From contig NZ_CP128360.1 in NCBI RefSeq assembly GCF_030345095.1, positions 2,852,001-2,916,000 of the forward strand: 64,000 nucleotides of DNA, given 5' to 3'. Made by a program: the position numbers and the translations under genes. This document shows positions 1-64,000 of this stretch, in pieces (position 1 is the first letter of the stretch; each line of letters begins with the position of its first letter). Under the pieces are notes generated by a model. It worked only from the letters and a program-made list of their open reading frames with translations, was not told the origin of the DNA and did no database searches. Origin of the DNA: Solwaraspora sp. WMMA2056 (GTDB taxonomy: Bacteria > Actinomycetota > Actinomycetes > Mycobacteriales > Micromonosporaceae).

Positions 1-613
1 CTCCTGGGAACTGTTCAACCGGTACGCGGCCACCGGCGCGGACCTGGCCTGGCGCATCGGCGCGTCGGTGTCGGTCGGGCACCTGAACTGGCTCGCGGAC
101 GGCTCCTACCACGCGTTGATCTACGCCCCCGGCCTGAGCGCCGCCCGTCGGGCGAGGCTGGCCGAACAGGCCAGAGCCGGCCACCAGGTTCCCGCCGCGC
201 TGGCCCGCCTCGTGCGGATGGTCGAGTACACCGTCCCGGACCGCAACCCCGACGGTGACCTGATCGTGGGGACTGCTGCTGGCCCACTACGCCATCCGTG
301 CCCTCCTGCTCGACGCCGCCGACCCCGCCGGCTACGACCTGGACCGCATGTCGTTCGTCAAGGCCTCCGCGTCGTACGCCGCCAGGTCACCGACCAGGCG
401 GCCATCACCCCTGAGGACCTTTCCGAGGCCCTGACCGACGCTCTCGCCGAGATCCGCCACCAGCCCAACCCGCCCCGCCGCCACCGGACCTGTCCCCGCG
501 TCGTCAAACGCGCCCGCCACAACTCCTACCGCGTCAAACGCCCCACCGACCGCGACACCCGCCACCCCGGACCACCCACACCCCACCTGGCCTGCCCAGA
601 CACCCCAATCTGA
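1..613 (+). pseudogene. IS4-type transposase remnant
   Basis: The fragment enters from the left edge and ends at TGA 611-613. Reading from base 2 it gives a transposase-like segment (ELFNRYAATGADLAWRIGAS, then VRMVEYTVPDRNPDGDLIV). Near base 274 the frame shifts, and WGLLLAHYAIRALLLDAADP continues in another frame. Near base 360 the original frame returns (VVRRQVTDQAAITPEDL to the stop). The block that normally joins DGDLIV to WGLLLAHY, expected to hold the catalytic Glu region, appears deleted, so two compensating shifts surround a deletion. I recognise it as IS4-family-like from general resemblance to actinomycete IS4 transposases. It is certainly non-functional and marks old mobile-element activity at the border of the biosynthetic region. 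Confidence 0.75.
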
Positions 614-624
614 ACGGCATTGGA

Positions 625-1278
625 TCAGGAAGCGTCGTCCGTTTTTCGTGCTTTGCCGGCCCGGGCGGCGATAATGTGCTCATGCGCCATGCCGCGTAGA
701 GTGCACCAGGCGACCTCGAAGAGAACGGTTCGTGCGACCAGCATCAGCGCGGCTTCATCTTCGTCCGCGTCGACCGGGATAGTGTCGACTTCCCGACTCG
801 CGATCCGTGCAGCCGCCTGCTGATAGGGGACGAACACGTCCACGTCGTCGTCCCAGCCGAGCAGGCGTAGCGCGGTCAGAACCTGCGTCAGGGTCGACCG
901 GCCCGGTGCCCCCGGCTCGACGTTCCAGTTCAGGCCGTCGACGAAGGTGTCCACCTGATACCGCGCGGTCGTCCCGATCGAGCCGGCCTCTTCCTCCCGG
1001 TCCAGCGGAACCAGTGCCTTGTTGATGACCCGGCAGAGTCCGTCCAGTTGCGTGCCGCGGTCGTCCAGGGCGGTGACGATCTCCCTGACCGCCGACAGCG
1101 GAAGCCGTCCGACAACGGTCAACGTCGTAATGAGGTACAGCCGGCTGAGATGGTCGTCGCCGTAGTCTGCCTGGTTGCGTGCCGTCCGCTTACCGGGCGG
1201 CAGCAGGCCCTCGCGCAGATAGAACTTGATGGTCGCGACGGGGAGCCCGCTTTTCTGGCTCAGTTCTGAGATTCGCAT
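625..1278 (-). CDS. MerR-family transcriptional regulator
   Basis: The N-terminus MRISELSQKSGLPVATIKFY is a typical MerR winged-helix DNA-binding domain, followed by REGLLPPGKRTARNQADYGDDHL and a helical linker. The C-terminal 130 residues do not resemble a metal-binding or known effector domain to me; similar proteins are common in actinomycetes. I chose ATG at 1278, because the family starts with this Met and GGAG lies four bases upstream. An upstream in-frame start at 1329 would add 17 non-family residues. The gene stands alone, facing the IS remnant, with a long noncoding region upstream. Its target is unknown; autoregulation is usual in the family. Expected length is about 217 aa. Confidence 0.85.
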   Translation of the reverse strand: MRISELSQKSGLPVATIKFYLREGLLPPGKRTARNQADYGDDHLSRLYLITTLTVVGRLPLSAVREIVTALDDRGTQLDGLCRVINKALVPLDREEEAGSIGTTARYQVDTFVDGLNWNVEPGAPGRSTLTQVLTALRLLGWDDDVDVFVPYQQAAARIASREVDTIPVDADEDEAALMLVARTVLFEVAWCTLRGMAHEHIIAARAGKARKTDDAS

Positions 1279-2076
1279 CGAGCTCCGTGGCGGCGTCGAG
1301 GGGTAGCGACATTCATCAGTCTTCCACATGGCGTCGCCGGGTACCTACTTGTTGTTTGCCTGGCAGTTCTGGCAACTTGTCGTTCTAAGGAGCAAATATT
1401 ATCTTGTTCCGATTTGTTCGACTAGGTCGTTTAACTCCATTTCTTCGGTCATGTCGGCTGGCATCCTTTCTTCAAGATTGCCTTAAGTGTAACTGGTAGT
1501 TACCTTGGGTCGCTCCGGCGATGGTCGGCGAATGCTGCGGAGTGTGAAGTGCTGCGACTCACCTGGCTCGCGCCGTGTCTGCATGCGTTCCGATGGTGGG
1601 TGCGTGGCGAACTGCCGTTCCCTGTTTGGAAATATTGACCGTCGTTGTGCTGCCTGGCGCTTCGTCCATTGGATATTGCGACAATCTGGGGGGTTATTGT
1701 CCGATCGGTCCGGTATGCAATAGTGCTTCCGCAACGATGGCGTGCGTTTGTCTGCGTCGTCAAGCAATCAATGGATAGTGGGGATCTCCACCAACCAGGT
1801 GTGTCCTGGGCGGCGAATGCGTCCAGTGACGCCCGCCTTTAACCAATCGGTCACTCATGGTGATCGGTGGAGCGACTAATCGTTGCCCACCTGCCGGTGA
1901 TGGGTTAGCATCGATCCGGATCTAGATGATCGGCAGGCGAAAGCCGGGGCCTGTTGATTTGCTGGCGGTCGGCATTTTGGTGCCGGCTAGCGGTGTTATC
2001 GGCCAATGGGTTCATGTTCCTGTTCCTGGCGGCCTTCATGAGGTCTCTTATCGTCGCGTACAGATGGGGAGTCGCG
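1279..2076. other. Noncoding region between divergent MerR and AraC regulators
   Basis: About 800 bases without a convincing gene. Base composition is visibly less GC-rich than in the flanking genes, and the short open frames inside it lack actinomycete codon bias. It separates two divergent regulator genes and holds the palindrome at 1489-1503. I see no tRNA or riboswitch. Confidence 0.6.
1489..1503. promoter_or_regulatory. Small palindrome, possible operator of the MerR gene
   Basis: The bases gtaact-ggt-agttac form a perfect 6-bp inverted repeat around three bases, in the AT-richer region about 210 bases upstream of the MerR start. Dyads in long spacers are typical binding sites of such regulators. 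The assignment is inference from position only. Confidence 0.3.
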
Positions 2077-2877
2077 GTGGCAGACGCAATCGAGAAGGCG
2101 GCCGAGCGGGTAATAGAGTACATGCGGGACAACCTTGGCGAGCAGTTGACCGTGGATGACATGGCGCGCGCTGCGTTGTTCAGCAAGTTCCATTTCTCCA
2201 GATCGTTCCAGCGGTTGACCGGGGTCTCCCCGGGCAGGTTTCTCTCCGCGCTGCGTCTGCAACGGGCCAAGCACCTGCTTCTGTCGACGTCCTTGAAGGT
2301 GGCCGACATCAGCATCCAGGTCGGGTATGCCAGCGTGGGGACCTTCAGTTCGCGGTTCTCCCGTAGCGTCGGGCTGTCCCCGACCGCCTACCGCCGCCTC
2401 GGTGGCTTCACCACCGACGTACGTGTCGCCGACCGTTACATCATCGCGCGCCGGTCAACCGGCACCGTCTCCGGTGAGGTCCGGGTCGCCGCCGGCTCCG
2501 CTGCCGGTCCCGAACCCGGCAACGGCACCATCTTCGTGGGACTGTTCCCCGACCGGATTCCGGAAGGACTTCCGGTGCAGTGTGCGATGCTGGACGGACC
2601 GGGCCGCTACGTGCTCGAGTCGGTCCCAGCTGGAGTCTGGTACGTCCTCGTCTACTGGGCGGCCGACGACGACACCGCCGCCGGAGGTGCCACCTGGGTG
2701 GGCCGCTGCGGCCCGCTCGTGGTCCGCCCCGGCGCGCCACTGCGGGCCGACGTACGCCTCGCGCCGATGACCAGTCTCGACCCGCCGGTGCTGGTCGCAC
2801 TGCTCGACGTCAAGCAGTCCGCGCTGGCCGCGGCCGGGCTCGGCCGACTCCCGGCGCAGGCCGTGCCGTCCACCTGA
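2077..2877 (+). CDS. AraC-type regulator with N-terminal HTH and unknown C-terminal domain
   Basis: The two AraC helix-turn-helix units lie at the N-terminus (about residues 8-105: AIEKAAERVIEYMRDNLGEQ, LTVDDMARAALFSKFHFSRS, then VADISIQVGYASVGTFSSRF and GLSPTAYRR). In most family members they are C-terminal. The remaining 150 residues (FVGLFPDRIPEGLPVQCAML, VLESVPAGVWYVLVYW) look like a beta-rich ligand-type domain that I cannot name. GTG at 2077 is chosen because ggggag precedes it by about six bases and the HTH starts directly after. Longer upstream starts add a stretch without family resemblance. It is convergent with the enediyne locus, from which a strong hairpin separates it, so a role in controlling that locus is possible but unproven. 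Confidence 0.8.
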   Translation: MADAIEKAAERVIEYMRDNLGEQLTVDDMARAALFSKFHFSRSFQRLTGVSPGRFLSALRLQRAKHLLLSTSLKVADISIQVGYASVGTFSSRFSRSVGLSPTAYRRLGGFTTDVRVADRYIIARRSTGTVSGEVRVAAGSAAGPEPGNGTIFVGLFPDRIPEGLPVQCAMLDGPGRYVLESVPAGVWYVLVYWAADDDTAAGGATWVGRCGPLVVRPGAPLRADVRLAPMTSLDPPVLVALLDVKQSALAAAGLGRLPAQAVPST

Positions 2878-2945
2878 CCCGGCAGTCACCCCGTGCCCGC
2901 GGGTCACCTGCCCCCCCCGTGCCCGGCGGTCACCCAAACACGAGA

Positions 2946-2977
2946 GTGGCCGGTACGGCGAACGCCGTACCGGCCAC
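2946..2977. terminator. Bidirectional hairpin between AraC gene and P450 operon
   Basis: A perfect 14-bp stem (2946-2959 with 2964-2977) closes a four-base loop gaac. It lies between the converging ends of the AraC-type gene (2877) and the P450 gene (3008). There is no clear U-tract, as is common for high-GC actinomycete terminators. Confidence 0.75.
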
Positions 2978-3007
2978 GGCCGTCGGCCGCCACCACGTGG
3001 TGCCCGG

Positions 3008-4372
3008 TCAGTCGGCGGACTCGACGGACATCGGCAGCCCGCCCCGGATCCGCAGCGACAGCATCGGTTCGGGCACCACCCGGTACGACTCCGGCTTCAC
3101 CAGCCGCAGCTCCCGGCTGACCATGGCGATCACGAACACCGCCTCCATCATCCCGAGGTGGTTGCCCACGCAGAAGCGTGGCCCGGCCCCGAACGGCACG
3201 TACGCGTACCGGGGTCGACTCACCGGCCGCGTCGGGTCGAACCGCTCCGGGTCGAAGCGGTCCGGGTCGGGCCAGAACCCCGGGTGCCGGTGCAGGGTGT
3301 ACGGGCAGATCAGCACGTGGGCGCCGGCGGGCACCGGGAACCCGCCGATCTCGTCCGGCTCCTGCGCGATCCGCGAGAGCATCCAGACCGGCGGATACAG
3401 CCGCATGACCTCCTCGACCACCATCGAGGTGTAGGTCAACCGGCGCAGGTCCTCGTAGGTCGGCAACCGGTCACCGAGCACCGCCACGGCCTCGTCCCGG
3501 AGCCGCTGGCGGACCTGCGGATGCTGGTCGATCAGGTAGAAGCTCCACCCCAACGTGCTAGCGGTGGTCTCGTGCCCGGCCAGCAGCAGGGTGACCAGTT
3601 CGTCGCGCATCCGCTGCTGACCGCGCCGAGGGTCCGGCTCCCGCCGGGTCGAGGCGATCAGCCGGGACAACGCGTCGTCACCGGTCGCGTCGGCACCGTC
3701 GCGGGCGGTCCGCTCGGCCACCATCCGGTCGACGATGACCTGAAGGTCACGACGGGCCCGCCGGAACCTCAGCTGCTGCGGTAACGGCACCCACATCGGC
3801 ACCATGCTCATCGACGCCAGCTCGAACATCGCCTGGTCCTGCATGACCTCGAACGAATGCCCGATCGACTGGTACCGGCTGAGATCGGTGTCCAGCAGGG
3901 TCCGGCCGAGCACCCCGAGGGTCAGCTCGGTCGCCTCCTGCAGCACGTCGACCGGTGCCCCGCCCCGGTGGCCGCGCAGCCGCTCGACCAGGCCGGCCGC
4001 CTCCTGAGCGACCGTGGCGGCCTGCCCGGCGATCCGCTTTGCCTGGAAGACCGGCTGCATCGCCCGGCGCTGCTCCCGCCACAGCTCGCCCTCGCTGGTG
4101 AGCAGCCCGTCGCCGAGCGCCCGGCGGGCATGCACCAGCCCGATGCCCTTGTGGTAGTTGCGGCTGTTCTCCGTCAGCACGTACTTGGCGTGGTCGGGGT
4201 GGTTGAAGAAGTAGAACGGCCACGGCCAGGTGGCCAACCGGACGGCGTCGCCGTGGCGGCGCGCCGCGGCGCTCATCACGCCCAACCGGTCCCGGCCGAA
4301 CTTCCACAACGTACCCAGCGACGCCGGTCCGGTCGGACCCGGCGGGGCCTGGCCGGTCCGGGCCGGCATCAC
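3008..4372 (-). CDS. Cytochrome P450 of the enediyne locus
   Basis: A full-length P450 of about 454 residues. The I-helix oxygen-binding motif is AGHETTAS, the K-helix ExxR is EEVMRLYPP, the PERF-like region is PDRFDPERF, and the heme loop is FGAGPRFCVGNHLGM with Cys at about residue 399. These features resemble the CYP102/CYP4-like side of the family more than typical CYP107-type actinomycete enzymes. It is the last gene of the enediyne operon. The GTG start overlaps the stop of the flavin reductase by four bases (GTGA); an ATG follows at once. The likely role is oxidative tailoring of the enediyne core. No dedicated ferredoxin or ferredoxin reductase is nearby. Substrate is unknown. Confidence 0.9.
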   Translation of the reverse strand: MMPARTGQAPPGPTGPASLGTLWKFGRDRLGVMSAAARRHGDAVRLATWPWPFYFFNHPDHAKYVLTENSRNYHKGIGLVHARRALGDGLLTSEGELWREQRRAMQPVFQAKRIAGQAATVAQEAAGLVERLRGHRGGAPVDVLQEATELTLGVLGRTLLDTDLSRYQSIGHSFEVMQDQAMFELASMSMVPMWVPLPQQLRFRRARRDLQVIVDRMVAERTARDGADATGDDALSRLIASTRREPDPRRGQQRMRDELVTLLLAGHETTASTLGWSFYLIDQHPQVRQRLRDEAVAVLGDRLPTYEDLRRLTYTSMVVEEVMRLYPPVWMLSRIAQEPDEIGGFPVPAGAHVLICPYTLHRHPGFWPDPDRFDPERFDPTRPVSRPRYAYVPFGAGPRFCVGNHLGMMEAVFVIAMVSRELRLVKPESYRVVPEPMLSLRIRGGLPMSVESAD

Positions 4373-4905
4373 GTCGGCACCTCGTCGCGTCGCGGGTCGA
4401 GCTGGCGGAACCGTCCCCGCAGGAACAGCATCGGCTCGTCGTCGCCGTGGCGTATCGCCGACAGCAGGCGACCGGTGAAGATGGTGTGGTCACCGCCGTC
4501 GTACGCCCGCCACAGTCCGCATTCCAGGTGGGCCAGCGCCCCGTCGATCAGCGGCGCCCCGCTGGCCGGCCCCGGCCGCCAGGCGACCGCGTCGAACTGG
4601 GCCTGCCCCAGTGGCCGCCACCGGTTGGCGAAGTGGCGGGCCACCGGCTCCTGGTCGGCGGCGAGCACCGACACCGCGAACGCGCCGGCGCTGACCAGAC
4701 ACTCGTGCATGACCGCCTGCCGGTCCACGCAGATCAGCACCAGCGGTGGGTCCAGGGACACCGAGGCGAAGGAGTTGGCGGTCATCCCGTGCGGTTGGCC
4801 GCCGCCGACGGTCACCACGGTGACGCCGGTGGCGAAGGTGCCGAACACCTGGCGTAGGGCGCCCGGGTCGAGTACCTCCCCGGGCGGTGGATGGTCGACG
4901 TTCAT
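4369..4905 (-). CDS. Flavin reductase (enediyne E6-like)
   Basis: A 178-residue flavin-reductase-like FMN-binding split-barrel protein: LRQVFGTFATGVTVVT at the N-terminus, GMTANSFASVSLDPPLVLIC, and HTIFTGRLLSA near the C-terminus. Family members use NAD(P)H to supply reduced flavin to a partner monooxygenase. Comparable genes (SgcE6-type) occur in enediyne clusters. It has an excellent GGAGGAGG ribosome site before ATG 4905, and its end overlaps the P450 start. No two-component flavin monooxygenase is visible in this window. The partner must be elsewhere, or the enzyme serves another oxidase. Confidence 0.85.
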   Translation of the reverse strand: MNVDHPPPGEVLDPGALRQVFGTFATGVTVVTVGGGQPHGMTANSFASVSLDPPLVLICVDRQAVMHECLVSAGAFAVSVLAADQEPVARHFANRWRPLGQAQFDAVAWRPGPASGAPLIDGALAHLECGLWRAYDGGDHTIFTGRLLSAIRHGDDEPMLFLRGRFRQLDPRRDEVPT

Positions 4906-4926
4906 TTCGTCCTCCTCCTGCCGTGC

Positions 4927-5373
4927 TCAGGCACGCGCCAGCGCGGAGTACGGCGCCAACGCCCGTACCAGCGCCTCGGGGACCCGGGTCGGAACGGTCC
5001 TGGTGTTCGGCCCGCGCATGCAGGCCACCCGTTGCCGGCCCCGGGCCACCGGCAACTCGCCGTCGGCACCCAGCCGGATGTAGTCGAAACTGAACTCCAA
5101 CTGGGTCTGCGCCAGATCCACCAGCCGCATCCGGATGGCGAGGTCGTCGAAGGCGGTGATCTCGGCGAAGAACTCGCAGTCCACCCGGAGGGTGAACAAC
5201 TTGAGGTCGGCCTGCACCTCGGCGAGCACACTCGGCGCCCGTTCCTTGAGGAACATCTCCCGGCACCGCCCCTGCCAGCGCAGGTAGTTGACGTAGTAGA
5301 CGTTGCCCACCACGTTGGTCTCCTCGAAGCCCACCGTGTGGCGGTACTCGTAGTAGTCCGACATCCGGCTCAC
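4927..5373 (-). CDS. Enediyne polyene-releasing hotdog thioesterase (E10/CalE7 type)
   Basis: A 148-residue single-domain hotdog thioesterase with the enediyne-specific core VGFEETNVVGNVYYVNYLRW and GRCREMFL. In studied clusters this enzyme releases the conjugated polyene from the iterative PKS; its pairing with the PKS is a diagnostic part of the minimal enediyne cassette. The start is set at GTG 5373, overlapping the PKS stop as GTGA; an internal ATG at 5364 is an alternative only nine bases later. Translational coupling fits a fixed ratio of thioesterase to PKS. Length is normal for the family. Confidence 0.93.
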   Translation of the reverse strand: MSRMSDYYEYRHTVGFEETNVVGNVYYVNYLRWQGRCREMFLKERAPSVLAEVQADLKLFTLRVDCEFFAEITAFDDLAIRMRLVDLAQTQLEFSFDYIRLGADGELPVARGRQRVACMRGPNTRTVPTRVPEALVRALAPYSALARA

Positions 5374-8300
5374 CGCCCCTGGGCCAGGACGGCGACGACG
5401 ACCGGGCCCGGGTGGTCACGCAACGTGGTCGCCATCGTGGCGATCCGTTGACTCCCGCTGGCCAGCACCACCCAGCCCGCCGGTCCGCCGGCGAGCTGGG
5501 ACAGCGGCGTCGGCTGCGGCCGGCCGATCTTCTGCAGACACTCCACCGCGCTCCACACCCGGGTCGCGGCGACGTCGAGCGGCTCGGCGAGCTCGCGGGC
5601 CAGCAGTTGGGCCAGCGGCAGGTGGTTGCCGAGCAGGTCACGCCACTCGTCGTCGGAGCGGGCCGCCACCGCTTCGACGTCGCAGCCCAGGTCGCCCGTA
5701 CCGGTCACACAGAGGGTCACCCCGGCGCCGTGCGCGGCCGAGACCGCCGTACCGGGCAGTTCGGGCCGACCGTCCGGGCGGTGGGTGACCGACACCGGCC
5801 GGCCGAGTGCCCGGCCGGCGGCGCGCCCGGTGCGCCCCCGCCGGGTCGTGGCCTCGTCCTCGTCCGGCAGCGCCGGTTCGACGACCACCGCGGTGTCGCT
5901 GCCGAGCAGGTCCTGCACGGTGCGCTCCAGGTACGGGCCGAGCAGCGGGGCGACCCACGGTCCGGCACCGCCCTTCTTGCGGACCGCGCGCAGCCGCAGC
6001 CCTTCCCACCGCTCGACGACTCTGCCGTCGCCGTCGCGTACCGCGATGTCGTAGTGGTAGGTGTCGCCGTCGCGGCTGCGTTCGACGGCGCAGAACCGGA
6101 AGTCGCCCGGACCGACCAGGTCGGCCCCGCCGGGGTGGACCCGGTCGATGCCCTGCGGCAGCAGCGTCGCGTCCGGTACGCACACCTGGTTGGCGTGCAT
6201 CAGCGCGTCCCGCAGCCCGGGGTCGCCGAGCAGCAGGTCGCCCGGCAGGTACGGGGCGAACCACGCGATCTGCGGGTCGGCCGCGACCTCGGTGTCGATG
6301 TGCCGCGCGGCGGCCCGGTGGTAGCGGCGTACCCGCTGGAACCGGGCCCCCTGGAACATGGTGTCCACGTACAGGTCCCGGGCCGGGTCGAGGGCCACCG
6401 GCGGCAGTCCGTCGGCGACCTGGTCCGGTGGCCCGTCCGGGGCCGGGTCGGTGTCGAAGCGCAGCCTGGCCCGGAAGTGCTCGGCGGCGAAGGCGGTCTC
6501 CGCGCTGCGGATGGTGACGTCCACCGCCGCGTCGTCGACGACGGTCGCGGCGATCCGGACCGTGGTGCTGCCGTCCGGCGGCACCACGATCGGCCGCAGG
6601 AACTCGGCCTGCTCGATGCGGGGCACCGTCGACGCCCCGGTCACCGCGGTCGCCACCTGGGCCATCGCCTCCATGCCGAACACCGCCGGGAACAGCAGGT
6701 TGCCGTCCAACCGGTGATCGTCGAGGTAGAGGTCGCTGCCCGGGTGCAGGATGGTCTCGCAGACGAGTTCGACGCCGTGGTAGCGCACCAGCGGCTTGTC
6801 GACGAAGCGCAGCAGCGGCAGGTCGGGCAGGTCGTGCGCGACCGTGTCGATGCCCGTGGTCCGTCCGCTGACCACCACCACCGGTGGGACGTCGGGATCG
6901 CCGACGAGCCGTCGCATCAGCGCCACCCCGTCGTCGAGGGAGATCGGGATCACCCCTTCACGCTGCAGCGACTCGACGACCGACAGCCGTTCGCCCATGC
7001 CCACCCCGGACCAGACCGACCACTCCATGCAGACGGCCCGGCACTGCGGATGTTCCCGCTGGAACCGGACGGTCCGTTCGGCGAGCCATTCGTTGGCGGT
7101 CGCGTAGTGCGCCTCGCCGCGCAGGCCGGCCCGGCCGATGATGCTGCCGAAGGTGACCAGCAGCCGCAGTTGGTCGGGGTCGACGGCGCCCAGCACCGCG
7201 TCCAGCCCGTCGACCTTCGGGGCGAAGGTCTGCCGGACCTGCGCCATGTCGAGGTTGGTCAGCGCCGTCGGCTCGTTGCGCCCGGCACCGTGCAGGACCG
7301 CGGTGACCGGCCCGAGAGCGTCCGTGACCTGCGCCACCGCCCGCTGGACCTGGTCGGCGTCGGTGACGTCGGCCCGGCCGTAGTGGACGGTGATCCCGGC
7401 GTCGGTCATCCGCCGCAGGTTGGCGGCCAGATCCGGGTCGTCGGCCGGGTCGGAGCGACCCAGTACGGCGAGCCGGGCACCGCTGTCGGCGGCCAGCGCC
7501 AGAGCACACTCGGCGGTGATGCCCTTGCCGCCGCCGGTGACCAGCAGGACGTCGTCACCGCCGAGGACCTGCGCGGTGCGTTCGGCCCGTACCGGCAGTG
7601 CCCGCAGCACCGGGACCCGCCGGCTGCCGTCGGGTTCGTAGTAGGACTCGACGAACCCGTCGGTCGCGGCGACCTCGGCGCAGACCCACGGCAGCGCCTC
7701 GCGGATCAGCGGCACGTGCACCACGGTCACCTTCAGCTGCGGTGCCTCCAGCCGGAGCGTCTTCGCCAGCCCGGCCGCGCCCCGGTCGGACTGGACCAGG
7801 ACGAAGCGGTCGCCGCCACCGCCGGCGAGCAACTCGCGGGCGGCCCGCAGCGCGAGCTCCACCTCGTCGGCGGGGCACTGCGGGGAGAGGCAGACCAGCA
7901 CCCCGCCGCCGAGCCCGGCCCGGTCCAGGGCCAGCCGCAGTGGCTCGGCCAGTGGATGGTCGTCGCGGGCGTACACCCGCCAGCCGCCACCGGCCGACGC
8001 GCCGCCGGCGGCGGTGACCGGCACCGGGGGACCGGCCGGGTCGAGGTCGATCCGGAAGGCCCGCGACCAGGGCGCGGCACCGTCGACCACGGCCGGCGCG
8101 TGGGCGTCGCCGTCGGTCGCCGTCGCGCTGAGCTGGTCGAGGGCGTCGGCGAGCTGACCGACGGTGGCGGTGGCGAAGTTCGTCGGGGTGGCGCTGGCCG
8201 CGATGCCGCGCCGGGCGGCCGCCTGGTTGACCAGCTGCCCGACGGTGATGGAGCTCAGGTGCAGGTCGTCGAGGAGTCGACTGTCGTCGCGGACCATCTC

Positions 8301-11144
8301 CATCGGAAGTTCGGCCCGGTCGGCGGCCATCCGCCGCAGCAGGTCCACGGTCGACTCGGTGTCGTCGACCGGGGTCGCCTCGGCAGCCGGTGCCGCCGCC
8401 ATGGTCGCCGTCGTGGCGATCGTGACGGTCGGCGCCGCCTCACAGGGGCTGGCGAAGAACGTGAACTCGGCCCCGACCGCCAGGCTGCGGGTCAACCGGC
8501 CGTGGAACAGCCCGGAGTGGATGCCTGCGGCGCCGACCACGAACGCGCCCGCCACCACCCGTAGCAGCCCCACCAGGGACTGGCTGTCGGTGTCCAACGC
8601 CAGCGCGGGCACGTCGGTGATGGCGGCGGCCAGGCCGCTGAGCACCCGGCCCGGTCCGACCTCGACGAGCAGGTCGACGTCCTTGGCGGCGGCCGCCGCC
8701 GCCGGCGCGAACAGCACCGGGTCGACGATCTGCCGGTGCAGCAGGGCCGGCACGTCGGTCTCCGCCGGCAGGACCTCGCCGGTCACCGTCGACACGACCG
8801 TACGGTGCAGCTGCTGGAACCGTTCCCCGGTCAGCTGGTCGGCGAAGGCTCCGGCGGCGGGGGCGACCAGCGGCGAGTGGAACGCGTGGGACACCGCCAG
8901 CGGGGTCGCCGCCAGCGCGGCCTCCCTGGCCGCTTGGCAGACCCGTTCGACCTGGTCGACCGGGCCGGCGACGACGGTCTGCTGTGGCCCGTTGTATCCG
9001 GCGATCACCACGTCGGTGCCGCTGAGCAGCTTCCGTACGGTGTCCGGGTCGGCACCGACGCCGGCCATCGTGCCGGACGCGCTGTGCGCGGCCATGGTCT
9101 GGCCCCGCACCCGCGCGACCCGCAGCAGCGTCTCCTCGTCGATGGCACCGGCCCAGTGCAGCGCCGAGATCTCACCGAGACTGTGACCGACCGCGACGGT
9201 GGCCTCCACCCCCAGGTTCGCCAGCACGGTGAGGCCGGCCAGCGACCCGGTCACGATCCGGGGCTGGGCCACCGAGGTGGCGACGCCGTCGGCCGACTCC
9301 GGCAGGGCCGACCGGCGGTACACCTGGTCCGCCTCGGCGAACCGGCGCCGCAACGCGCCGCCACTGGTGCCCCGCCCGGAACCCTGGCCGGGGAACAGGT
9401 AGCCGATCCGGCCGGGCCCGCTTGCGTAGCCGAGGAAGGCCCGGCCGTCCTCGGTCACCAGGCGGGTCTGGTCGGTGTCGAGCACGTCGAGGACCCGCTG
9501 CAGTTGCCGTACCGCGTCCTCCGGCGAGGTGACCACCACCGCCGCCCGGTACGGCAGGTCGCGCAACTCCCGGTGCAACGTGGCGGCCAGGTCGGCCAAC
9601 TGCGCGTACGCCACCGTCGGCACGAACGCGACCAGCTGGTGCAGCCGTTCGCGCAGCTCGTCGCGGGACAGCGCGTCGACGGCCAGCAGTTCGGCGTCCT
9701 GCACCGAGGTCGCCAGCGAGAAGGTCCGGCTGTCCAGCCGGCTGCGCCGCCGGGCGTCGCGCTTCTCCAACACCACGTGGGTGTTGATCCCGCCGAAGCC
9801 CATCGCGGTCACACTGGCCCGCACCGGCACGTCGGCGGACCACGGTTCGGCCTGGCGCAGCACCCGCAGCGCGGCGTCCGGGCGGGTCAGCTCGTCGTGC
9901 GGATCGACGCAGCCGATCGCCGGGGGCAGCACCTCGTGATGCACGGCCATCGCGGCCTTGATCAGGCCGGCCACCCCGGCCGCCGCCTTGGTGTGCCCGA
10001 TCATGCCTTTGATCGAGCCGATCACCGCCGGTCGCCCGTCAGGATCGGCCGCCTGCCGCGCCAGGGTGAGCGCCTTCAGTTCGGTGCTGTCGCCGACCGC
10101 CGTACCGGTGCCGTGTCCCTCGAACAGGCCGACCGTGTCGATGCCGAAGCCGGCCCGCTCGTACGCCCGGCGCAACGCCAACTGGTAGCCGCTGACCTCA
10201 GGTCGGGTGATGCCGCCCTTGCCGTCGGAGGAGATGCCCCAGCCGGCGATGGTGGCGTAGCTGCGGTGCCCGGCCGCCGTGGCGTCCGGCTCGCGCATCA
10301 GCACGATCATCCCGCAGCCCTCACCGGGCCAGAACCCGTTGGAGCCCTTGTCGTACACCCGCATCTCGCCCCGGGCCAGCGCCCCGGTCTTGGCGAAACC
10401 GATGATCTCGAACGGGTCGATCGACAGGTCGACCCCGCCGGCGATCGCGACGTCGACCTCGCCGTCGAGCAGCGACTTGCAGGCGGTCGCCACCGACAGC
10501 AGCGACGACGAGCAGGCGCCGTCCACCGTGTAGCCGCCGCCCTTGAGGTCGAAGTGGTTGCAGATCCGCCCGGCGATGGTGTTGGACAGACCACCGGCGA
10601 GGGTGTCCTCGTCGATCGCCGGGAACGGGGCCTTGTAGCTGGTCTCCAGGTCGGCCAGGAACGTGGCGAGCTGGTCGTCGTCCCAGTCCTGTTCCTTGAG
10701 CGCGGCGGCGACCATCCGGCGTACGTACGGCCAGCGCAGCCGCATCAGGTTGGCCCGGGAGAACTCACCGGTGAGGCTGTTGCCGACGACCACGCTGGTC
10801 CGTTCGCGGGGCAGCCCTTCGGCCATCGGGAACCCGGCGTCGGCCAGGGCCGTCGCCGCCACGTCCAGGGCCAGCCAGTGGGTCAGGTCCGTCGACCGGT
10901 AGGTGCTTCCGGCGATCTTGTACGCGATCCGGTCGAACTCGTACCCCTCGATGACGGCGGCGTTGCGGGCGTAGAACCGGTCCGGAGCGGCCGGGTCGGC
11001 GTCCCAGTAGTCGGCCAGCCGCATCCGCACGTCCGGCAGTCGGCGGAACGCCCGCCGCCCGGCGAGGGCGTTGTCCCACAGCTCCCGCGGCGATGTGGCG
11101 TCCGGGTAGCGGCAGGCCATGCCGACGATGGAGATCCTGGTCAC
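5370..11144 (-). CDS. Iterative enediyne polyketide synthase (PKSE)
   Basis: 1,924 residues, the normal PKSE size. Domains in order: KS (VDGACSSSL with Cys211, EGHGTGTAVGD, IKGMIGHTKAAAG); AT (VGHSLGEIS, Ser655); central ACP (DDLHLSSITV, Ser964); KR (VTGGGKGITAE near 1200, FGSIIGRAGLRGEAHYATAN); DH (DDHRLDGNLLFPAVFGMEAM near 1475); C-terminal phosphopantetheinyl transferase-like domain (LGCDVEAV near 1820, WSAVECLQKIG). This order is specific to enediyne synthases, which build a polyene from acetate/malonate units and self-phosphopantetheinylate. GTG 11144 overlaps the unbU stop as GTGA and places the KS N-terminus (ISIVGMACRYPDATSPRELW) correctly. Residues alone do not let me say whether the product is a 9- or 10-membered enediyne. 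Confidence 0.97.
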   Translation of the reverse strand: MTRISIVGMACRYPDATSPRELWDNALAGRRAFRRLPDVRMRLADYWDADPAAPDRFYARNAAVIEGYEFDRIAYKIAGSTYRSTDLTHWLALDVAATALADAGFPMAEGLPRERTSVVVGNSLTGEFSRANLMRLRWPYVRRMVAAALKEQDWDDDQLATFLADLETSYKAPFPAIDEDTLAGGLSNTIAGRICNHFDLKGGGYTVDGACSSSLLSVATACKSLLDGEVDVAIAGGVDLSIDPFEIIGFAKTGALARGEMRVYDKGSNGFWPGEGCGMIVLMREPDATAAGHRSYATIAGWGISSDGKGGITRPEVSGYQLALRRAYERAGFGIDTVGLFEGHGTGTAVGDSTELKALTLARQAADPDGRPAVIGSIKGMIGHTKAAAGVAGLIKAAMAVHHEVLPPAIGCVDPHDELTRPDAALRVLRQAEPWSADVPVRASVTAMGFGGINTHVVLEKRDARRRSRLDSRTFSLATSVQDAELLAVDALSRDELRERLHQLVAFVPTVAYAQLADLAATLHRELRDLPYRAAVVVTSPEDAVRQLQRVLDVLDTDQTRLVTEDGRAFLGYASGPGRIGYLFPGQGSGRGTSGGALRRRFAEADQVYRRSALPESADGVATSVAQPRIVTGSLAGLTVLANLGVEATVAVGHSLGEISALHWAGAIDEETLLRVARVRGQTMAAHSASGTMAGVGADPDTVRKLLSGTDVVIAGYNGPQQTVVAGPVDQVERVCQAAREAALAATPLAVSHAFHSPLVAPAAGAFADQLTGERFQQLHRTVVSTVTGEVLPAETDVPALLHRQIVDPVLFAPAAAAAAKDVDLLVEVGPGRVLSGLAAAITDVPALALDTDSQSLVGLLRVVAGAFVVGAAGIHSGLFHGRLTRSLAVGAEFTFFASPCEAAPTVTIATTATMAAAPAAEATPVDDTESTVDLLRRMAADRAELPMEMVRDDSRLLDDLHLSSITVGQLVNQAAARRGIAASATPTNFATATVGQLADALDQLSATATDGDAHAPAVVDGAAPWSRAFRIDLDPAGPPVPVTAAGGASAGGGWRVYARDDHPLAEPLRLALDRAGLGGGVLVCLSPQCPADEVELALRAARELLAGGGGDRFVLVQSDRGAAGLAKTLRLEAPQLKVTVVHVPLIREALPWVCAEVAATDGFVESYYEPDGSRRVPVLRALPVRAERTAQVLGGDDVLLVTGGGKGITAECALALAADSGARLAVLGRSDPADDPDLAANLRRMTDAGITVHYGRADVTDADQVQRAVAQVTDALGPVTAVLHGAGRNEPTALTNLDMAQVRQTFAPKVDGLDAVLGAVDPDQLRLLVTFGSIIGRAGLRGEAHYATANEWLAERTVRFQREHPQCRAVCMEWSVWSGVGMGERLSVVESLQREGVIPISLDDGVALMRRLVGDPDVPPVVVVSGRTTGIDTVAHDLPDLPLLRFVDKPLVRYHGVELVCETILHPGSDLYLDDHRLDGNLLFPAVFGMEAMAQVATAVTGASTVPRIEQAEFLRPIVVPPDGSTTVRIAATVVDDAAVDVTIRSAETAFAAEHFRARLRFDTDPAPDGPPDQVADGLPPVALDPARDLYVDTMFQGARFQRVRRYHRAAARHIDTEVAADPQIAWFAPYLPGDLLLGDPGLRDALMHANQVCVPDATLLPQGIDRVHPGGADLVGPGDFRFCAVERSRDGDTYHYDIAVRDGDGRVVERWEGLRLRAVRKKGGAGPWVAPLLGPYLERTVQDLLGSDTAVVVEPALPDEDEATTRRGRTGRAAGRALGRPVSVTHRPDGRPELPGTAVSAAHGAGVTLCVTGTGDLGCDVEAVAARSDDEWRDLLGNHLPLAQLLARELAEPLDVAATRVWSAVECLQKIGRPQPTPLSQLAGGPAGWVVLASGSQRIATMATTLRDHPGPVVVAVLAQGR

Positions 11145-12148
11145 GCCACCACCACCTCCTTCGTGTTCGACGGTGTGGTCAGCGGTGTCGCGGTCGGGTC
11201 GCCCGCTGTGGCAGCGGCGGCGCGGGCCTGGGCCTCGTTGGCCTCGCGGACCTTGTTGACGATGTGCACGGACCAGAGGAAGATGCCCCGGACGGCGCAC
11301 ACCGCCGCCGTGGCGAAGAACAGCCCGTACGCGATGCCGGCGCCGGTGAGCATGCCGTAGACCAGCGCCACGCTGCCGCCGAAGGCGACCTGCGAGGCCG
11401 GTTTGGACGGGCTGGTCCCCGGGTCGGTGATCATGTAGTTGGTGAACAGGACGAACGCCACGCCGGTCATGGTGGCCAGCCCGCCCAGGATCGAGGTGTC
11501 GAGCAGGACGCCGCGCACGACCGACTGCAGCGCGAAGACCCCGAGCCAGGCACCGATCAGCCACATCCGGCCGGTCAGCTTGGCGTTGAGCATCGTCCCC
11601 AGGCCGAGAATGGCCAGTGGCAGGAACCAGTCGACGAAGCCGTCCACGTTCTCGGTGAAGTGGTACGGCGGCGCGATGCTGGCCCACGGGAAGACGACGA
11701 GGATCATCATGATCCCGAAGTTCGACGGGTTCATGTAGTGCCGCAGCCGGCCCCGTACCGGTGCCCGCAGCACCCACTTGGCGCCGATCGCCACCGCGAC
11801 ACCGAACATCATCGCGAGGATCTGGTCGTTGACGTAGGTCAGCATGTTCACCGCCAGCGCGGTGATGTGCGCCGGGTACAGGAACTCGGCGAGTCCGCGT
11901 ACCCCGCCGCCGAGGAACCGTGGCGGGCGACCTTCGGTCCGGGCGCCGATGATCTCCAGGCCGATCTCGATCGTGTACGCCGTGGCGAGCGCGACGAACG
12001 GCCACAGCCACGGTTGCTCGAAGCCGAGCACGGTGTAGCCCAGGATGTTGAACACCGTGATCGAGATGGCGAACCGGCGGAGCGCGGTGACGACTTTGGG
12101 ATCGTGTCGGGGGGCGGAACGGGCGGTCTGCGGGGTGGTCGTGGTCAT
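11141..12148 (-). CDS. unbU: Enediyne membrane protein UnbU (E5)
   Basis: 335 residues with about eight hydrophobic segments (for example FNILGYTVLGFEQPWLWPFV, GLATMTGVAFVLFTNYMITD, VALVYGMLTGAGIAYGLFF). GMLTGAG and a TNYMITDPGTSPSKP loop resemble RnfD/NqrB-type membrane proteins, a relation known for UnbU/E5. The gene sits between unbV and the PKS gene and overlaps the latter by GTGA, the conserved order E3-E4-E5-E-E10 of enediyne loci. Its exact biochemical role is unsettled; it is required together with E3 and E4 to convert the polyene toward the enediyne core. Start ATG 12148 lies four bases after the unbV stop. Confidence 0.92.
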   Translation of the reverse strand: MTTTTPQTARSAPRHDPKVVTALRRFAISITVFNILGYTVLGFEQPWLWPFVALATAYTIEIGLEIIGARTEGRPPRFLGGGVRGLAEFLYPAHITALAVNMLTYVNDQILAMMFGVAVAIGAKWVLRAPVRGRLRHYMNPSNFGIMMILVVFPWASIAPPYHFTENVDGFVDWFLPLAILGLGTMLNAKLTGRMWLIGAWLGVFALQSVVRGVLLDTSILGGLATMTGVAFVLFTNYMITDPGTSPSKPASQVAFGGSVALVYGMLTGAGIAYGLFFATAAVCAVRGIFLWSVHIVNKVREANEAQARAAAATAGDPTATPLTTPSNTKEVVVA

Positions 12149-12152
12149 CGGT

Positions 12153-14099
12153 TCACCTCACCGTGGCCTGGGACCCGAGCTGTACGGAGTGCCAGCCGGG
12201 GGTCATCTCAAGGGTCTGTTCGTGTGCCTGACCAGTGCGGTCCCGCCAGCTGATCTGCACCTGCACCGGCCCGGTCACCTCGCCGAGTCCGATGTGCACC
12301 TCGTGGCTGCGGTGGCCGGAGTGGCCGCTGCCGCCGTCGACCCGGGACAGGAAGACCCGCCCGTCGGCGGTGGTGGCGACGACCTGGGCACCGGTCGCCG
12401 GCGAACCGGCCTGCCCGGGGTCGGTGTCGTGGGGGTGGGTCAGGTGCAGGCCGAGGAAGGCGCCGGCCGACGGGCTGTCGTTGTGGTAGTAGACCGGTTC
12501 GGCCCACTGCCGGGCGACCGCCCAGTCGAGCAGCCCGTCGCCGTCGGCGTCGCCGGTGGCGATGCCCCGGGTCGGCACCGGGACCGCCAGACCGAGTTCG
12601 GCAGCCACGTCGACGTAGCGTCCGGTCTCGTCGGGCACGAAGAACCGCAGGGTCTGCCCACCGGCGACGTCGTCACCGGCGCGTACGTTCGGCCACCAGG
12701 CCGGATCGGACAGCAGCAGGTCGTTCGCGGTCGCCAGTTCCTGCAGCTGCGGCCACCGGTTGACCTCGCCCTTGACGAACCCGAGCGCCTGGGTGACCAC
12801 GGTCTGGCCGCTGTTGTTGAAGTCGGCCAGCTTGGTGTCCCAGCCCCAGCCGGACCAGGCCAGGCCCATCGGGGCGCTGCGGTCGGTGAAGGGCGCCTCA
12901 CCGGCGGCGAGCCGGCGACGCATCTCCTCGGTGTCGGCGGCGTCGTTGATGAAGGCGTAGTTGCTCTCCACGATGCCGAACGTGGTGGTGATGTTGCTGA
13001 CGAACAGGTCGTAGTTGCCGTCGCCGTCGAGATCGCCGAAGTCGACCCCCATGCCCTTGAACGAGTCCAGGCCGAGCTGCTTGGACTTCGGTACGGTGCC
13101 CTTGCGGACCGCCTCGACCATGGCGAAGTCGATGTTGCCCGGGGTGGACCGGTTGTGCAGCAGCCGGTCGGGGCCGAAGTCGTGCGCCAGGTACAGCTCC
13201 GGCAGCAGGTCGCCGTCGAGGTCGACCGCGCCCGAGGCCAGCGCCCAGCCGGTCGAGGCTTCGGCGGGGATGGCGTCGTCGACGCGTTCGTAGCGCACCG
13301 TCGGTGTGGCGCCGCTGGTCGCGCCGGCCCACCGGAAGATGTAGTCCGGGCCGCCGTTGAGCCCGTGGGACATCGAGTGGTTCATCTCCACCCCGCCGTA
13401 TACCGTGTGGTCGAGCACCGGGCTGTGCGGGAAGTAGTTGCCGATGTGGATGTCCTCGTAGCCGTCGCCGTCGAAGTCGGCGACGGTGACCGTGTTGGTG
13501 TTCCAGTCCGGGCCGGTGTAGCCCGATCCGGACGGCCCCGGCATCAGTTCGGTCGGCTGGTAGCTGTCCGGGCCGAGTTCGTCGACGTCGGCTTTGGCCA
13601 GGTAGATGATCGGGGTGCGGCCCCACAGGTAGACCAGCAGGTCCATCCGGCCGTCGGCGTTGAAGTCACCGGGTGCGCAGCCCATCGGCGCCATCGCGAA
13701 GTGCATGGGCAGCGGGTCCGGGTCGAGCGCGAACGGTGCGTACCGGGCCGGACTGTCCGGCGTCGGGCTCACTACGACCTGGTCGATCCGGGGATCGGTG
13801 ACGCACAGGTCGTTGGCCAGGCCGTCGCCGTCGAGGTCGTTCATGGCGATCGCGGCACCGACCGAGGAGATCCAGGCGTCGATGTGTTCGTACTCCTGGT
13901 TGACCTTGCGGATCGACTGCTGGGTAAAGCCACCCGGCATCGCGATCGACATCGGCGTGAAGGAGTAGCCGGCGGCCAGGCCCGCACGGGTGTCAGCGGC
14001 GTAGCCCGGCTGACGGGCGAGCACGAACAGGCTCACCATCAGCAGGACCGCGATGACCCCGGCGAGTTGCCGGCGAAGCAAGCCAACTGTCGACGACAC
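12153..14099 (-). CDS. unbV: Enediyne protein UnbV (E4), FG-GAP/ASPIC repeat protein
   Basis: 648 residues. An N-terminal hydrophobic segment (about residues 12-30, GVIAVLLMVSLFVLA) suggests export or membrane anchoring. Six or more FG-GAP/EF-loop-like repeats follow, each with a calcium-loop pattern: DLDGDGLANDL, DFNADGRMDLLVY, DFDGDGYEDIHI, DLDGDGNYDLFVS and DADGDGLLDWAV. The C-terminus is an ASPIC/UnbV domain (VTGPVQVQISWRDRTGQ, EMTPGWHSVQL). It is a conserved partner in the minimal enediyne cassette. GTG 14099 lies three bases after the preceding stop, with GGGAGG about eleven bases upstream. The exact reaction is unknown, and Ca2+ binding is inferred from the repeats. Confidence 0.92.
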   Translation of the reverse strand: MSSTVGLLRRQLAGVIAVLLMVSLFVLARQPGYAADTRAGLAAGYSFTPMSIAMPGGFTQQSIRKVNQEYEHIDAWISSVGAAIAMNDLDGDGLANDLCVTDPRIDQVVVSPTPDSPARYAPFALDPDPLPMHFAMAPMGCAPGDFNADGRMDLLVYLWGRTPIIYLAKADVDELGPDSYQPTELMPGPSGSGYTGPDWNTNTVTVADFDGDGYEDIHIGNYFPHSPVLDHTVYGGVEMNHSMSHGLNGGPDYIFRWAGATSGATPTVRYERVDDAIPAEASTGWALASGAVDLDGDLLPELYLAHDFGPDRLLHNRSTPGNIDFAMVEAVRKGTVPKSKQLGLDSFKGMGVDFGDLDGDGNYDLFVSNITTTFGIVESNYAFINDAADTEEMRRRLAAGEAPFTDRSAPMGLAWSGWGWDTKLADFNNSGQTVVTQALGFVKGEVNRWPQLQELATANDLLLSDPAWWPNVRAGDDVAGGQTLRFFVPDETGRYVDVAAELGLAVPVPTRGIATGDADGDGLLDWAVARQWAEPVYYHNDSPSAGAFLGLHLTHPHDTDPGQAGSPATGAQVVATTADGRVFLSRVDGGSGHSGHRSHEVHIGLGEVTGPVQVQISWRDRTGQAHEQTLEMTPGWHSVQLGSQATVR

Positions 14100-14102
14100 G
14101 GA

Positions 14103-15077
14103 CTAGCACCTCCCAAGAGAGACGAACTGGCTGGCGGCCCGCTCCCGCCACACCTCGTAGGCCGGCACCGGGCCGGTGGTCGCGGGGTCGGGCCGGGTCT
14201 GCCGGCTGACCGCCGCCGCGTCGGACACGGACATTCCGCAGAAGATCTCGGTGGCGAGCTCGTTGTGCGACACCACCAGGCCGGCCCGCACCCGTGCCTC
14301 GGCCGCGAAGGCGCTGGCCTGGGCGACCTGCGGCCGGGCGTCACCGGCGCGGTCCCACAACGTCCGGAGCTCGTCGGCGTCGGCGCCGCCGGCGTAGGTC
14401 GCCGCCAACGCGGCACCGCTGTACAGGTCGGCACGCCGGTGGGGAGCGAAGGCGTCGATCAGCTCGGCCACCCGCTGCGGGTCGCTGCCCCCGACGAACC
14501 AGCTGGCCCGGCCGACGCCCTGGTCGATCGCGCGGCTGGCGTACCAGCGTGGTCCGCTGATCGGCCACGGAAAGTCGGTTTCCTCGTGCTGCTGGTGGAC
14601 GTACCGGTCGGTGTGGAAGTACGCCTGGTGGAATCCGTACCCGTCCAGGGCCAGCCAGCGCAGCAGCGGATCCGGCGCGGTCAGTGTCCGCCACCGGAAT
14701 CTCGGCAACCGGGCCATTGCCCAGCCGATGCCGACGTAGGCCATGTAGACGTGTGCGTCTCCCGGACCGGCCAGGAAACGTGAGACGTGGTCGGAACGGC
14801 CGAACGGCAGTGCGTCGAGAATGGCGAAACCCATGGCCGCGCCCTCGTAGGCGAAACCCTGGTAGCGCACCGGCAGGTCGGCCAGTGGCGTGGCGACCTC
14901 CGCTGGTGTGCCCGCCTCCATGGCCGCCGCGTATCCGGCGATGAAGGACCGCCCGACGGTCTCCAGAACGTCGCGTGAGGTGGAGTTCTTGGCATGGAAG
15001 CCGCGGACTTCCAAGGTCGTCTCGGAAAGCTTCGGCGTCAGGAGCGCGCGTCTCGTCTTACGCCAGTACGTTGCCAA
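14103..15077 (-). CDS. unbL: DUF1702 enediyne protein (E3/UnbL)
   Basis: A 324-residue DUF1702 protein: GFAYEGAAMGFAILD, AYVGIGWAMARLPR, LALDGYGFHQAYFH, and the repeated signature RAIDQGVGRASWFVGG. It is directly upstream of unbV, as in other enediyne loci. TTG 15077 is chosen because gagggagag lies just upstream and the reading then aligns end to end with the paralogue upstream (both begin with a short basic stretch, then LTPKLSETTLEVRGF or APPLAEVTFARRGF). Its catalytic role is not known. With UnbV and UnbU it acts on the PKS-derived polyene. Confidence 0.9.
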   Translation of the reverse strand: MATYWRKTRRALLTPKLSETTLEVRGFHAKNSTSRDVLETVGRSFIAGYAAAMEAGTPAEVATPLADLPVRYQGFAYEGAAMGFAILDALPFGRSDHVSRFLAGPGDAHVYMAYVGIGWAMARLPRFRWRTLTAPDPLLRWLALDGYGFHQAYFHTDRYVHQQHEETDFPWPISGPRWYASRAIDQGVGRASWFVGGSDPQRVAELIDAFAPHRRADLYSGAALAATYAGGADADELRTLWDRAGDARPQVAQASAFAAEARVRAGLVVSHNELATEIFCGMSVSDAAAVSRQTRPDPATTGPVPAYEVWRERAASQFVSLGRC

Positions 15078-15111
15078 CTCTCTCCCTCACTTGTCCTCGA
15101 TGAATGGCAGT

Positions 15112-15143
15112 CGTCGCCCCGCATCATGGCCAGCGGGGCGACG
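15112..15143. terminator. Intercistronic hairpin between the two DUF1702 genes
   Basis: An 11-bp perfect stem (15112-15122 with 15133-15143) closes a ten-base loop, in the 195-base gap between the two paralogous genes on the minus strand. It could terminate or attenuate the upstream transcript, or protect a processed end. The gap is less GC-rich than its surroundings and could also hold a promoter for the downstream cassette. Confidence 0.5.
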
Positions 15144-15271
15144 GAATTCCTTCTTTGGAAATGCCACGTTGGGGAATTTCTCCGAAATTGCTCGATGATG
15201 CGGAACGGGCATGCGTCAACCGGCCGTCTACGGTGACAGCCGTTCCTTCGCGTTGCTCTGATTTCTGTTGT

Positions 15272-16294
15272 TCAGTGGTGGGTCGAATGCAGGCCAGGGG
15301 CGAATCTCTCCCGTATGCGTCGCCGCCAGATTTCGTAGGCCGGCGGGCCGTCAGGCCGGGATGCGCCCGAACCGGTGTCGTCGGCGCCCGTACCGTCGGT
15401 GTCGGTCACCGCGACCTCGTCGGCGAGCGCGGCGGCGGCCGCCGCCGACGTCCCGGTCAGCACCTGGGTCGCGGTCTCCACGTGGGCCGGCACGAAGCCG
15501 GACTCGGCGCGGGCCTTGGCGGCGAACACCGCGCCCTGGGCGAGCTCCGCGCGGTACGGGCCGGCCAGCTCCGGTAGCAGGTCGAGCTCACCGCCGGCGA
15601 AGGTCGCCGCCAGCCCGACACCACTGAACAGGTCGGCCCGCCGGGCCGGTGCGAACTCTTCGACGGCGGCGGCGACCGCCCGTGGTTGACCACCGTGGAT
15701 GAACCACAGTGCCCGGCCGATGCCCTGGTCGAAGGCGCGGCCGAAGTAGTCGGGCCGGCCGAGCCACGGGTAGGGCGCCGGCTGCCGCTGCTCGACGACC
15801 CAGCGTCGGGTGTGGAAGTACGCCCGGTCGAAGCCGAGCCCGTCGACCGCCAGCCACGACATGGTGGGGTGGTAGGGCAGCCCGGCCAGGTCCGGCAGCA
15901 CCTTGCGCCACAGCGGCCGGGGCAGCCGGGCCATCGCGAACCCGATCCCGATGTACGCCAGCAGCAGGTGCGGCCGGCCGCTGCCGGTGAGCAGGTCGCG
16001 GGTGCGCCGGCCGCGCCGGGCGCCGGTGACGTCCCGTACGGTGAGCGCCATCGTCGCCCCTTCGTAGGCGAAGCCCCGCAGCTCCTGCTCGACCAGCTCC
16101 AGCCGGCGTTCCAGCTCCCACAGGTCGACGCTGTCGATGGCCCATTCGAAGCCGCAGATCACCGCCTGGGGGACCGCCTCCAACCGGCGGGCGGCCGGTG
16201 CCGATGCGCCGGGAAAGCCCCGGCGCGCGAAGGTGACCTCGGCCAGCGGTGGCGCCAGGGCCAACCGCCGGACGGCGCCGATGACGCCTGCCAT
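15272..16294 (-). CDS. Second DUF1702 enediyne protein (UnbL paralogue)
   Basis: About 340 residues with the same signatures as the unbL product: RGFAYEGATMALTVRD, LLLAYIGIGFAMARLPRPLW, LAVDGLGFDRAYFHT and RAFDQGIGRALWFIHGG. Two DUF1702 copies side by side suggest a duplication followed by divergence, perhaps two subunits. I chose ATG 16294, preceded by ggagaaacgc, so the N-terminus (MAGVIGAVRRLALAPPLAEV) aligns with the paralogue. Earlier in-frame starts at 16306 and 16336 add residues with no counterpart. It lies downstream of the carboxymuconolactone-decarboxylase-like gene and upstream of a hairpin. Confidence 0.88.
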   Translation of the reverse strand: MAGVIGAVRRLALAPPLAEVTFARRGFPGASAPAARRLEAVPQAVICGFEWAIDSVDLWELERRLELVEQELRGFAYEGATMALTVRDVTGARRGRRTRDLLTGSGRPHLLLAYIGIGFAMARLPRPLWRKVLPDLAGLPYHPTMSWLAVDGLGFDRAYFHTRRWVVEQRQPAPYPWLGRPDYFGRAFDQGIGRALWFIHGGQPRAVAAAVEEFAPARRADLFSGVGLAATFAGGELDLLPELAGPYRAELAQGAVFAAKARAESGFVPAHVETATQVLTGTSAAAAAALADEVAVTDTDGTGADDTGSGASRPDGPPAYEIWRRRIRERFAPGLHSTHH

Positions 16295-16372
16295 GCGTTT
16301 CTCCATTCCGGTACGGGTGCCGGCCGATGCCGGCACCGGCCGGCGCGGGCAGCCGGTACCCCTTTGGGTCGG

Positions 16373-17476
16373 TCATCCGGTCCGGGCGTGCCGGCCCGAC
16401 GACGGCGCCTCGGGCAGGCCCGGGTCGGTCGGGACGTGCCAGGCGCCGACCCGACGGGCCGCCGCGAAGCTGGCCCAGGCCGCAGCCTCGATCAGCGTCC
16501 GGTCGCGCGGGTGGTGCCGGCGGAACTCCGCGACCGTCTCGTTGTCCACCTGGTACGACGCCAGGGCGGTGAGCAGTGCCAACCGTGCGGCAGCCTGATC
16601 GGGTGGGGAGAGCGGGGCGACGAGGTCCTCACACCACTGCCGGGCCAGCCCCGTCTCCTCGCCGCGCCAGCTCGCCAGCCGCTCCTCGACCAGCTGCCGG
16701 ACCGGTGCGGGCAGGCAGCGTTCGCCGGCGGCGGCCAGTGCCGCGTACGACCGGGCCGTCGCCTGGGCGACCGTCGGGTCACCGGCCGCCCAGCCGGCGT
16801 CGGCAGGCAGCGTCGCCGCCGGCAGTAGCGGCAGCGACCGCCCCGGTACGGGTGCTGCCCGCAGCGTCGGGTCGAGTTGCCGGCCGACGACGTGCTTGAA
16901 CCGTCGCCGTGCCGCCGGGGTGAGTCCGGGTGGTAGCAGGAAGCTGGTGAGGAAGACGTTGACCATCCGGGTCAGGTAGTGGAAGGCGACGACGACGCCG
17001 ACCAGCTCCGGCCGTTGCGCTTCGGTGAACGGCACCGGTGTCGGGGCGTCCGGCAGATGGGCGCTGCGGGCCCATTCGACCAGCGCCCGCAGCCGCGGGT
17101 CCGTCATCGTCTGTGGCCGGTCGGCGACGACCGCCTCGGCGTCGTGCTCGCCGGCCTGCGGGTACAGCCCGGTGCTGTGCATGTCCACGCAGTACGGGCA
17201 GATGTTGGCGACCGACACTCCGGCGGCGACCGCCTCCTTGGCGACGCGGTCCACCGCGCCCACCACCAGCAGCGGTTCGCGCATCAGCATCCAGAAGGCG
17301 CTGAGTGTCTCCGGTGCCGGCGAGTGGAGCAGGACCGGTGGGATGACCAGCCGCATCTCCTCGGCGCACTGGGCGTACACGGTCGCGACCGTGCCGAGCG
17401 CCGACTGCTCGGACACCGGACGGACGTGTCGCACCTGGCGTTGGGCGACCGACGCGACGACCCGTCGGATGACCAT
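16373..17476 (-). CDS. Carboxymuconolactone-decarboxylase/AhpD-like protein
   Basis: 367 residues. The segment ANICPYCVDMHSTGL holds the CxxC and nearby His of the AhpD/CMD fold, in which the Cys pair does redox or peroxidase chemistry. The protein is roughly twice the size of simple AhpD proteins, with a long C-terminal helical part (LASYQVDNETVAEFRRHHP) that may be a second, Cys-free CMD-like repeat. It is the first gene of the minus-strand enediyne run, so a role in the redox chemistry or handling of the reactive enediyne is plausible but unproven. ATG 17476 is the only well-placed start. Confidence 0.75.
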   Translation of the reverse strand: MVIRRVVASVAQRQVRHVRPVSEQSALGTVATVYAQCAEEMRLVIPPVLLHSPAPETLSAFWMLMREPLLVVGAVDRVAKEAVAAGVSVANICPYCVDMHSTGLYPQAGEHDAEAVVADRPQTMTDPRLRALVEWARSAHLPDAPTPVPFTEAQRPELVGVVVAFHYLTRMVNVFLTSFLLPPGLTPAARRRFKHVVGRQLDPTLRAAPVPGRSLPLLPAATLPADAGWAAGDPTVAQATARSYAALAAAGERCLPAPVRQLVEERLASWRGEETGLARQWCEDLVAPLSPPDQAAARLALLTALASYQVDNETVAEFRRHHPRDRTLIEAAAWASFAAARRVGAWHVPTDPGLPEAPSSGRHARTG

Positions 17477-17699
17477 CGTGGCTCCCTCATGGTGCGGCGA
17501 TCGGATGATGCGGCGTACGGATGATGCGGTGTCAGTCCGATCACTGAAGGTGATCGCGTGTTCATCAGAATGCCGACCGGTGGACGTCTGAGGGAACTTC
17601 CATATTGCCGAGGTGTCCTGGTCACGGGGCTGGATAGCGGCGCTGCCCGATCGCCGGGGCGCTGATTGTCGGACCCTGCGGCTAGGGTGGGATGAACTG

Positions 17700-17726
17700 T
17701 TGTCACAACGTCACATACGGTGACAA
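17700..17726. promoter_or_regulatory. Inverted repeat upstream of egtA, possible operator
   Basis: ttgtcac (17700-17706) and gtgacaa (17720-17726) are perfect inverted copies 13 bases apart; an extra gtcac lies inside at 17710-17714. They sit in the intergenic space between the divergent enediyne operon and egtA, directly ahead of the egtA ribosome site. A regulator bound here could sense oxidative or thiol state; the regulator is unknown. Confidence 0.4.
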
Positions 17727-17740
17727 TTGGAGGGGTGGGA

Positions 17741-19015
17741 GTGCAGCACCTGCACCTGTCCGACGCCGTGCGCCCGGCCGACGGTGACGAGGTCATCGCC
17801 GACGTCGCCGCCGCCGTCGGCCACATCGGTCGGATCTGCTTCAAGACCGGACCGCCCCGGCGGGTCGGTGTCGAACTCGAATGGACCGTGCACCACGTGG
17901 ACGACCCCGCCCGTCCACTCGACCCGGAGATCCTCGGCCGGGCGCTCGGCGACCACGCCCCACCCACCCTGCGCCGCGACAGCCCACACCGGCCCCTGCC
18001 GCACGGCGGGCAGGTCACCGTCGAGCCCGGCGGCCAGGTGGAGATCTCCAGCCTGCCGGTCGACTCCGTCGCCGACCTGCACCTGCGCACCGTCGCCGAC
18101 ACCGCCGCCCTCGACGCCCGGCTCGCCCGGGCCGGCCTGCGGCTCGGCTCCCACGGCTGCGACCCGCACCGGCCGCCCCGGCGCATCCTGCACAACCGCC
18201 GGTACACCGCGATGGCCGACGCCTTCGGCCGGTACGGCGCAGCCGGAGCGACCATGATGTGCGCCACGGCCGGCCTGCAGGTGTGCCTCGACGCCGGGAC
18301 CCCCGCCCAACTGCCGCTGCGCTGGGCGGCCGCGAACGCACTCGGGCCGGTGCTGCTGGCGACCTTCGCCAACTCGGCACGGTACGCCGACCGGGACACC
18401 GGCTGGGTGTCGCACCGGATGCGGACCTGGCTCACCCTCGACCCTGCCCGCACCGCCCCGCCGACCGCCGTCGCACCGGGGCAACTGCGGGGAGAGCCGG
18501 CGGGACAACCGCCGACGGACCCGGTGGCGGCCTGGACCCGCCGCGTCCTGGACACCCCGCCGCTGTTCATCGCCGACGGGCGGCACGGCTGGACCCGGTC
18601 CGGCGCCGTCGGGTTCGGCGACTGGATCCGCAGCGGCCTGCCCCGCCCACCCACCTACGCCGACCTGTCGCTGCACCTGAGCACGCTCTTCCCCCCGGTA
18701 CGCCCGCAGGGCCACCTGGAGATCCGCTACCTCGACGCCCAACCGGCCGACGACTGGCTGGCGCCGGTCGCCGTACTGGCCAGCCTGTTCGCCCGCGACG
18801 AGACGCTGCGTACCGCGTGGCGCCACGCCGCCCCGGTCGCCGACCGGTGGGCCGACGCCGCCCGCGTCGGCCTGGCCGACCCGGCGTTGGCCGCCGCCGC
18901 ACGGGCCGTCGTCGGCCTCGCCTGCGACCACCTCGCCGACACCGGCCTGCCGGCGACGACCGCCACCACGATCCGGCACTCGCTGCGTCGCCGGCTGCCG
19001 AAGGAGGACCTGTGA
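17741..19015 (+). CDS. egtA: Glutamate-cysteine ligase EgtA (ergothioneine pathway)
   Basis: 424 residues of the GCS2-type ligase family that makes gamma-glutamylcysteine. Seen motifs: RRVGVELEWTVHHVD near the N-terminus, QVTVEPGGQVEISSLPVDSV (glutamate/ATP site), RYTAMADAFGRYG, MMCATAGLQVCLDAG and QGHLEIRYLDAQP. GTG 17741 is chosen because ggagg lies seven bases upstream; an earlier GTG at 17720 falls within the inverted repeat. First gene of an egtABCD operon with overlapping junctions. Its product feeds EgtB as the sulfur donor of the bacterial gamma-Glu-Cys route. Confidence 0.93.
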   Translation: MQHLHLSDAVRPADGDEVIADVAAAVGHIGRICFKTGPPRRVGVELEWTVHHVDDPARPLDPEILGRALGDHAPPTLRRDSPHRPLPHGGQVTVEPGGQVEISSLPVDSVADLHLRTVADTAALDARLARAGLRLGSHGCDPHRPPRRILHNRRYTAMADAFGRYGAAGATMMCATAGLQVCLDAGTPAQLPLRWAAANALGPVLLATFANSARYADRDTGWVSHRMRTWLTLDPARTAPPTAVAPGQLRGEPAGQPPTDPVAAWTRRVLDTPPLFIADGRHGWTRSGAVGFGDWIRSGLPRPPTYADLSLHLSTLFPPVRPQGHLEIRYLDAQPADDWLAPVAVLASLFARDETLRTAWRHAAPVADRWADAARVGLADPALAAAARAVVGLACDHLADTGLPATTATTIRHSLRRRLPKEDL

Positions 19016-20316
19016 CCGGACCGACCGACCTACGCGCCGTACTCGCCGACGACCTCGACCGCGCCCGACGACGCAGCAGCGCCCTCACCGACGCCGTCGA
19101 CGACGCCGACCTGGTCCGCCAGCATTCGCGGCTGATGTCGCCGCTGGTCTGGGACCTGGCCCACATCGGCAACCAGGAGGAACTCTGGCTGGTCCGCGAC
19201 GTCGGCGGCCGGGATCCGGTCCGCGCCGACATCGACCACCTGTACGACGCGTTCAAGCACGCCCGCGCCGACCGCCCCGCGCTGCCGCTGCTGGACCCGA
19301 CCGAGGCGCGCGCCTACACCCGTACCGTCCGGGACAAGGTCCTCGACCTGCTCGACACGGTGGCGTTCGACGGCCGACCACTGGTCGAGCAGGGCTTCGC
19401 CTTCGGGATGATCGTCCAGCACGAGCAGCAGCACGACGAGACGATGCTCGCCACCCACCAGTTGCGGACCGGGCCGCCGGTGCTCACCGCCGCGCCCACC
19501 CCGCCGTCGGCCGGGCCGGTCGACGGCGAGGTGCTCATCCCCGCCGGGCCGTTCACCATGGGCACCTCCACCGAGCCGTGGGCGCTGGACAACGAACGCC
19601 CCGCGCACCCGGTCGACGTGCCGGCGTTCCTCATCGACCGCGCGCCGGTGACCAACGCCCGCTACCAGCGTTTCATCGACGACGGCGGCTACCACGACGA
19701 GCGATGGTGGAGCCCGCAGGGCTGGGCCCACCGGCTGCGGGCCGCGCTCGCCGGGCCGGCCCACTGGCACGGCGACGGCAGCGCCACCCGGTTCGGCCGA
19801 CGGTCGGCGATCGTGCCCGACGAGCCGGTGGTGCACGTCGGCTGGTACGAGGCGCAGGCGTACGCGAACTGGGCCGGCCGTCGGCTGCCCACCGAGGCCG
19901 AATGGGAGAAGGCCGCCCGGTACGACCCGTCGACCGGCCGGTCCCGCCGCTACCCGTGGGGCGACGACGATCCGCGACCCGAGCACGCCAACCTGGGCCA
20001 GCGGCACCTGTCCCCGGCCCCGGTGGGCGCCTACCCGGCCGGTGCCTCACCGGCCGGGGTGCACCAGCTGATCGGCGACGTGTGGGAGTGGACCGACACC
20101 TGGTTCGACGGCTACCCCGGCTTCACCGCCTTCCCGTACCGGGAGTATTCGCAGGTCTTCTTCGGCCGCGACCACCGGGTGCTGCGCGGCGGCTCGTTCG
20201 GCACCGACCGGTCCGCCTGCCGGGGCACCTTCCGCAACTGGGACTATCCGATCCGGCGGCAGATCTTCAGCGGCTTCCGGACCGCCCGCGACCCGCTGCC
20301 CGGCGAGGTCGCCTAG
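19012..20316 (+). CDS. egtB: Iron-dependent sulfoxide synthase EgtB
   Basis: 434 residues: an N-terminal DinB-like domain with the iron-ligand motif [14 protein letters not shown] and [11 protein letters not shown], then a C-terminal formylglycine-generating-enzyme-like domain ([55 protein letters not shown]). It joins gamma-Glu-Cys to hercynine with oxygen, forming the C-S bond and a sulfoxide. The C-terminal [13 protein letters not shown] segment agrees with the mycobacterial type that uses gamma-Glu-Cys. GTG 19012 overlaps the egtA stop by four bases and is preceded by aaggagga. Confidence 0.95.
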
Positions 20317-21092
20317 TGTGCCGCCACCAGCTGTACCTGGGCCCACCCACGAGCCTGGCGACGCTGCTGATCGATCCGGCGCACAGCCTGTACCGCCAGT
20401 CCTGGGCACCCCGGCAGATGCGGGGCGGCGGCACGGTCAACGCCGACGGGTTCGGCATCGGCTGGTACACCGGCACCGGCACCGGGTCCGCAACCGGCGC
20501 AGGTCCGGTCCGGTACCGCCGGGCCGTACCGATCTGGGCCGACCAGAGCCTGCCCGAACTGGCCCGGGCCACCGTCACCGGCGCGCTGCTCGCCGCCGTC
20601 CGCTCGGCCACCCCCGGGATGCCGGTGGTCGAGACGGCCTGCGCCCCGCACGCCGAGGGCCGCTGGTTGTTCAGCCACAACGGGGTGGTGGCCGGCTGGC
20701 CGGGCAGCGTCGCCGACCTCGCCGCCACCCTGCCGGTGACCGACCTGCTCACCCTCGACGCGCCCACCGACGCCGCGCTGCTGTGGGCGCTGGTGCGCCA
20801 CCGGCTGCGGGCCGGCGTCCCGCCCGCCACCGCGATCGCCGACACCGTCACCAGCGTGCTCGCGGTGGCCCCGGCGTCCCGGCTCAACCTGCTGCTCACC
20901 GACGGCGAACAGGGCTGGGCCAGCACCGTCGGCCACAGCCTGGCCGTCCGGGCCGCCCCGGACCGGATCGTCGTCGCCTCCGAACCCACCGACGACGATC
21001 CGGGGTGGACCGCCGTACCGGACCACCGACTCGTCGTCGCGACCCCGACCGCCTACACCATGGAGGAACTGTGCGGATCGACATCGCACTGA
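20316..21092 (+). CDS. egtC: Class II glutamine amidotransferase EgtC
   Basis: 258 residues. The predicted start is GTG followed by Cys (V-C-R-H-Q-L-Y-L), which puts a nucleophile Cys at the N-terminus after Met removal, as required for class II amidotransferase-type hydrolases. [16 protein letters not shown] and [12 protein letters not shown] are the expected active-site segments. EgtC removes glutamate from the sulfoxide intermediate. The start G is shared with the TAG stop of egtB (TAGTG), and the end overlaps egtD by 22 bases, so the operon is tightly coupled. Confidence 0.94.
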
Positions 21093-22033
21093 CCGAGGCC
21101 GACCAGCTGCAGGCGTTGCGCGCCGACGTCCGGCTGGGGCTGACCGCCGAGGCGAAGTGGCTGCCGCCGAAGTGGTTCTACGACAAGTACGGCAGCGAAC
21201 TGTTCGACCGCATCACCACCCTGGCCGAGTACTACCCGACCCGGGCCGAACGCGCCGCGCTGACCGCGCACGCCGCCGACATCGCCGCCGCCACCCGGGC
21301 GGTCACCCTGGTGGAGCTGGGCAGCGGATCGTCGGAGAAGACCCGGCTGCTGCTCGACGCGCTGGGCCGGGCCGGCAGTCTGGACCGGTTCGTGGCACTG
21401 GACGTCTCCGAATCAGCGCTGCGCGACGCCGCCACCGCGCTGCACCACGACTACCCGCAGCTGACGGTCCACGCGATCGTCGGTGACTTCACCCGGCACC
21501 TGGACCGGATTCCGGCCGGTGACCACCGGCTGGTCGCCTTCCTCGGCGGCACCATCGGCAACCTGGTGCCGGCCGAACGGGCCGAGTTCCTGGCGGCGGT
21601 GCGCGCGGTGCTGCGGCCCGGTGAATGGCTGCTGCTCGGCACCGACCTGGTCAAGGCGGAGTCGACCCTGGTCGCCGCCTACGACGACGCCCAGGGGGTG
21701 ACCGCCGAGTTCAACCGCAACGTGCTGCACGTGGTCAACCGCCAGCTCGGCGCCGACTTCGACCCGACGGCGTTCCGGCACGTTGCCCGTTGGGACGCCG
21801 GGCACGAATGGATCGAGATGCGGTTGCGGGCCGAGCGGGCCATGACGGTCGAGGTCGCCGACCTGGAGCTGACGGTGCCGTTCGCCGCCGGGGAGGAGCT
21901 GCGGACCGAGGTGTCGGCGAAGTTCCGCCGGGCCGGCGTGACCGCCGAGCTGGCCGCTGCCGGGTTCGAGCTGACCCACTGGTGGACCGACCCGGCCGGC
22001 CGGTTCGCAATCAGCCTGTCCCAGTGCCGGTGA
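21071..22033 (+). CDS. egtD: Histidine N-alpha-methyltransferase EgtD
   Basis: 320 residues of the EgtD SAM-dependent methyltransferase family, which trimethylates histidine to hercynine. Motifs: [20 protein letters not shown] and [12 protein letters not shown], the SAM site [45 protein letters not shown] and [16 protein letters not shown] 21071 is preceded by ggagga at 21062-21067. It ends the operon: no egtE-like C-S lyase follows. It converges on the ABC ATPase gene only three bases away, with no visible hairpin between. Confidence 0.95.
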
Positions 22034-22036
22034 CAG

Positions 22037-22816
22037 TCAGTCCGCCTGGGTGCCGGTGAGCCGGCGCAGGAACTGCCGGGTGCGCGGGTGCTCGGGGCTG
22101 TCGAGCACCCGCTGCGCCGGCCCCTGCTCGTAGATGGCACCGTCCGCGAGGAAGCAGACCCGGTCGGCGACCTCGCGGGCGAACCCCATCTCGTGGGTGG
22201 CGATCAGCATGGTCATCCCGTCGGTCTTCAGCTCCCGGATCAACGCCAGCACCTCACCGACCAGTTCCGGATCCAGCGCCGAGGTGACCTCGTCGAGCAG
22301 CAGCAGCCGGGGCGCGTTGATCAAGGTCCGGGCGATCGCCGCCCGCTGCTGCTGGCCGCCGGAGAGCCGGTCCGGGTACTGCTTCGCCTGATCGGCCAGC
22401 CCGACGCGGTCCAGCAGCTCCATCGCCCGCCGCTGCGCCTGCGCCCGCCCGACCCGGTGCACCCGGCGCGGCGCCAACGTGACGTTGTCCAGCACGGTCA
22501 GGTGCGGAAACAGGTTGTACGACTGGAACACCAACCCGACGCGCTGGCGTACCTGATCGGGGTCGACCCGTGGGTCGGTGATGTCCCGACCGTCCAGGTG
22601 GATCGTGCCGTCGTCGACGGTCTCCAGCAGGTTGACGCACCGCAGCAGGGTCGACTTGCCGGAGCCACTGCCGCCGATCAGCGCCACCACCTCGTGCTCG
22701 GCCACCTCCAGACACAGATCGCGCAGCACGACCCGGTCACCGAAGACCTTGCGGACCCCGGCACAGACCAGCACCGGCGGCCCACCGCGCCCGCCCGGGT
22801 CCGCCGTCGGTGTCAC
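22037..22816 (-). CDS. ABC importer ATP-binding subunit (polar amino-acid type)
   Basis: 259 residues. Walker A is GGSGSGKSTLLRC, the Q-loop region is GLVFQSYNLFPHLTVLDNV, the signature is LSGGQQQRAAIAR and Walker B is LLLLDEVTSALD with the switch His in IATHEMGFAREVADR. The spacing and VFQSYNLFPH place it with HisP/GlnQ-type amino-acid importers. It overlaps the permease gene by four bases. Third gene of the importer operon. The neighbouring ergothioneine operon makes a betaine/thiol substrate conceivable, but the ATPase itself gives no specificity. Confidence 0.93.
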   Translation of the reverse strand: MTPTADPGGRGGPPVLVCAGVRKVFGDRVVLRDLCLEVAEHEVVALIGGSGSGKSTLLRCVNLLETVDDGTIHLDGRDITDPRVDPDQVRQRVGLVFQSYNLFPHLTVLDNVTLAPRRVHRVGRAQAQRRAMELLDRVGLADQAKQYPDRLSGGQQQRAAIARTLINAPRLLLLDEVTSALDPELVGEVLALIRELKTDGMTMLIATHEMGFAREVADRVCFLADGAIYEQGPAQRVLDSPEHPRTRQFLRRLTGTQAD

Positions 22817-23700
22817 GCCGTACCGGCCCAGGTCTGCCGCCGGGCGGCCCGCATGGTCACCTGGTCGGTGACCGCCACCAGCGGGATCGCCAGCAGGATG
22901 AACAGCACCCCGGCCACCACGTACGGGGTGAAGTTGTAGCTGGTCGCGGTCTCGATCTGGGCGGCGCGGATCGCATCGATCGGCCCGGCCAACGAGATCA
23001 GGCCGACGTCCTTCTGCAGCGCCACCAGGTCGTTGAGCAGCGGTGGCGCGACCCGCCGGACCGCCTGCGGCAGCACCACGTACCGCATCGTCTGCGCGTG
23101 GCTGAGCCCCAGCGACCGGGCGGCGGCCCGCTGCGCCGGATGCACCGACTCGATGCCGGCCCGGAACACCTCCGCCAGGTAGGCGCCGTAGGTGACGACC
23201 AGCGCGCAGCCGCCGAGGACCAGCACCGACGGCGTGCCGGCCAGCCGCAGCCCCGGCACCCCGAAGGTGAACAGGTACAGCACGATGATCAGCGGAGCGC
23301 CCCGGAACACGTACGTGTAGGACGTCGCGGCGGCCCGCAGCGGAAAGAACACCGCCGGGCGCAGGGTCCGGGCCAGCGCGACCGCCAACCCCAGCGCCAA
23401 CGCCCCGGCGGCGCAGAACACCAGCAGCCGTACGTTGAGCCAGAGCCCGCGCAGCACCGCCGGCAGCGCGTCGGCCGCCACCGCCGGGTCGAAGAAGGAC
23501 TGCTGGACCCGGGGCCAGCCAGGGGAGTTGCGGACCGCCACCACCAGCAGGGTGCCGAGCACCGCCGTGGAGGCGGCGGCGATCAGCACCGACCGGACGC
23601 TCTGCCGGCGGCGGTACGCGTCCCGCCCTCGCTGCAGCTCACTGGGCTGATAGCCGGCGGACGGCAGAGCGCTGCCGGCCGGTGCCGTGGAACCGCGCAC
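22813..23700 (-). CDS. ABC importer permease (polar amino-acid type)
   Basis: 295 residues with a long cytoplasmic N-terminal arm (to about residue 38) and about five membrane segments. The EAA loop is LAEVFRAGIESVHPAQRAAA and RSLGLSHAQTMRYVVLPQA, the ATPase-contact site of HisMQ-type permeases; SYTYVFRGAPLIIVLYLF is the usual N-terminal hallmark. Only one permease gene is present, so it probably works as a homodimer. GTG 23700 starts three bases after the binding-protein stop. Confidence 0.92.
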   Translation of the reverse strand: MRGSTAPAGSALPSAGYQPSELQRGRDAYRRRQSVRSVLIAAASTAVLGTLLVVAVRNSPGWPRVQQSFFDPAVAADALPAVLRGLWLNVRLLVFCAAGALALGLAVALARTLRPAVFFPLRAAATSYTYVFRGAPLIIVLYLFTFGVPGLRLAGTPSVLVLGGCALVVTYGAYLAEVFRAGIESVHPAQRAAARSLGLSHAQTMRYVVLPQAVRRVAPPLLNDLVALQKDVGLISLAGPIDAIRAAQIETATSYNFTPYVVAGVLFILLAIPLVAVTDQVTMRAARRQTWAGTA

Positions 23701-23703
23701 TGG

Positions 23704-24579
23704 TCAGGACAGGACCGGCGCGCCGGCCACGTCGGCCAGCCACTCGGCCTGCAGGCTGTCCAGGGTGCCGTTGCCGCGTAGCTCGTCGACGGCGGCGCTG
23801 ACGCACGCCGTCAACGACGATCCCTTGTCGAGCACCAGGCCGAACTGTTCCGGCTGGCCGGACGGCTGCGCCAGCTGCCCGACGATCGTGGCGTCGTCGA
23901 TCTCGGCGGCGGTGACGTAGAACGCGGTCGGCAGGTCCAGCACCAGCGCGTCGATGGTGCCGTTGCGCAGCGCCGCCTTGGCGTCGTCGTTGTGGTTGAA
24001 CACCGCCGGCTCGGCCGTCGGCGCGATCACTTCGGTGATCGCCCGGTAGCTGGTCGTGCCGACCTGTGCGCCGAGCTTGACCTCGCGCAACTCGGCCAGG
24101 GTCGTCGCGGCGGCCGCCGGCGTACCCGCCAGCGCGATCACCGCCTGGGTGACGTCGTAGTACGGGCTGGAGAAGTCGACCGCAGCCCGGCGCTCCTCGG
24201 TGATGGAGAACTGGTTGATGTCGACGTCGAACTCCTTGGGTCCGGGCGCGATCGCGGTGGCGAACGGCACCCGTACCCAGGCAACCTTGTCCGGCTCGTA
24301 GCCCAGCTGGTTGGCGACCGCGTACGCCACCGCCCCCTCGAAGCCGGAACCGTTCTCCGGGGCGTCGTCGACAAACCACGGCGGGTACGCCGGCTGGTCG
24401 GTGCCGACGGTCAACGTTCCGGGCACGACGGTCTCCAGCCGCTGCGGGTCGCAGGCGTCCGCCGTCGGCGGATCCACCGGCGGGTCGTCCGCCTGTGGCG
24501 AGCAGCCGGCGAGCGCGACGGCCACCGCACCGGCGGTGAGTACGCCGAGCAGGCCGTTCGTCCGATGTGACCGCAGCAT
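23704..24579 (-). CDS. ABC importer substrate-binding lipoprotein
   Basis: 291 residues. A signal peptide ends in the lipobox VALAGC, so the mature protein is lipid-anchored on the outer face of the membrane. The body is SBP_bac_3-type: PGTLTVGTDQPAYPPWF, ENGSGFEGAVAYAVANQLGY, FDVDINQFSITEERRAAVDFS and LGAQVGTTSYRAI. These signatures bind polar amino acids or opines; the exact ligand cannot be read. It follows the rhodanese gene after a strong hairpin, which may separate its expression from the PKS-NRPS. The ligand could be an amino-acid precursor or ergothioneine-like; both are guesses. Confidence 0.9.
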   Translation of the reverse strand: MLRSHRTNGLLGVLTAGAVAVALAGCSPQADDPPVDPPTADACDPQRLETVVPGTLTVGTDQPAYPPWFVDDAPENGSGFEGAVAYAVANQLGYEPDKVAWVRVPFATAIAPGPKEFDVDINQFSITEERRAAVDFSSPYYDVTQAVIALAGTPAAAATTLAELREVKLGAQVGTTSYRAITEVIAPTAEPAVFNHNDDAKAALRNGTIDALVLDLPTAFYVTAAEIDDATIVGQLAQPSGQPEQFGLVLDKGSSLTACVSAAVDELRGNGTLDSLQAEWLADVAGAPVLS

Positions 24580-24605
24580 GACCGCTCCTTGATGTCCGGT
24601 GGATG

Positions 24606-24647
24606 CGCCGGGCCGGCGGTTACATTCGATCAGCCGCCGGCCCGGCG
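24606..24647. terminator. 14-bp hairpin directly after the rhodanese stop
   Basis: Perfect 14-bp arms (24606-24619 with 24634-24647) enclose a 14-base loop. The hairpin begins one base past the rhodanese stop codon on the minus strand. It probably ends or attenuates the PKS-NRPS-rhodanese transcript before the importer genes. No U-tract is seen. Confidence 0.7.
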
Positions 24648-24648
24648 A

Positions 24649-25110
24649 TCAACGGGCGTCGCCCCGCTCCGGATGATCGCCGTCATCGACAGCCGTGCCG
24701 GGTGGCTCGATCACCGGCAGCCCGGCGGCCCGCCAGGCCGCGAAGCCGCCGTCGAGGTCGGTGGCCAGCGGCAGACCGGTGTCCTGAAGCGACGCGGCGG
24801 CCAGCGACGACGCGTATCCCTCCTGGCAGACGACGATCGGCCACAGCCGAGGGCTGTCGGCGACGTCGAGCCGCGCCGCGCTGTGCGGGTCGAGCCGCCA
24901 CTCCAGCACGTTACGTTCGATCACGTACGCCCCGGGGATCTCGCCGTGCGCCGCGCGTTGAGCGGCCGGACGGATGTCGACCAGTACCGCTTCGCCGTCC
25001 TGCTGAGCCTGGTAGGCGGTCCGGGCGTCGACCCGGTCGAGGCGGCCGCGGACCTTGTCCAGCAGTCGGTCGATGCCGGGTTCCGGGGTGCCGGGTTCCG
25101 GGGTCACCAT
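24649..25110 (-). CDS. Rhodanese-domain protein coupled to the PKS-NRPS
   Basis: 153 residues, a single rhodanese domain: DGEAVLVDIRPAAQRAAHGE, IPGAYVIERNVLEWRLDP, the active-site loop VVCQEGYASSLAA with catalytic Cys, and DLDGGFAAWRAAGLPV. The C-x-x-G-x-x-S loop length fits sulfurtransferases, but some such proteins are only regulators. ATG 25110 has a superb ggaggaacc ribosome site and lies 13 bases after the PKS-NRPS stop, so the two are co-expressed. It may deliver sulfur to the peptide product or protect against the aldehyde or thiol chemistry; both are inference. Confidence 0.88.
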   Translation of the reverse strand: MVTPEPGTPEPGIDRLLDKVRGRLDRVDARTAYQAQQDGEAVLVDIRPAAQRAAHGEIPGAYVIERNVLEWRLDPHSAARLDVADSPRLWPIVVCQEGYASSLAAASLQDTGLPLATDLDGGFAAWRAAGLPVIEPPGTAVDDGDHPERGDAR

Positions 25111-25123
25111 GGTTCCTCCGTGA

Positions 25124-28100
25124 TCATGTCCGTCCTCCTTGCCCCAACGCCCGCCGACGCCCCAGTCGCCCGGCGACCAGGTCGGCGACCGCAGTGCCCG
25201 CCAGATGCAGCGGTGCCGCCGCGATGCCCGCCGCCCGCGCCGCGGACCAGTACGCCGCCGCCAGCTCCGTCTCCACCAGACCGTGCACCAGCGGCAGATC
25301 CGGCCGCGCCGCCTGCAACAACGACTCCACCTGGCAGGACGCCACCGCGTCCGGCGACGCGCCACGGGCGGCGTACCCGGCCACCGCGACCGGCGGTAGC
25401 CCGGCGGGCAGCAGCCGGCGCACCGTACCGCAGTCGAGCAGGCCACCACCGACCACCAGCACGTCGCCGTCGCGGCGCATCCGGTCCAGCGCCGCGCCCG
25501 GGTCGACACAGTACGGGAACGAGTCGTCGACCAGCACCGTACCCGGCCGCAGCCGGTCGACGTCGACGATCGCCGACGAGGCACTCACCGCCGCCACGAT
25601 CGTCGCCGCCGCGTACACCGCCGGCGCGACGGCCGGGGTCGAGTCGGCCCAGACCAGCTCGCCACGGAACCCCAGCCGGCGCAGCCGCTGCGGGTAGTCG
25701 ACCAGCCGCTGCCGGCTGCCCGGCAGGTCCGCCAGCACGATCCGGGGCGGGTGCGGCCCGCCGTGGCGCAGCAGCAACTCCACCGCCGACCGGCCGATCG
25801 ACCCCAGCCCGACGACGGCCAACGGGCCGGCGGTCAGGTCACGGCCGGCGGCCGCCAGCGCGGCGAGCGTGGTCAGCACCACCGAGGTGGCGGTGGCCGC
25901 GTGCCCGGTCGTCACCCGTACCGCCGGGTCGACCTGCCGGACCACGTCGAAGCCGTAGCCGGTGACCGACGGCAGCATGCCGGCCATCGACACGCAGCGG
26001 GCACCCGCCCGCGCGGCGAGCCGGACCGCGTCGGCGGTCACCGCCGCCAGACCGGGCCCGAGTTCGTCGGCGAACACCGGCAGGCAGACGAACCCGGACC
26101 GGCCGAACGGGGTGACCAGCTCCTCCAACAACCGGGGTGCCCCGGTCGGGAACAGCAGCTCCCGGATGTGCTCCCGGGGCAGCTCGACCGCTGACATCCC
26201 GGCCAGCGCCGCCAGCTGCGTCGGTGCCGGAAGGTAGCCGACGATCGCCGCGTCCAGCGCGGTGCCGACAGCGGCGCTGACCAGGTCGGTCCCGGCTGCG
26301 GCGGTGACCCGGTCGGTGTCCGTCGTCGCCGCACCGACCAGGTCGGCTTCGATCGCGGCGACGAAGCCGGCGAAGCGGTCGGCGTCCATCGCCGCAGCCG
26401 TGGCCCGTACGGCGACCCGCAGCCCGTCGCCGCCCGGTCGGACGGTCAGCAGGACGTCGGTGCCGACCGGCGGCGGCTCCAGCTCGCTGTCGGTGTCGTC
26501 CGACTCGACGGTCAACCCGGCACCGGCTGCCGGCCCGAGCCCGGTGAAGTCCAACGAGCTGAAAATGAACTGCGCCCCGAGCAGCACGGACGGGCCGCCG
26601 TCGATGCCGGCCCGCGCACTGTCGGGCCCGTGCCGGCGGCCGGCGGCGACCTCGGCGGCCACCCGCGCCAGATCGGCACCGAACCCGCCGTCACCCGACA
26701 GGGCAGTGTCGGTGAGCCGCAGTGGCAGCAGCACCGCGCACGGGCCGAACAGCCGGTGCAGGTCCGGCAGCGGATGGTCGCGGCCGGTCACGGTCAGCCC
26801 GACCACCAGGTCACCCTGGCCGGTCAGCCGGACCAACCCCCGGTGGTACGCGGTGAGCACCGGCGCGTACCCGGTGGTGCCCGCCGCTGCGGCCAGCCGG
26901 CGCAGCCCGGCGGTGACCGTACCGTCCAGGGTGAACCCGTCGGTGCGGGCCGGCGCCGCCCCATCGACGGTGTGCCCGCGCAACGTCGGCGGCCGGTACG
27001 GCGAGGCGAACCGTTCCCGCCACCAGCGCAGCGCCACCGGATCCGGCACCTGACGGTGCAGCCAGTCGACGTAGTCGCGGAACGTGGTCCGGGGCGGCGG
27101 TGCCGCCTCGCCGGTGGCCGGATCGTCGTACAGCGCCAGCAGTTCCTGACCGAGCAGCGCGGCGCTGTAGCCGTCGCCGATCAGATGATGGGCGTGCACC
27201 ACCAGGACATGCTCGTCCGGGGTGAGCGTCAGCACCAGCAGCCGCAGCAACGGCCAGGCCCACGGCTCCACCGGCCGCTGCCGTTCCCGGGCCACGATCT
27301 CTGTGACCTGAACGGCCGAGGCGACGCGCTCGAACCGCACCGGCAGGCGCAGCGTCGCCGGCAGCTCCTGCTGCACCGGCGGCCGTGCCTCGGCGGGAAA
27401 CACCGTCCGCAGCATCGGATGCCAGGCCACGACGGTGTCGACGGCCCGTTGGAACCGTCGCCGGTCCAGCCGACCGGCCAGCCGCAGCCGGGCCAGCCAG
27501 GTCGAACTGCTGCCCGGCGCGGCGGCCTCGGCGAGCAGGAACCCCCGCTGCGCCGGGGACAGCGGAAACGGCCGTGGGTCGTACGCGTCGACCACTGCCG
27601 GCACCGCCTCCGGTGCTGCCTCCGATCCCGGTGCCGTCGCCGCCTCGGATCCCGGTGCGGCGGTGTCGATCGCGGCGGCCAGTCCGGCCAGGGTCCGGTG
27701 GTCGTAGATGACGGCCGGGCCGGGCGCGGCCGGGAACCGCTCCCGGAGCCGGGCGAAGACCTCGATCGCCACGATCGAGTCACCGCCGAGGGCGAAGAAG
27801 TCGTCGTCGCGGTGCACGGCCGGCACCCCGAGCACCGCCTGCCACACCTGCGCCACCTGCCGTTCGGTGCCGGTACGCGCTCCGCCGTCAACTGGTGCCG
27901 GCTCGTCGTCGAGCAGCCCGGCCAGCAGCTGCCGGTCCACCTTTCCAGTGGCGGTCAGCGGCAGCGCCCGTACCGGTCGGATCCGGGCCGGCACCCACTG
28001 CGGCGGCAGCCGGTCCGCGAGATGCCGGCGCAGCGCGGCGGCCGTTTCCGCCTCGAACGCGGTCACGCTGTCGGCCAGCTCGACGAACGCGACCAGCCGG

Positions 28101-31100
28101 GGGTACGGCGTCGCCTGGTGCAGCACGGCCGCGCCGCTGACCGCCGGGTGCTCGCCCAGCGCCGCTTCGATCTCCGCCGGCTCGATCCGGTGGCCGTGCA
28201 GCTTCACCTGGTCGTCGAGCCGACCGAGGAACTCGAGGTCACCGGTGGGGCCGACGCGGACCCGGTCGCCGCTGCGGTACCAGCGTCGGCCGTCGCGGTG
28301 AGTGAACGCCGCCTGAGTCTGCTCCGGATCGTCCAGGTAGCCGCTGGTCAACCCGGGCCCGGAGATCTGCAGCTCGCCGGCTTCGCCCGGCGGGCAGGGT
28401 CGCCCGTCGGCGTCGACGACGGCGAGGGTCGCGCCGGCCGCCGGCCGGCCGATCGGCACCCGCCGCAGGCCGTCGGCGGGCCGCCGGTCGATCAGGAACC
28501 AGGCGGCGTTGATGGTCGCCTCGGTCGGCCCGTACAGGTTGGTGATCCGGTGCCCGGGGCCGAACAGGTCGAACCAGCCGCGTACCTGCCCGGGCGGCAG
28601 CGCCTCGCCGCCGACGTGGATCCAGCGCAGCGCCGACAGGTCCGGTCGCCCACCCGAGGCGGTACGCCGCCGGGCCGCCGCCAGCAGTTGGCTCCACAGG
28701 GTCGGCACCGAGCTCCAGACCGTGATCCGGTCGTGTTCGACCCGGCGCAGCACCTCGTCGGGGTCGCGCAGCAGCCGCTGATCCAGGACGACGACCGTCG
28801 CCCCGACCAGCAGCGGTGCCAGCAGTTGCCGGACCGAGGCGTCGAAGCACCACGACGACGTCTGCGCCAGCCGGTCGTCGCTGTGGTAGCCGAACGTGTC
28901 GACCGCCCACCGCAGGTAGTTCCCCATCGACCGGTGGCTGACCGGCACACCCTTGGGCCGGCCGGTCGACCCGGAGGTGAAGATGACGTACGCCGTACCG
29001 TCGGGGTCAGGGGCCACCGCCCCCCGCACCACCGTGTCCACAGAGGTCTCATCGGCGACGGCCGCGTCGACGTCGACCGTCACCAGCCCGGCCTGCGCAT
29101 CGGCCAGTGCGTCGACCAGCACGGTGGACGCCGCGTCGTGCAGCAGCACCCGAGCGCCGCTTCGCCGCAGCTGGTCACTGAGGCGGGCCGCCGGGTGGGC
29201 GACGTCCAGCGGCACCCAGCCGGCCCCGGCGCGCAGCACCCCGACGACGGCGGCGACGGCGGCCGGGCCGCGCGCGGTGAGCATCCCGACCAGGTCACCG
29301 GCGCGGACCCCGGTGCGGCGCAGCGCGGCAGCGACCCGGTCGGCGGCGGCGTCCAACTGCCGGTACGTCATCCGTACCGCGCCGTCGGCGACGGCGACCG
29401 CGTCGGCGTGCCGGCGGCACACCTGCCCGATCCGCTCCACCACCGAGGGTGCCGTGCCCTCAACGGACTCCGCAGACGTCGATTCAGCCAGCTTGGCCAG
29501 GTCAGCCAGTTCGGCCAGGTCAGCCAGTTCGGCCAGGAAATCGGCGGCCAGCCCGGCGACGGTCGACCGGTCCAGCAAGGCCGCCGGATGGTTCCAGGCG
29601 AACCGCAGCCGCTCACCGTCGGGCCAGCAGAGCAGGCCCAGCCGGGTGCCGGCCGACGCGGTGCCGGCGGCCACCGGCGACACCCGTACCGGGCAGTCCG
29701 CGTCGGGCGTGACCGGGAAACGGGCGAAGCTGAAACTGGCCGGGCTGGCGGTGACCGGCCCGCCGCCGCCAGTGGGGTAGTCGGGTCGCGGCGTCGCCCG
29801 CGCCAGGTCGACCGCGTCGACCGTGCCGTGCCGCTGCGCCACCAGCCAAGCGGCCAGGATCCGGTGCGCGAGGTCGGCCGCCGGCTCGGCCGGGTCGACG
29901 TCGACCGTCACCGGCAGGGTGTCGGCGAACGGCCCGACGACCCGGTCGACGCCGGGCAGCCGGGCGTCGCGGCCGGCCCGCGCCACCGACACGGTGACGA
30001 TGCGCTGCCCGCTGGCGCGGGCCAGGCACCGGGCGTACCCGGCGAGCAGCAGGTGGAACAGCGACACCTGCGCGGCGGCGGCCGCCCGGGTCAGCGCGGC
30101 CACCGTCGGCGGGTCCACACTGACCTGATGGGCCGCGTACGGCGGCGCGGGCGGTGCGGCCGGGTCACGCCACGGCAGCCGCAGCCCGGCCGGCCACGAC
30201 GCCAGGGTCTCCCGCCAGAAGGCCAGGTCCTCCTCGCGTGCCGGGGCGGCGGCGGCCAGCTGGTCGCGGAACGTCGTCGGCACCGCCGGCAACTGCGGTA
30301 CGCGGCCGGCGGCCAACGCGCCGTACACCTGCCACAGCTCCTCGCTGAGCACACTCAGGCTGGCGCCGTCGCCGGCGGCGTGGTGCAGCACCAGCAGCAG
30401 TTGGGCGTCGGTGGGACCGGTCCGGATCAGGTCGGCCCGCAGCGGCGGCCGGCAGGTCAGGTCGATCGGCTCGTTGCACAGCCGTTCGGTCAGCGCCTCG
30501 ACGTCACCGTCGCCGCCAGCTTGGCCGGCGTCGTGGACGGCGTACCAGTCGGTCAGCGGCGTCGGCGGGCCGATCAGCTGGCGGGGCGCCGCGTCGCCGT
30601 CGCCGTCGGTCCACCGCATCCGCAGCATCGGGTGCCGGCGCGTCAGCTGGTCGAGGGCCTGGCCGAGCAGGTCGGCGTCGAGCGGCCCGGTGACGGCGTG
30701 CCGGACGAAGCCGTACGCGGCCACCTGCGGGTAGAACCGGTGCAAGGTGTGGAACGCCCGCTGCACCCCGGACAACGCGAACGACTCCGCGTCACCGTCG
30801 GCAGACGGCGTAACCGCAGACGGCAGCGGTGCCGGATCCGCCAGCCGGTCGACGAGTGCGGCGATCGTGCCGTGCTCGAACAGCAGCATGGTCGGCAGCG
30901 GCCGGCCGAGCTCGCCTTCGAGGATCTTGACCAGGTCGATGGCGGTAAGCGAGTCCAGGCCGAGGGAGAGAAACGGCGTGTCGTCGTCTATCCGCGCCGG
31001 GTCGCAGTCCAGCGCGTCGGCGAGCAGCCGCCGCAGCAGGTCCCTGATCTCACCCGGACGGTGGACCTGCCGACCCGCGTCACCACTCGACACTGCCTGC

Positions 31101-34100
31101 GGCTGCGGCTGCGGCACGGCGTCAGCTGGAGGCACGTTCGCGTCGGTCAGCCGGGCGACGACCAGGTGGGCGGCGGGTCGGCGCAGCGCCGACCGCAGCG
31201 CCGGCAGGGCGTCGTCGAACGGCAACGGCGGCAGACCCCGGGCGGCCAGCCGCGCCGCGAGTGCCGGATGCGCGGCCATCCCCGCGTCGGCCAGGGCCGA
31301 GAACCCGACGGTACGCAGCGGCCGGCCGGCAGCCTGTTCGACAGCGGCGTACGTGTCCAGGAAGGCGTTGGCGGCGGCGTAGTCGCCGACTCCTCCGGCG
31401 AGTCCGGGCAGCAGCGCGCTGACCGAGGTGAACGCCACCACGGTCGCCGGGCGTCGACCGTACCGGCGCAGCGCCTGGACGAGCAGGTGGCCGCCGCGTA
31501 CCTTCGGCGCCAGCACGGCCTGCAGCTGCGCCACGGACCTCGACCGCAGCGGACCTGGCCGGACCACCCCGGCGGCGTGGAACACCCCGGCGAGGTCGGG
31601 CAGCCCGGCGATCAGCGTGTCGACGTCGGCGGCGTCGGTGATGTCGCACCGGCGGTAGTCGACCCGCGCGCCGAGGGTCCGCAGCCGGTCGACCAGCCCG
31701 TCCGGTGCGGCGGCGGCGCGACCGGCGAGCACGATCCGGCGGTGTCCGCGCGCGGCCAGGTCCGCGGCGAGCGCGGCGCCGACGCCACCGGTGCCGCCGA
31801 CAATCAGCTGTACGCCGTCGGCGTCGACAGATGGTGTCGGCTCCTCGCCACTCGGCTTGCCGGCGGCGGACTCGTCGGTGAGCGGCGCGGCGGGGACGAG
31901 TCGGGGGCCCAGCCGCTGCCCGGCCCGCCACACCACCAGACCGGACTCCGCGTGCGTGGTCGCCACCTCGGCGGCCAGCGCGTCCACCCGGGCCGGTACG
32001 TCGTCGGCCCGCGATAAGTCCACTGCGGACACAACGCTGTCGGGATGCTCGTCGGCGAGCGCCGCCGACAGCCCGGTGACCAGGCTCTGCACCGGGTCCG
32101 GCCGTTCCCCGGCCGCCCCGGTGCCGACCGCGTCGTGGGTGACCACCAGCAGCCGGAACCCGCGTTCGGGCAGCGTGGCGACCAGCCCGGTCACGCCGTG
32201 CAGCGTGGCGTCGACGGCCGCGTCCAGCCCGGCCACACCGCCGTCGACGTCGAACGGGTCGACGCTGGCCAGGTACACGACGAGCTCGGCGTCACCGGTC
32301 CCGGTGACAAGCTCGATGCCGTCGGCGGCCAGCCGGTCGCGCAGCCCGTCCGCCAGCGGGCCGCCGGCCACCGTGCCCGGCCCGGTCAGGTGCACCGAGG
32401 CGGGGGATAGCCCGGCCGGCACCGGCAGTGGCGACCAGCGCACCTGATGGACCAGATCGTCCTTCATGGTCGCCGGCAGCCAGTGCCGTCGCCGCTGGAA
32501 CGGGTACGTCGGCACGGCGACCCGCCGCCGACCGCCGGCCAATCGGACCCGGTCCACGGCGACCCCGCGCTGCCACAACGCCCCGACCAGCCGAACCAGC
32601 CCGGTCGGGCCGGTCGGGCCGTCGTCGTCGGTCGGCGGCACCGACAGCACCTCGACCCGGTCGGCCGACTCCGGTGACGCCTCGCGTACCGCCCGGGTCA
32701 GCTGGTGCGGGTCGACGCCGAGCAGCAGGTCGTATCCCTGGTCGAGCAGGCCCCGCAGCTGGTCGGCGTCGTCGCCGACGACGGCGTCGGGCACCACCCC
32801 CCAGTCGGCGAGCCGCCGGCAGACCGCCGCCGGCCCGGTCGCGTCGTCGGCCGTGCCGTCGAGCGCCACCACGGCGGTACGCGGCCGGCGTACCACCTCG
32901 GTGACCGGGCCGGACGCGGCGGCGGCCAGCGCGGCGGCCAGCCCGGCGGTGCTGTCGGCGACGACGGCGACCCGGTGCGCCCGGTCGTCGCGGGCGGTGT
33001 TCACAGTGGCGCAGACGTCGCCGGGATCCAGCTCCGGATGCGCCTCGAGGTGGGCGGCGAGGTCCCGCAGCGACTGCCGCAACGCGACCTCGGTCGCCGC
33101 CGAGCAGGTCAGCAGGTACGGCGGCCCGGCGCTGTTCGCCCCGGCCCGCTCAACTGCCGCCCCGGCAGCCTGCTGCGATGCCGATGCCGGTGCCGGTGCC
33201 GGATCGGCCTGCTGCAGGATCGCGTGCGCGTTGGTGCCGCCGAACCCGAACGCGTTCACCCCGGCGGTCAACGGACCGTCGCCGACCCAGTCCCGTGCGC
33301 CGGTCACCACCTCGAATCCGGCGCCGGCCAGGTCCAGCCGGGGCGACGGGGTGTCGACGTGCAGCGACGGAGGCAGTTGGCGGTGCCGCAGCGCCAGGAT
33401 CACCTTGACCAGAGCCGGCATCCCGGCGGCGTTGAGCAGGTGACCGAGGTTCGACTTGACCGAGCCGAGCAGCCGGGGCCGGCCGTCCGGGCGCGGCGGG
33501 AAGGCGTACGCCAACGACCGTACCTCGACCGGGTCGCCGAGCTCCGTACCCGTCCCGTGTGCCTCCACGTAGGACACAATGGTCGGGTCGACGCCGCTGT
33601 CCCGGTACGCCTGGGCGATCACTTCCCGTTGGCGCAACGGGTTCGGTGCCAGCAGACTCAGCGAGCGGCCGTCGTTGTTGACGGCGGTCCCGCGTACCAG
33701 GGCAAGCAGCTCGTCCCCGGCGGCGCGGGCGTCGTCGGCGCGGGCCAGGACCAGCGCGGCCCCGCCTTCACCAGGCACGAACCCGTCGGCGGCGGCGGCG
33801 AAGACCCGGCACCGGCCGGTGGCCGACAGCGCCCCGGCGGCATTCAGCAGCCGGTGCCCGGTCGGCGTCAGGTTCAGGTTGACCCCGCCGACCACCGCCA
33901 GGTCGCATTCGCGCTCGCGCAGGCTGCGGACCGCCAGGTGCAGCGCGACCAGCGCCGACGAGCAGGCGGTGTCGACCGCGAGTGCCGGCCCGGTCAGGTC
34001 GAGGGCCTGCGCGACGCGGGCCGGGATCAGGTTGCGTAGGTTGCCGGCCAGCGCGGCCGGGTGGGTGGCACCCTCCGGTTGGGTGCGCAGCAGTTCGGCG

Positions 34101-36574
34101 TAGCCGCTCTCGCCGACCGCCGCGAACACCCCGACCCGGCGGCCGTGCCGACGCGGCCCGGCGTAACCGGCGCGTTCCAACGCCTCGTGCGCCAGCTCCA
34201 AAAAGATCCGGGCGTGCGGGTCGGTAACGTCGGCGTCGGTGTCGGACATGCCGAAGAACTCGGCGTCGAAGCCGGCCGGGTCGTCCAAGAACGCCCCCCA
34301 GCGGGCAGTGCCGGTGTCGGTGTCGTGCTGCCAGCGCTGCGCCGGGATCTCGCTCACGCTGTCGTGCCCGTCGAGCAGTTGCCGCCAGAACTCGTCGGGG
34401 CTGTCCGCACCGGGGAACCGGCAGGCCAATCCGACGACCGCCACCTCATCTCCCGGCCGGGTAGGGACCTCGGCGGCTGCGCCGCTTACCACCCCCTCCG
34501 CTGCGCTGCCCGCCGGGCGCTCTGTCCTGCCGTTCGCACCCTTCACCGGGGTGAGCAGATGGTCGACCAGTGCCGCCACTGTCGCCCGTTCCCGCAGCTC
34601 GGCCGGGTCGAGTTCGCGGCCGAACGCGTCCTCCAGCCCAGCCAGCACCTCCATCGCCTGCAGCGACGAACCGCCCAGCGTGGTGAACCGGTCGTGCAAC
34701 CCGATCTCGTCGACGGGCCGGCGCAGCACCTTCGCCCACACCGCCAACACCACCTGCTCCACCTCGTCCCGCCTCCCACCCCTCTTCCCCGCCCCCCACC
34801 TCCCCGACGATCTTGCAGTTATCGCGAGCTTTTGTCCGGATTGTCCAACGATAAGTGCAAGATCGTCGGGATCTTGAGCGGGTGATGGTGGCAGCGGAGA
34901 AGGTGCCCAGCGCTGCTCGACCGCGGCGAAGTCACCGGCGGCGTACCGCTGGCGCAGCAGGGGACGGCGCAGCTTGCCGCTGGTGGTACGCGGGAACGCC
35001 CCGGGCGGCACCGGCAGCACCCGTACCTGGTCGTGCCCGGTCGCCGTCACGATCCGGGCCGCCACCTCAGCGAGCACCGCAGCGACGTCGCCTGAGGGCG
35101 CCATGGTGCCGGCCCACTGCACGAACACCACGATCCGCTCGGCACCACTGGCATGGTCGGTGCAGCCGATCACCGCGACCCGCCCTGATGGCAGCCCGGC
35201 CGTGCCGGCGACGACCTCCTCCAGGTCGGCGGCGTGGAAGGTACGGCCGTTGACGAACACCACGTCCTTGTTCCGGCCGGTCACGCAGAGCCGGCCGTCG
35301 CGTAGGAATCCCAGATCACCGGTACGCAGCCAACCGTCCACGAACACCTCGGCGGTGGCCGCCGGATCACCGTGGTAGCCGGCGGCCACGTTCGGGCCGC
35401 GTACCTCGATCCGGCCGACCTGACCGTCACCGGCGACGCAGCCGGCGTCGTCGACGATCCGTACCTCGCAGCCGGGCACCGGCAGCCCGACGTCCATGAA
35501 CTCCACTGCGCCCGGGTCACCCTCGCCGGCCGGCTGCACCGTGCCGACCGCGAGCGCCGCCCGGTCCACCCGCACCGGTACGGCGACCTCGCCCAGCGGC
35601 GGGACGGTGACGGCAAGGGTCGCCTCGGCCAACCCGTACACCGGTTGCAGTGCGGCCGGGTCGAGCCCGGCGGGCCGGGTCCGTTCGACGAACGCCCGCC
35701 ACACCACCGGCGAGATCGGCTCCGCGCCGACCATCATCAGCCGTACGGCGCTCAGGTCCAGCCCGGCCAGGGCCTCGGCCGGCACCCGCCGGACGGCCAG
35801 GGCGAGGGCGAAGTTGGCGGCCGACAGCAGCGTGGCGCGGTGCCGGTGCGCGACGCTGAACCACAGCAGCGGCCGTTTCGCGAACGTCAGCGGGCCGATC
35901 CGCACCTGCCGCAGCCCGGCGGCCAGGGGCGCCAGGTGGGTGCCGATCAACCCCATGTCGTGGAAGTACGGCATCCAGCTGACCGAGACGTCGTCGGCGG
36001 TCAGCGCGGCGGCCTGGCCGATCTGCCGCAGGTTGGCCAGCACGTTGCGGTGCCGCAGTTCGACGCCGCGTGGGGTGCCGGTGCTGCCGGAGGAGAACTG
36101 CAGGAAGGCGGGACTGTCGGGGTCGGGTGCCGGCAGCCGACGTGGCGTCCGCCCGTCGGCCCGCAGCGTGGCGAGGTGCAGCGCCGGTGCGTCGGCCGCT
36201 TGCGCGACCGGGGCGCAGGCATCGTCGACGATCACCGGTACGCCGCCGAGCAGGTCACGCACGCCGGCCACCCGGGTCGGTTCCGCCGGCAGCGGTACGG
36301 GCACCAGCCCGGCCGCCAGCGCGCCCCAGAACATCGGCTGGAAGTCGTCGCCGGCATCGGCCAGCAGGATCACCGGCGTGCCGGCCGCAATCCCGGCATC
36401 GTGCAGCCCACCGGCGACCTTCAGCGCCTCGTCGCGCAGCTGCCGGTGCGTGACGACGCGTTCGGTCCCGTCTCCGCGAACGTGCGTGACCGTCTGATCG
36501 GGGGCGGTGTCGGCGGCTGCGATCAGCACATCGAGCAGGTGTTTCTCGCCGTTGGGCCCGTCCGTGATCAGCAC
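25124..36574 (-). CDS. Hybrid PKS-NRPS, FAAL start and acyl-ACP-reductase-like release domain
   Basis: 3,816 residues. Approximate order: FAAL-type AMP ligase (1-560, FSSGSTGTPRGVEL, WMPYFHDMGLIG); ACP (GGSSLQAME near 636); KS (DTACSSAL Cys871, EAHGTGTELGD, GSVKSNLGHLLNAAG); vestigial AT (1150-1370, GVVPDAVVGDDADQ where GHS is expected, linker YPFQRRRHWLP); KR (VGGTGGVGAALA near 1595); ACP (GLDSLTAIDL, Ser1875); C (HHAAGDGAS near 2065); A (FTSGSTGRPKGV near 2535, tentative pocket D-A-R-S-I-V-L-I-N-K, no confident match); PCP (LGGDSIVAIE near 2932); second C (HHLIGDGYS near 3127); and a C-terminal domain from about 3440 resembling cyanobacterial AAR (TTGHAATA, VVGLGSIGRS, GGGLLDC, ASCQVESLL). 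Predicted product: an N-(beta-hydroxyacyl) amino-aldehyde. GTG 36574. Confidence 0.88.
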   Translation of the reverse strand: MLITDGPNGEKHLLDVLIAAADTAPDQTVTHVRGDGTERVVTHRQLRDEALKVAGGLHDAGIAAGTPVILLADAGDDFQPMFWGALAAGLVPVPLPAEPTRVAGVRDLLGGVPVIVDDACAPVAQAADAPALHLATLRADGRTPRRLPAPDPDSPAFLQFSSGSTGTPRGVELRHRNVLANLRQIGQAAALTADDVSVSWMPYFHDMGLIGTHLAPLAAGLRQVRIGPLTFAKRPLLWFSVAHRHRATLLSAANFALALAVRRVPAEALAGLDLSAVRLMMVGAEPISPVVWRAFVERTRPAGLDPAALQPVYGLAEATLAVTVPPLGEVAVPVRVDRAALAVGTVQPAGEGDPGAVEFMDVGLPVPGCEVRIVDDAGCVAGDGQVGRIEVRGPNVAAGYHGDPAATAEVFVDGWLRTGDLGFLRDGRLCVTGRNKDVVFVNGRTFHAADLEEVVAGTAGLPSGRVAVIGCTDHASGAERIVVFVQWAGTMAPSGDVAAVLAEVAARIVTATGHDQVRVLPVPPGAFPRTTSGKLRRPLLRQRYAAGDFAAVEQRWAPSPLPPSPAQDPDDLALIVGQSGQKLAITARSSGRWGAGKRGGRRDEVEQVVLAVWAKVLRRPVDEIGLHDRFTTLGGSSLQAMEVLAGLEDAFGRELDPAELRERATVAALVDHLLTPVKGANGRTERPAGSAAEGVVSGAAAEVPTRPGDEVAVVGLACRFPGADSPDEFWRQLLDGHDSVSEIPAQRWQHDTDTGTARWGAFLDDPAGFDAEFFGMSDTDADVTDPHARIFLELAHEALERAGYAGPRRHGRRVGVFAAVGESGYAELLRTQPEGATHPAALAGNLRNLIPARVAQALDLTGPALAVDTACSSALVALHLAVRSLRERECDLAVVGGVNLNLTPTGHRLLNAAGALSATGRCRVFAAAADGFVPGEGGAALVLARADDARAAGDELLALVRGTAVNNDGRSLSLLAPNPLRQREVIAQAYRDSGVDPTIVSYVEAHGTGTELGDPVEVRSLAYAFPPRPDGRPRLLGSVKSNLGHLLNAAGMPALVKVILALRHRQLPPSLHVDTPSPRLDLAGAGFEVVTGARDWVGDGPLTAGVNAFGFGGTNAHAILQQADPAPAPASASQQAAGAAVERAGANSAGPPYLLTCSAATEVALRQSLRDLAAHLEAHPELDPGDVCATVNTARDDRAHRVAVVADSTAGLAAALAAAASGPVTEVVRRPRTAVVALDGTADDATGPAAVCRRLADWGVVPDAVVGDDADQLRGLLDQGYDLLLGVDPHQLTRAVREASPESADRVEVLSVPPTDDDGPTGPTGLVRLVGALWQRGVAVDRVRLAGGRRRVAVPTYPFQRRRHWLPATMKDDLVHQVRWSPLPVPAGLSPASVHLTGPGTVAGGPLADGLRDRLAADGIELVTGTGDAELVVYLASVDPFDVDGGVAGLDAAVDATLHGVTGLVATLPERGFRLLVVTHDAVGTGAAGERPDPVQSLVTGLSAALADEHPDSVVSAVDLSRADDVPARVDALAAEVATTHAESGLVVWRAGQRLGPRLVPAAPLTDESAAGKPSGEEPTPSVDADGVQLIVGGTGGVGAALAADLAARGHRRIVLAGRAAAAPDGLVDRLRTLGARVDYRRCDITDAADVDTLIAGLPDLAGVFHAAGVVRPGPLRSRSVAQLQAVLAPKVRGGHLLVQALRRYGRRPATVVAFTSVSALLPGLAGGVGDYAAANAFLDTYAAVEQAAGRPLRTVGFSALADAGMAAHPALAARLAARGLPPLPFDDALPALRSALRRPAAHLVVARLTDANVPPADAVPQPQPQAVSSGDAGRQVHRPGEIRDLLRRLLADALDCDPARIDDDTPFLSLGLDSLTAIDLVKILEGELGRPLPTMLLFEHGTIAALVDRLADPAPLPSAVTPSADGDAESFALSGVQRAFHTLHRFYPQVAAYGFVRHAVTGPLDADLLGQALDQLTRRHPMLRMRWTDGDGDAAPRQLIGPPTPLTDWYAVHDAGQAGGDGDVEALTERLCNEPIDLTCRPPLRADLIRTGPTDAQLLLVLHHAAGDGASLSVLSEELWQVYGALAAGRVPQLPAVPTTFRDQLAAAAPAREEDLAFWRETLASWPAGLRLPWRDPAAPPAPPYAAHQVSVDPPTVAALTRAAAAAQVSLFHLLLAGYARCLARASGQRIVTVSVARAGRDARLPGVDRVVGPFADTLPVTVDVDPAEPAADLAHRILAAWLVAQRHGTVDAVDLARATPRPDYPTGGGGPVTASPASFSFARFPVTPDADCPVRVSPVAAGTASAGTRLGLLCWPDGERLRFAWNHPAALLDRSTVAGLAADFLAELADLAELADLAKLAESTSAESVEGTAPSVVERIGQVCRRHADAVAVADGAVRMTYRQLDAAADRVAAALRRTGVRAGDLVGMLTARGPAAVAAVVGVLRAGAGWVPLDVAHPAARLSDQLRRSGARVLLHDAASTVLVDALADAQAGLVTVDVDAAVADETSVDTVVRGAVAPDPDGTAYVIFTSGSTGRPKGVPVSHRSMGNYLRWAVDTFGYHSDDRLAQTSSWCFDASVRQLLAPLLVGATVVVLDQRLLRDPDEVLRRVEHDRITVWSSVPTLWSQLLAAARRRTASGGRPDLSALRWIHVGGEALPPGQVRGWFDLFGPGHRITNLYGPTEATINAAWFLIDRRPADGLRRVPIGRPAAGATLAVVDADGRPCPPGEAGELQISGPGLTSGYLDDPEQTQAAFTHRDGRRWYRSGDRVRVGPTGDLEFLGRLDDQVKLHGHRIEPAEIEAALGEHPAVSGAAVLHQATPYPRLVAFVELADSVTAFEAETAAALRRHLADRLPPQWVPARIRPVRALPLTATGKVDRQLLAGLLDDEPAPVDGGARTGTERQVAQVWQAVLGVPAVHRDDDFFALGGDSIVAIEVFARLRERFPAAPGPAVIYDHRTLAGLAAAIDTAAPGSEAATAPGSEAAPEAVPAVVDAYDPRPFPLSPAQRGFLLAEAAAPGSSSTWLARLRLAGRLDRRRFQRAVDTVVAWHPMLRTVFPAEARPPVQQELPATLRLPVRFERVASAVQVTEIVARERQRPVEPWAWPLLRLLVLTLTPDEHVLVVHAHHLIGDGYSAALLGQELLALYDDPATGEAAPPPRTTFRDYVDWLHRQVPDPVALRWWRERFASPYRPPTLRGHTVDGAAPARTDGFTLDGTVTAGLRRLAAAAGTTGYAPVLTAYHRGLVRLTGQGDLVVGLTVTGRDHPLPDLHRLFGPCAVLLPLRLTDTALSGDGGFGADLARVAAEVAAGRRHGPDSARAGIDGGPSVLLGAQFIFSSLDFTGLGPAAGAGLTVESDDTDSELEPPPVGTDVLLTVRPGGDGLRVAVRATAAAMDADRFAGFVAAIEADLVGAATTDTDRVTAAAGTDLVSAAVGTALDAAIVGYLPAPTQLAALAGMSAVELPREHIRELLFPTGAPRLLEELVTPFGRSGFVCLPVFADELGPGLAAVTADAVRLAARAGARCVSMAGMLPSVTGYGFDVVRQVDPAVRVTTGHAATATSVVLTTLAALAAAGRDLTAGPLAVVGLGSIGRSAVELLLRHGGPHPPRIVLADLPGSRQRLVDYPQRLRRLGFRGELVWADSTPAVAPAVYAAATIVAAVSASSAIVDVDRLRPGTVLVDDSFPYCVDPGAALDRMRRDGDVLVVGGGLLDCGTVRRLLPAGLPPVAVAGYAARGASPDAVASCQVESLLQAARPDLPLVHGLVETELAAAYWSAARAAGIAAAPLHLAGTAVADLVAGRLGRRRALGQGGRT
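29495..29530. repeat. 18-bp tandem duplication in the C-A linker
   Basis: Two identical copies of ggccaggtcagccagttc (29495-29512 and 29513-29530) plus a partial third. In the megasynthase frame they encode repeats of E-L-A-D-L-A between the first C domain and the A domain, giving a flexible or helical linker. Replication slippage is the likely origin. Confidence 0.85.
34803..34870. repeat. 68-bp dispersed-repeat-like palindrome inside the PKS-NRPS gene
   Basis: Two 22-base arms (34803-34824 and 34849-34870) are inverted copies with one mismatch, enclosing a 24-base loop. The arms begin cccgacgatcttgca. The element sits between the FAAL and the first ACP of the megasynthase and is translated (about residues 568-590, PDDLALIVGQSGQKLAITAR) without breaking the frame. 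It looks like an intragenic REP/MITE-like insertion rather than a structural feature of the protein. Confidence 0.8.
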
Positions 36575-36716
36575 GGCCAGACCCTAGCCGAGCCGGTCGA
36601 CACCCCACCTGGTCCGACCGGCCGGAACGTGGCGGATCCCGGGTGCCGTGTGCCGGCGAGCGTCGGCGTGTGAGCCAGTCCGGCTTGGCGTAGCTGCGCG
36701 CCGGAAGCGCTCGTCG

Positions 36717-37241
36717 CTACTGCTCGGCTGGATCCGGGAACAGCTCCTCAAGCATGAATTGAACCTTGGGGGCGATCGGTCGTCCTGGATACACGGACTC
36801 GACCAGGTCAAGTCCTTGCGCCGCTGTGGTGAATCCGCAAAGCCGATACAAGATGGCTATGTCATCAATGTCCTGTTCTCTTGCCGCCAGGAGTTTCATG
36901 GCGAGGAGATACTCAGGTGAGGCGACGTCGACGCGAAGAGAGTCGTTCTCGAACACCTGGCGTGCTTGTGGATCCGATCCAGGGAGGAACCCTTTGACGG
37001 CATCGTTGAGCCAGTCGTCGGGAAGATCGTTTCTGGCTGCCACGGCAGCGGCCGCCAGGTGCACTCCGGTTTTCGGGGCGAAGATGGCATCGATGTCCCG
37101 GGTCGCCCGGCGAGCGTCGTAGGCGAGAGCCATCGCCGCACCACCGACCAGGAAGACTTCAGCGCGAATGCCCTGGTTGCGCAGCTCTGCGGAGAGCTCG
37201 TTGAACAGATGAATAATCTGGCTGCGATCGAGAAGGCTCAT
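36717..37241 (-). CDS. Nucleotidyltransferase-fold protein of a two-gene module
   Basis: 174 residues. AEVFLVGGAAMALAYDARRA followed by TRDIDAIFAP is the GG...DxD signature of the pol-beta-like nucleotidyltransferase fold; DSLRVDVASPEYLLAMKLLA is the further Asp region. It resembles DUF6036/AbiEii-type small nucleotidyltransferases, some of which are toxins. I start at ATG 37241 rather than at the longer 37349, because it overlaps the upstream partner as ATGA and gives the family N-terminus SLLDRSQIIHLFNELS. Base use is noticeably less GC-rich than in neighbours, suggesting transfer. Its target (tRNA, protein or nucleotide) cannot be read. Confidence 0.72.
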   Translation of the reverse strand: MSLLDRSQIIHLFNELSAELRNQGIRAEVFLVGGAAMALAYDARRATRDIDAIFAPKTGVHLAAAAVAARNDLPDDWLNDAVKGFLPGSDPQARQVFENDSLRVDVASPEYLLAMKLLAAREQDIDDIAILYRLCGFTTAAQGLDLVESVYPGRPIAPKVQFMLEELFPDPAEQ

Positions 37242-37642
37242 ACTCGCACTAACGCCGATTCTGTGATGAACACACCGCGCTTGCGGAATGCCAGTGGTGA
37301 CTCGACGATTGCGGTGGCATGCCAGGACTTGAGTCCCGATACGAACCACCAGGGCTTTGCGTACCGCTTCTGGTCGAAGGCCCAGGCCGGTGGCCGCCAG
37401 CCATCCCGGCGGGCGAGATGTTCGGCCAATCCAGCGAGAGCGGCGTCTACCCGAACGTCGCCAGTTTCGGGTGGCACCGTTGCGAACAGCGTCGCTCCAG
37501 AGGCAACACCATCCGTGGACAGTGCTCGCTGGTAGTCGTCAAGGAGCTGAAGGAGACAGCGGAAGGCGTGCTGAGGACCGCCGCCGCCTGCCAGCTCGGC
37601 GGCGGCATTGCGGGCGGCATCTGCTGCGGTCCAGAGCGTCAC
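37238..37642 (-). CDS. Partner of the nucleotidyltransferase module
   Basis: 134 residues, starting at GTG 37642 and ending in an ATGA overlap with the nucleotidyltransferase gene. No known domain is evident; KRYAKPWWFVSGLKSWHATA is a distinctive aromatic-rich stretch and the N-terminal half is Ala-rich helical. Its size, order and overlap are those of an antitoxin or cognate regulator of a small nucleotidyltransferase. There is no visible HTH. This is a structural inference only. Confidence 0.55.
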   Translation of the reverse strand: MTLWTAADAARNAAAELAGGGGPQHAFRCLLQLLDDYQRALSTDGVASGATLFATVPPETGDVRVDAALAGLAEHLARRDGWRPPAWAFDQKRYAKPWWFVSGLKSWHATAIVESPLAFRKRGVFITESALVRV

Positions 37643-37676
37643 ACTCAGAGCTTACGACGCCGCGCTGCACGTCGCC

Positions 37677-38249
37677 TCAGGGCGCGGGACTTCGTCGAGG
37701 AGCATGACGTGGCGAGGTGAGCCGGGTCCAGCTGCGGTCGAAACGCAGGGCGGCGAGCCTGGTGACGGTCTCCGGCGGGAAGTCGGGCCAGGTGCGCAGG
37801 GTTTCGTGGCGTCGGTTCAGCCGGCGGTCGAGGAAGCGTTGGGTGCGGACGAGCCCGTCGGCCGCCTCGGCCGGCGTCAACGCGCCATCTCTGGCCGCTG
37901 CGGCGTACTCGTCGAGGTCGAGCACCCGGTAAGGATGGTCGGGTGGTCCGACGATGACATCGATCCATAGGTCGTCGACGACGATCTCGGTGTCGGTGCC
38001 TGACACCCGGACCAGGTCGCAGTACCACCACCCTTGCTGCGCCGGTGGAAAGATCACCGGCTGGTTGATCTGGAACCCGTCATCGAGCAGTACGTAGCTG
38101 CGCTGCTCGTGGTGCCGTCCGTTGAGCCGGAAGCCCCAGTCGTAGACGATGACGTCGTCGAGCCGCCGTCCCGCTGCGCGTATCTCGCCGTCGCGTACCA
38201 CCGTGACCGGCGCGAGTCCGTCGATGCTGGTGTCGTCCATGCGTGGCAT
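37677..38249 (-). CDS. DUF402-domain protein
   Basis: 190 residues. WWYCDLVRVSGTDTEIVVDD followed by LWIDVIVGPPDHPYRVLDLD and EYAAAARDGALTPAEAADG match the DUF402 fold, known in FAU-1-like RNA-associated proteins and in nucleoside-phosphate hydrolases. These carboxylates and the Trp/Tyr are the usual metal/ligand residues. Two in-frame starts (38249 and 38240) are nine bases apart; the first is used. It is the gene upstream of the nucleotidyltransferase pair on the minus strand, with a 34-base gap. Its substrate cannot be predicted. Confidence 0.75.
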   Translation of the reverse strand: MPRMDDTSIDGLAPVTVVRDGEIRAAGRRLDDVIVYDWGFRLNGRHHEQRSYVLLDDGFQINQPVIFPPAQQGWWYCDLVRVSGTDTEIVVDDLWIDVIVGPPDHPYRVLDLDEYAAAARDGALTPAEAADGLVRTQRFLDRRLNRRHETLRTWPDFPPETVTRLAALRFDRSWTRLTSPRHAPRRSPAP

Positions 38250-38437
38250 GGTGCCCCAGACAGCTTGCCATCTGGTACGGAGTTCCCGAAACGCTGGATG
38301 CTATTCGACGGCCGAGGGTCGTGGAAATTCCACGAAAGGTGGCGAGTGCGAGTTGTCCACAGGCCGTTGAATTGATCTCTCCGATCTGCGTTACTTGTGT
38401 GCACCGTGGACACGGGCCGCGACGGGAGGGCGTCCAG

Positions 38438-39721
38438 TTGACCGGACGGCGGGACAGTTTCATCAGGAGGCGCAGGGCGGCCGGCTTCAGCCAGGAAGGG
38501 CTGGCCGAGCGCCTGCAGGTCGATCGCACCACCGTTGCCCGGTGGGAGCGGGGTAAGGCCGAGCCGCAACCGTACACCCGAGCACGACTCGCGGAAGCGC
38601 TCGGGACCTCGGTCGATCAACTCGATGCCCTGCTCGCCGGGGAGCCAGAAAATCGATCTCTGGACATCGACGATCGGGGCGGTACCGTTACATCGGGGGA
38701 CGACAATGGAGGTGATCTTACGGACCGGCGTGCGTTCACGATCAATGCTGCTCTGGCGGGCCTGGGCATCGCCAGCCCGCTGCGGGACTGGGTCACCGCG
38801 CCCGATGTGCCGCAGCACCTGAGCATGGAGCACCTGCAGCAGGTGTCGGCCACCATCGCGAGCCTTGAGCGGGCCGACGCGGCGGCCGGCGGCGGCAGCC
38901 TCTGCGACGTGGCCATCGCCATGCACCGGCGGCTGACCCGCTGGGAGCGCGAGGCCACCTATCCCCGGCAGGTCGGCGACGCGCTGCAGAGCAACCTCGG
39001 TGACCTGGAAGCCTGGATCGGCTGGCTCGCGCTGGACGCGGAGCGGCGCGCCGAGTCGCGCCGCTACCTGCAGGAGGCGATCGTCCGCGCCCGACTGCGC
39101 GACGATCCGCACCTTGAGGTCCAAGTGCTGGCGATCATGGCGATGCTGGTCAGGGACGCCCGGCCGGTCGAGTCGGTGCAGATTGCCGAGGCAGCCCTCC
39201 GCATTTCGGCACCCTGGGCCACTCCTCGGCTTACCAGCCTGCTGCACCTGCGGACCACGCACGCGTCGGCGTTGATGGGCGACGCCGTCGAGTTCAACCG
39301 CGCACTCGCTAGAGCCAAGACCGCGCTCGATCGTGGCCCCAGCGATGACGACCCGCCCTACACCTGGCATGTCGGCGAGCGCGAGGTCAACGGAGCGGAA
39401 GGGCTGTCGCACCTGGCGCTCGGCCGCCCCGACCGGGCGATTTCCTGTCTGCAGGCTCGGGTGGCACACCACGACCCTGTCTATCGGCGGAATCAGATCC
39501 TCGGCAAGGTCAGCCTGGCGATCGCGCTGCACCAGCAGGGCGACTCCACCGCAGCAGGCACCGTCGCGCTGGACGCGCTGCCGGAGATCGCCGACCTGAA
39601 GTCCGGGCGTGGCCGTAAGCGGCTCGCTGGGTTGCGGGCCGACCTCGGGCAGGTGGCCGACCAGGTGCCAGCGGCACGGGACTTCGTCGAGGCGTACGAC
39701 GTGGCGAAGATGGCGGCCTGA
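38438..39721 (+). CDS. XRE-type HTH regulator with TPR-like C-terminus
   Basis: 427 residues. The N-terminal XRE helix-turn-helix (RRRRAAGFSQEGLAERLQVD, RTTVARWERGKAEPQPYTRA) is followed by a helical solenoid resembling actinomycete TPR regulators (SAEVAL-like repeats, for example LSHLALGRPDRAISCLQARV). Start TTG 38438 has gggaggg seven bases upstream, and the reading begins just before the HTH; longer starts read into the promoter region. It is divergent from the DUF402 gene and heads a short run with two unknown genes, 87 bases downstream. Such proteins commonly regulate adjacent genes in response to small signals. Confidence 0.83.
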   Translation: MTGRRDSFIRRRRAAGFSQEGLAERLQVDRTTVARWERGKAEPQPYTRARLAEALGTSVDQLDALLAGEPENRSLDIDDRGGTVTSGDDNGGDLTDRRAFTINAALAGLGIASPLRDWVTAPDVPQHLSMEHLQQVSATIASLERADAAAGGGSLCDVAIAMHRRLTRWEREATYPRQVGDALQSNLGDLEAWIGWLALDAERRAESRRYLQEAIVRARLRDDPHLEVQVLAIMAMLVRDARPVESVQIAEAALRISAPWATPRLTSLLHLRTTHASALMGDAVEFNRALARAKTALDRGPSDDDPPYTWHVGEREVNGAEGLSHLALGRPDRAISCLQARVAHHDPVYRRNQILGKVSLAIALHQQGDSTAAGTVALDALPEIADLKSGRGRKRLAGLRADLGQVADQVPAARDFVEAYDVAKMAA

Positions 39722-39808
39722 CGAGTCGCCCGACCTGCCGGTGTCGGCGGGCTGGGCCAGGCTCTGGCCGCCGGCGTCGGCTTGGCTGAGGCTGGGAGAC
39801 TGGGCGGT

Positions 39809-40450
39809 ATGTCGACTGTGATCGTGCCCGCCGGGTTGAGCATGGGTCCGCGCTACCGGTACGTCCGACCGCCGGACCCGACGCCGGAGTGCTACGAGGT
39901 GCACCTCGGCGACGACCTGGTCGAGTTGACCGAGACCGAGGCGGCGGTGTGGGCGGCGGCGTTCCTCTACCCGGACCGGCACGCCAAGCTGTCGGTCAAC
40001 CGGGAGTCGCTGGTGCGGATGCTGGAGACCGCACCGAAGCCGGAGCCACAGGCCGCCCGGTACGTCGACGATCTGATCGCCCGGGGTCTGCTGGTGGAGT
40101 TCGACCCGGACGGCGATCTGCGCCCGGTGTTCAGCCGGCACAAGCTGCTGCCGCTGGCCCAGGGCCTCGGCTCCACACCGGACGCCCCTCACCAGCACCG
40201 CATCGGCATCGCCGACCAACCCCTCGTCGCCCTACCAAATTCGGTGTACGGGCTCTGGTCGTTCTCGTTCCACAGCAAGAACCTGTGGGAGGCGTGCGCC
40301 TACTACGCGGCCGCCGACGAGGACGAGTTGGAGCCGGGGGAGGAGCCCTTGGGGCTGACGCCCGAGTCGATAGCTCAGGAAGTCGCCGAGAACCTGCCGG
40401 TACTGATCTCGGCGACCTGCGCCTTTCTCGATCCGGTGGTCGACGAGTGA
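39809..40450 (+). CDS. Unknown protein with winged-helix-like N-terminal half
   Basis: 213 residues. I do not recognise a named family. VELTETEAAVWAAAFLYPDR followed by SVNRESLVRMLE and AARYVDDLIARGLLVEFDPD has the pattern of a winged-helix unit with a wing strand (LLVEFDPDG). The second half is acidic and aromatic (LWSFSFHSKNLWEACAYYAA, then a Glu-rich stretch). ATG 39809 is the first plausible start; a TTG at 39782 is possible. The end overlaps the next gene by GTGA, so the two are coupled and likely act together, probably under the XRE regulator upstream. Confidence 0.6.
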   Translation: MSTVIVPAGLSMGPRYRYVRPPDPTPECYEVHLGDDLVELTETEAAVWAAAFLYPDRHAKLSVNRESLVRMLETAPKPEPQAARYVDDLIARGLLVEFDPDGDLRPVFSRHKLLPLAQGLGSTPDAPHQHRIGIADQPLVALPNSVYGLWSFSFHSKNLWEACAYYAAADEDELEPGEEPLGLTPESIAQEVAENLPVLISATCAFLDPVVDE

Positions 40451-41151
40451 GCTGGCGGCGGCGTCAGTATCGGGCTGGTGAACGACCGGCTCAGTCGTTC
40501 GTCCAGCAGTGGCGGCACGAAACCACGAAGGAAGGCACCGGCAACCTCGTCCAACAGTTGGGGGCCGGCCTCGGCGCCCTGGCTGCACTCGCGACCACGA
40601 AGTGGGGACTTCCGTCGTCCGTCGCGATCGTCGGCGCGATCCTCGGACACGCGGTCAGCGTCGCGGGCAAGGGATTCGTCAACACGGTGTTGGACCGGCG
40701 ACGTGAGGCGCGGGCGGGCGACGGCACGACCCCGGGCGGCTCCGGGCCGGGCTCCGGCTCCGGTAGTGGCGGTGGAGCGAGACCACTGAGCAGCATCCGC
40801 CGCCGCTATCCCGGCCACCGCAGCCGGGGCGGCGGCGACCGGATGGTCACCATCGGCGGCCCGGCGAGCCGGGGCGGCAGCGGTGGGGGCGGCGGGAGCA
40901 CCGGCTCCTACCTGCAACAGCTGCGTCGGCTGCTCGACGAGATCGAGACGCAGCAGGCGAAGCTGGCAAACGTCGCCAATGCCATGCGGGCGAGCCAGCT
41001 CGGCGTGGCACAACTGCTCGCCGGCGGGCGGCAGGACCGTACGCAGGAGATCTACACCTGGTCGGAGCTGTCCCGCGCCAACGTCGAGGAAGCTGCTGTC
41101 CTGACTCACCAGGCAGTCAAGAGCCTGAAGGCATACCTGTCGAACCTCTAG
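40447..41151 (+). CDS. Unknown membrane/coiled-coil protein
   Basis: 234 residues, GTG 40447 overlapping the preceding stop. A basic N-terminus precedes hydrophobic stretches (LGAGLGALAALATT and SSVAIVGAILGHAVSVAG) that could form two membrane helices. A Gly/Ser-rich linker (PGGSGPGSGSGSGGGAR) and a basic segment follow, then a helical, coiled-coil-like C-terminus (YLQQLRRLLDEIETQQAKLA). I cannot name the family. The architecture, a membrane hairpin tethered to a helical domain, is compatible with an effector or scaffold acting with the upstream protein. Confidence 0.6.
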   Translation: MSWRRRQYRAGERPAQSFVQQWRHETTKEGTGNLVQQLGAGLGALAALATTKWGLPSSVAIVGAILGHAVSVAGKGFVNTVLDRRREARAGDGTTPGGSGPGSGSGSGGGARPLSSIRRRYPGHRSRGGGDRMVTIGGPASRGGSGGGGGSTGSYLQQLRRLLDEIETQQAKLANVANAMRASQLGVAQLLAGGRQDRTQEIYTWSELSRANVEEAAVLTHQAVKSLKAYLSNL

Positions 41152-41333
41152 GTTGATCATGCGTTGACCAGCGTTGATTCCTCCGCCTGGTCACGAAGGT
41201 CGGCACGATCGTTTGTGTCGTGCTGCGACGGTCGCAAGTAACCTGGCCCACAATCCCTTGTGGCAAGTCGGGACGTGGCTGAATCTAAACGGTTCCGTGT
41301 CCACCACCACTCAGCCCCTTGGGACATGACTCC

Positions 41334-42872
41334 GTGATCACTGGTGAACTGAAGAGCAAGATCGACCGCATCTGGGACGCCTTCTGGTCGGGCGGTATCT
41401 CCAACCCCCTCGAAGTGATCGAGCAGATCACGTATCTGCTGTTCATCCGCCGTCTCGACGAGTTGCAGAAGCTCGCCGACAACCGGGCGCAGCGTCTCGG
41501 CCCCGACGGGGTTCGGCACATCTACCCCGACGGCGACGACCCGCTCGGTCGCCCGTACAGCGAGCTGCGCTGGTCGTACTTCACGGGCCTTGGCGACCCG
41601 CGAAAGATGTACGAGATCGTCGGCGAGCACGTCTTCCCGTTCCTGCGCACCCTGGGTGGCGACGGGTCGGCGTACTCGCGGCACATGAAGGACGCCCGCT
41701 TCACCATCCCGAACCCGGCGCTGCTCGGGCGGGTCGTCGACATGATCGACGACATCCCGATGGATGACCGGGACACCAAGGGTGACCTGTACGAATACAT
41801 GCTCAGCAAGATCGCGACGGCTGGGCACAACGGCCAGTTCCGGACGCCCCGGCACATCATCAACCTGATGGTCGAGATGGTCGAGCCCGGCCCGAAGGAT
41901 CGCATCTGCGACCCGGCCTGCGGCACCGCCGGCTTCCTGGTCGGCGCGGTCGAGTACATCCGCCGGCGGCATCCGGCCGCGCTGCACGACCCGGTGCTAC
42001 GTGGCCACTTCCACCAGGACATGTTCCACGGCTTCGACTTCGACAACACCATGCTGCGGGTCGGCAGCATGAACATGCTGCTGCACGGGGTGGAGAACCC
42101 GGCCATCGACTACCGGGACTCGCTCGGTGACGACGTCAGCGACGAGACCGACGCGTACTCGGTGATCCTGGCCAACCCGCCGTTCGCCGGCAGCCTCGAC
42201 TACGAGCGCACCTCGCGGATCCTGCAGCAGACCGTCAAGACGAAGAAGACCGAGCTGCTGTTCCTGGCGCTGTTCCTGCGGCTGCTGCGCAACGGCGGCC
42301 AGGCGGCGGTAGTCGTGCCCGACGGGGTGCTCTTCGGCTCCAGCAAGGCACACAAGGAGCTGCGCCGCATGCTGGTCGAGGACCAGAAGCTCGACGCGGT
42401 GGTCAAGCTTCCCGGCGGGGTCTTCAAGCCGTACGCCGGGGTGTCGACCGCGATCCTGTTCTTCACCAAGACCAACAGCGGCGGTACGGGCAACGTCTGG
42501 TTCTACGAGGTGAAGGCCGACGGTTGGAGCCTCGACGACAAGCGTGGCCCGCTGCTGCCGGAGGCGAAGCTCGGCCCGGTGCCGGCCGAGGCGCTGACCG
42601 CTGAGGAGCACGCCAAGAACAACCTGCCGGACGTGCTGGCCCGCTGGAAGCAGCGCGACGGTGCAGAGCGGGAGCGGGCGCGCACCGAGCAGTCCTTCTG
42701 CGTGCCGAAGGACGACATCGTCGCCCAGGACTACGACCTGAGCCTCAACCGCTACAAGGAGATCGTGCACGAGGAGGTCGAGCACCGGCCACCAGCCGAG
42801 ATCATCGCCGAACTCGAACGCCTCGAATCCGAGATCCGGCAGGGCCTCGCCGACCTCAAGGGGCTGCTGTGA
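41334..42872 (+). CDS. hsdM: Type I restriction-modification methyltransferase HsdM
   Basis: 512 residues. The N-terminal HsdM helical domain begins ITGELKSKIDRIWDAFWSGG. The N6-adenine methyltransferase core has the SAM motif DPACGTAGFLVGA (about 195-207) and the catalytic NPPF (about 280). GTG 41334 is preferred because the family N-terminus is MITGEL; the TTG at 41319 adds five residues. Its end overlaps hsdS by GTGA. It modifies host DNA with the specificity subunit, which is broken here, so modification is likely lost or altered. A 180-base region with no recognisable feature precedes the gene. Confidence 0.95.
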   Translation: MITGELKSKIDRIWDAFWSGGISNPLEVIEQITYLLFIRRLDELQKLADNRAQRLGPDGVRHIYPDGDDPLGRPYSELRWSYFTGLGDPRKMYEIVGEHVFPFLRTLGGDGSAYSRHMKDARFTIPNPALLGRVVDMIDDIPMDDRDTKGDLYEYMLSKIATAGHNGQFRTPRHIINLMVEMVEPGPKDRICDPACGTAGFLVGAVEYIRRRHPAALHDPVLRGHFHQDMFHGFDFDNTMLRVGSMNMLLHGVENPAIDYRDSLGDDVSDETDAYSVILANPPFAGSLDYERTSRILQQTVKTKKTELLFLALFLRLLRNGGQAAVVVPDGVLFGSSKAHKELRRMLVEDQKLDAVVKLPGGVFKPYAGVSTAILFFTKTNSGGTGNVWFYEVKADGWSLDDKRGPLLPEAKLGPVPAEALTAEEHAKNNLPDVLARWKQRDGAERERARTEQSFCVPKDDIVAQDYDLSLNRYKEIVHEEVEHRPPAEIIAELERLESEIRQGLADLKGLL

Positions 42873-43879
42873 CGTGGGCTACGAAAAGGCTGGACGAAGT
42901 CTGTTCGATCGTGATGGGACAGGCGCCACCGGGTGAGGGTTACAACCTCGATGGGTTGGGTTGGCCGCTGGTGGCAGGTCCCGGCGACTTCGAAGGTGAC
43001 CGCCCAGTAGTCAAGAAGTTCACGAAGCATGCCGCCAAGCTTTCTCAGCGAGGGCAGATCATCCTCGGCGTGCGGGCGTCAATCGGCGCGAAGGTTTGGA
43101 GTGATCGAATCTATGCGTTGGGTCGTGGAGTCGCTGGTCTGACTCCTGCGGAAGAAGTTGACTCCCGCTATCTCTGGCACTGGCTAACGTGGTGTGCCCC
43201 TGAGCTTTCAGCTAAGGGTAAGGGCGCGACATTTAAGCAGGTGAATCGACAGGACATTGGCGAGATGGAGGTGCCGGTTCCTGGTTTGGCTGAGCAGTGG
43301 CGGATCGCGGACGTGCTGGACCGCGTCGATACCCTGCGCGCTAAGCGTCGCGCTGCTCTCGGTCTGTTGGGTGCGGCGCGCACTGCCGCCTTTGTTCACA
43401 TGTTCGGCGATCCGATCTTGAATGACCGATCATGGAAGAGGGTGGCGCTTGGTGCCTTGGTCGAAAGGATTCATAGTGGGCGTAGCCCGATCTGTCTCGA
43501 TCGGCCGGCTTCTGAGGGTGAGTGGGCTGTGCTCAAACTGGGGGCTGTGACAAGCGGTGAGTTCCGACCTGCCGAGAACAAGGCGCTTCCGGTAACCGTC
43601 GCGCCACGCGCTGAAGACGAGGTGCGTGCTGGTGACATCCTATTTTCGCGTAAGAATACGAGAGATCTGGTTGCTGCCTGTGTTCTTGTGCGGTCTACCC
43701 CGGTGCGGCGGCTGATGCCTGACTTGATGTTTCGGCTTGAGCTGAAGGAGGAAGCCCCTGTCGTAGCGGAGTATCTTCATGCATTGCTCAGTTATCCACC
43801 GAAGAGGCGGACCGTCCAAGATCGTGACTGGATAGGTGCGTGGGACCTTGGAATACCGCAAGCGCGCGAGGTGGGTTAG
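42869..43879 (+). pseudogene. hsdS: HsdS specificity subunit, 5' fragment cut by IS66-type insertion
   Basis: The GTG start overlaps the hsdM stop. The first target-recognition domain (about 1-150, LDEVCSIVMGQAPPGEGYNL to EMEVPVPGLAEQ) and the central conserved helix (EQWRIADVLDRVDTLRAKRR) are intact. The second recognition domain is cut at base 43823, after which 18 residues are read from the IS until a stop at 43879. Removing the IS and one 8-bp duplication joins 42869-43823 to 45353-45564 in frame as a normal 388-residue HsdS. The gene has visibly more A/T third positions than hsdM, a common sign of exchanged specificity genes. Confidence 0.93.
43816..43823. repeat. Target-site duplication, left copy
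   Basis: ccaagatc directly precedes the left terminal repeat and matches 45345-45352; 8 bp is the usual IS66 target duplication. Confidence 0.95.
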
Positions 43880-45344
43880 GCGGTTGTGGGGATCCAGGGG
43901 CTGCCGGCGGCGGCTCGGGTGAGTGCGTCGAGCATGTTGATGCCGTGTCGGGTGGCGGTGGCGGCGTAGCTGCGGATCGCGGCGAAGTGTTCGGCTCCGG
44001 TCATGGTGCGCATGCTGCCGGAGACCTTGATCCGGAGTTTCGGCATGCGGATGGTCCGCTCGGCCGGGTTGTTGTCGAACGGCACGGCCGGGTCGGTGAG
44101 GAACCGCAGGTAGTCGGCGCGTCGGTCCCGTAGTCGCACGAACAGGGCGTGGTACTTGCGGTGCAGCTTGTCGGTGCGGGTGGCGGTGGCTGCGGCGCCG
44201 AGCACGACGGCCGAGCGCAGCAGGTGGGTCTGTTCGGCGAGGTCGGCCGGGTCGGGTTCGCAGCCGTCGGCGCGGGCCGTGACCGTCAGGCGGTTCAGGT
44301 GCCGCAGGGCGTCGATGGCCTGGCCGGCGAGGTCGGCGACCTGCCCGGTGGCGGTGTCGACCACGTAGACCAGTTCCCGCAGCACGTGGGCGTTGCACAG
44401 GGCGTGCCGGGCGGTGGTGTAGGTGTCGTACGGGGCCCACGCGTCGTGCACGGCGGTGCCGGTGTATCCGGGTAGCACGCCGGCGTCGTCCATTGCGGCG
44501 GTGCCGCGCCGGCGGTGCACGGTGAGGAACACGTCGGTGGGTGTGGAGGCGGAGTGCAGCCAGGCGAGGCGGCCGTCGACGCGTATGCCGGTCTCGTCGA
44601 AGTGCGCGACCGGCGCGTTCTTGATGCGGTCGCGGATGACGGGGAGCACCGTGTCGATGACGCCGAGGGCGGTGCGGGTGACCCAGGCGGTGATGGTGGC
44701 TGGCGCGACGGGCAGGCCGAACAGGTCACGGATCGCGTCGGCGGTGCGGCCGATGGACAGGAACTGTCCGTGGAGCAGGTAGACGCCGATCGCGGCGATC
44801 CGTGGTCCGTAGGCGGCGGGCGCGGTGGCCCCGGCGGGTGTCGCGGCGGTGGTGTGGTGCCCGCACGGGCAGGCGACGGTGACGATCTGGTGCTCGGTCA
44901 CCACGACCCGGGGCTGGGGGATGTCGAACACCTGCCGGCGGGTGACCGTCACCTCGGCGGGGTCGGTCAGGCCGTCACCGCAGCCGCCACAGATGTCCGG
45001 CACGTGCCGGACGATCACGTCCGGATCGGCCACCTGGGACAGGGTGGTGCCCTCGCCCCCGGTGGGGCGGCCCGGCCGGCGACCCGAACGGCCCCGCAGC
45101 GACTTCGGCGCCGGTTTGGCCAGCCCGTCGCTCGACGGCGGTTTCGACGAGTTGCTCGACGACTGCTTCAACCGGGCCTCAAGCTCAGCGATCCGCGTCA
45201 GCGCCTGCTCCAGCCGTGCGGCCAGCCCGGCGTTCAACGCCAACAACTCGTCATACGACGGCGGCGGATCGGCGGGCATGGCTGGTCAACCTACCAGCCT
45301 CCACAGCAGACAGCATCACCGGGATCAGGAACCTATCCAGTCAC
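43824..45344. mobile_element. IS66-family insertion sequence, 1,521 bp
   Basis: The ends are perfect 14-bp inverted repeats (gtgactggataggt at 43824-43837; its inverse at 45331-45344), flanked by identical 8-bp target duplications. It carries only one transposase gene, on the minus strand, without the tnpA/tnpB helper genes of classic IS66 elements, so it belongs with the single-gene members of the family. Identical ends and duplications point to a recent, complete insertion. Confidence 0.96.
43876..45279 (-). CDS. IS66-family transposase
   Basis: 467 residues. N-terminal coiled-coil leader (LARLEQALTRIAELEARLKQ-like), the Pro/Ser-rich NSSKPPSSDG segment, and a zinc-binding region (CGGCGDGL and ACPCGHHTT). 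The DDE core follows: VAHFDETGIRVDGRLAWLH (first Asp), VHDAWAPYDTY (second Asp) and PFDNNPAERTIRMPK (the IS66 NN-AER signature that holds the catalytic Glu). Length and motifs are complete, so it is probably active. ATG 45279 is preceded by the left promoter end of the element. Confidence 0.95.
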   Translation of the reverse strand: MPADPPPSYDELLALNAGLAARLEQALTRIAELEARLKQSSSNSSKPPSSDGLAKPAPKSLRGRSGRRPGRPTGGEGTTLSQVADPDVIVRHVPDICGGCGDGLTDPAEVTVTRRQVFDIPQPRVVVTEHQIVTVACPCGHHTTAATPAGATAPAAYGPRIAAIGVYLLHGQFLSIGRTADAIRDLFGLPVAPATITAWVTRTALGVIDTVLPVIRDRIKNAPVAHFDETGIRVDGRLAWLHSASTPTDVFLTVHRRRGTAAMDDAGVLPGYTGTAVHDAWAPYDTYTTARHALCNAHVLRELVYVVDTATGQVADLAGQAIDALRHLNRLTVTARADGCEPDPADLAEQTHLLRSAVVLGAAATATRTDKLHRKYHALFVRLRDRRADYLRFLTDPAVPFDNNPAERTIRMPKLRIKVSGSMRTMTGAEHFAAIRSYAATATRHGINMLDALTRAAAGSPWIPTTA

Positions 45345-45352
45345 CCAAGATC
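45345..45352. repeat. Target-site duplication, right copy
   Basis: ccaagatc identical to 43816-43823 directly follows the right terminal repeat, confirming transposition into hsdS. Confidence 0.95.
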
Positions 45353-45564
45353 TTGCATCTGGTTCGGCTGGATCTATGCCGAACATCTCAAAGGGCAACC
45401 TGGCCACTGTGGCTGTCGAGGTTCCTCCCTTGGATCTTCAGCGGGAATTCGCGAGCGCTATCTCTTCGATTGAGACTGCCAAGGTGGTGCAGCGGAGGGC
45501 GTTGGGGGAGTTGGATGCGTTGTTTGCGTCGTTGCAGCACCGGGCGTTTCGGGGGGAGCTGTGA
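45353..45564 (+). pseudogene. hsdS: HsdS specificity subunit, 3' fragment
   Basis: This piece holds the last part of the second recognition domain and the C-terminal conserved helix: MPNISKGNLATVAVEVPPLD, LQREFASAISSIETAKVVQR and ALGELDALFASLQHRAFRGE. It has no start codon of its own in frame apart from ATG at about 45376. Its TGA (45562-45564) overlaps the hsdR GTG, so hsdR translation may have depended on hsdS translation and may now be reduced. Confidence 0.93.
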
Positions 45565-48500
45565 CGGCGGCCAGCAACTTCGCCTTCCTGCGGGCTGAGT
45601 GGCCCGACCTGTTCGACGAGGCGCAGCGGGTCGAGCAGCACACGTTCGCAGACCCCCGCTACGCCTGCTTCTATGCTCGGCGCTGCCTCGAACACCTGGT
45701 GAAGTGGCTGTACCGGGCCGATGAGGCGCTGGGCCGGCCGTACCGGGGTCAGCTCGCGGCGCGGATCGCGGAGCCGGCGCTGAAGAACCTGGTCGGTGAG
45801 CACCTGCACGCCAAGATGGAGATTATCCGGCGGCAGGGCAACACGGCGGTCCACGAGAGCCGCCGGGTCAGTGACCGGGACGCGCTCGTGGTCTGCCAGG
45901 AGCTGTTCCACCTGATGTACTGGCTGGCCCGCACCTACACCCGCGACCAGGCCGCCGTGCCGTCGAGCAGCCTCGTCTTCGACGAAGCGCTGCTGCCGAG
46001 GCCGCAGGTGCGTCAGGCCAAGACCCGTGCCGAGCTGCGTGCCCTCGCCGACCAGCTCGCCGCGCAGGAAGAGCGCGAGGAGCGCGAAGCCGCCGCCGAG
46101 CTCGACGGTGACCTCGACGAGCAGGTCAAGGAACTCCGCCGGCAGGTCGCCGCCGCCAAGGCGCGCAACAGCAGGGTGCCGGACACCCACGACTACAACG
46201 AGCAGCAGACCCGGGACCTGTTCATCGACCTGCTGCTGCACGAGGCAGGTTGGGCGCTGGATCAGGCACGGGACATCGAGTTCCAGGTCAGCGGCATGCC
46301 GAACCAGACCGGCATCGGCTACGTCGACTATGTCCTGTGGGGAGACGACGACCGGCCGCTGGCGATCGTCGAGGCCAAGAGCGCCCGGCGGCACGCCATC
46401 GACGGCCAGAACCAGGCCCAGCTGTACGCCGACGCGCTGGAGCGGATGTACGGCCGGCGGCCGGTGATCTTCTACACCAACGGCTATGAGATCTGGCTCT
46501 GGGACGACGTCAGGTACCCGTACCGCAAGGTCCAGGGTTTCTACACCAAGGATCAGCTTGACCTGCTGATCCAGCGCCGGTCGAGCCGGCAGCGGCTGGC
46601 CGACACGTCGATCGATTGGGGGATCGTCAACCGGCACTACCAGCAGCGGGCGATCCGCCGGATCGCCGACACGTTCGAGGTCGACGGCCAGCGTAAGGCG
46701 CTGGTGGTGATGGCCACCGGGGCCGGCAAGACCCGCACCACGATCGCCCTGGTCGACCTGCTGCAGCGGGCCAACTGGATCAAGCGGGTGCTGTTCCTCG
46801 CCGACCGGTTGGCGCTGGTGCAGCAGGCGACGAACGCCTTCAAGACGCACCTGCCGGACACGGTGACGGTGAACCTGTCGCAGGACCGTAACCGCACCGA
46901 CGGCCGCGTCTACGTCGCCACGTACCCCACGATGATGGGTCTGATCAACGAGCTGGACGAGGGCGGCAGCCGACGGTTCGGGCCGGGCTACTTCGACCTG
47001 GTGATCATCGACGAGGCGCACCGGTCGGTCTACCAGAAGTACGGCGCCATCTTCGACTACTTCGACTCGCTGCTGGTCGGGCTGACCGCCACCCCGAAGG
47101 ACGAGGTCGACCGCAACACGTACCGCCTGTTCAACCTGGAGAACGGCGTGCCGACCGACGCGTACGGCCTGCAGGACGCGATCCGCGAGGGTTACCTGGT
47201 CCCGCCGCGCGCCGTCTCCGTCGCGATCCGCTATCCGCGCCACGGCATCCGCTACGACGACCTTCCCGAGCACGAGAAGGAGAAGTGGGACGAGCTGGAG
47301 TGGGGTGAGGAGGAGGCACCGGACCGGGTCGACGCGCAGGCCATCAACCAGTGGCTGTTCAACGCCGACACCGTCGACAAGGTCCTCGAACTGCTGATGA
47401 CCCGGGGGCACCGGGTGGCCGGCGGCGACCGGATCGGCAAGACCATCATCTTCGCCAAGAACACCCGGCACGCCGAGTTCATCGCCGACCGGTTCAACGC
47501 CAGCTACCCGCAGCTGCGCGGCGAGTTCGCCCGGGTCGTGCTGCACAAGGACCGGTACGCACAGAGCCTCATCGACTCGTTCGGCACTCCGGACAAGGCA
47601 CCGCACATCGCCATCTCGGTCGACATGATGGACACCGGCATCGACGTGCCGGAGGTCGTCAACCTGGTCTTCTTCAAGCAGGTGCGGTCGAAGACGAAGT
47701 TTTGGCAGATGATCGGCCGAGGCACCCGGCTGTGCAACGACCTGTTCGGCCCCGGCCAGCACAAGAAGGACTTCCTGGTCTTCGACTTCTGCGAGAACTT
47801 CGAGTACTTCGGCCAGTCACCCACCCGTACCGAGGGGTCCACGGCCGCGTCGCTCAGTGAGCGGATCTTCAAGGCGAAGGTCGAGCTGATCAGCCAGCTC
47901 GACCAGCGGCTGCCCGCCGGCACGGTCATCGACGGCGACGGCACCCGCAGCGAAGTCGGGCTGCGCTGGGACGTCGCGAACGAGCTGCGCGGCCTGGTCG
48001 CCGGTATGCGGCTGGAGAACTTCCTGGTCCGCCCACACCGGCAGGCCGTCGAGCGGTACGCCGACCCGGCGAGCTGGCAGCGGCTGACGCCGGAGTCGTC
48101 GGAGGAGATCAGCCACGAGCAGGCTCGGTTGCCGAGCGAAGTGCGCCCGACCGGTGACGAGGAAGCCAAACGGTTCGACCTGATGATCCTGCGGCTGCAA
48201 CTCGCCCGACTCGGTGCCGGCGGCCGCTTCGACCGGATCAAGGCCGATGTGCAGGCGATCGCCGCCGCGCTGCTGGAGCAGACGAACATCCCGGCGATCC
48301 GCGCCGAGGTGGAGCTGCTCGACCAGGTCGCCGCCGAGGAGTGGTGGCGCGATGTCACCCTGCCGATGCTGGAAGGGCTGCGGCGACGGGTCCGGTCGCT
48401 GGTCAAGCTGGTCGAAAAGTCGAAGCGGGCGATCGTCTACACCGACTTCGAAGACAAGATCAACGACGTGACCGAGGTACGCCTGACCGGTCTCGACGTC

Positions 48501-48992
48501 GGCACCGACTTCGAGCGGTTCCGGGAGAAGGTACGGGTGCACCTGCGGACCCACGAGGACCATGTGGCGTTGCAGAAGTTGCGGCGTAACCGGCAGCTGT
48601 CGCCGACCGACCTGGCCGAGCTGGAACGGATGCTGGTCGACTGCGGCGGCAGTGAACAGGAGATCGCCCAGGCCCGGCGGCGGGCCAACGGCCTCGGACT
48701 GTTCCTGCGCTCCCTCGTCGGGCTGGACCGGCAGGCCGCCACCGAAGCGTTCGACGAGTTCACCGCCGGCCGCAACCTGGACGCCGGGCAGCTCGACTTC
48801 GTCAACATCATGATCGAGCACCTGACCCAGAATGGGGTGATGGAGCCGAGCCGGCTCTACGAGTCGCCGTTCACCGAGCTGGCGCCGGCCGGACCGGATT
48901 CGGTCTTCCCGTCGGCGGACGTCGACAAGCTGGTCAGCATCCTGCGTACGGTGAAGGCGAGAGCGGCCGAGCCGGAGACCGACGTCGCCTGA
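45561..48992 (+). CDS. hsdR: Type I restriction endonuclease HsdR
   Basis: 1,143 residues. An N-terminal DUF4145-like segment (about 10-110, DPRYACFYARRCLEHLVKWL); the PD-(D/E)XK nuclease core (YVDYVLWGDDDRPLAIVEAK near 260-275); a superfamily 2 motor with Walker A MATGAGKTRT near 385 and DEAH VIIDEAHRS near 482; and motif VI IGRGTRLCNDL. Helical C-terminal HsdR-type part. GTG 45561 overlaps the hsdS stop. The protein is complete, but it cannot target DNA without a full HsdS, unless the truncated subunit or a second HsdS elsewhere replaces it. Confidence 0.95.
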   Translation: MTAASNFAFLRAEWPDLFDEAQRVEQHTFADPRYACFYARRCLEHLVKWLYRADEALGRPYRGQLAARIAEPALKNLVGEHLHAKMEIIRRQGNTAVHESRRVSDRDALVVCQELFHLMYWLARTYTRDQAAVPSSSLVFDEALLPRPQVRQAKTRAELRALADQLAAQEEREEREAAAELDGDLDEQVKELRRQVAAAKARNSRVPDTHDYNEQQTRDLFIDLLLHEAGWALDQARDIEFQVSGMPNQTGIGYVDYVLWGDDDRPLAIVEAKSARRHAIDGQNQAQLYADALERMYGRRPVIFYTNGYEIWLWDDVRYPYRKVQGFYTKDQLDLLIQRRSSRQRLADTSIDWGIVNRHYQQRAIRRIADTFEVDGQRKALVVMATGAGKTRTTIALVDLLQRANWIKRVLFLADRLALVQQATNAFKTHLPDTVTVNLSQDRNRTDGRVYVATYPTMMGLINELDEGGSRRFGPGYFDLVIIDEAHRSVYQKYGAIFDYFDSLLVGLTATPKDEVDRNTYRLFNLENGVPTDAYGLQDAIREGYLVPPRAVSVAIRYPRHGIRYDDLPEHEKEKWDELEWGEEEAPDRVDAQAINQWLFNADTVDKVLELLMTRGHRVAGGDRIGKTIIFAKNTRHAEFIADRFNASYPQLRGEFARVVLHKDRYAQSLIDSFGTPDKAPHIAISVDMMDTGIDVPEVVNLVFFKQVRSKTKFWQMIGRGTRLCNDLFGPGQHKKDFLVFDFCENFEYFGQSPTRTEGSTAASLSERIFKAKVELISQLDQRLPAGTVIDGDGTRSEVGLRWDVANELRGLVAGMRLENFLVRPHRQAVERYADPASWQRLTPESSEEISHEQARLPSEVRPTGDEEAKRFDLMILRLQLARLGAGGRFDRIKADVQAIAAALLEQTNIPAIRAEVELLDQVAAEEWWRDVTLPMLEGLRRRVRSLVKLVEKSKRAIVYTDFEDKINDVTEVRLTGLDVGTDFERFREKVRVHLRTHEDHVALQKLRRNRQLSPTDLAELERMLVDCGGSEQEIAQARRRANGLGLFLRSLVGLDRQAATEAFDEFTAGRNLDAGQLDFVNIMIEHLTQNGVMEPSRLYESPFTELAPAGPDSVFPSADVDKLVSILRTVKARAAEPETDVA

Positions 48993-49085
48993 CCTTGCAG
49001 CCGGAGTCGCCGGAGGGATTGGAATCGGCTGTGACTGACCGAGTGCCGCCTTGAATCAGTAGATCGAGGGTGTTTGACTGAGCGC

Positions 49086-51101
49086 ATGGCAACCAGACCG
49101 GTTGAGATGAGCGAACGCATCCTTACGGACTCCAGACGGGCTCCAGTCAAGGCCTTGGCGGAGGCGATCTGGAACGCTCTCGACGTCGGTGCCGATCACG
49201 TCAAGATCGACTTTGAGTTCGACGCGCTCGAAGCAATCCACACGATCATCGTCACAGACGACGGTGAGGGAATGAACCGGGAACGTGCCAGCAAGGGGTT
49301 CGGAGAGTACGGGGACTCCTGGAAGCGGCGCATCGATGCGCGGACCCACAACGGTCGCACCGTCCATGGTCAGCGCGGGCAGGGGCGGTATGACCTTCTT
49401 GGTCTCGGGCTGTCCGCCCGTTGGGAGTCGGTTGCCCAGCAGGCTGATGGGGCCGTCGCGGCTATTCAGGTCGAGCTCACGGGCACTGATCCCCGTAACT
49501 ACGAGATCAGCGAACCGGTGTCCTGTCTCGGACCTACTGGGACGATGCTGCGGATCGCGAACGTAACTCCCGCAGCAGACAAAGAGCTGAATCGGCCAGA
49601 TCTTGCCGACCTTCTTGCTGCTGAGTTTGCTCTTTATCTCCGGCAGTATCCGAAAGTTGAAATTGAGATCCGGGGCGTTAGTATCGACCCTTCGTCAAGT
49701 CATCTTCCCCCAGTGGATGTGCTCGTCGACGTCGAGGGCCTGACTGAGCCGGTCACGGTAACGTTCATTGAGTGGAAGCGCAAGATGAAGGGCATTCAGC
49801 GCGTCTACCTGTGTGACTCTAACGGGGCGGCTCTTCTTGATGTTCCGGCAGATCTCAGGGCACGTGACATTCTCTTTACTGGTCATATCTGCTGGGATGG
49901 CTTCAAGGGTCCGGACACCAGCGCGAGCCTAGCGATTCTGGGTGGCGAAGACGTGGGCGCGCGGGTGTTCGAGGCTGGCCGACAGGCGATCGCCGAACAG
50001 ATAGAGCAGCGGTCCCGTGAGCGTCAGATGCAGGTCGTCGACGATTGGAAGCTGGAGCAGTCATACCCGTACAAATCGGAGCCGACGACCGCGTCTGAGC
50101 AGGTCATCCAGAAGGCATTCGACATCATGGCGACTGCCGCAACCCCATTACTCACGAAAATGAACGTCGAGCAGCGACGATTCAGCATGCGGATGTTGCG
50201 TGTCGCGGTCGAGACCGATCCGTCGGCCGTACACAAGATCATGCTCGAAGTGCTGCGGCTACCCGAAGAGCGTGCGGAGGAGATGGCCGCGCTGTTTGAG
50301 CGGACCACGCTCGAAAGTATCATCACCACCACGCACAGCGTCTTGGATCGTCTCGACTTCATCTCTGGTCTCCGGTCCATGGTGTTCGACCACGAGTCGA
50401 AGAAGGCCACTACTGAGCGGCGCCAACTACACAAGATCCTCGAACGCGAGGCTTGGATATTTGGCGACGAATGGACGCTGATGGCAAGTGATGAGGCGCT
50501 CCGGCGCGTCCTCGTCAAGCACCTGAATCTGCTCGGCGAGGATGTTGCCTACGATGACGTCATTCCTCAATCCCGGGAGGACGGGCAGCTGTTGATCCCG
50601 GACCTTGTGATGTCGGGCAGCGCTTCCTCCTACTCCAAGAGTCGCGAGTACCTGGTTGTCGAACTCAAGCGTCCATCGGTTACTCTCGGTAAAGAAGAGC
50701 TGGACCAAATCGAAGCGTACGCTATAGCGATCACCGATGATGACCAGTTCAGTCAGCCAGGAATATCGTGGGATTTTTGGTTGATCGGCAACGACTACGA
50801 TTCATATGTCAAGCGAAAGCTCGACACACCCGGCAATCCTCGAGGCTGCGCACTGGTGGCACCGAAGTTCCGGGTCCATGTTCGGACGTGGGCCGAGGTG
50901 TTGGCTGATGCTGAGCACAGACATCGGTACATCCAGCAATCGCTCGCCAGCAACTCCGACGAGGATGCTGGGCTGAGCTATCTCAACCGGGTGCACCAGC
51001 AGTTGCTGCCGAGCGTCATGAAGCTGGGCGCAGCCGGATCGAGCTCCGCGACGCCCAAGCAGCGGCGACCGACCGACGCGCCAGCCGAGCCTCTCCCATA
51101 G
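49086..51101 (+). CDS. GHKL ATPase fused to a PD-(D/E)XK-like nuclease, candidate defence protein
   Basis: 671 residues. N-terminal Bergerat fold: N-box EAIWNALDVGAD (Glu26, Asn30, Asp33), ATP-lid DDGEGM (Asp58-x-Gly60-x-Gly62) and GQRGQGRYDLLGLG. A central helical domain follows. C-terminal nuclease-like pattern: IPDLVM (Asp near 504), then EYLVVELKRPSV (Glu and Lys near 524) and QIEAYAIA, as in DUF4263-like restriction-type nucleases. The gene is visibly richer in A/T third positions than hsdR, 90 bases upstream, suggesting transfer. Start: ATG 49086; TTG 49074 is also possible, and neither has an ideal ribosome site. A function in phage defence is inferred from the fold and the neighbour. 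Confidence 0.78.
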   Translation: MATRPVEMSERILTDSRRAPVKALAEAIWNALDVGADHVKIDFEFDALEAIHTIIVTDDGEGMNRERASKGFGEYGDSWKRRIDARTHNGRTVHGQRGQGRYDLLGLGLSARWESVAQQADGAVAAIQVELTGTDPRNYEISEPVSCLGPTGTMLRIANVTPAADKELNRPDLADLLAAEFALYLRQYPKVEIEIRGVSIDPSSSHLPPVDVLVDVEGLTEPVTVTFIEWKRKMKGIQRVYLCDSNGAALLDVPADLRARDILFTGHICWDGFKGPDTSASLAILGGEDVGARVFEAGRQAIAEQIEQRSRERQMQVVDDWKLEQSYPYKSEPTTASEQVIQKAFDIMATAATPLLTKMNVEQRRFSMRMLRVAVETDPSAVHKIMLEVLRLPEERAEEMAALFERTTLESIITTTHSVLDRLDFISGLRSMVFDHESKKATTERRQLHKILEREAWIFGDEWTLMASDEALRRVLVKHLNLLGEDVAYDDVIPQSREDGQLLIPDLVMSGSASSYSKSREYLVVELKRPSVTLGKEELDQIEAYAIAITDDDQFSQPGISWDFWLIGNDYDSYVKRKLDTPGNPRGCALVAPKFRVHVRTWAEVLADAEHRHRYIQQSLASNSDEDAGLSYLNRVHQQLLPSVMKLGAAGSSSATPKQRRPTDAPAEPLP

Positions 51102-51123
51102 GGTTGGCCGCGAGGACCGGGGT

Positions 51124-51666
51124 TCAGCCGGCCGGTGGTGCTGGGATTCTCATCTGGTCGCGGCGTAGCTGCAACGCCGGGTGACGGGCCGGGGCGAAGC
51201 CCATCGACTGGTACAGGGTTCCGCTGCCCGCCGTGGCGTTCAGGTCGACGACGCTGACCGTGGTGTCGGTGGCGAACCAGTCCAGCAGCGCCTTGAGACA
51301 GTCGCGGGCGTAGCCGCGGCCCCGATGGTCCGGCTCGGTGCACACGTTGAACAGGTGCCCGCGCAGCCCGCCCGGGTTGCCAGGGGAGGGGGCGTGCCGG
51401 TCGCAGAGGCCGACGGCACCGCTGATGATGCCGTGCTGCGGGTCGTCGACCACGAACGCCGCGAACATCTCCGGGTCGCCGAGTGACCGGGAGAACCAGT
51501 CGAGGGCCGCCGAGCGCCAAGCTGCCGACTCGTCGCCGACCGGCGCGCCCATGTCCTGCAGCATGACCGCTCGGAGTCGCACCAGGGCGGGTGCGTCGGC
51601 GAAAGTCGCGCGTCGCACCTGCGGATGCGCAGGCAGCTGCGTCGACGGTTGCGTTGGATCTTGCAT
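51124..51666 (-). CDS. GNAT-family N-acetyltransferase
   Basis: 180 residues. RRATFADAPALVRLR is the usual start of the acetyltransferase fold; VCTEPDHRGRGYARDCLKAL contains the acetyl-CoA pyrophosphate loop R-x-x-G-x-G/A, and LYQSMGFAP is the C-terminal Y-x-x-x-GF motif. It transfers an acetyl group to an unknown amine. It is convergent with the GHKL gene, with no obvious terminator in the 22-base gap. No partner in the neighbourhood shows its substrate. Confidence 0.88.
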   Translation of the reverse strand: MQDPTQPSTQLPAHPQVRRATFADAPALVRLRAVMLQDMGAPVGDESAAWRSAALDWFSRSLGDPEMFAAFVVDDPQHGIISGAVGLCDRHAPSPGNPGGLRGHLFNVCTEPDHRGRGYARDCLKALLDWFATDTTVSVVDLNATAGSGTLYQSMGFAPARHPALQLRRDQMRIPAPPAG

Positions 51667-51730
51667 CAGCGCAGCCTATCGCCGGCCGCCGAACCGGGCG
51701 TCGACTGCATCGAGGGAACCGCCATTGTCG

Positions 51731-51994
51731 TCACACCGGCGGTTTAAGAACAATGACGGTTCCCTCGTGGTCGGCAACGCGGTCGACGACGAACACTCCC
51801 ACCCCGGGTACGCCTCGGACAACACCCTCTGCCTGCAGGGCGAGGATCGCTTGGCGGACGACCGAGGCGGCGACCCGATGACGTTCGCGCAACTGGTCGG
51901 TGGGCGGCAGCCGATCGCCGGGACGGAGTTCACCGGACTCGATCTGCGCGCGGATGTCGTCCGCTACCTGCTCCCACTGAGGTGCAACCGTCAT
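51731..51994 (-). CDS. Small GntR-type regulator 1
   Basis: 87 residues, almost entirely a GntR winged helix: QVADDIRAQIESGELRPGDR, LPPTDQLRERHRVAASVVRQ and AILALQAEGVVRGVPGVGVF. There is no effector domain, the form seen in short regulators of conjugative and plasmid-like elements in actinomycetes. It is directly downstream of, and similar to, a second small GntR gene on the same strand. Likely a repressor of nearby mobile-element genes. Confidence 0.85.
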   Translation of the reverse strand: MTVAPQWEQVADDIRAQIESGELRPGDRLPPTDQLRERHRVAASVVRQAILALQAEGVVRGVPGVGVFVVDRVADHEGTVIVLKPPV

Positions 51995-52050
51995 CGACCC
52001 TCCCGGAGGCGGCCCCTCCTCATGGCAGCAGCCTGGTGCGCCAGCGCCAC

Positions 52051-52287
52051 CTACGAGCCGGCGGCCTCGTCGCGGTCGGCGACGAACACCCCAAGCCCAT
52101 GTACGCCCTGGACCAGGCGTTCCATCTGCAAGACGAGGATGGCGTGGCGAACGACTCCGGCAGAGACGCCGTACTCGGCACGCATCTCGGCGGTCGAGGG
52201 CAGCTTGTCGCCGGGACTGAGCTGGCCGGACGCGATCTGCTCACGGACGTGATCGGCGATCAGCGCCCACTTTGGTTTGGCGGGCAT
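52051..52287 (-). CDS. Small GntR-type regulator 2
   Basis: 78 residues, again only a GntR winged helix: LIADHVREQIASGQLSPGDK, LPSTAEMRAEYGVSAGVVRH and AILVLQMERLVQGVHGLGVF. It is a paralogue of the next gene and divergent from the three-gene run that begins at 52512. The 224-base space between them holds repeated gactagta sites that could be its operator. Confidence 0.85.
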   Translation of the reverse strand: MPAKPKWALIADHVREQIASGQLSPGDKLPSTAEMRAEYGVSAGVVRHAILVLQMERLVQGVHGLGVFVADRDEAAGS

Positions 52288-52346
52288 CTGGGCTCCCTGG
52301 TCTGCGCCGCCATTTGATCACGCCGAGCCCTGGTCAGACAAGTAGA

Positions 52347-52379
52347 GACTAGTAGGGAGTTGACTTGTACAGACTAGTA
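52347..52379. promoter_or_regulatory. Paired gactagta sites, candidate GntR operator
   Basis: gactagta occurs at 52347-52354 and 52372-52379, 25 bases apart, in an A/T-rich island between the divergent GntR gene and the small-protein operon. An inverted acaagt/acttgt pair (52338-52343, 52363-52368) overlaps it. Repeats spaced by about two and a half helical turns suit a cooperative repressor. Confidence 0.5.
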
Positions 52380-52511
52380 TGACAAAGTTCAGCCCGGCTC
52401 CCTGGTCTGCAAACCCGGAGCTGGTTTTCCCGCAAGGAGCCTGGTCAGCCGGCCCGCCAGCCGGCTGACCAGGTGCGCCCTCTCCACGCCCTGAACGGGA
52501 GGCACCGAACG

Positions 52512-52862
52512 GTGACATCCGACCCCCTATCCATCCCCGCCCAGCCCGAACAGCAGCTCGACCCACAGGTGGCGACCACCGCCAGCGGCACCGTCTACAC
52601 GGCGTACGCCCGGAAGGTGGTGATGGCCGCGCAGCAGGCCGTCGACGTGCACACCACCTCGGCGTACAACGGGTGTTGTCTGGGCTGCGGACGGCCCGGC
52701 CCCTGCGCCGACCTGGCCGCCGCCGAAGCGGCCCTGGCCCGCTACCACCGGCTGCCGTTCCGCCGGCCCGGCGCGACCCTGCTCGACCCGCGCCCGCTCG
52801 TCCCGACCCGGACCACCCACGCCGGCCAGGCGCGGTTCACCTGGTGGCGGCGGTCGGCATGA
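52512..52862 (+). CDS. Small Cys-containing protein of unknown function
   Basis: 116 residues. GTG 52512 has ggagg nine bases upstream. The middle AYNGCCLGCGRPGPCADLAA holds four Cys within eleven residues (C-C-x-x-C-x-x-x-x-x-C) and could bind zinc or iron; the rest is Ala/Arg-rich. I know no named family. It is the first of three genes joined by ATGA/GTGA overlaps, downstream of the candidate operator. Gene size and order resemble the cargo of actinomycete integrative elements. Confidence 0.65.
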   Translation: MTSDPLSIPAQPEQQLDPQVATTASGTVYTAYARKVVMAAQQAVDVHTTSAYNGCCLGCGRPGPCADLAAAEAALARYHRLPFRRPGATLLDPRPLVPTRTTHAGQARFTWWRRSA

Positions 52863-53587
52863 GCGACACCGACGCGCCAGCTGAGCAGAACGAGAACGCT
52901 GACGGACAGGCGTTGCAGGCGGCCGCTGACACGATCGACGTGCTGCGGGCCGTCGCCCTGGCGATGGAGACGGCAGTCACGCACGCCGAGGAGCAGCTCG
53001 ACGGCGGCCGGCACCCGGACGCGTGCCTGGCCACCGACCGCTACCAGGCCGCGTTGCACGAGGCGTGGGAGGCGTACGGCGACGTCCTCGACGCCGTCGC
53101 GGACGGCCGCCCGCAGCTGCCGGGTGGCCGGCCGGTCGCGGTCGCGTCCATTCTGTACGGCCTGCGGACCGCGCGCCACCACGCCGCGCACGCTGCCGCC
53201 CAGCTGCCGCAGCTGCGGCACCGACTCGGGTACGCCGCCGACCGGCTGCGCCGCAGCGACCACCCGCCCGCGCAGGCGACCGCCGACCGGCTGACCGCCG
53301 CACTGGGGCGGCTGCGTGACGTCGAGATCAGCCTCGACCTCGGTAGCGGGGCGCTCGACCGCTACCTTGACGCCCTCGACACCGGTGCCGATCCGCCGGC
53401 CGCGCGGACCGCCCGGCTGGCGGCGGTGCGGCCGATGGCCGGCCCGAACGGTGACGCCGTCGCCGTCGGCACCCGGATGGCGGCGACGGTGGTCGCCGCG
53501 CACCGGCGGCACCTGCGGTTCCGGACCCGCTGGCAGTTGTTCCGCCAAGAACTGTGGAACAACGTGAAGCGGGAGGTGGGGCGGTGA
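52859..53587 (+). CDS. Helical protein of unknown function
   Basis: 242 residues, ATG 52859 overlapping the preceding stop. It is almost all predicted helix, rich in Ala, Arg and Leu (QLPQLRHRLGYAADRLRRSD, TRMAATVVAAHRRHLRFRTR), with no membrane segment. No enzyme motif is seen. It is coupled to both neighbours, so the three proteins probably work together or form a complex. Confidence 0.65.
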   Translation: MSDTDAPAEQNENADGQALQAAADTIDVLRAVALAMETAVTHAEEQLDGGRHPDACLATDRYQAALHEAWEAYGDVLDAVADGRPQLPGGRPVAVASILYGLRTARHHAAHAAAQLPQLRHRLGYAADRLRRSDHPPAQATADRLTAALGRLRDVEISLDLGSGALDRYLDALDTGADPPAARTARLAAVRPMAGPNGDAVAVGTRMAATVVAAHRRHLRFRTRWQLFRQELWNNVKREVGR

Positions 53588-54018
53588 CGGCCAGCGAACC
53601 GGTAGCGGCGCTGACCTTCCTGATGGCCGGGCAGGTGGGTGCCCACGACCGGCGGGTCCAGCGGTTCACCGACGCCGACCGCCAGCACTATCTTGACCTG
53701 CTCAGCGGGCTGTTCGTGCTCTGCGTCGACCGGCGGTTCCGCCGTGACGACGACCACGGGGCGGTGATCCGGTTCGTGGCCAGTGTCCGGGAGCGGTTCG
53801 ACCCCGAGCGCACCCTGGTCGACCCGACGGTTGCGGAGAATCTGCTGCTTGCCGCGCTCGGCGGGCACGACACGCTGCCGGCCACCGCCGAGAACGTCAC
53901 CGTGCAGACGCTGCTGACCGTCGCCCTGGTCAGCGATGAGCAGCCCAGCCCGGCCGGCTACGACGCGCTGCTGTGTCAGGTCGACGCGATGATGGCTGTC
54001 GTGCCGTCCAGCGACTAG
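53584..54018 (+). CDS. Small helical protein of unknown function
   Basis: 144 residues, GTG 53584 overlapping the preceding stop by four bases. It is acidic and helical (FTDADRQHYLDLLSGLFVLC, DDDHGAVIRFVASVRERFDP) and ends shortly after SDEQPSPAGYDALLCQVDAM. I cannot assign a family. Last gene of the coupled trio; nothing in it suggests recombination, replication or transfer directly. Confidence 0.62.
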   Translation: MTASEPVAALTFLMAGQVGAHDRRVQRFTDADRQHYLDLLSGLFVLCVDRRFRRDDDHGAVIRFVASVRERFDPERTLVDPTVAENLLLAALGGHDTLPATAENVTVQTLLTVALVSDEQPSPAGYDALLCQVDAMMAVVPSSD

Positions 54019-54092
54019 GCATCCACCTCGACGATTGTTCCTTGATGGACTGACCGGAATACGCTTTTCCGTAACCGATTCGAGGATGGGCG

Positions 54093-54932
54093 ATGACAGC
54101 GACCAACCCGACCTCCACCATGCTGCTGCAGACTCCCGGCGAATGTGAACTCCAGCCGGCCCGTCTGCTCGACGCCGTCGCCGACCAGCGGCGGCAGCTC
54201 CTCGACGACCTGCGCGGCTTCGGGTCGCCGGAGTGGTCCTCGCCGACCCGCTGCCCCGGCTGGTCCGTGCACGACACGGTACGGCACATGTGCGACGTCA
54301 CCCGCGCGATCGCCGCCGACCCCGGCGACCGCACCCTCGACATGACGGCCGGGTTCGACCCTCGGGTCACCCCGAACCGGTGGCTCACGGCGTCTGCCGG
54401 TGAGCCGCCCGCCGCCACCGTCGACCGGCTCGCCGCGACGACCGACGAGGTCCTCGCCGTGGCGCGGGGCCGGCTGGCCCGCGGCGAGCGGTTCGACGTC
54501 GTTCTGCCGTTCGGGCCGATGGACTGGACGGTGCTGGTGCTGCACGTCCTGTGGGACTCGTGGCTGCACGAACGGGACATCTTCCTGGCCCTCGGCGTCG
54601 ACCGCCCGACCAAGAACGGGGCGACCGGCTACGCGACGGCGTACGGGCTGCTCATCGCGGCGGCGGTCGCGCGACAGTTCGGTGACCAGGTCAGCCACCG
54701 CCTCGAGCTCGGCGGCGACGGCGGCGGCATCTTCGAGCTGGAAGCCCGGGACGCGGTGACGCTCACCGTCACCTCGGCGCCGGCGGCCGGCCCGTCCGCC
54801 GCCGAGGTGACCGACGCGCTGGCCGGGCGCGGCTCGGCCGCCGTGCTCGACATCATGCCCGACGCGCCGCGGACCGCCCTGACCCACCTGGCCACCTTCT
54901 TCACCAGCCCGGTCGAGCAGACCAGGGTCTGA
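54093..54932 (+). CDS. DinB/maleylpyruvate-isomerase-like protein (mycothiol-dependent type)
   Basis: 279 residues. RLLDAVADQRRQLLDDLRGF followed by TRCPGWSVHDTVRHMCDVTR is the N-terminal mycothiol-dependent-isomerase-type helix bundle with metal-ligand His residues; VLHVLWDSWLHERDIFLALG gives the second set. The family includes mycothiol transferases and many proteins of unknown reaction. It stands alone in a promoter-containing gap between the mobile trio and the aromatic locus and is convergent with the MDR gene. A link to aromatic catabolism is possible but not shown. Confidence 0.8.
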   Translation: MTATNPTSTMLLQTPGECELQPARLLDAVADQRRQLLDDLRGFGSPEWSSPTRCPGWSVHDTVRHMCDVTRAIAADPGDRTLDMTAGFDPRVTPNRWLTASAGEPPAATVDRLAATTDEVLAVARGRLARGERFDVVLPFGPMDWTVLVLHVLWDSWLHERDIFLALGVDRPTKNGATGYATAYGLLIAAAVARQFGDQVSHRLELGGDGGGIFELEARDAVTLTVTSAPAAGPSAAEVTDALAGRGSAAVLDIMPDAPRTALTHLATFFTSPVEQTRV

Positions 54933-54949
54933 TGTGGCACAGGTGGTAC

Positions 54950-55945
54950 CTACGGGGTGATGACGATCCGGGCGCCGGCCGACCCGTCGGCCTGGGCCTG
55001 CCAGGCGGCGGCCACCTCGTCGAGCGGCCGTACCTGGTGGTCGACGGTCAACCGGCCGGCGTGGGCGTGCCCGGCGATCGCGGCCAGCGCCGCCGCCCGC
55101 TGCTGCGCCGTCAGCTCGTTGTTGCTGTAGCCGAGTACGCGCAGCGCGCCGCCGCGTAGCGTGGCCGATTCGAACGGGGCGGTCGCCCCGGCCGAACCAC
55201 CCAGGTTGACCAGCCGGCCACCGGGGCGCAGCACCCGTAGCGAGGCCGCCGCCGGCACCCCGAACAGCGGGTCGAGGACCAGGTCGACCGGTCCGCCGGC
55301 GGCATCACGCAGCCGGTCGGCCAGACCGGGTACGTCGTCGTCGGCGCGCAGCGGCACCACCGCGTCGGCACCCAGGTCGCGCAGCCGCTCGGCGGCCGCG
55401 GCCGACCGGGCGGCGGCGATCACCCGCCGGGCGCCGACCAGCCGGGCGAGCTGCACCCCGGCCTGCCCGACGGTGCCGCTGGCCCCGAGGACCAGCACGT
55501 CCTCGCCGGGGCGCAGCCCACCCCGCATGGTCAACGCCGACCAGGCGGCGATCGCCGAGTAGCCGAGCGCGGCGATCAGCCGGTGGTCCACTCCGTCGGG
55601 CAGCGGCACCAGGTCGGCGACGGCCACGGCGGCGTACCCGGCGAGGCCGCCGTCGCCCGGTGCCATCCCGGCGCGGGTCGGGAACCACACGCCGGAGCCG
55701 TCGGCGAGGGTGCCGACGCCCTGCACCCCGGGTACGTACGGCAGGGCCGGCGCGCCCAGGTAGGAGCTGCCGGAGGCGCAGAGCAGGTCCAGCGGGGTGA
55801 TCGGCGCGGCGTCGACCCGGACCAGGACCTGCCCGGCGGCGGGTCTCGGCCGGGGCCGGCGCTGCACGACCGGTGGTTCGCCGTACCCGGTGAGCACGGC
55901 CGCCGACATCATGCCGGTCGTGGGCATCGATTCCGACATGCTCAT
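54950..55945 (-). CDS. MDR-family quinone oxidoreductase/alcohol dehydrogenase
   Basis: 331 residues. VRVDAAPITPLDLLCASGS and PGVQGVGTL are the usual GroES-like N-terminal parts of zinc-free quinone-oxidoreductase-like enzymes. The NAD(P) site is VLVLGASGTVGQAGVQLARL; DLVLDPLFG and GGRLVNLGG continue the Rossmann fold. Few zinc-ligand residues are visible, so it is more likely an NADPH-dependent reductase of quinones or enones. Its ATG shares one base with the upstream LigA-type stop (TGATG), so it belongs to the aromatic operon. Confidence 0.87.
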   Translation of the reverse strand: MSMSESMPTTGMMSAAVLTGYGEPPVVQRRPRPRPAAGQVLVRVDAAPITPLDLLCASGSSYLGAPALPYVPGVQGVGTLADGSGVWFPTRAGMAPGDGGLAGYAAVAVADLVPLPDGVDHRLIAALGYSAIAAWSALTMRGGLRPGEDVLVLGASGTVGQAGVQLARLVGARRVIAAARSAAAAERLRDLGADAVVPLRADDDVPGLADRLRDAAGGPVDLVLDPLFGVPAAASLRVLRPGGRLVNLGGSAGATAPFESATLRGGALRVLGYSNNELTAQQRAAALAAIAGHAHAGRLTVDHQVRPLDEVAAAWQAQADGSAGARIVITP

Positions 55946-56292
55946 CAGGTGGCGATGTCCGGGTACGGCAACGCGAAGTGGGCCAGCCGCAGCCCGTACT
56001 GCTTCTGGTAGGCCAACGGCTCGTCGTGGTCGCGTTCGAACATGGCGATGAACAGGGTCAACGTCAGGAACGGGTGCGCGCCCAGCTCGAACAGCCGGAC
56101 GTGGTCGTGGGCTGCGAGGGCGTCGCGTTCGTCGTCGGTGAAGCGCAGCCAGGTGCTGGCCTCACCGGTGTGACAGTTCAGTACGGAGTTCGCCCGCTCC
56201 GCCTCCCACCAGGTGACGAATTCGGCTGGCTCGGACCGGTAGCGCTCGACGAGCTCCGGGTCCCGGTCGACGGTGTAGAGGAACTTGTCCAC
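55945..56292 (-). CDS. LigA-type extradiol dioxygenase small subunit
   Basis: 115 residues. FLYTVDRDPELVERYRSEPA and LTDDERDALAAHDHVRLFEL-like text resemble the alpha (LigA) subunit of protocatechuate 4,5-dioxygenase. The subunit closes over the active site of the LigB-type catalytic chain, encoded 11 bases upstream. It is a little shorter than some LigA subunits but complete in its core. It sits between the large subunit and the MDR gene. Confidence 0.85.
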   Translation of the reverse strand: MDKFLYTVDRDPELVERYRSEPAEFVTWWEAERANSVLNCHTGEASTWLRFTDDERDALAAHDHVRLFELGAHPFLTLTLFIAMFERDHDEPLAYQKQYGLRLAHFALPYPDIAT

Positions 56293-56303
56293 AAGTTACT
56301 TGC

Positions 56304-57167
56304 TCATGCCGGCGCTCCGTTCGGGTACCAGGTGAAGTAGGCCTCCATGGTGTGGAACAGATCGAGGGTGTCGACGTGGTGTGCCTTCGCCCCGGCACCG
56401 GCGACGCCTATCATCAGCATGAAGTCCATGAAGCCGTGGGTGGCGTTGCCGGGGGAGTGCAGGCTGTCGAGCGTCACTTCGGCGAGGCAGCCGTCCAGGT
56501 CGCCGTTGGCGATCCACTCCACCGCCCGCTGGTCTAAATCCGGGTCCGGGCCGTGCGGGCCGAACTGGCGCGGCCCGCCGAGCTCCAGCGACAGGTGGCC
56601 GGTGCCGATGACCGCCACCCGCAGGTGGCTCGGCCAGGATTCGACGATGTCCCGGATCGCCTCGCCGAGCTGCACGAAGCGTTTCGGCTGCGGCAGCGGC
56701 GGGGCGAAGATGTTGGTGTAGATCGGCACGATCGGCAGGTCGGCCTCGGGCCGCAGGGTGATGATCGGGCAGGTGATGCTGTGGTCGATCCGCAGTTCGT
56801 TGCTGAACGCCAGGTCGAAGCCGGCGTCCAGGCCGGCCCGCAGCAGGTGCCCGGACAGGTCCTCCTGGCCTTTGAGCAGCATCCGGGGCAGGCCGAACTC
56901 GCGTTCCTCGTTGTACCAGTTGGCGTCGTAGAACGGCGCCTTGCCGACCAGGAACTGCGGCATGTTGTCCAGCCACAGCTGGTAGAAGTGGTCGGAGCCG
57001 ACCATCACCAGCGCGTCCGGGTTGGCCTTGGTGAGGGTCTCCCGGAAGGCGAGGATCTTGCGCTGCCACTCGTCGGCGAAGGGTGGCCGGTCCTCGCCGG
57101 TGGCGGTGGTGGCCCGGTAGTAGAACGGGTGGTGTGTGGAGGCGATGACCGCGACGATGCTGGCCAT
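56304..57167 (-). CDS. LigB-type extradiol dioxygenase catalytic subunit
   Basis: 287 residues from ATG 57167, chosen because ggaaggag lies just upstream; a start 15 bases earlier is poorer. STHHPFYY (His pair), VGSDHFYQLW, SNELRIDHSITCPIITL and VIGTGHLSLELGG give the non-heme Fe(II) ligands and catalytic His of class III extradiol dioxygenases. These open catechol-type rings next to the hydroxyls (protocatechuate, gallate or a similar substrate). The exact substrate cannot be read, and later meta-pathway enzymes are not in the window. Confidence 0.9.
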   Translation of the reverse strand: MASIVAVIASTHHPFYYRATTATGEDRPPFADEWQRKILAFRETLTKANPDALVMVGSDHFYQLWLDNMPQFLVGKAPFYDANWYNEEREFGLPRMLLKGQEDLSGHLLRAGLDAGFDLAFSNELRIDHSITCPIITLRPEADLPIVPIYTNIFAPPLPQPKRFVQLGEAIRDIVESWPSHLRVAVIGTGHLSLELGGPRQFGPHGPDPDLDQRAVEWIANGDLDGCLAEVTLDSLHSPGNATHGFMDFMLMIGVAGAGAKAHHVDTLDLFHTMEAYFTWYPNGAPA

Positions 57168-57191
57168 GGCCGCTCCTTCCAAGAGTTGGGA

Positions 57192-57440
57192 TCAGGCGGT
57201 GGCAGGGGGGACGTAGCGGGCGTTGCGGTCGACGGTGCGGTAGATCTCCATGCCGAGCGGGTTGCGGCGTTCCTCGGCGAGGTGGCCGAGCAGCCCGGCG
57301 GTGCGGGCCAGCAGGGCGAAGCCGCGCAGCAGGTCGACCGGCAGGTCCAGGTCGGCCAGCGCGGCACCGCACACCCCGGCGCCGTTGAGCGGCAGGGTGC
57401 GGCCGAGGACCTGCGGGTGGACCCGGCCGACTCTCTGGAC
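57192..57440 (-). pseudogene. Citryl-CoA-lyase/citrate-synthase-like gene, C-terminal remnant
   Basis: Only the last 80 residues can be read: GRVHPQVLGRTLPLNGAGVC, GAALADLDLPVDLLRGFALL, ARTAGLLGHLAEERRNPLGM and EIYRTVDRNARYVPP. This resembles the C-terminus of citryl-CoA lyase/citrate-synthase-like enzymes found next to LigAB-type genes, which may cleave ring-fission products. Upstream the resemblance stops near 57440; the divergent IclR gene begins 80 bases further on. No start with a ribosome site remains. The gene is therefore truncated by deletion, possibly with its promoter, which may leave the LigB/LigA/MDR genes poorly expressed. Confidence 0.75.
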
Positions 57441-57520
57441 AACCCCCGGCGGACACCCGTCCGCCGGGCCGTCCCCGGCCGGGGTGTCACCCGCCGGGTC
57501 ACCGGCAGCGGAGGGTCGCC

Positions 57521-58360
57521 ATGGCGCGGAAAGCCGGACGTGAAGCCGGTGCCGACTTCATCGAGGCGCTGGCCCGGGGGCTCGACGTGCTGCGCTGCTT
57601 CCGGCCCGGCCGGCCAACGATGACGTTGAGCGAGATCGCCGCCGCGACCTGGCTGGCCCGCCCGACCGTACGGCGGATCCTGCTCACCCTCGAGGAGCTG
57701 GGGTACGTGCGCAGCGCCGCCGACCGGGGTTTCGCGCTCACCCCCCGGGTGCTGGAGCTGGGCATGGCGTACGTCAACGCGTTGAGCATCTGGGACGTGG
57801 CCCGCCCGCACATGCAGCGCCTGGTCGGGCAGACCGGCGAGTCGACGTCGATGGCGCAGCTCGACGGCAGTGACATCGTCTACGTGTCCCGGGTCGCCGT
57901 GCCGAAGATCGTCACCCTGGCGGTGACCATCGGCACCCGGTTCCCGGCTGTGGCGACCTCGATGGGCAAGGTGCTGCTGGCCGCGCTCGACGACGAGGAG
58001 CTGACCGCCGTACTGGCCCATCCGGGTCGCTCCGGCATCTCCCCACGCTGGCAGCCGGAGCGCGCCGAGCTCGACCAGGTGCTGCGCGAGGTCCGCGCCC
58101 GGGGCTGGGCCGCCGCCGACCAGGACCTGGCCGCCGGGATCCGGTCGGTCGCCACCGGGGTACGCGACGGCGACGGCCGGGTGGTCGCGGCGGTGAACGT
58201 GACCGTGTACGCCGCCGAGACCTCGATGGAGCAGCTGCTCGGCGAGTATCTGCCGAAGTTGCTCAGCACCGCCGCCGACATCAGTCACGACTGGGCGTTG
58301 CTGGCCGCCGTACCGATGTCGACCGTACGGCAGTTCGCCGCCCAGCCCGTGCACGGCTGA
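57521..58360 (+). CDS. IclR-family regulator, PcaR/PobR-like
   Basis: 279 residues. The N-terminal winged helix (MTLSEIAAATWLARPTVRRI, LLTLEELGYVRSAADRGFAL) is followed by the effector domain (SIWDVARPHMQRLVGQTGES, GTRFPAVATSMGKVLLAALD, RARGWAAADQDLAAGIRSVA). These features match PcaR/PobR-type regulators of aromatic degradation. It is divergent from the Lig locus, as expected for its regulator. ATG 57521 is consistent with the domain start; upstream the remnant lyase gene is cut. Confidence 0.87.
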   Translation: MARKAGREAGADFIEALARGLDVLRCFRPGRPTMTLSEIAAATWLARPTVRRILLTLEELGYVRSAADRGFALTPRVLELGMAYVNALSIWDVARPHMQRLVGQTGESTSMAQLDGSDIVYVSRVAVPKIVTLAVTIGTRFPAVATSMGKVLLAALDDEELTAVLAHPGRSGISPRWQPERAELDQVLREVRARGWAAADQDLAAGIRSVATGVRDGDGRVVAAVNVTVYAAETSMEQLLGEYLPKLLSTAADISHDWALLAAVPMSTVRQFAAQPVHG

Positions 58361-58486
58361 CCGGCCGACCGTACCGTCGACTCCTGGGCGGCTTTGGTCC
58401 GATTGTGCCCTTTTTTCGGTAAACATCGCTCTTGTTCGGAAAGGCGCTGATAGAACTGTCCGTACCTGTCGGGGTTCGGAGAGTGG

Positions 58487-60721
58487 GTGCGCAGCGCAAT
58501 GACCAGTGCCGAGCTGGCCACGAGCGAGCCGCGAGTGGCCGTAGCCGCGCCAGCGTCGACCGTGGTCCGCCCGGCCGCGGCCGGTCGTGAAAACTCCGCA
58601 GTGGACACCGCCCGGCCGACGACCGACCACCGCGGACCCACCGGCGGATTCCGCCGGGACATCGAAGGGATGCGCGCGGTCGCCGTCGCGCTCGTCGTCG
58701 CCTACCACGCCAAGGTGCCGCTGTTCGGCGGCGGCTACGTCGGCGTCGACGTCTTCTACGTCATCTCCGGTTTCGTGGTCACCACCGTGCTGCTGCGCGA
58801 GTTCGCCAACACCGGCTCGGTGTCGATCCTGGGCTTCTACGCCCGGCGGGCCCGGCGTCTGCTGCCCGCCGCCATGGTCGTCCTCAGCGCCACCCTGATC
58901 GCATCCTGGTGGTGGCTGCCGCTGCAACTGCAGTGGATCGCCACCCAGGCGGTCGCCAGCGTCGCATACTGCGTGAACTTCCTGCTCGCCCGCAACAGTG
59001 TCGACTACCTCGACTCGATGCGCCGCGAGTCGCCGCTGGAGCACTACTGGTCGCTCGCCGTGGAGGAGCAGTTCTACCTGTGCTGGCCGCTGCTGCTGAT
59101 CGTCCTGCTGCTGTGGGCCCGGCGCCGGCGTGCTGCCGGCCCGATGGCCGGCGGTCACGCCGGCCTGCCGGTCGTGCTCGGCGTCGTCGGCACACTGGCC
59201 GGGGCGTCCTTCATGCTCGGCGTGTGGCTGACCGCCCACTCACCCGGGTACGCCTACTTCGGCTCGCCGGCCCGGGCCTGGGAACTGCTCGCCGGCGCGC
59301 TGCTCGCGCTCGGCCTGCCGACCGTCGCGCGGATCCCGGCCCGGCTGGCCGCCGGCCTGACCTGGGTCGGCCTGGCCGCCGTGGTGGCGGCGGCGCTGCT
59401 GTTCGACGGTGCCACCCGGTTCCCCGGGTACGCCGCACTGCTGCCGGTGGCCGGCACCGCGTTGGTGATCGCGGCCGGGAGTGTCCCGCACACCGGGGGA
59501 GCCGTGGGGCTGCTCGGCCGGACACCGTTGCAGTGGACCGGTCGGCTGTCCTACTCGTGGTACCTGTGGCACTGGCCGTTCCTGGTGATCGGCGCGGCGC
59601 TGCTCGGCGGCACCGCGATACCCTGGCAGAACCTGGCCCTGGTGGCCGGTGCGCTGCTCGCCGCCGTGGTGACGTACCGGCTCGTCGAGGACCCGCTGCG
59701 CCGCGCCCGGGTGCTGGCGGTGCGTCCCTGGCGGACCATCGGGCTGGCCGCGGTGGCGTCGGCGGCCGCCGTGGCCGTGGCGGTGTCGGCGGTGCTGGTC
59801 CGCCCGACCGTGGCCGGCACCGGTGCCCCGGTCGACACCGCGGCCGTGCTGTCCGCGTCGACCGACGTGGAGCGCGACCTTCGCCGGCTGGTCGCCGCCA
59901 GCGTCGCCGCACCGGCCGTACCGGCGAATCTGACACCGCCGTTGCCGCAGGTCACCGCGGACATCCCGACGGTGTTCCAGGACGGCTGCGTGGTCCTGAA
60001 GATCACCGACACCGGCACCGACCACCCCTGCGGGTACGGCGACCCGACGGCGGCCCACACCGTCGTGCTGTTCGGCGACTCGCACGCCGGCAGTTGGTTC
60101 CCCGCCCTGCGTGAGCTGGTGACCGCCCGTGGCTGGCGGTTGATCGTCATGGTCAAGGGCTTCTGCAGCGCCGCCTCGGTCCGCTTTCGCCTCGACTCGG
60201 TGAACCGCCCGTACGACGAATGTGTCCAGTGGCGGGACCGGGCGCTGGACCGGATCCGCGAGCTGCGGCCGGCAATGGTGGTCACCTCCTCGACCAACTA
60301 CACCTTCGGCGACCCGGTCGGCGTCTTCACCGACCGTGACCAGGTCTGGGCGGACGGCTGGGCCGGTACGGTGGCGGAACTGCGCTCCCACGGCAGCCAG
60401 GTGGTGTTCATCGGCGACGTGCCGTGGCTGCCCCCGACCGTCGTCGACTGTCTCGCCGTCCATCTCGACGACGCCCGTACCTGCCACGGTGCCGTCGACG
60501 ACGTGGTGCTGGAGCCGCGTCGTCGCCAGTTGACCGCCGACGCCGTAGCCGGGCACGGCGTGCTGGTCGTCGACCCGACGCCCTGGTTCTGCACCACGAC
60601 GGTCTGCCCGGCGCTGGTCGGCAACGTCGTCACTCTGCGCGACGGCAACCACATCTCGGCCACCTACTCGCGGCTGCTCTGGCGGGTGCTGGACGAGCGG
60701 ATCGGCCGGCTGGGCGCCTAG
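58487..60721 (+). CDS. Acyltransferase-3 with C-terminal SGNH domain (OafA-like)
   Basis: 744 residues. A long hydrophilic N-terminus leads to DIEGMRAVAVALVVAYH, the acyltransferase-3 start, and about ten membrane segments (HYWSLAVEEQFYLCWPLLLI contains the catalytic R/H-E region). The C-terminal extracytoplasmic SGNH domain has VLFGDSHAGSWFPAL with the Ser and, near the end, DGNHIS with Asp-x-x-His. Together these O-acylate cell-surface sugars. GTG 58487 has ggagag upstream; ATG 58499 is an alternative. It heads a polysaccharide operon, the next gene starting on the stop (TAGTG). Confidence 0.9.
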   Translation: MRSAMTSAELATSEPRVAVAAPASTVVRPAAAGRENSAVDTARPTTDHRGPTGGFRRDIEGMRAVAVALVVAYHAKVPLFGGGYVGVDVFYVISGFVVTTVLLREFANTGSVSILGFYARRARRLLPAAMVVLSATLIASWWWLPLQLQWIATQAVASVAYCVNFLLARNSVDYLDSMRRESPLEHYWSLAVEEQFYLCWPLLLIVLLLWARRRRAAGPMAGGHAGLPVVLGVVGTLAGASFMLGVWLTAHSPGYAYFGSPARAWELLAGALLALGLPTVARIPARLAAGLTWVGLAAVVAAALLFDGATRFPGYAALLPVAGTALVIAAGSVPHTGGAVGLLGRTPLQWTGRLSYSWYLWHWPFLVIGAALLGGTAIPWQNLALVAGALLAAVVTYRLVEDPLRRARVLAVRPWRTIGLAAVASAAAVAVAVSAVLVRPTVAGTGAPVDTAAVLSASTDVERDLRRLVAASVAAPAVPANLTPPLPQVTADIPTVFQDGCVVLKITDTGTDHPCGYGDPTAAHTVVLFGDSHAGSWFPALRELVTARGWRLIVMVKGFCSAASVRFRLDSVNRPYDECVQWRDRALDRIRELRPAMVVTSSTNYTFGDPVGVFTDRDQVWADGWAGTVAELRSHGSQVVFIGDVPWLPPTVVDCLAVHLDDARTCHGAVDDVVLEPRRRQLTADAVAGHGVLVVDPTPWFCTTTVCPALVGNVVTLRDGNHISATYSRLLWRVLDERIGRLGA

Positions 60722-62319
60722 TGGCGGCGATCGAGGCGAGACCCGCTCCCGCCGGGGCGCCTGCCGCGTCGTGCGCCGGTCGGCCGGCTGGTGGCCCCGC
60801 CGACGCCCCGGGCGTCAGCTGGCTGCTGGCCGCCGTACTGGTCCCGGCGACCAGTGTGGCGCTGGCCGCGACGAATCCACTGCTGCAGCACTGGTTTCTC
60901 ATCCCGGTCACCGTGTGCGGGGTGCTGATCGGGGTGGACGCGGTCGAGTGGTTGCTGCGCCGACGCGACGTGTTCGACCCGCAGGCGATTCTCGGCCTCT
61001 TCGGCCTTCATTTCTACTACCTTGCCCCGATTCTGCACGTCACGCTCGACTTCTGGCCACCGCTGCTGTTTCCATCCACACCGGACTGGCGGGCCGCGCT
61101 GGGCGCGATGGCGCTGCTGAACGCGGTCGGCCTGGCCGGTTACCGGGCGATCGTGTCGGCCCCGGCCGGCCGCCGCGCCGAGGTCAAGGTCCAGCGGCAT
61201 GGCGGGATGCGGTTCCTGAGCTTCGACGAGGTGCGGTTCCAGCGGTTCGCGGTGGCGGCGGTCGCGGTGGGTCTGCTGGCGTTCGCGGCCCTGGTGACCC
61301 TGCTCGGCGGGCCGGCGGGCTTCCTCACGGCGATGACCCAGGACCGGCAGGCGCTGGCCGGACTGGGCTGGCTGCTGCTGCTCAGTGAGTCCTTCCCGCT
61401 GTTGCTGTTCTGTCTGGTGGCGGTGCGCTGGCGTGGGGTGCTGCGGCAGCGCACCGGCCTCGTGGTGCTGCTGCTGGTGGGGCTGGTCGTCGTCCAGTTC
61501 GCGGTGAGTGGGCTGCGGGGCAGCCGGTCGAGCGTGCTGTGGCCGCTGGTGCTGGGCCTGGTCCTGATCCACCTGGTGGTCGTCCCGATCACCCGCAAGG
61601 CCTTCTTCGCCTCGGCGGCCGTGGTCGTCGTCTTCGTCTACGGCTACGGGCTCTACAAGGGTGCCGGCGTCGAGGTGATGGACATCGCCAAGGGCACCCG
61701 GACCGTCGAGGAGGTCTCCGAGACGACCGGGCGGGGTCTGCCGATGGTGCTGCTGGGGGACTTCGGCCGGGCCGACATCCAGGCGTTGCTGCTGGACCGG
61801 GAACGCACCGACGCGGCCGGCTGGAGTCTCGGCAGCACCTATCTGGCCGCACCGCTGTCCCTGGTGCCCGGCACCCTGGGCGACGCCGACCTGCGGGACA
61901 AGTCCCAGGTCGGCACCAACGCGTTGTACGGGCCCGGGGTGTACGAGTCGGGGCTGCGCTCCGAGCGGGTCTTCGGGATCACCGGCGAGGCGACCCTGAA
62001 CTTCGGTCCGGCCGGTGCGCTGGCGTCGTTCGCCGTCCTCGGGCTGTTCCTGCGGTTCGCCCGCCGCTACCACCGCTGGGCGAGGCGGTCGTCGCAGCTC
62101 ACGCCGAAGCTGCTCTGCGTACCGCTGGGTGCGGTCACGGTCATCCTGGTGACGGCCGACCTGGACAACATCCTCGCGTTCTACGTCGGCGAGGTGCTGC
62201 CGTTGACGGTGGTGGTGTTCTGCGCGCTGGCCCGGCGGCCGGCGACAGGGGTCGACAATCCCAAAGTTGGACATTATGCCTCTAAGCGAGTGTTAGCCTC
62301 AAATGCAATCAAATCGTGA
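60721..62319 (+). CDS. Multi-span membrane protein, oligosaccharide-polymerase-like
   Basis: 532 residues. At least ten hydrophobic segments ([57 protein letters not shown]) and a large external loop (about 330-410) with [17 protein letters not shown] and [20 protein letters not shown]. This layout is typical of O-antigen/capsule polymerases or ligases (Wzy/WaaL type); exact identity cannot be read. GTG 60721 uses the G of the preceding TAG stop. The last residues before the stop are AT-richer. It works with the flanking acyltransferase and sugar-nucleotide genes. Confidence 0.75.
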
Positions 62320-62332
62320 CGGAGGGTGCGCC

Positions 62333-63070
62333 ATGGATGACATGCATGCCGTGATCATGGCGGGCGGCAAAGGCGTCCGCCTGCGGCCGTACACCACCGC
62401 GCTGCCGAAACCACTGGTGCCGATCGGGGACGACTTCGCGATCCTGGAAATCGTCCTGCATCAACTCGCCGCGTACGGCTTCCGCACCGCGACACTGGCC
62501 ATCAACCACCACGGTTCGTTGATCCGGGCCTTCGTCGGCGACGGCACCCGGTTCGGCCTGCACGTCGACTACGCCGAGGAACGGACCCCGCTGTCCACCG
62601 TCGGCCCGCTGTTCGGGCTGCGCGACCGGCTACCGGACCGGTTCCTCGTGATGAACGGCGACATCCTGACCAACCTGAACTACGCCGACCTGCTGCGCGC
62701 CCACGTCGACTCCGGTGCCCCGGTGACCGTCGCGACCTTCCGCCGCAAGGTCGAGGTCGACTTCGGAGTGCTGGCCGTCGAAGGCGACAAGGTCGTCGAG
62801 TTCAAGGAGAAACCCGTCCTCGACTACCGGGTCAGCATGGGCGTCTACGGGCTCAGCAAGGCCACGATCGCGGCGTACCCGGTCGGTATCGCCCTCGGAT
62901 TCGACCGGCTGATGACCGACCTCATCGACCGGGGCGACCCACCCGCCGCCTACGACTTCGACGGCTACTGGCTCGACATCGGCCGACCCGAGGACTACGA
63001 CGAGGCGAACCGCACCTTCGCGACGCTCGCGCCGATCCTGCTGCCGGCGGCGTTGCGCGACCCCCGGTGA
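62333..63070 (+). CDS. Sugar-phosphate nucleotidyltransferase (NDP-sugar pyrophosphorylase)
   Basis: 245 residues. [20 protein letters not shown] is the nucleotide-binding signature of the GlmU/RmlA/ManC-type pyrophosphorylases, [14 protein letters not shown] holds the metal-binding Asp, and [20 protein letters not shown] is the C-terminal signature. It makes an activated sugar from NTP and sugar-1-phosphate. ATG 62333 has ggaggg just upstream. Glucose-1-phosphate-like substrates are likely, but base and sugar specificity cannot be told. It precedes the sugar dehydrogenase by 25 bases. Confidence 0.9.
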
Positions 63071-63095
63071 CCACCCGTATTCCGAAGGAGAGACC

Positions 63096-64000
63096 GTGTT
63101 CAACCGGATCGCAGTAGTGGGGATGGGCTACGTCGGCCTGACGCTGGCGGCCGGCCTGGCCCGCAACGGCTTCGAGGTGTACGGCGTCGACAGCTCGCCG
63201 ACCGTGCGGGACTCCCTCGCCCAGGGCCGCGTGCACCTCTACGAACCGGGCCTGGCCGACGCGCTGACCGAGACCCTCGGCACCTCGCTGTCCATCCACC
63301 CGGACCTGCCCGCCGGCCTCGACGCGGCGATCATCTGCGTGTCGACGCCGGTACGCGCCGACACCCGGCAACCGGACCTGACGAACATCGCCGCAGCGGC
63401 GGCGCAGATCGCCCGCCAGTGCGGGCCCGACACCCTCGTCGTGGTGCGCAGCACCGTACCGGTCGGCACCAGCCGGCGGACCGTGCTGCCGGCGCTGACC
63501 GCGGCCTGGGGCCGGGCCCGCCTGGTGATGGCCCCGGAACGCACCATCCAGGGCCAGGCCATGCGGGAGCTGGCCGAGCTACCGCAGATCGTCGGCGGCC
63601 TCGACGACGCCAGCCGCAACGCCGGGGTGGCCCTGTTCGGGGTGCTCGCCCGCCAGGTCGTCCCGGTCTCCAGTCTGGAGGCCGCCGAGCTGGTGAAGCT
63701 CGCGAACAACTGCCACACCGACCTGATCTACGCCTACGGCAACGAGATCGCCCTGCTCGCCGGGGCGCACGGCGTCGACCCGCTGGAGGTCGTCCGGGCC
63801 GCCAACCACGACTACCCCCGGCCCGACCTGGCCCGCCCCGGGTTCGTCGGCGGCAGCTGCCTGACCAAGGACCCGTACCTGTTCGGTGCCAGCGCGCCGG
63901 CACACACCCCGCTGCTCGTCGCGGCCGCCCGGCAGCGCAACGAACAACTGCCGGTGCAGGTCGCCGAGACCGTCGTCGGGCGGCTGCGGCAACTGCGCGG
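63096..64000 (+). CDS. UDP-sugar 6-dehydrogenase, cut by the window edge
   Basis: At least 301 residues; the gene runs off the right edge. IAVVGMGYVGLTLAAGLARN is the NAD-binding start; CVSTPVR, VVRSTVPVGTS and MAPERTIQGQAMRELAELPQ follow, and GGSCLTKDPY (Cys near 254) holds the catalytic Cys and Lys. These are diagnostic of UDP-glucose/UDP-N-acetylmannosamine dehydrogenases; the exact sugar is open. GTG 63096 has aaggagag before it. With the pyrophosphorylase upstream it would give a uronic-acid sugar for the polysaccharide. Confidence 0.92.
   Translation, partial: MFNRIAVVGMGYVGLTLAAGLARNGFEVYGVDSSPTVRDSLAQGRVHLYEPGLADALTETLGTSLSIHPDLPAGLDAAIICVSTPVRADTRQPDLTNIAAAAAQIARQCGPDTLVVVRSTVPVGTSRRTVLPALTAAWGRARLVMAPERTIQGQAMRELAELPQIVGGLDDASRNAGVALFGVLARQVVPVSSLEAAELVKLANNCHTDLIYAYGNEIALLAGAHGVDPLEVVRAANHDYPRPDLARPGFVGGSCLTKDPYLFGASAPAHTPLLVAAARQRNEQLPVQVAETVVGRLRQLR

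Follow-up and report, generated by a model that had tools for sequence, protein, structure and literature searches.

How does an assembly line release its chain when it ends in neither a thioesterase nor a conventional reductase domain? This question is raised by a PKS-NRPS gene at 25124-36574 on the minus strand of a 64,000-nucleotide stretch of Solwaraspora sp. WMMA2056 DNA, referred to here as the window. Where NRPS systems release their chains reductively, R domains of the SDR type are usually credited with the step. The original prediction instead took the C-terminal part of this protein to be related to cyanobacterial acyl-ACP reductase (AAR), and proposed that it reduces a peptidyl or beta-hydroxyacyl thioester to an aldehyde.

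The gene and its surroundings

The gene runs as a single open frame from a GTG start through 3816 codons, and its product has the layout FAAL-ACP-KS-(AT remnant)-KR-ACP-C-A-PCP-C-AAR. The N-terminal fatty acyl-AMP ligase (FAAL; 34925-36574, minus strand, as are all domains of the protein) was located by domain search. Pfam and alignment placed ACP1 (34535-34762), the KS (32900-34450), the KR (31085-31837), ACP2 (30830-31063), the condensation domain C1 (29525-30802; residues ~1925-2350), the adenylation domain (27905-29443) and the PCP (27650-27892; residues ~2895-2975). An AT remnant and linker without GHSxG occupy 32315-32899. A terminal condensation domain, C2 (26285-27622; residues ~2985-3430), carries the motif HHLIGDG and lies between the last PCP and the AAR-type reductase domain (25127-26257; residues 3440-3816), which was defined by profiles, PDB matches and alignment. 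On the 3816-aa protein Pfam reports two AMP-binding, one KS, one KR, three carrier and two condensation stretches. All three carrier stretches (ACP1, ACP2 and the PCP) are N-terminal of C2, with none after it, and the KS, KR, C and carrier motifs are intact. No Pfam family scores over cut-off in the last 377 residues, so library annotation misses the AAR domain.

The order FAAL-ACP-KS-KR-ACP-C-A-PCP-C-AAR is common to all eight relatives compared over the whole gene. For the alignment of long rows, 72 of 88 family frames (those above 3000 residues) were joined with the window protein to give 73 rows, with duplicate entries for at least two genes (L025/L100 and L029/L101). The adenylation domain has the ten-residue code DARSIVLINK, with positions by GrsA numbering, and the pattern DARS(V/I/A)(V/L)L(I/V)NK is found in 73/73 long rows, so all of these proteins probably activate one and the same substrate. 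As for the AT, 53 of these rows have its GHSxG and 20 lack it, including the window protein; GH[SG]xG at the AT position is found in none of the seven genus members.

The 3' end of the gene is abutted by a rhodanese-like gene (24649-25128, minus strand), which is kept in 5/7 genomes of the genus and whose link to the pathway is unproven; amino-acid ABC transporter genes lie further along. Downstream of the best 80 of 126 relatives, the most-shared gene group covers only 13/80 loci, suggesting that the PKS-NRPS gene is a one-gene assembly line. Seven loci outside the genus have no neighbor in common with the window at 1e-10, up to 6 kb on each side. Upstream flanks were compared for 14 loci.

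Other genes in the window include GCS2 and histidine-specific methyltransferase genes at 17720-22033 (plus strand), presumably for ergothioneine biosynthesis. The minus-strand genes at 3008-17476 encode a KS-AT-KR-DH synthase (5370-12011), a 4HBT thioesterase, an UnbV-type protein, two DUF1702 proteins, an AhpD-like protein, a flavin reductase and a P450, and they resemble an enediyne polyketide cassette. An ARAGORN call of a tRNA-Trp at 26444-26518 (plus strand), antisense inside the PKS-NRPS gene, has no counterpart at six same-genus loci, and is therefore taken as probably spurious.

Family membership of the C-terminal domain

The C-terminal ~377 residues are of Rossmann type and follow the condensation domain. 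The expectation that they are neither a thioesterase nor a usual R domain was borne out, in that neither was detected. The window protein has no thioesterase match in Pfam or NCBIfam, and the domain has no match to a thioester-reductase model of the SDR type (NCBIfam at E <= 10, Pfam at E <= 1); nor is the Pfam thioester-reductase family among the 21 families listed for 34 members of the domain family. In a control search of the strain's own genome, nothing scored over cut-off for thioester-reductase, no match was obtained for cyclodeaminase, and matches do exist for shikimate dehydrogenase.

Relationship to AAR is supported at the level of the superfamily. A phmmer search of the PDB with the domain finds 9e4x (1.6e-35), 9e4s (2e-35) and PigE (0.0018). 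Profile A1, built on eight rows that contain the window's domain twice, places cyanobacterial AAR (0.002) behind two dehydrogenases, malate oxidoreductase (1e-4) and erythronate-4-phosphate dehydrogenase (5.2e-4), and this ranking counts against an AAR assignment. The broader profile A3 (34 of the 37 rows of A2) reverses the order, with PigE (6.9e-15) and S. elongatus AAR (SeAAR; 6e-6) above erythronate-4-phosphate dehydrogenase (2.4e-4) and malic enzyme (4.8e-4). By hhalign, the match to SeAAR has a probability of 96.2% (E 2.2e-9, 182 columns, ending before the Cys), versus 0.1% for the genome's own glutamyl-tRNA reductase.

Searches with the 34 members give a similar picture. Among 25 listed of 47 NCBIfam families, PigE matches 34/34 members (best 6e-19), the AAR model AcACP_reductase 21/34 (best 2.3e-9), the cyclodeaminase-like SbnB 29/34 (best 2.3e-7) and a FolD model 13/34 (3.7e-7); SbnB thus matches more members than the AAR model, but with a weaker best E. 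The 21 Pfam families listed include THF_DHG_CYH_C (19/34). Ornithine cyclodeaminase and shikimate dehydrogenase, which had been named as families that might fit better, give weak matches only (OCD 1/34, Shikimate_DH 2/34). The equivalog model for cyanobacterial long-chain AAR, TIGR04058 (cut-off 449.7 bits), has no match to the window domain even at E <= 10, and a genome-wide search with it found nothing over cut-off.

The motifs named in the original prediction are all present, namely SMAG (3529-3532), TTGHAATA (3555-3562), GLGSIG (3589-3594), GGGLLDC and ASCQVESLL, and the Cys of the last is correctly numbered 3747. Two of them need to be read differently. SMAG was taken as the start of the domain, but similarity to AAR sets in some 85 residues before it, where VGYLP corresponds to FGLIGHL of AAR. 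In GGGLLDC, the Cys is not a general feature of the family, as relatives have GGGLLHVG or GGGLLDVG. Conservation was assessed in 90 rows, from 90 of 91 hits (L060 was too short); these include the window's own domain and a domain that is more distant (L011), and no fewer than three genes appear twice, being in two collections. His3558 (codon 25901-25903, minus strand; Asn in SeAAR), the three Gly of GxGSxG and the DDS of VDDS are invariant in the 90 rows, and VDDSFP is retained in 73/73 long rows.

Cys3747 (codon 25334-25336, minus strand) is kept in 89 of the 90 rows and falls on Cys294 of SeAAR in a 43-row alignment that includes intermediates, in agreement with its proposed role as the counterpart of the acyl-binding Cys. 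This match rests on the multiple alignment, because the hhalign and HMMER alignments to SeAAR both stop before the Cys. Three rows of the 43 are in the wrong frame, of which two are gapped and one has a chance Cys at this position; the NRPS domain L106 has a Ser there. Significant profile similarity over the Rossmann part and a Cys at the position of SeAAR Cys294 together support placing the domain in the AAR/PigE/TamH superfamily.

A tree of 39 proteins separates 18 TTGH-type rows from 21 others with branch support of 100/99. It was built from the same alignment, less L143, L144 and L147 (wrong reading frame) and L148 (unknown letters). The TTGH rows comprise 14 of the window domain's family, L106, 9e4x and free-standing proteins from Pantoea and Streptomyces; the others, mostly TTGN with some TTGS, are SeAAR, two aminotransferase fusions and 18 free-standing proteins. 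A long-branch warning (SeAAR, L098, L106, L107 and L108) makes the inner order of the tree unsure. The domain is best explained as a predicted thioester reductase of the AAR superfamily, in a subfamily apart from cyanobacterial AAR and from PigE/TamH.

The same division is seen at the end of beta-2, where an Asp (Asp3616; codon 25727-25729, minus strand) is found in 18/18 TTGH rows and 90/90 family rows. The position is Ala in SeAAR, Gly in L107, His in L108 and Gly in the 18 free-standing rows kept. In Rossmann folds, an Asp at the end of beta-2 usually points to NADH. By this rule the invariant Asp3616 suggests that the cofactor is more likely NADH than NADPH. The signature is not proof either way, given that the TamH reductase domain is itself called NADH-dependent in the abstract of PMC9594044.

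Distribution and selective constraint

The gene is present in 7/7 genomes of the genus. In the order, 15/397 genomes match at E <= 0.001, nine of them (the strain's own included) at 4.1e-89 or better, and in a sample of the phylum 26/396 genomes match the profile at 1e-10. Four of the 26 matches (again including the strain's own) lie in open frames of 3819-4410 codons. The other 22 (L133-L154), most of them in small genomes, are free-standing AAR-like proteins in frames of 359-458 codons. When species genomes were scanned with one pattern, 164 stretches and 126 relatives came out, and the best 80 of these relatives are, by record title, all from actinomycetes. Among plasmids, tblastn gave a single record, WP_121549379.1 from Streptomyces fungicidicus, which is 57% identical over 87% of the query and whose deposited product name does not mention a reductase.

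AAR-like domains also occur in other contexts. The gene for L106 (4213-10443 of its locus, minus strand) encodes a different NRPS, with a TubC docking domain followed by C-A-PCP-AAR and with Ser for the active-site Cys. On a Pantoea stewartii plasmid (L097:10429-27283), a free-standing TTGH-type protein has as neighbors two adenylation-domain proteins, a luciferase-like monooxygenase and a KS protein; on a Streptomyces plasmid (L098:14707-18911), another is near an ACP and a ketosynthase gene.

Nei-Gojobori dN/dS was calculated per domain for the window against six same-genus orthologues. Values are 0.23-0.29 for the AAR domain, 0.18-0.35 for FAAL, 0.22-0.38 for KR, 0.32-0.37 for KS, 0.34-0.46 for C1, 0.32-0.52 for A, 0.38-0.50 for C2 and 0.44-0.76 for the AT remnant. 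The AAR domain is under purifying selection, and the AT remnant is far less constrained. This constraint, like the homology, the conserved residues and the domain order, can be read directly from the aligned sequences.

Chain release and known systems

From these features we infer the catalytic steps, the cofactor, the product and the role of C2. The FAAL would load a fatty acid onto ACP1, and the KS and KR would lengthen this to a 3-hydroxyacyl chain; in this strain the malonyl unit would come from an AT acting in trans. C1 would couple this chain to the amino acid on the PCP. C2 may then condense the product once more, onto an amine acceptor that could be another aminoacyl-PCP, on a partner protomer. 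By analogy, the AAR domain would act on a carrier-bound chain; it would take the thioester onto Cys3747 and use NAD(P)H, of which NADH is the likelier form, to reduce the acyl-enzyme and release an N-acyl amino or dipeptide aldehyde.

We regard formation of a Cys-thioester and hydride-driven release of an aldehyde, probably after a second condensation, as the best explanation and as reasonably probable. The position of C2 between the last PCP and the AAR domain means that simple release would not be the whole story, and makes direct release from the PCP one possibility among several. C2 looks intact, retains HHxxxDG in 73/73 long rows and resembles many solved C domains, PvdL best. A second condensation before release is favored because the long rows conserve the active sites of both C2 and the AAR domain, although this does not settle the point.

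Direct release of an N-(3-hydroxyacyl)-aminoacyl aldehyde from the PCP, with C2 as a scaffold or in a minor role, is possible but rather unlikely. The C-A-PCP-AAR order of L106, with no C domain between, would fit such a route, as would the weaker constraint on C2 than on the AAR domain, but the L106 domain lacks the Cys, and HHxxxDG of C2 is retained in all 73 long rows. It is doubtful that C2 instead hands the chain over to an alcohol or amine in free form while the AAR domain has another substrate, such as aminoacyl-PCP, which it would convert to an amino aldehyde acceptor for C2. The lack of a carrier after C2 is consistent with this route; however, a terminal C domain can also use the carrier of a partner protomer.

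It is quite improbable that the AAR-like fold performs a dehydrogenase reaction on a non-thioester substrate, as do relatives of SbnB, cyclodeaminase or FolD. The breadth of the SbnB, FolD (models up to 13/34) and THF_DHG_CYH_C matches is in its favor, but the best matches are to PigE and AAR, and the AAR Cys is conserved. Decay of the assembly line in the genus, with nothing made, would account for the AT remnant, its high dN/dS and the missing GH[SG]xG, but is very hard to reconcile with an open frame of 3816 codons, intact KS, KR, C and carrier motifs, the constraint on the AAR domain and a gene in every genome of the genus.

Returning to aldehyde release through Cys3747, a more specific and tentative proposal is that the gene represents a conserved one-gene actinomycete lipopeptide-aldehyde line that ends in a C-AAR unit. 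In this unit C2 would either act iteratively to attach a second amino acid or take up an amine from solution, and the AAR domain, NADH-dependent and Cys-based, would free the chain by reduction. No paper on such release logic was found in the open-access literature exclusive of bioRxiv. If true, NRPS release would include a second, unrelated chemistry that is covalent (through Cys), in a widespread single-gene assembly line. Prediction of products from genomes would change, and a compact aldehyde-making domain would be on offer.

The original remark, that no well-described NRPS is known to have this release domain, holds in part. No description of an AAR-type domain in an NRPS was recognized in the same literature, which is weak evidence; one paper on an "AAR domain" appears to use the letters in another sense. 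The type is not unseen, however, as the nearest chains in the PDB bear a name of the NRPS type. The entries 9e4x, 9e50, 9e56, 9e4s and 9e4u, with chains of 399 and 425 residues, are each named "Amino acid adenylation domain protein". These nearest solved relatives are ~28-30% identical to the window domain and have in common with it TTGH, VDDS, the aligned Cys and the Asp that closes beta-2. Judging by their name, the domain may derive from an NRPS, and an NRPS-type relative seems to have been crystallized already; papers on 9e4x, 9e56, 9e4s and 9e4u were not found in open-access literature exclusive of bioRxiv. The superfamily (AAR, PigE and TamH) and this PDB relative are known already; the novelty lies in an assembly line that is conserved, in its terminal C-AAR order and in the NADH-type signature of the reductase.

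SDR-type R domains of NRPS are likewise C-terminal and likewise proposed to release chains reductively, but their Pfam and NCBIfam models do not match the window domain. In PigE (prodigiosin) and TamH (tambjamine) an AAR-type domain is fused to another enzyme, as it is here, but that enzyme is an aminotransferase, the domain is of the TTGN type (fusions L107 and L108) and the context is outside NRPS. Excerpts of PMC8341465 and PMC9594044 describe reduction of thioesters to aldehydes by PigE and TamH as Cys-based, and have the acyl group moved to the active-site Cys of PigE and AAR prior to reduction by NADPH. The PMC9594044 excerpts state that acyl-CoA yielded no product with the TamH domain, and they report a cascade coupled to the ACP-bearing TamA. 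S. elongatus AAR (PDB 6jzu, 6jzq and 6jzz) has the same whole-domain layout, with Cys294 corresponding to Cys3747, but is free-standing, of the TTGN type, and has Ala where the NRPS type has Asp.
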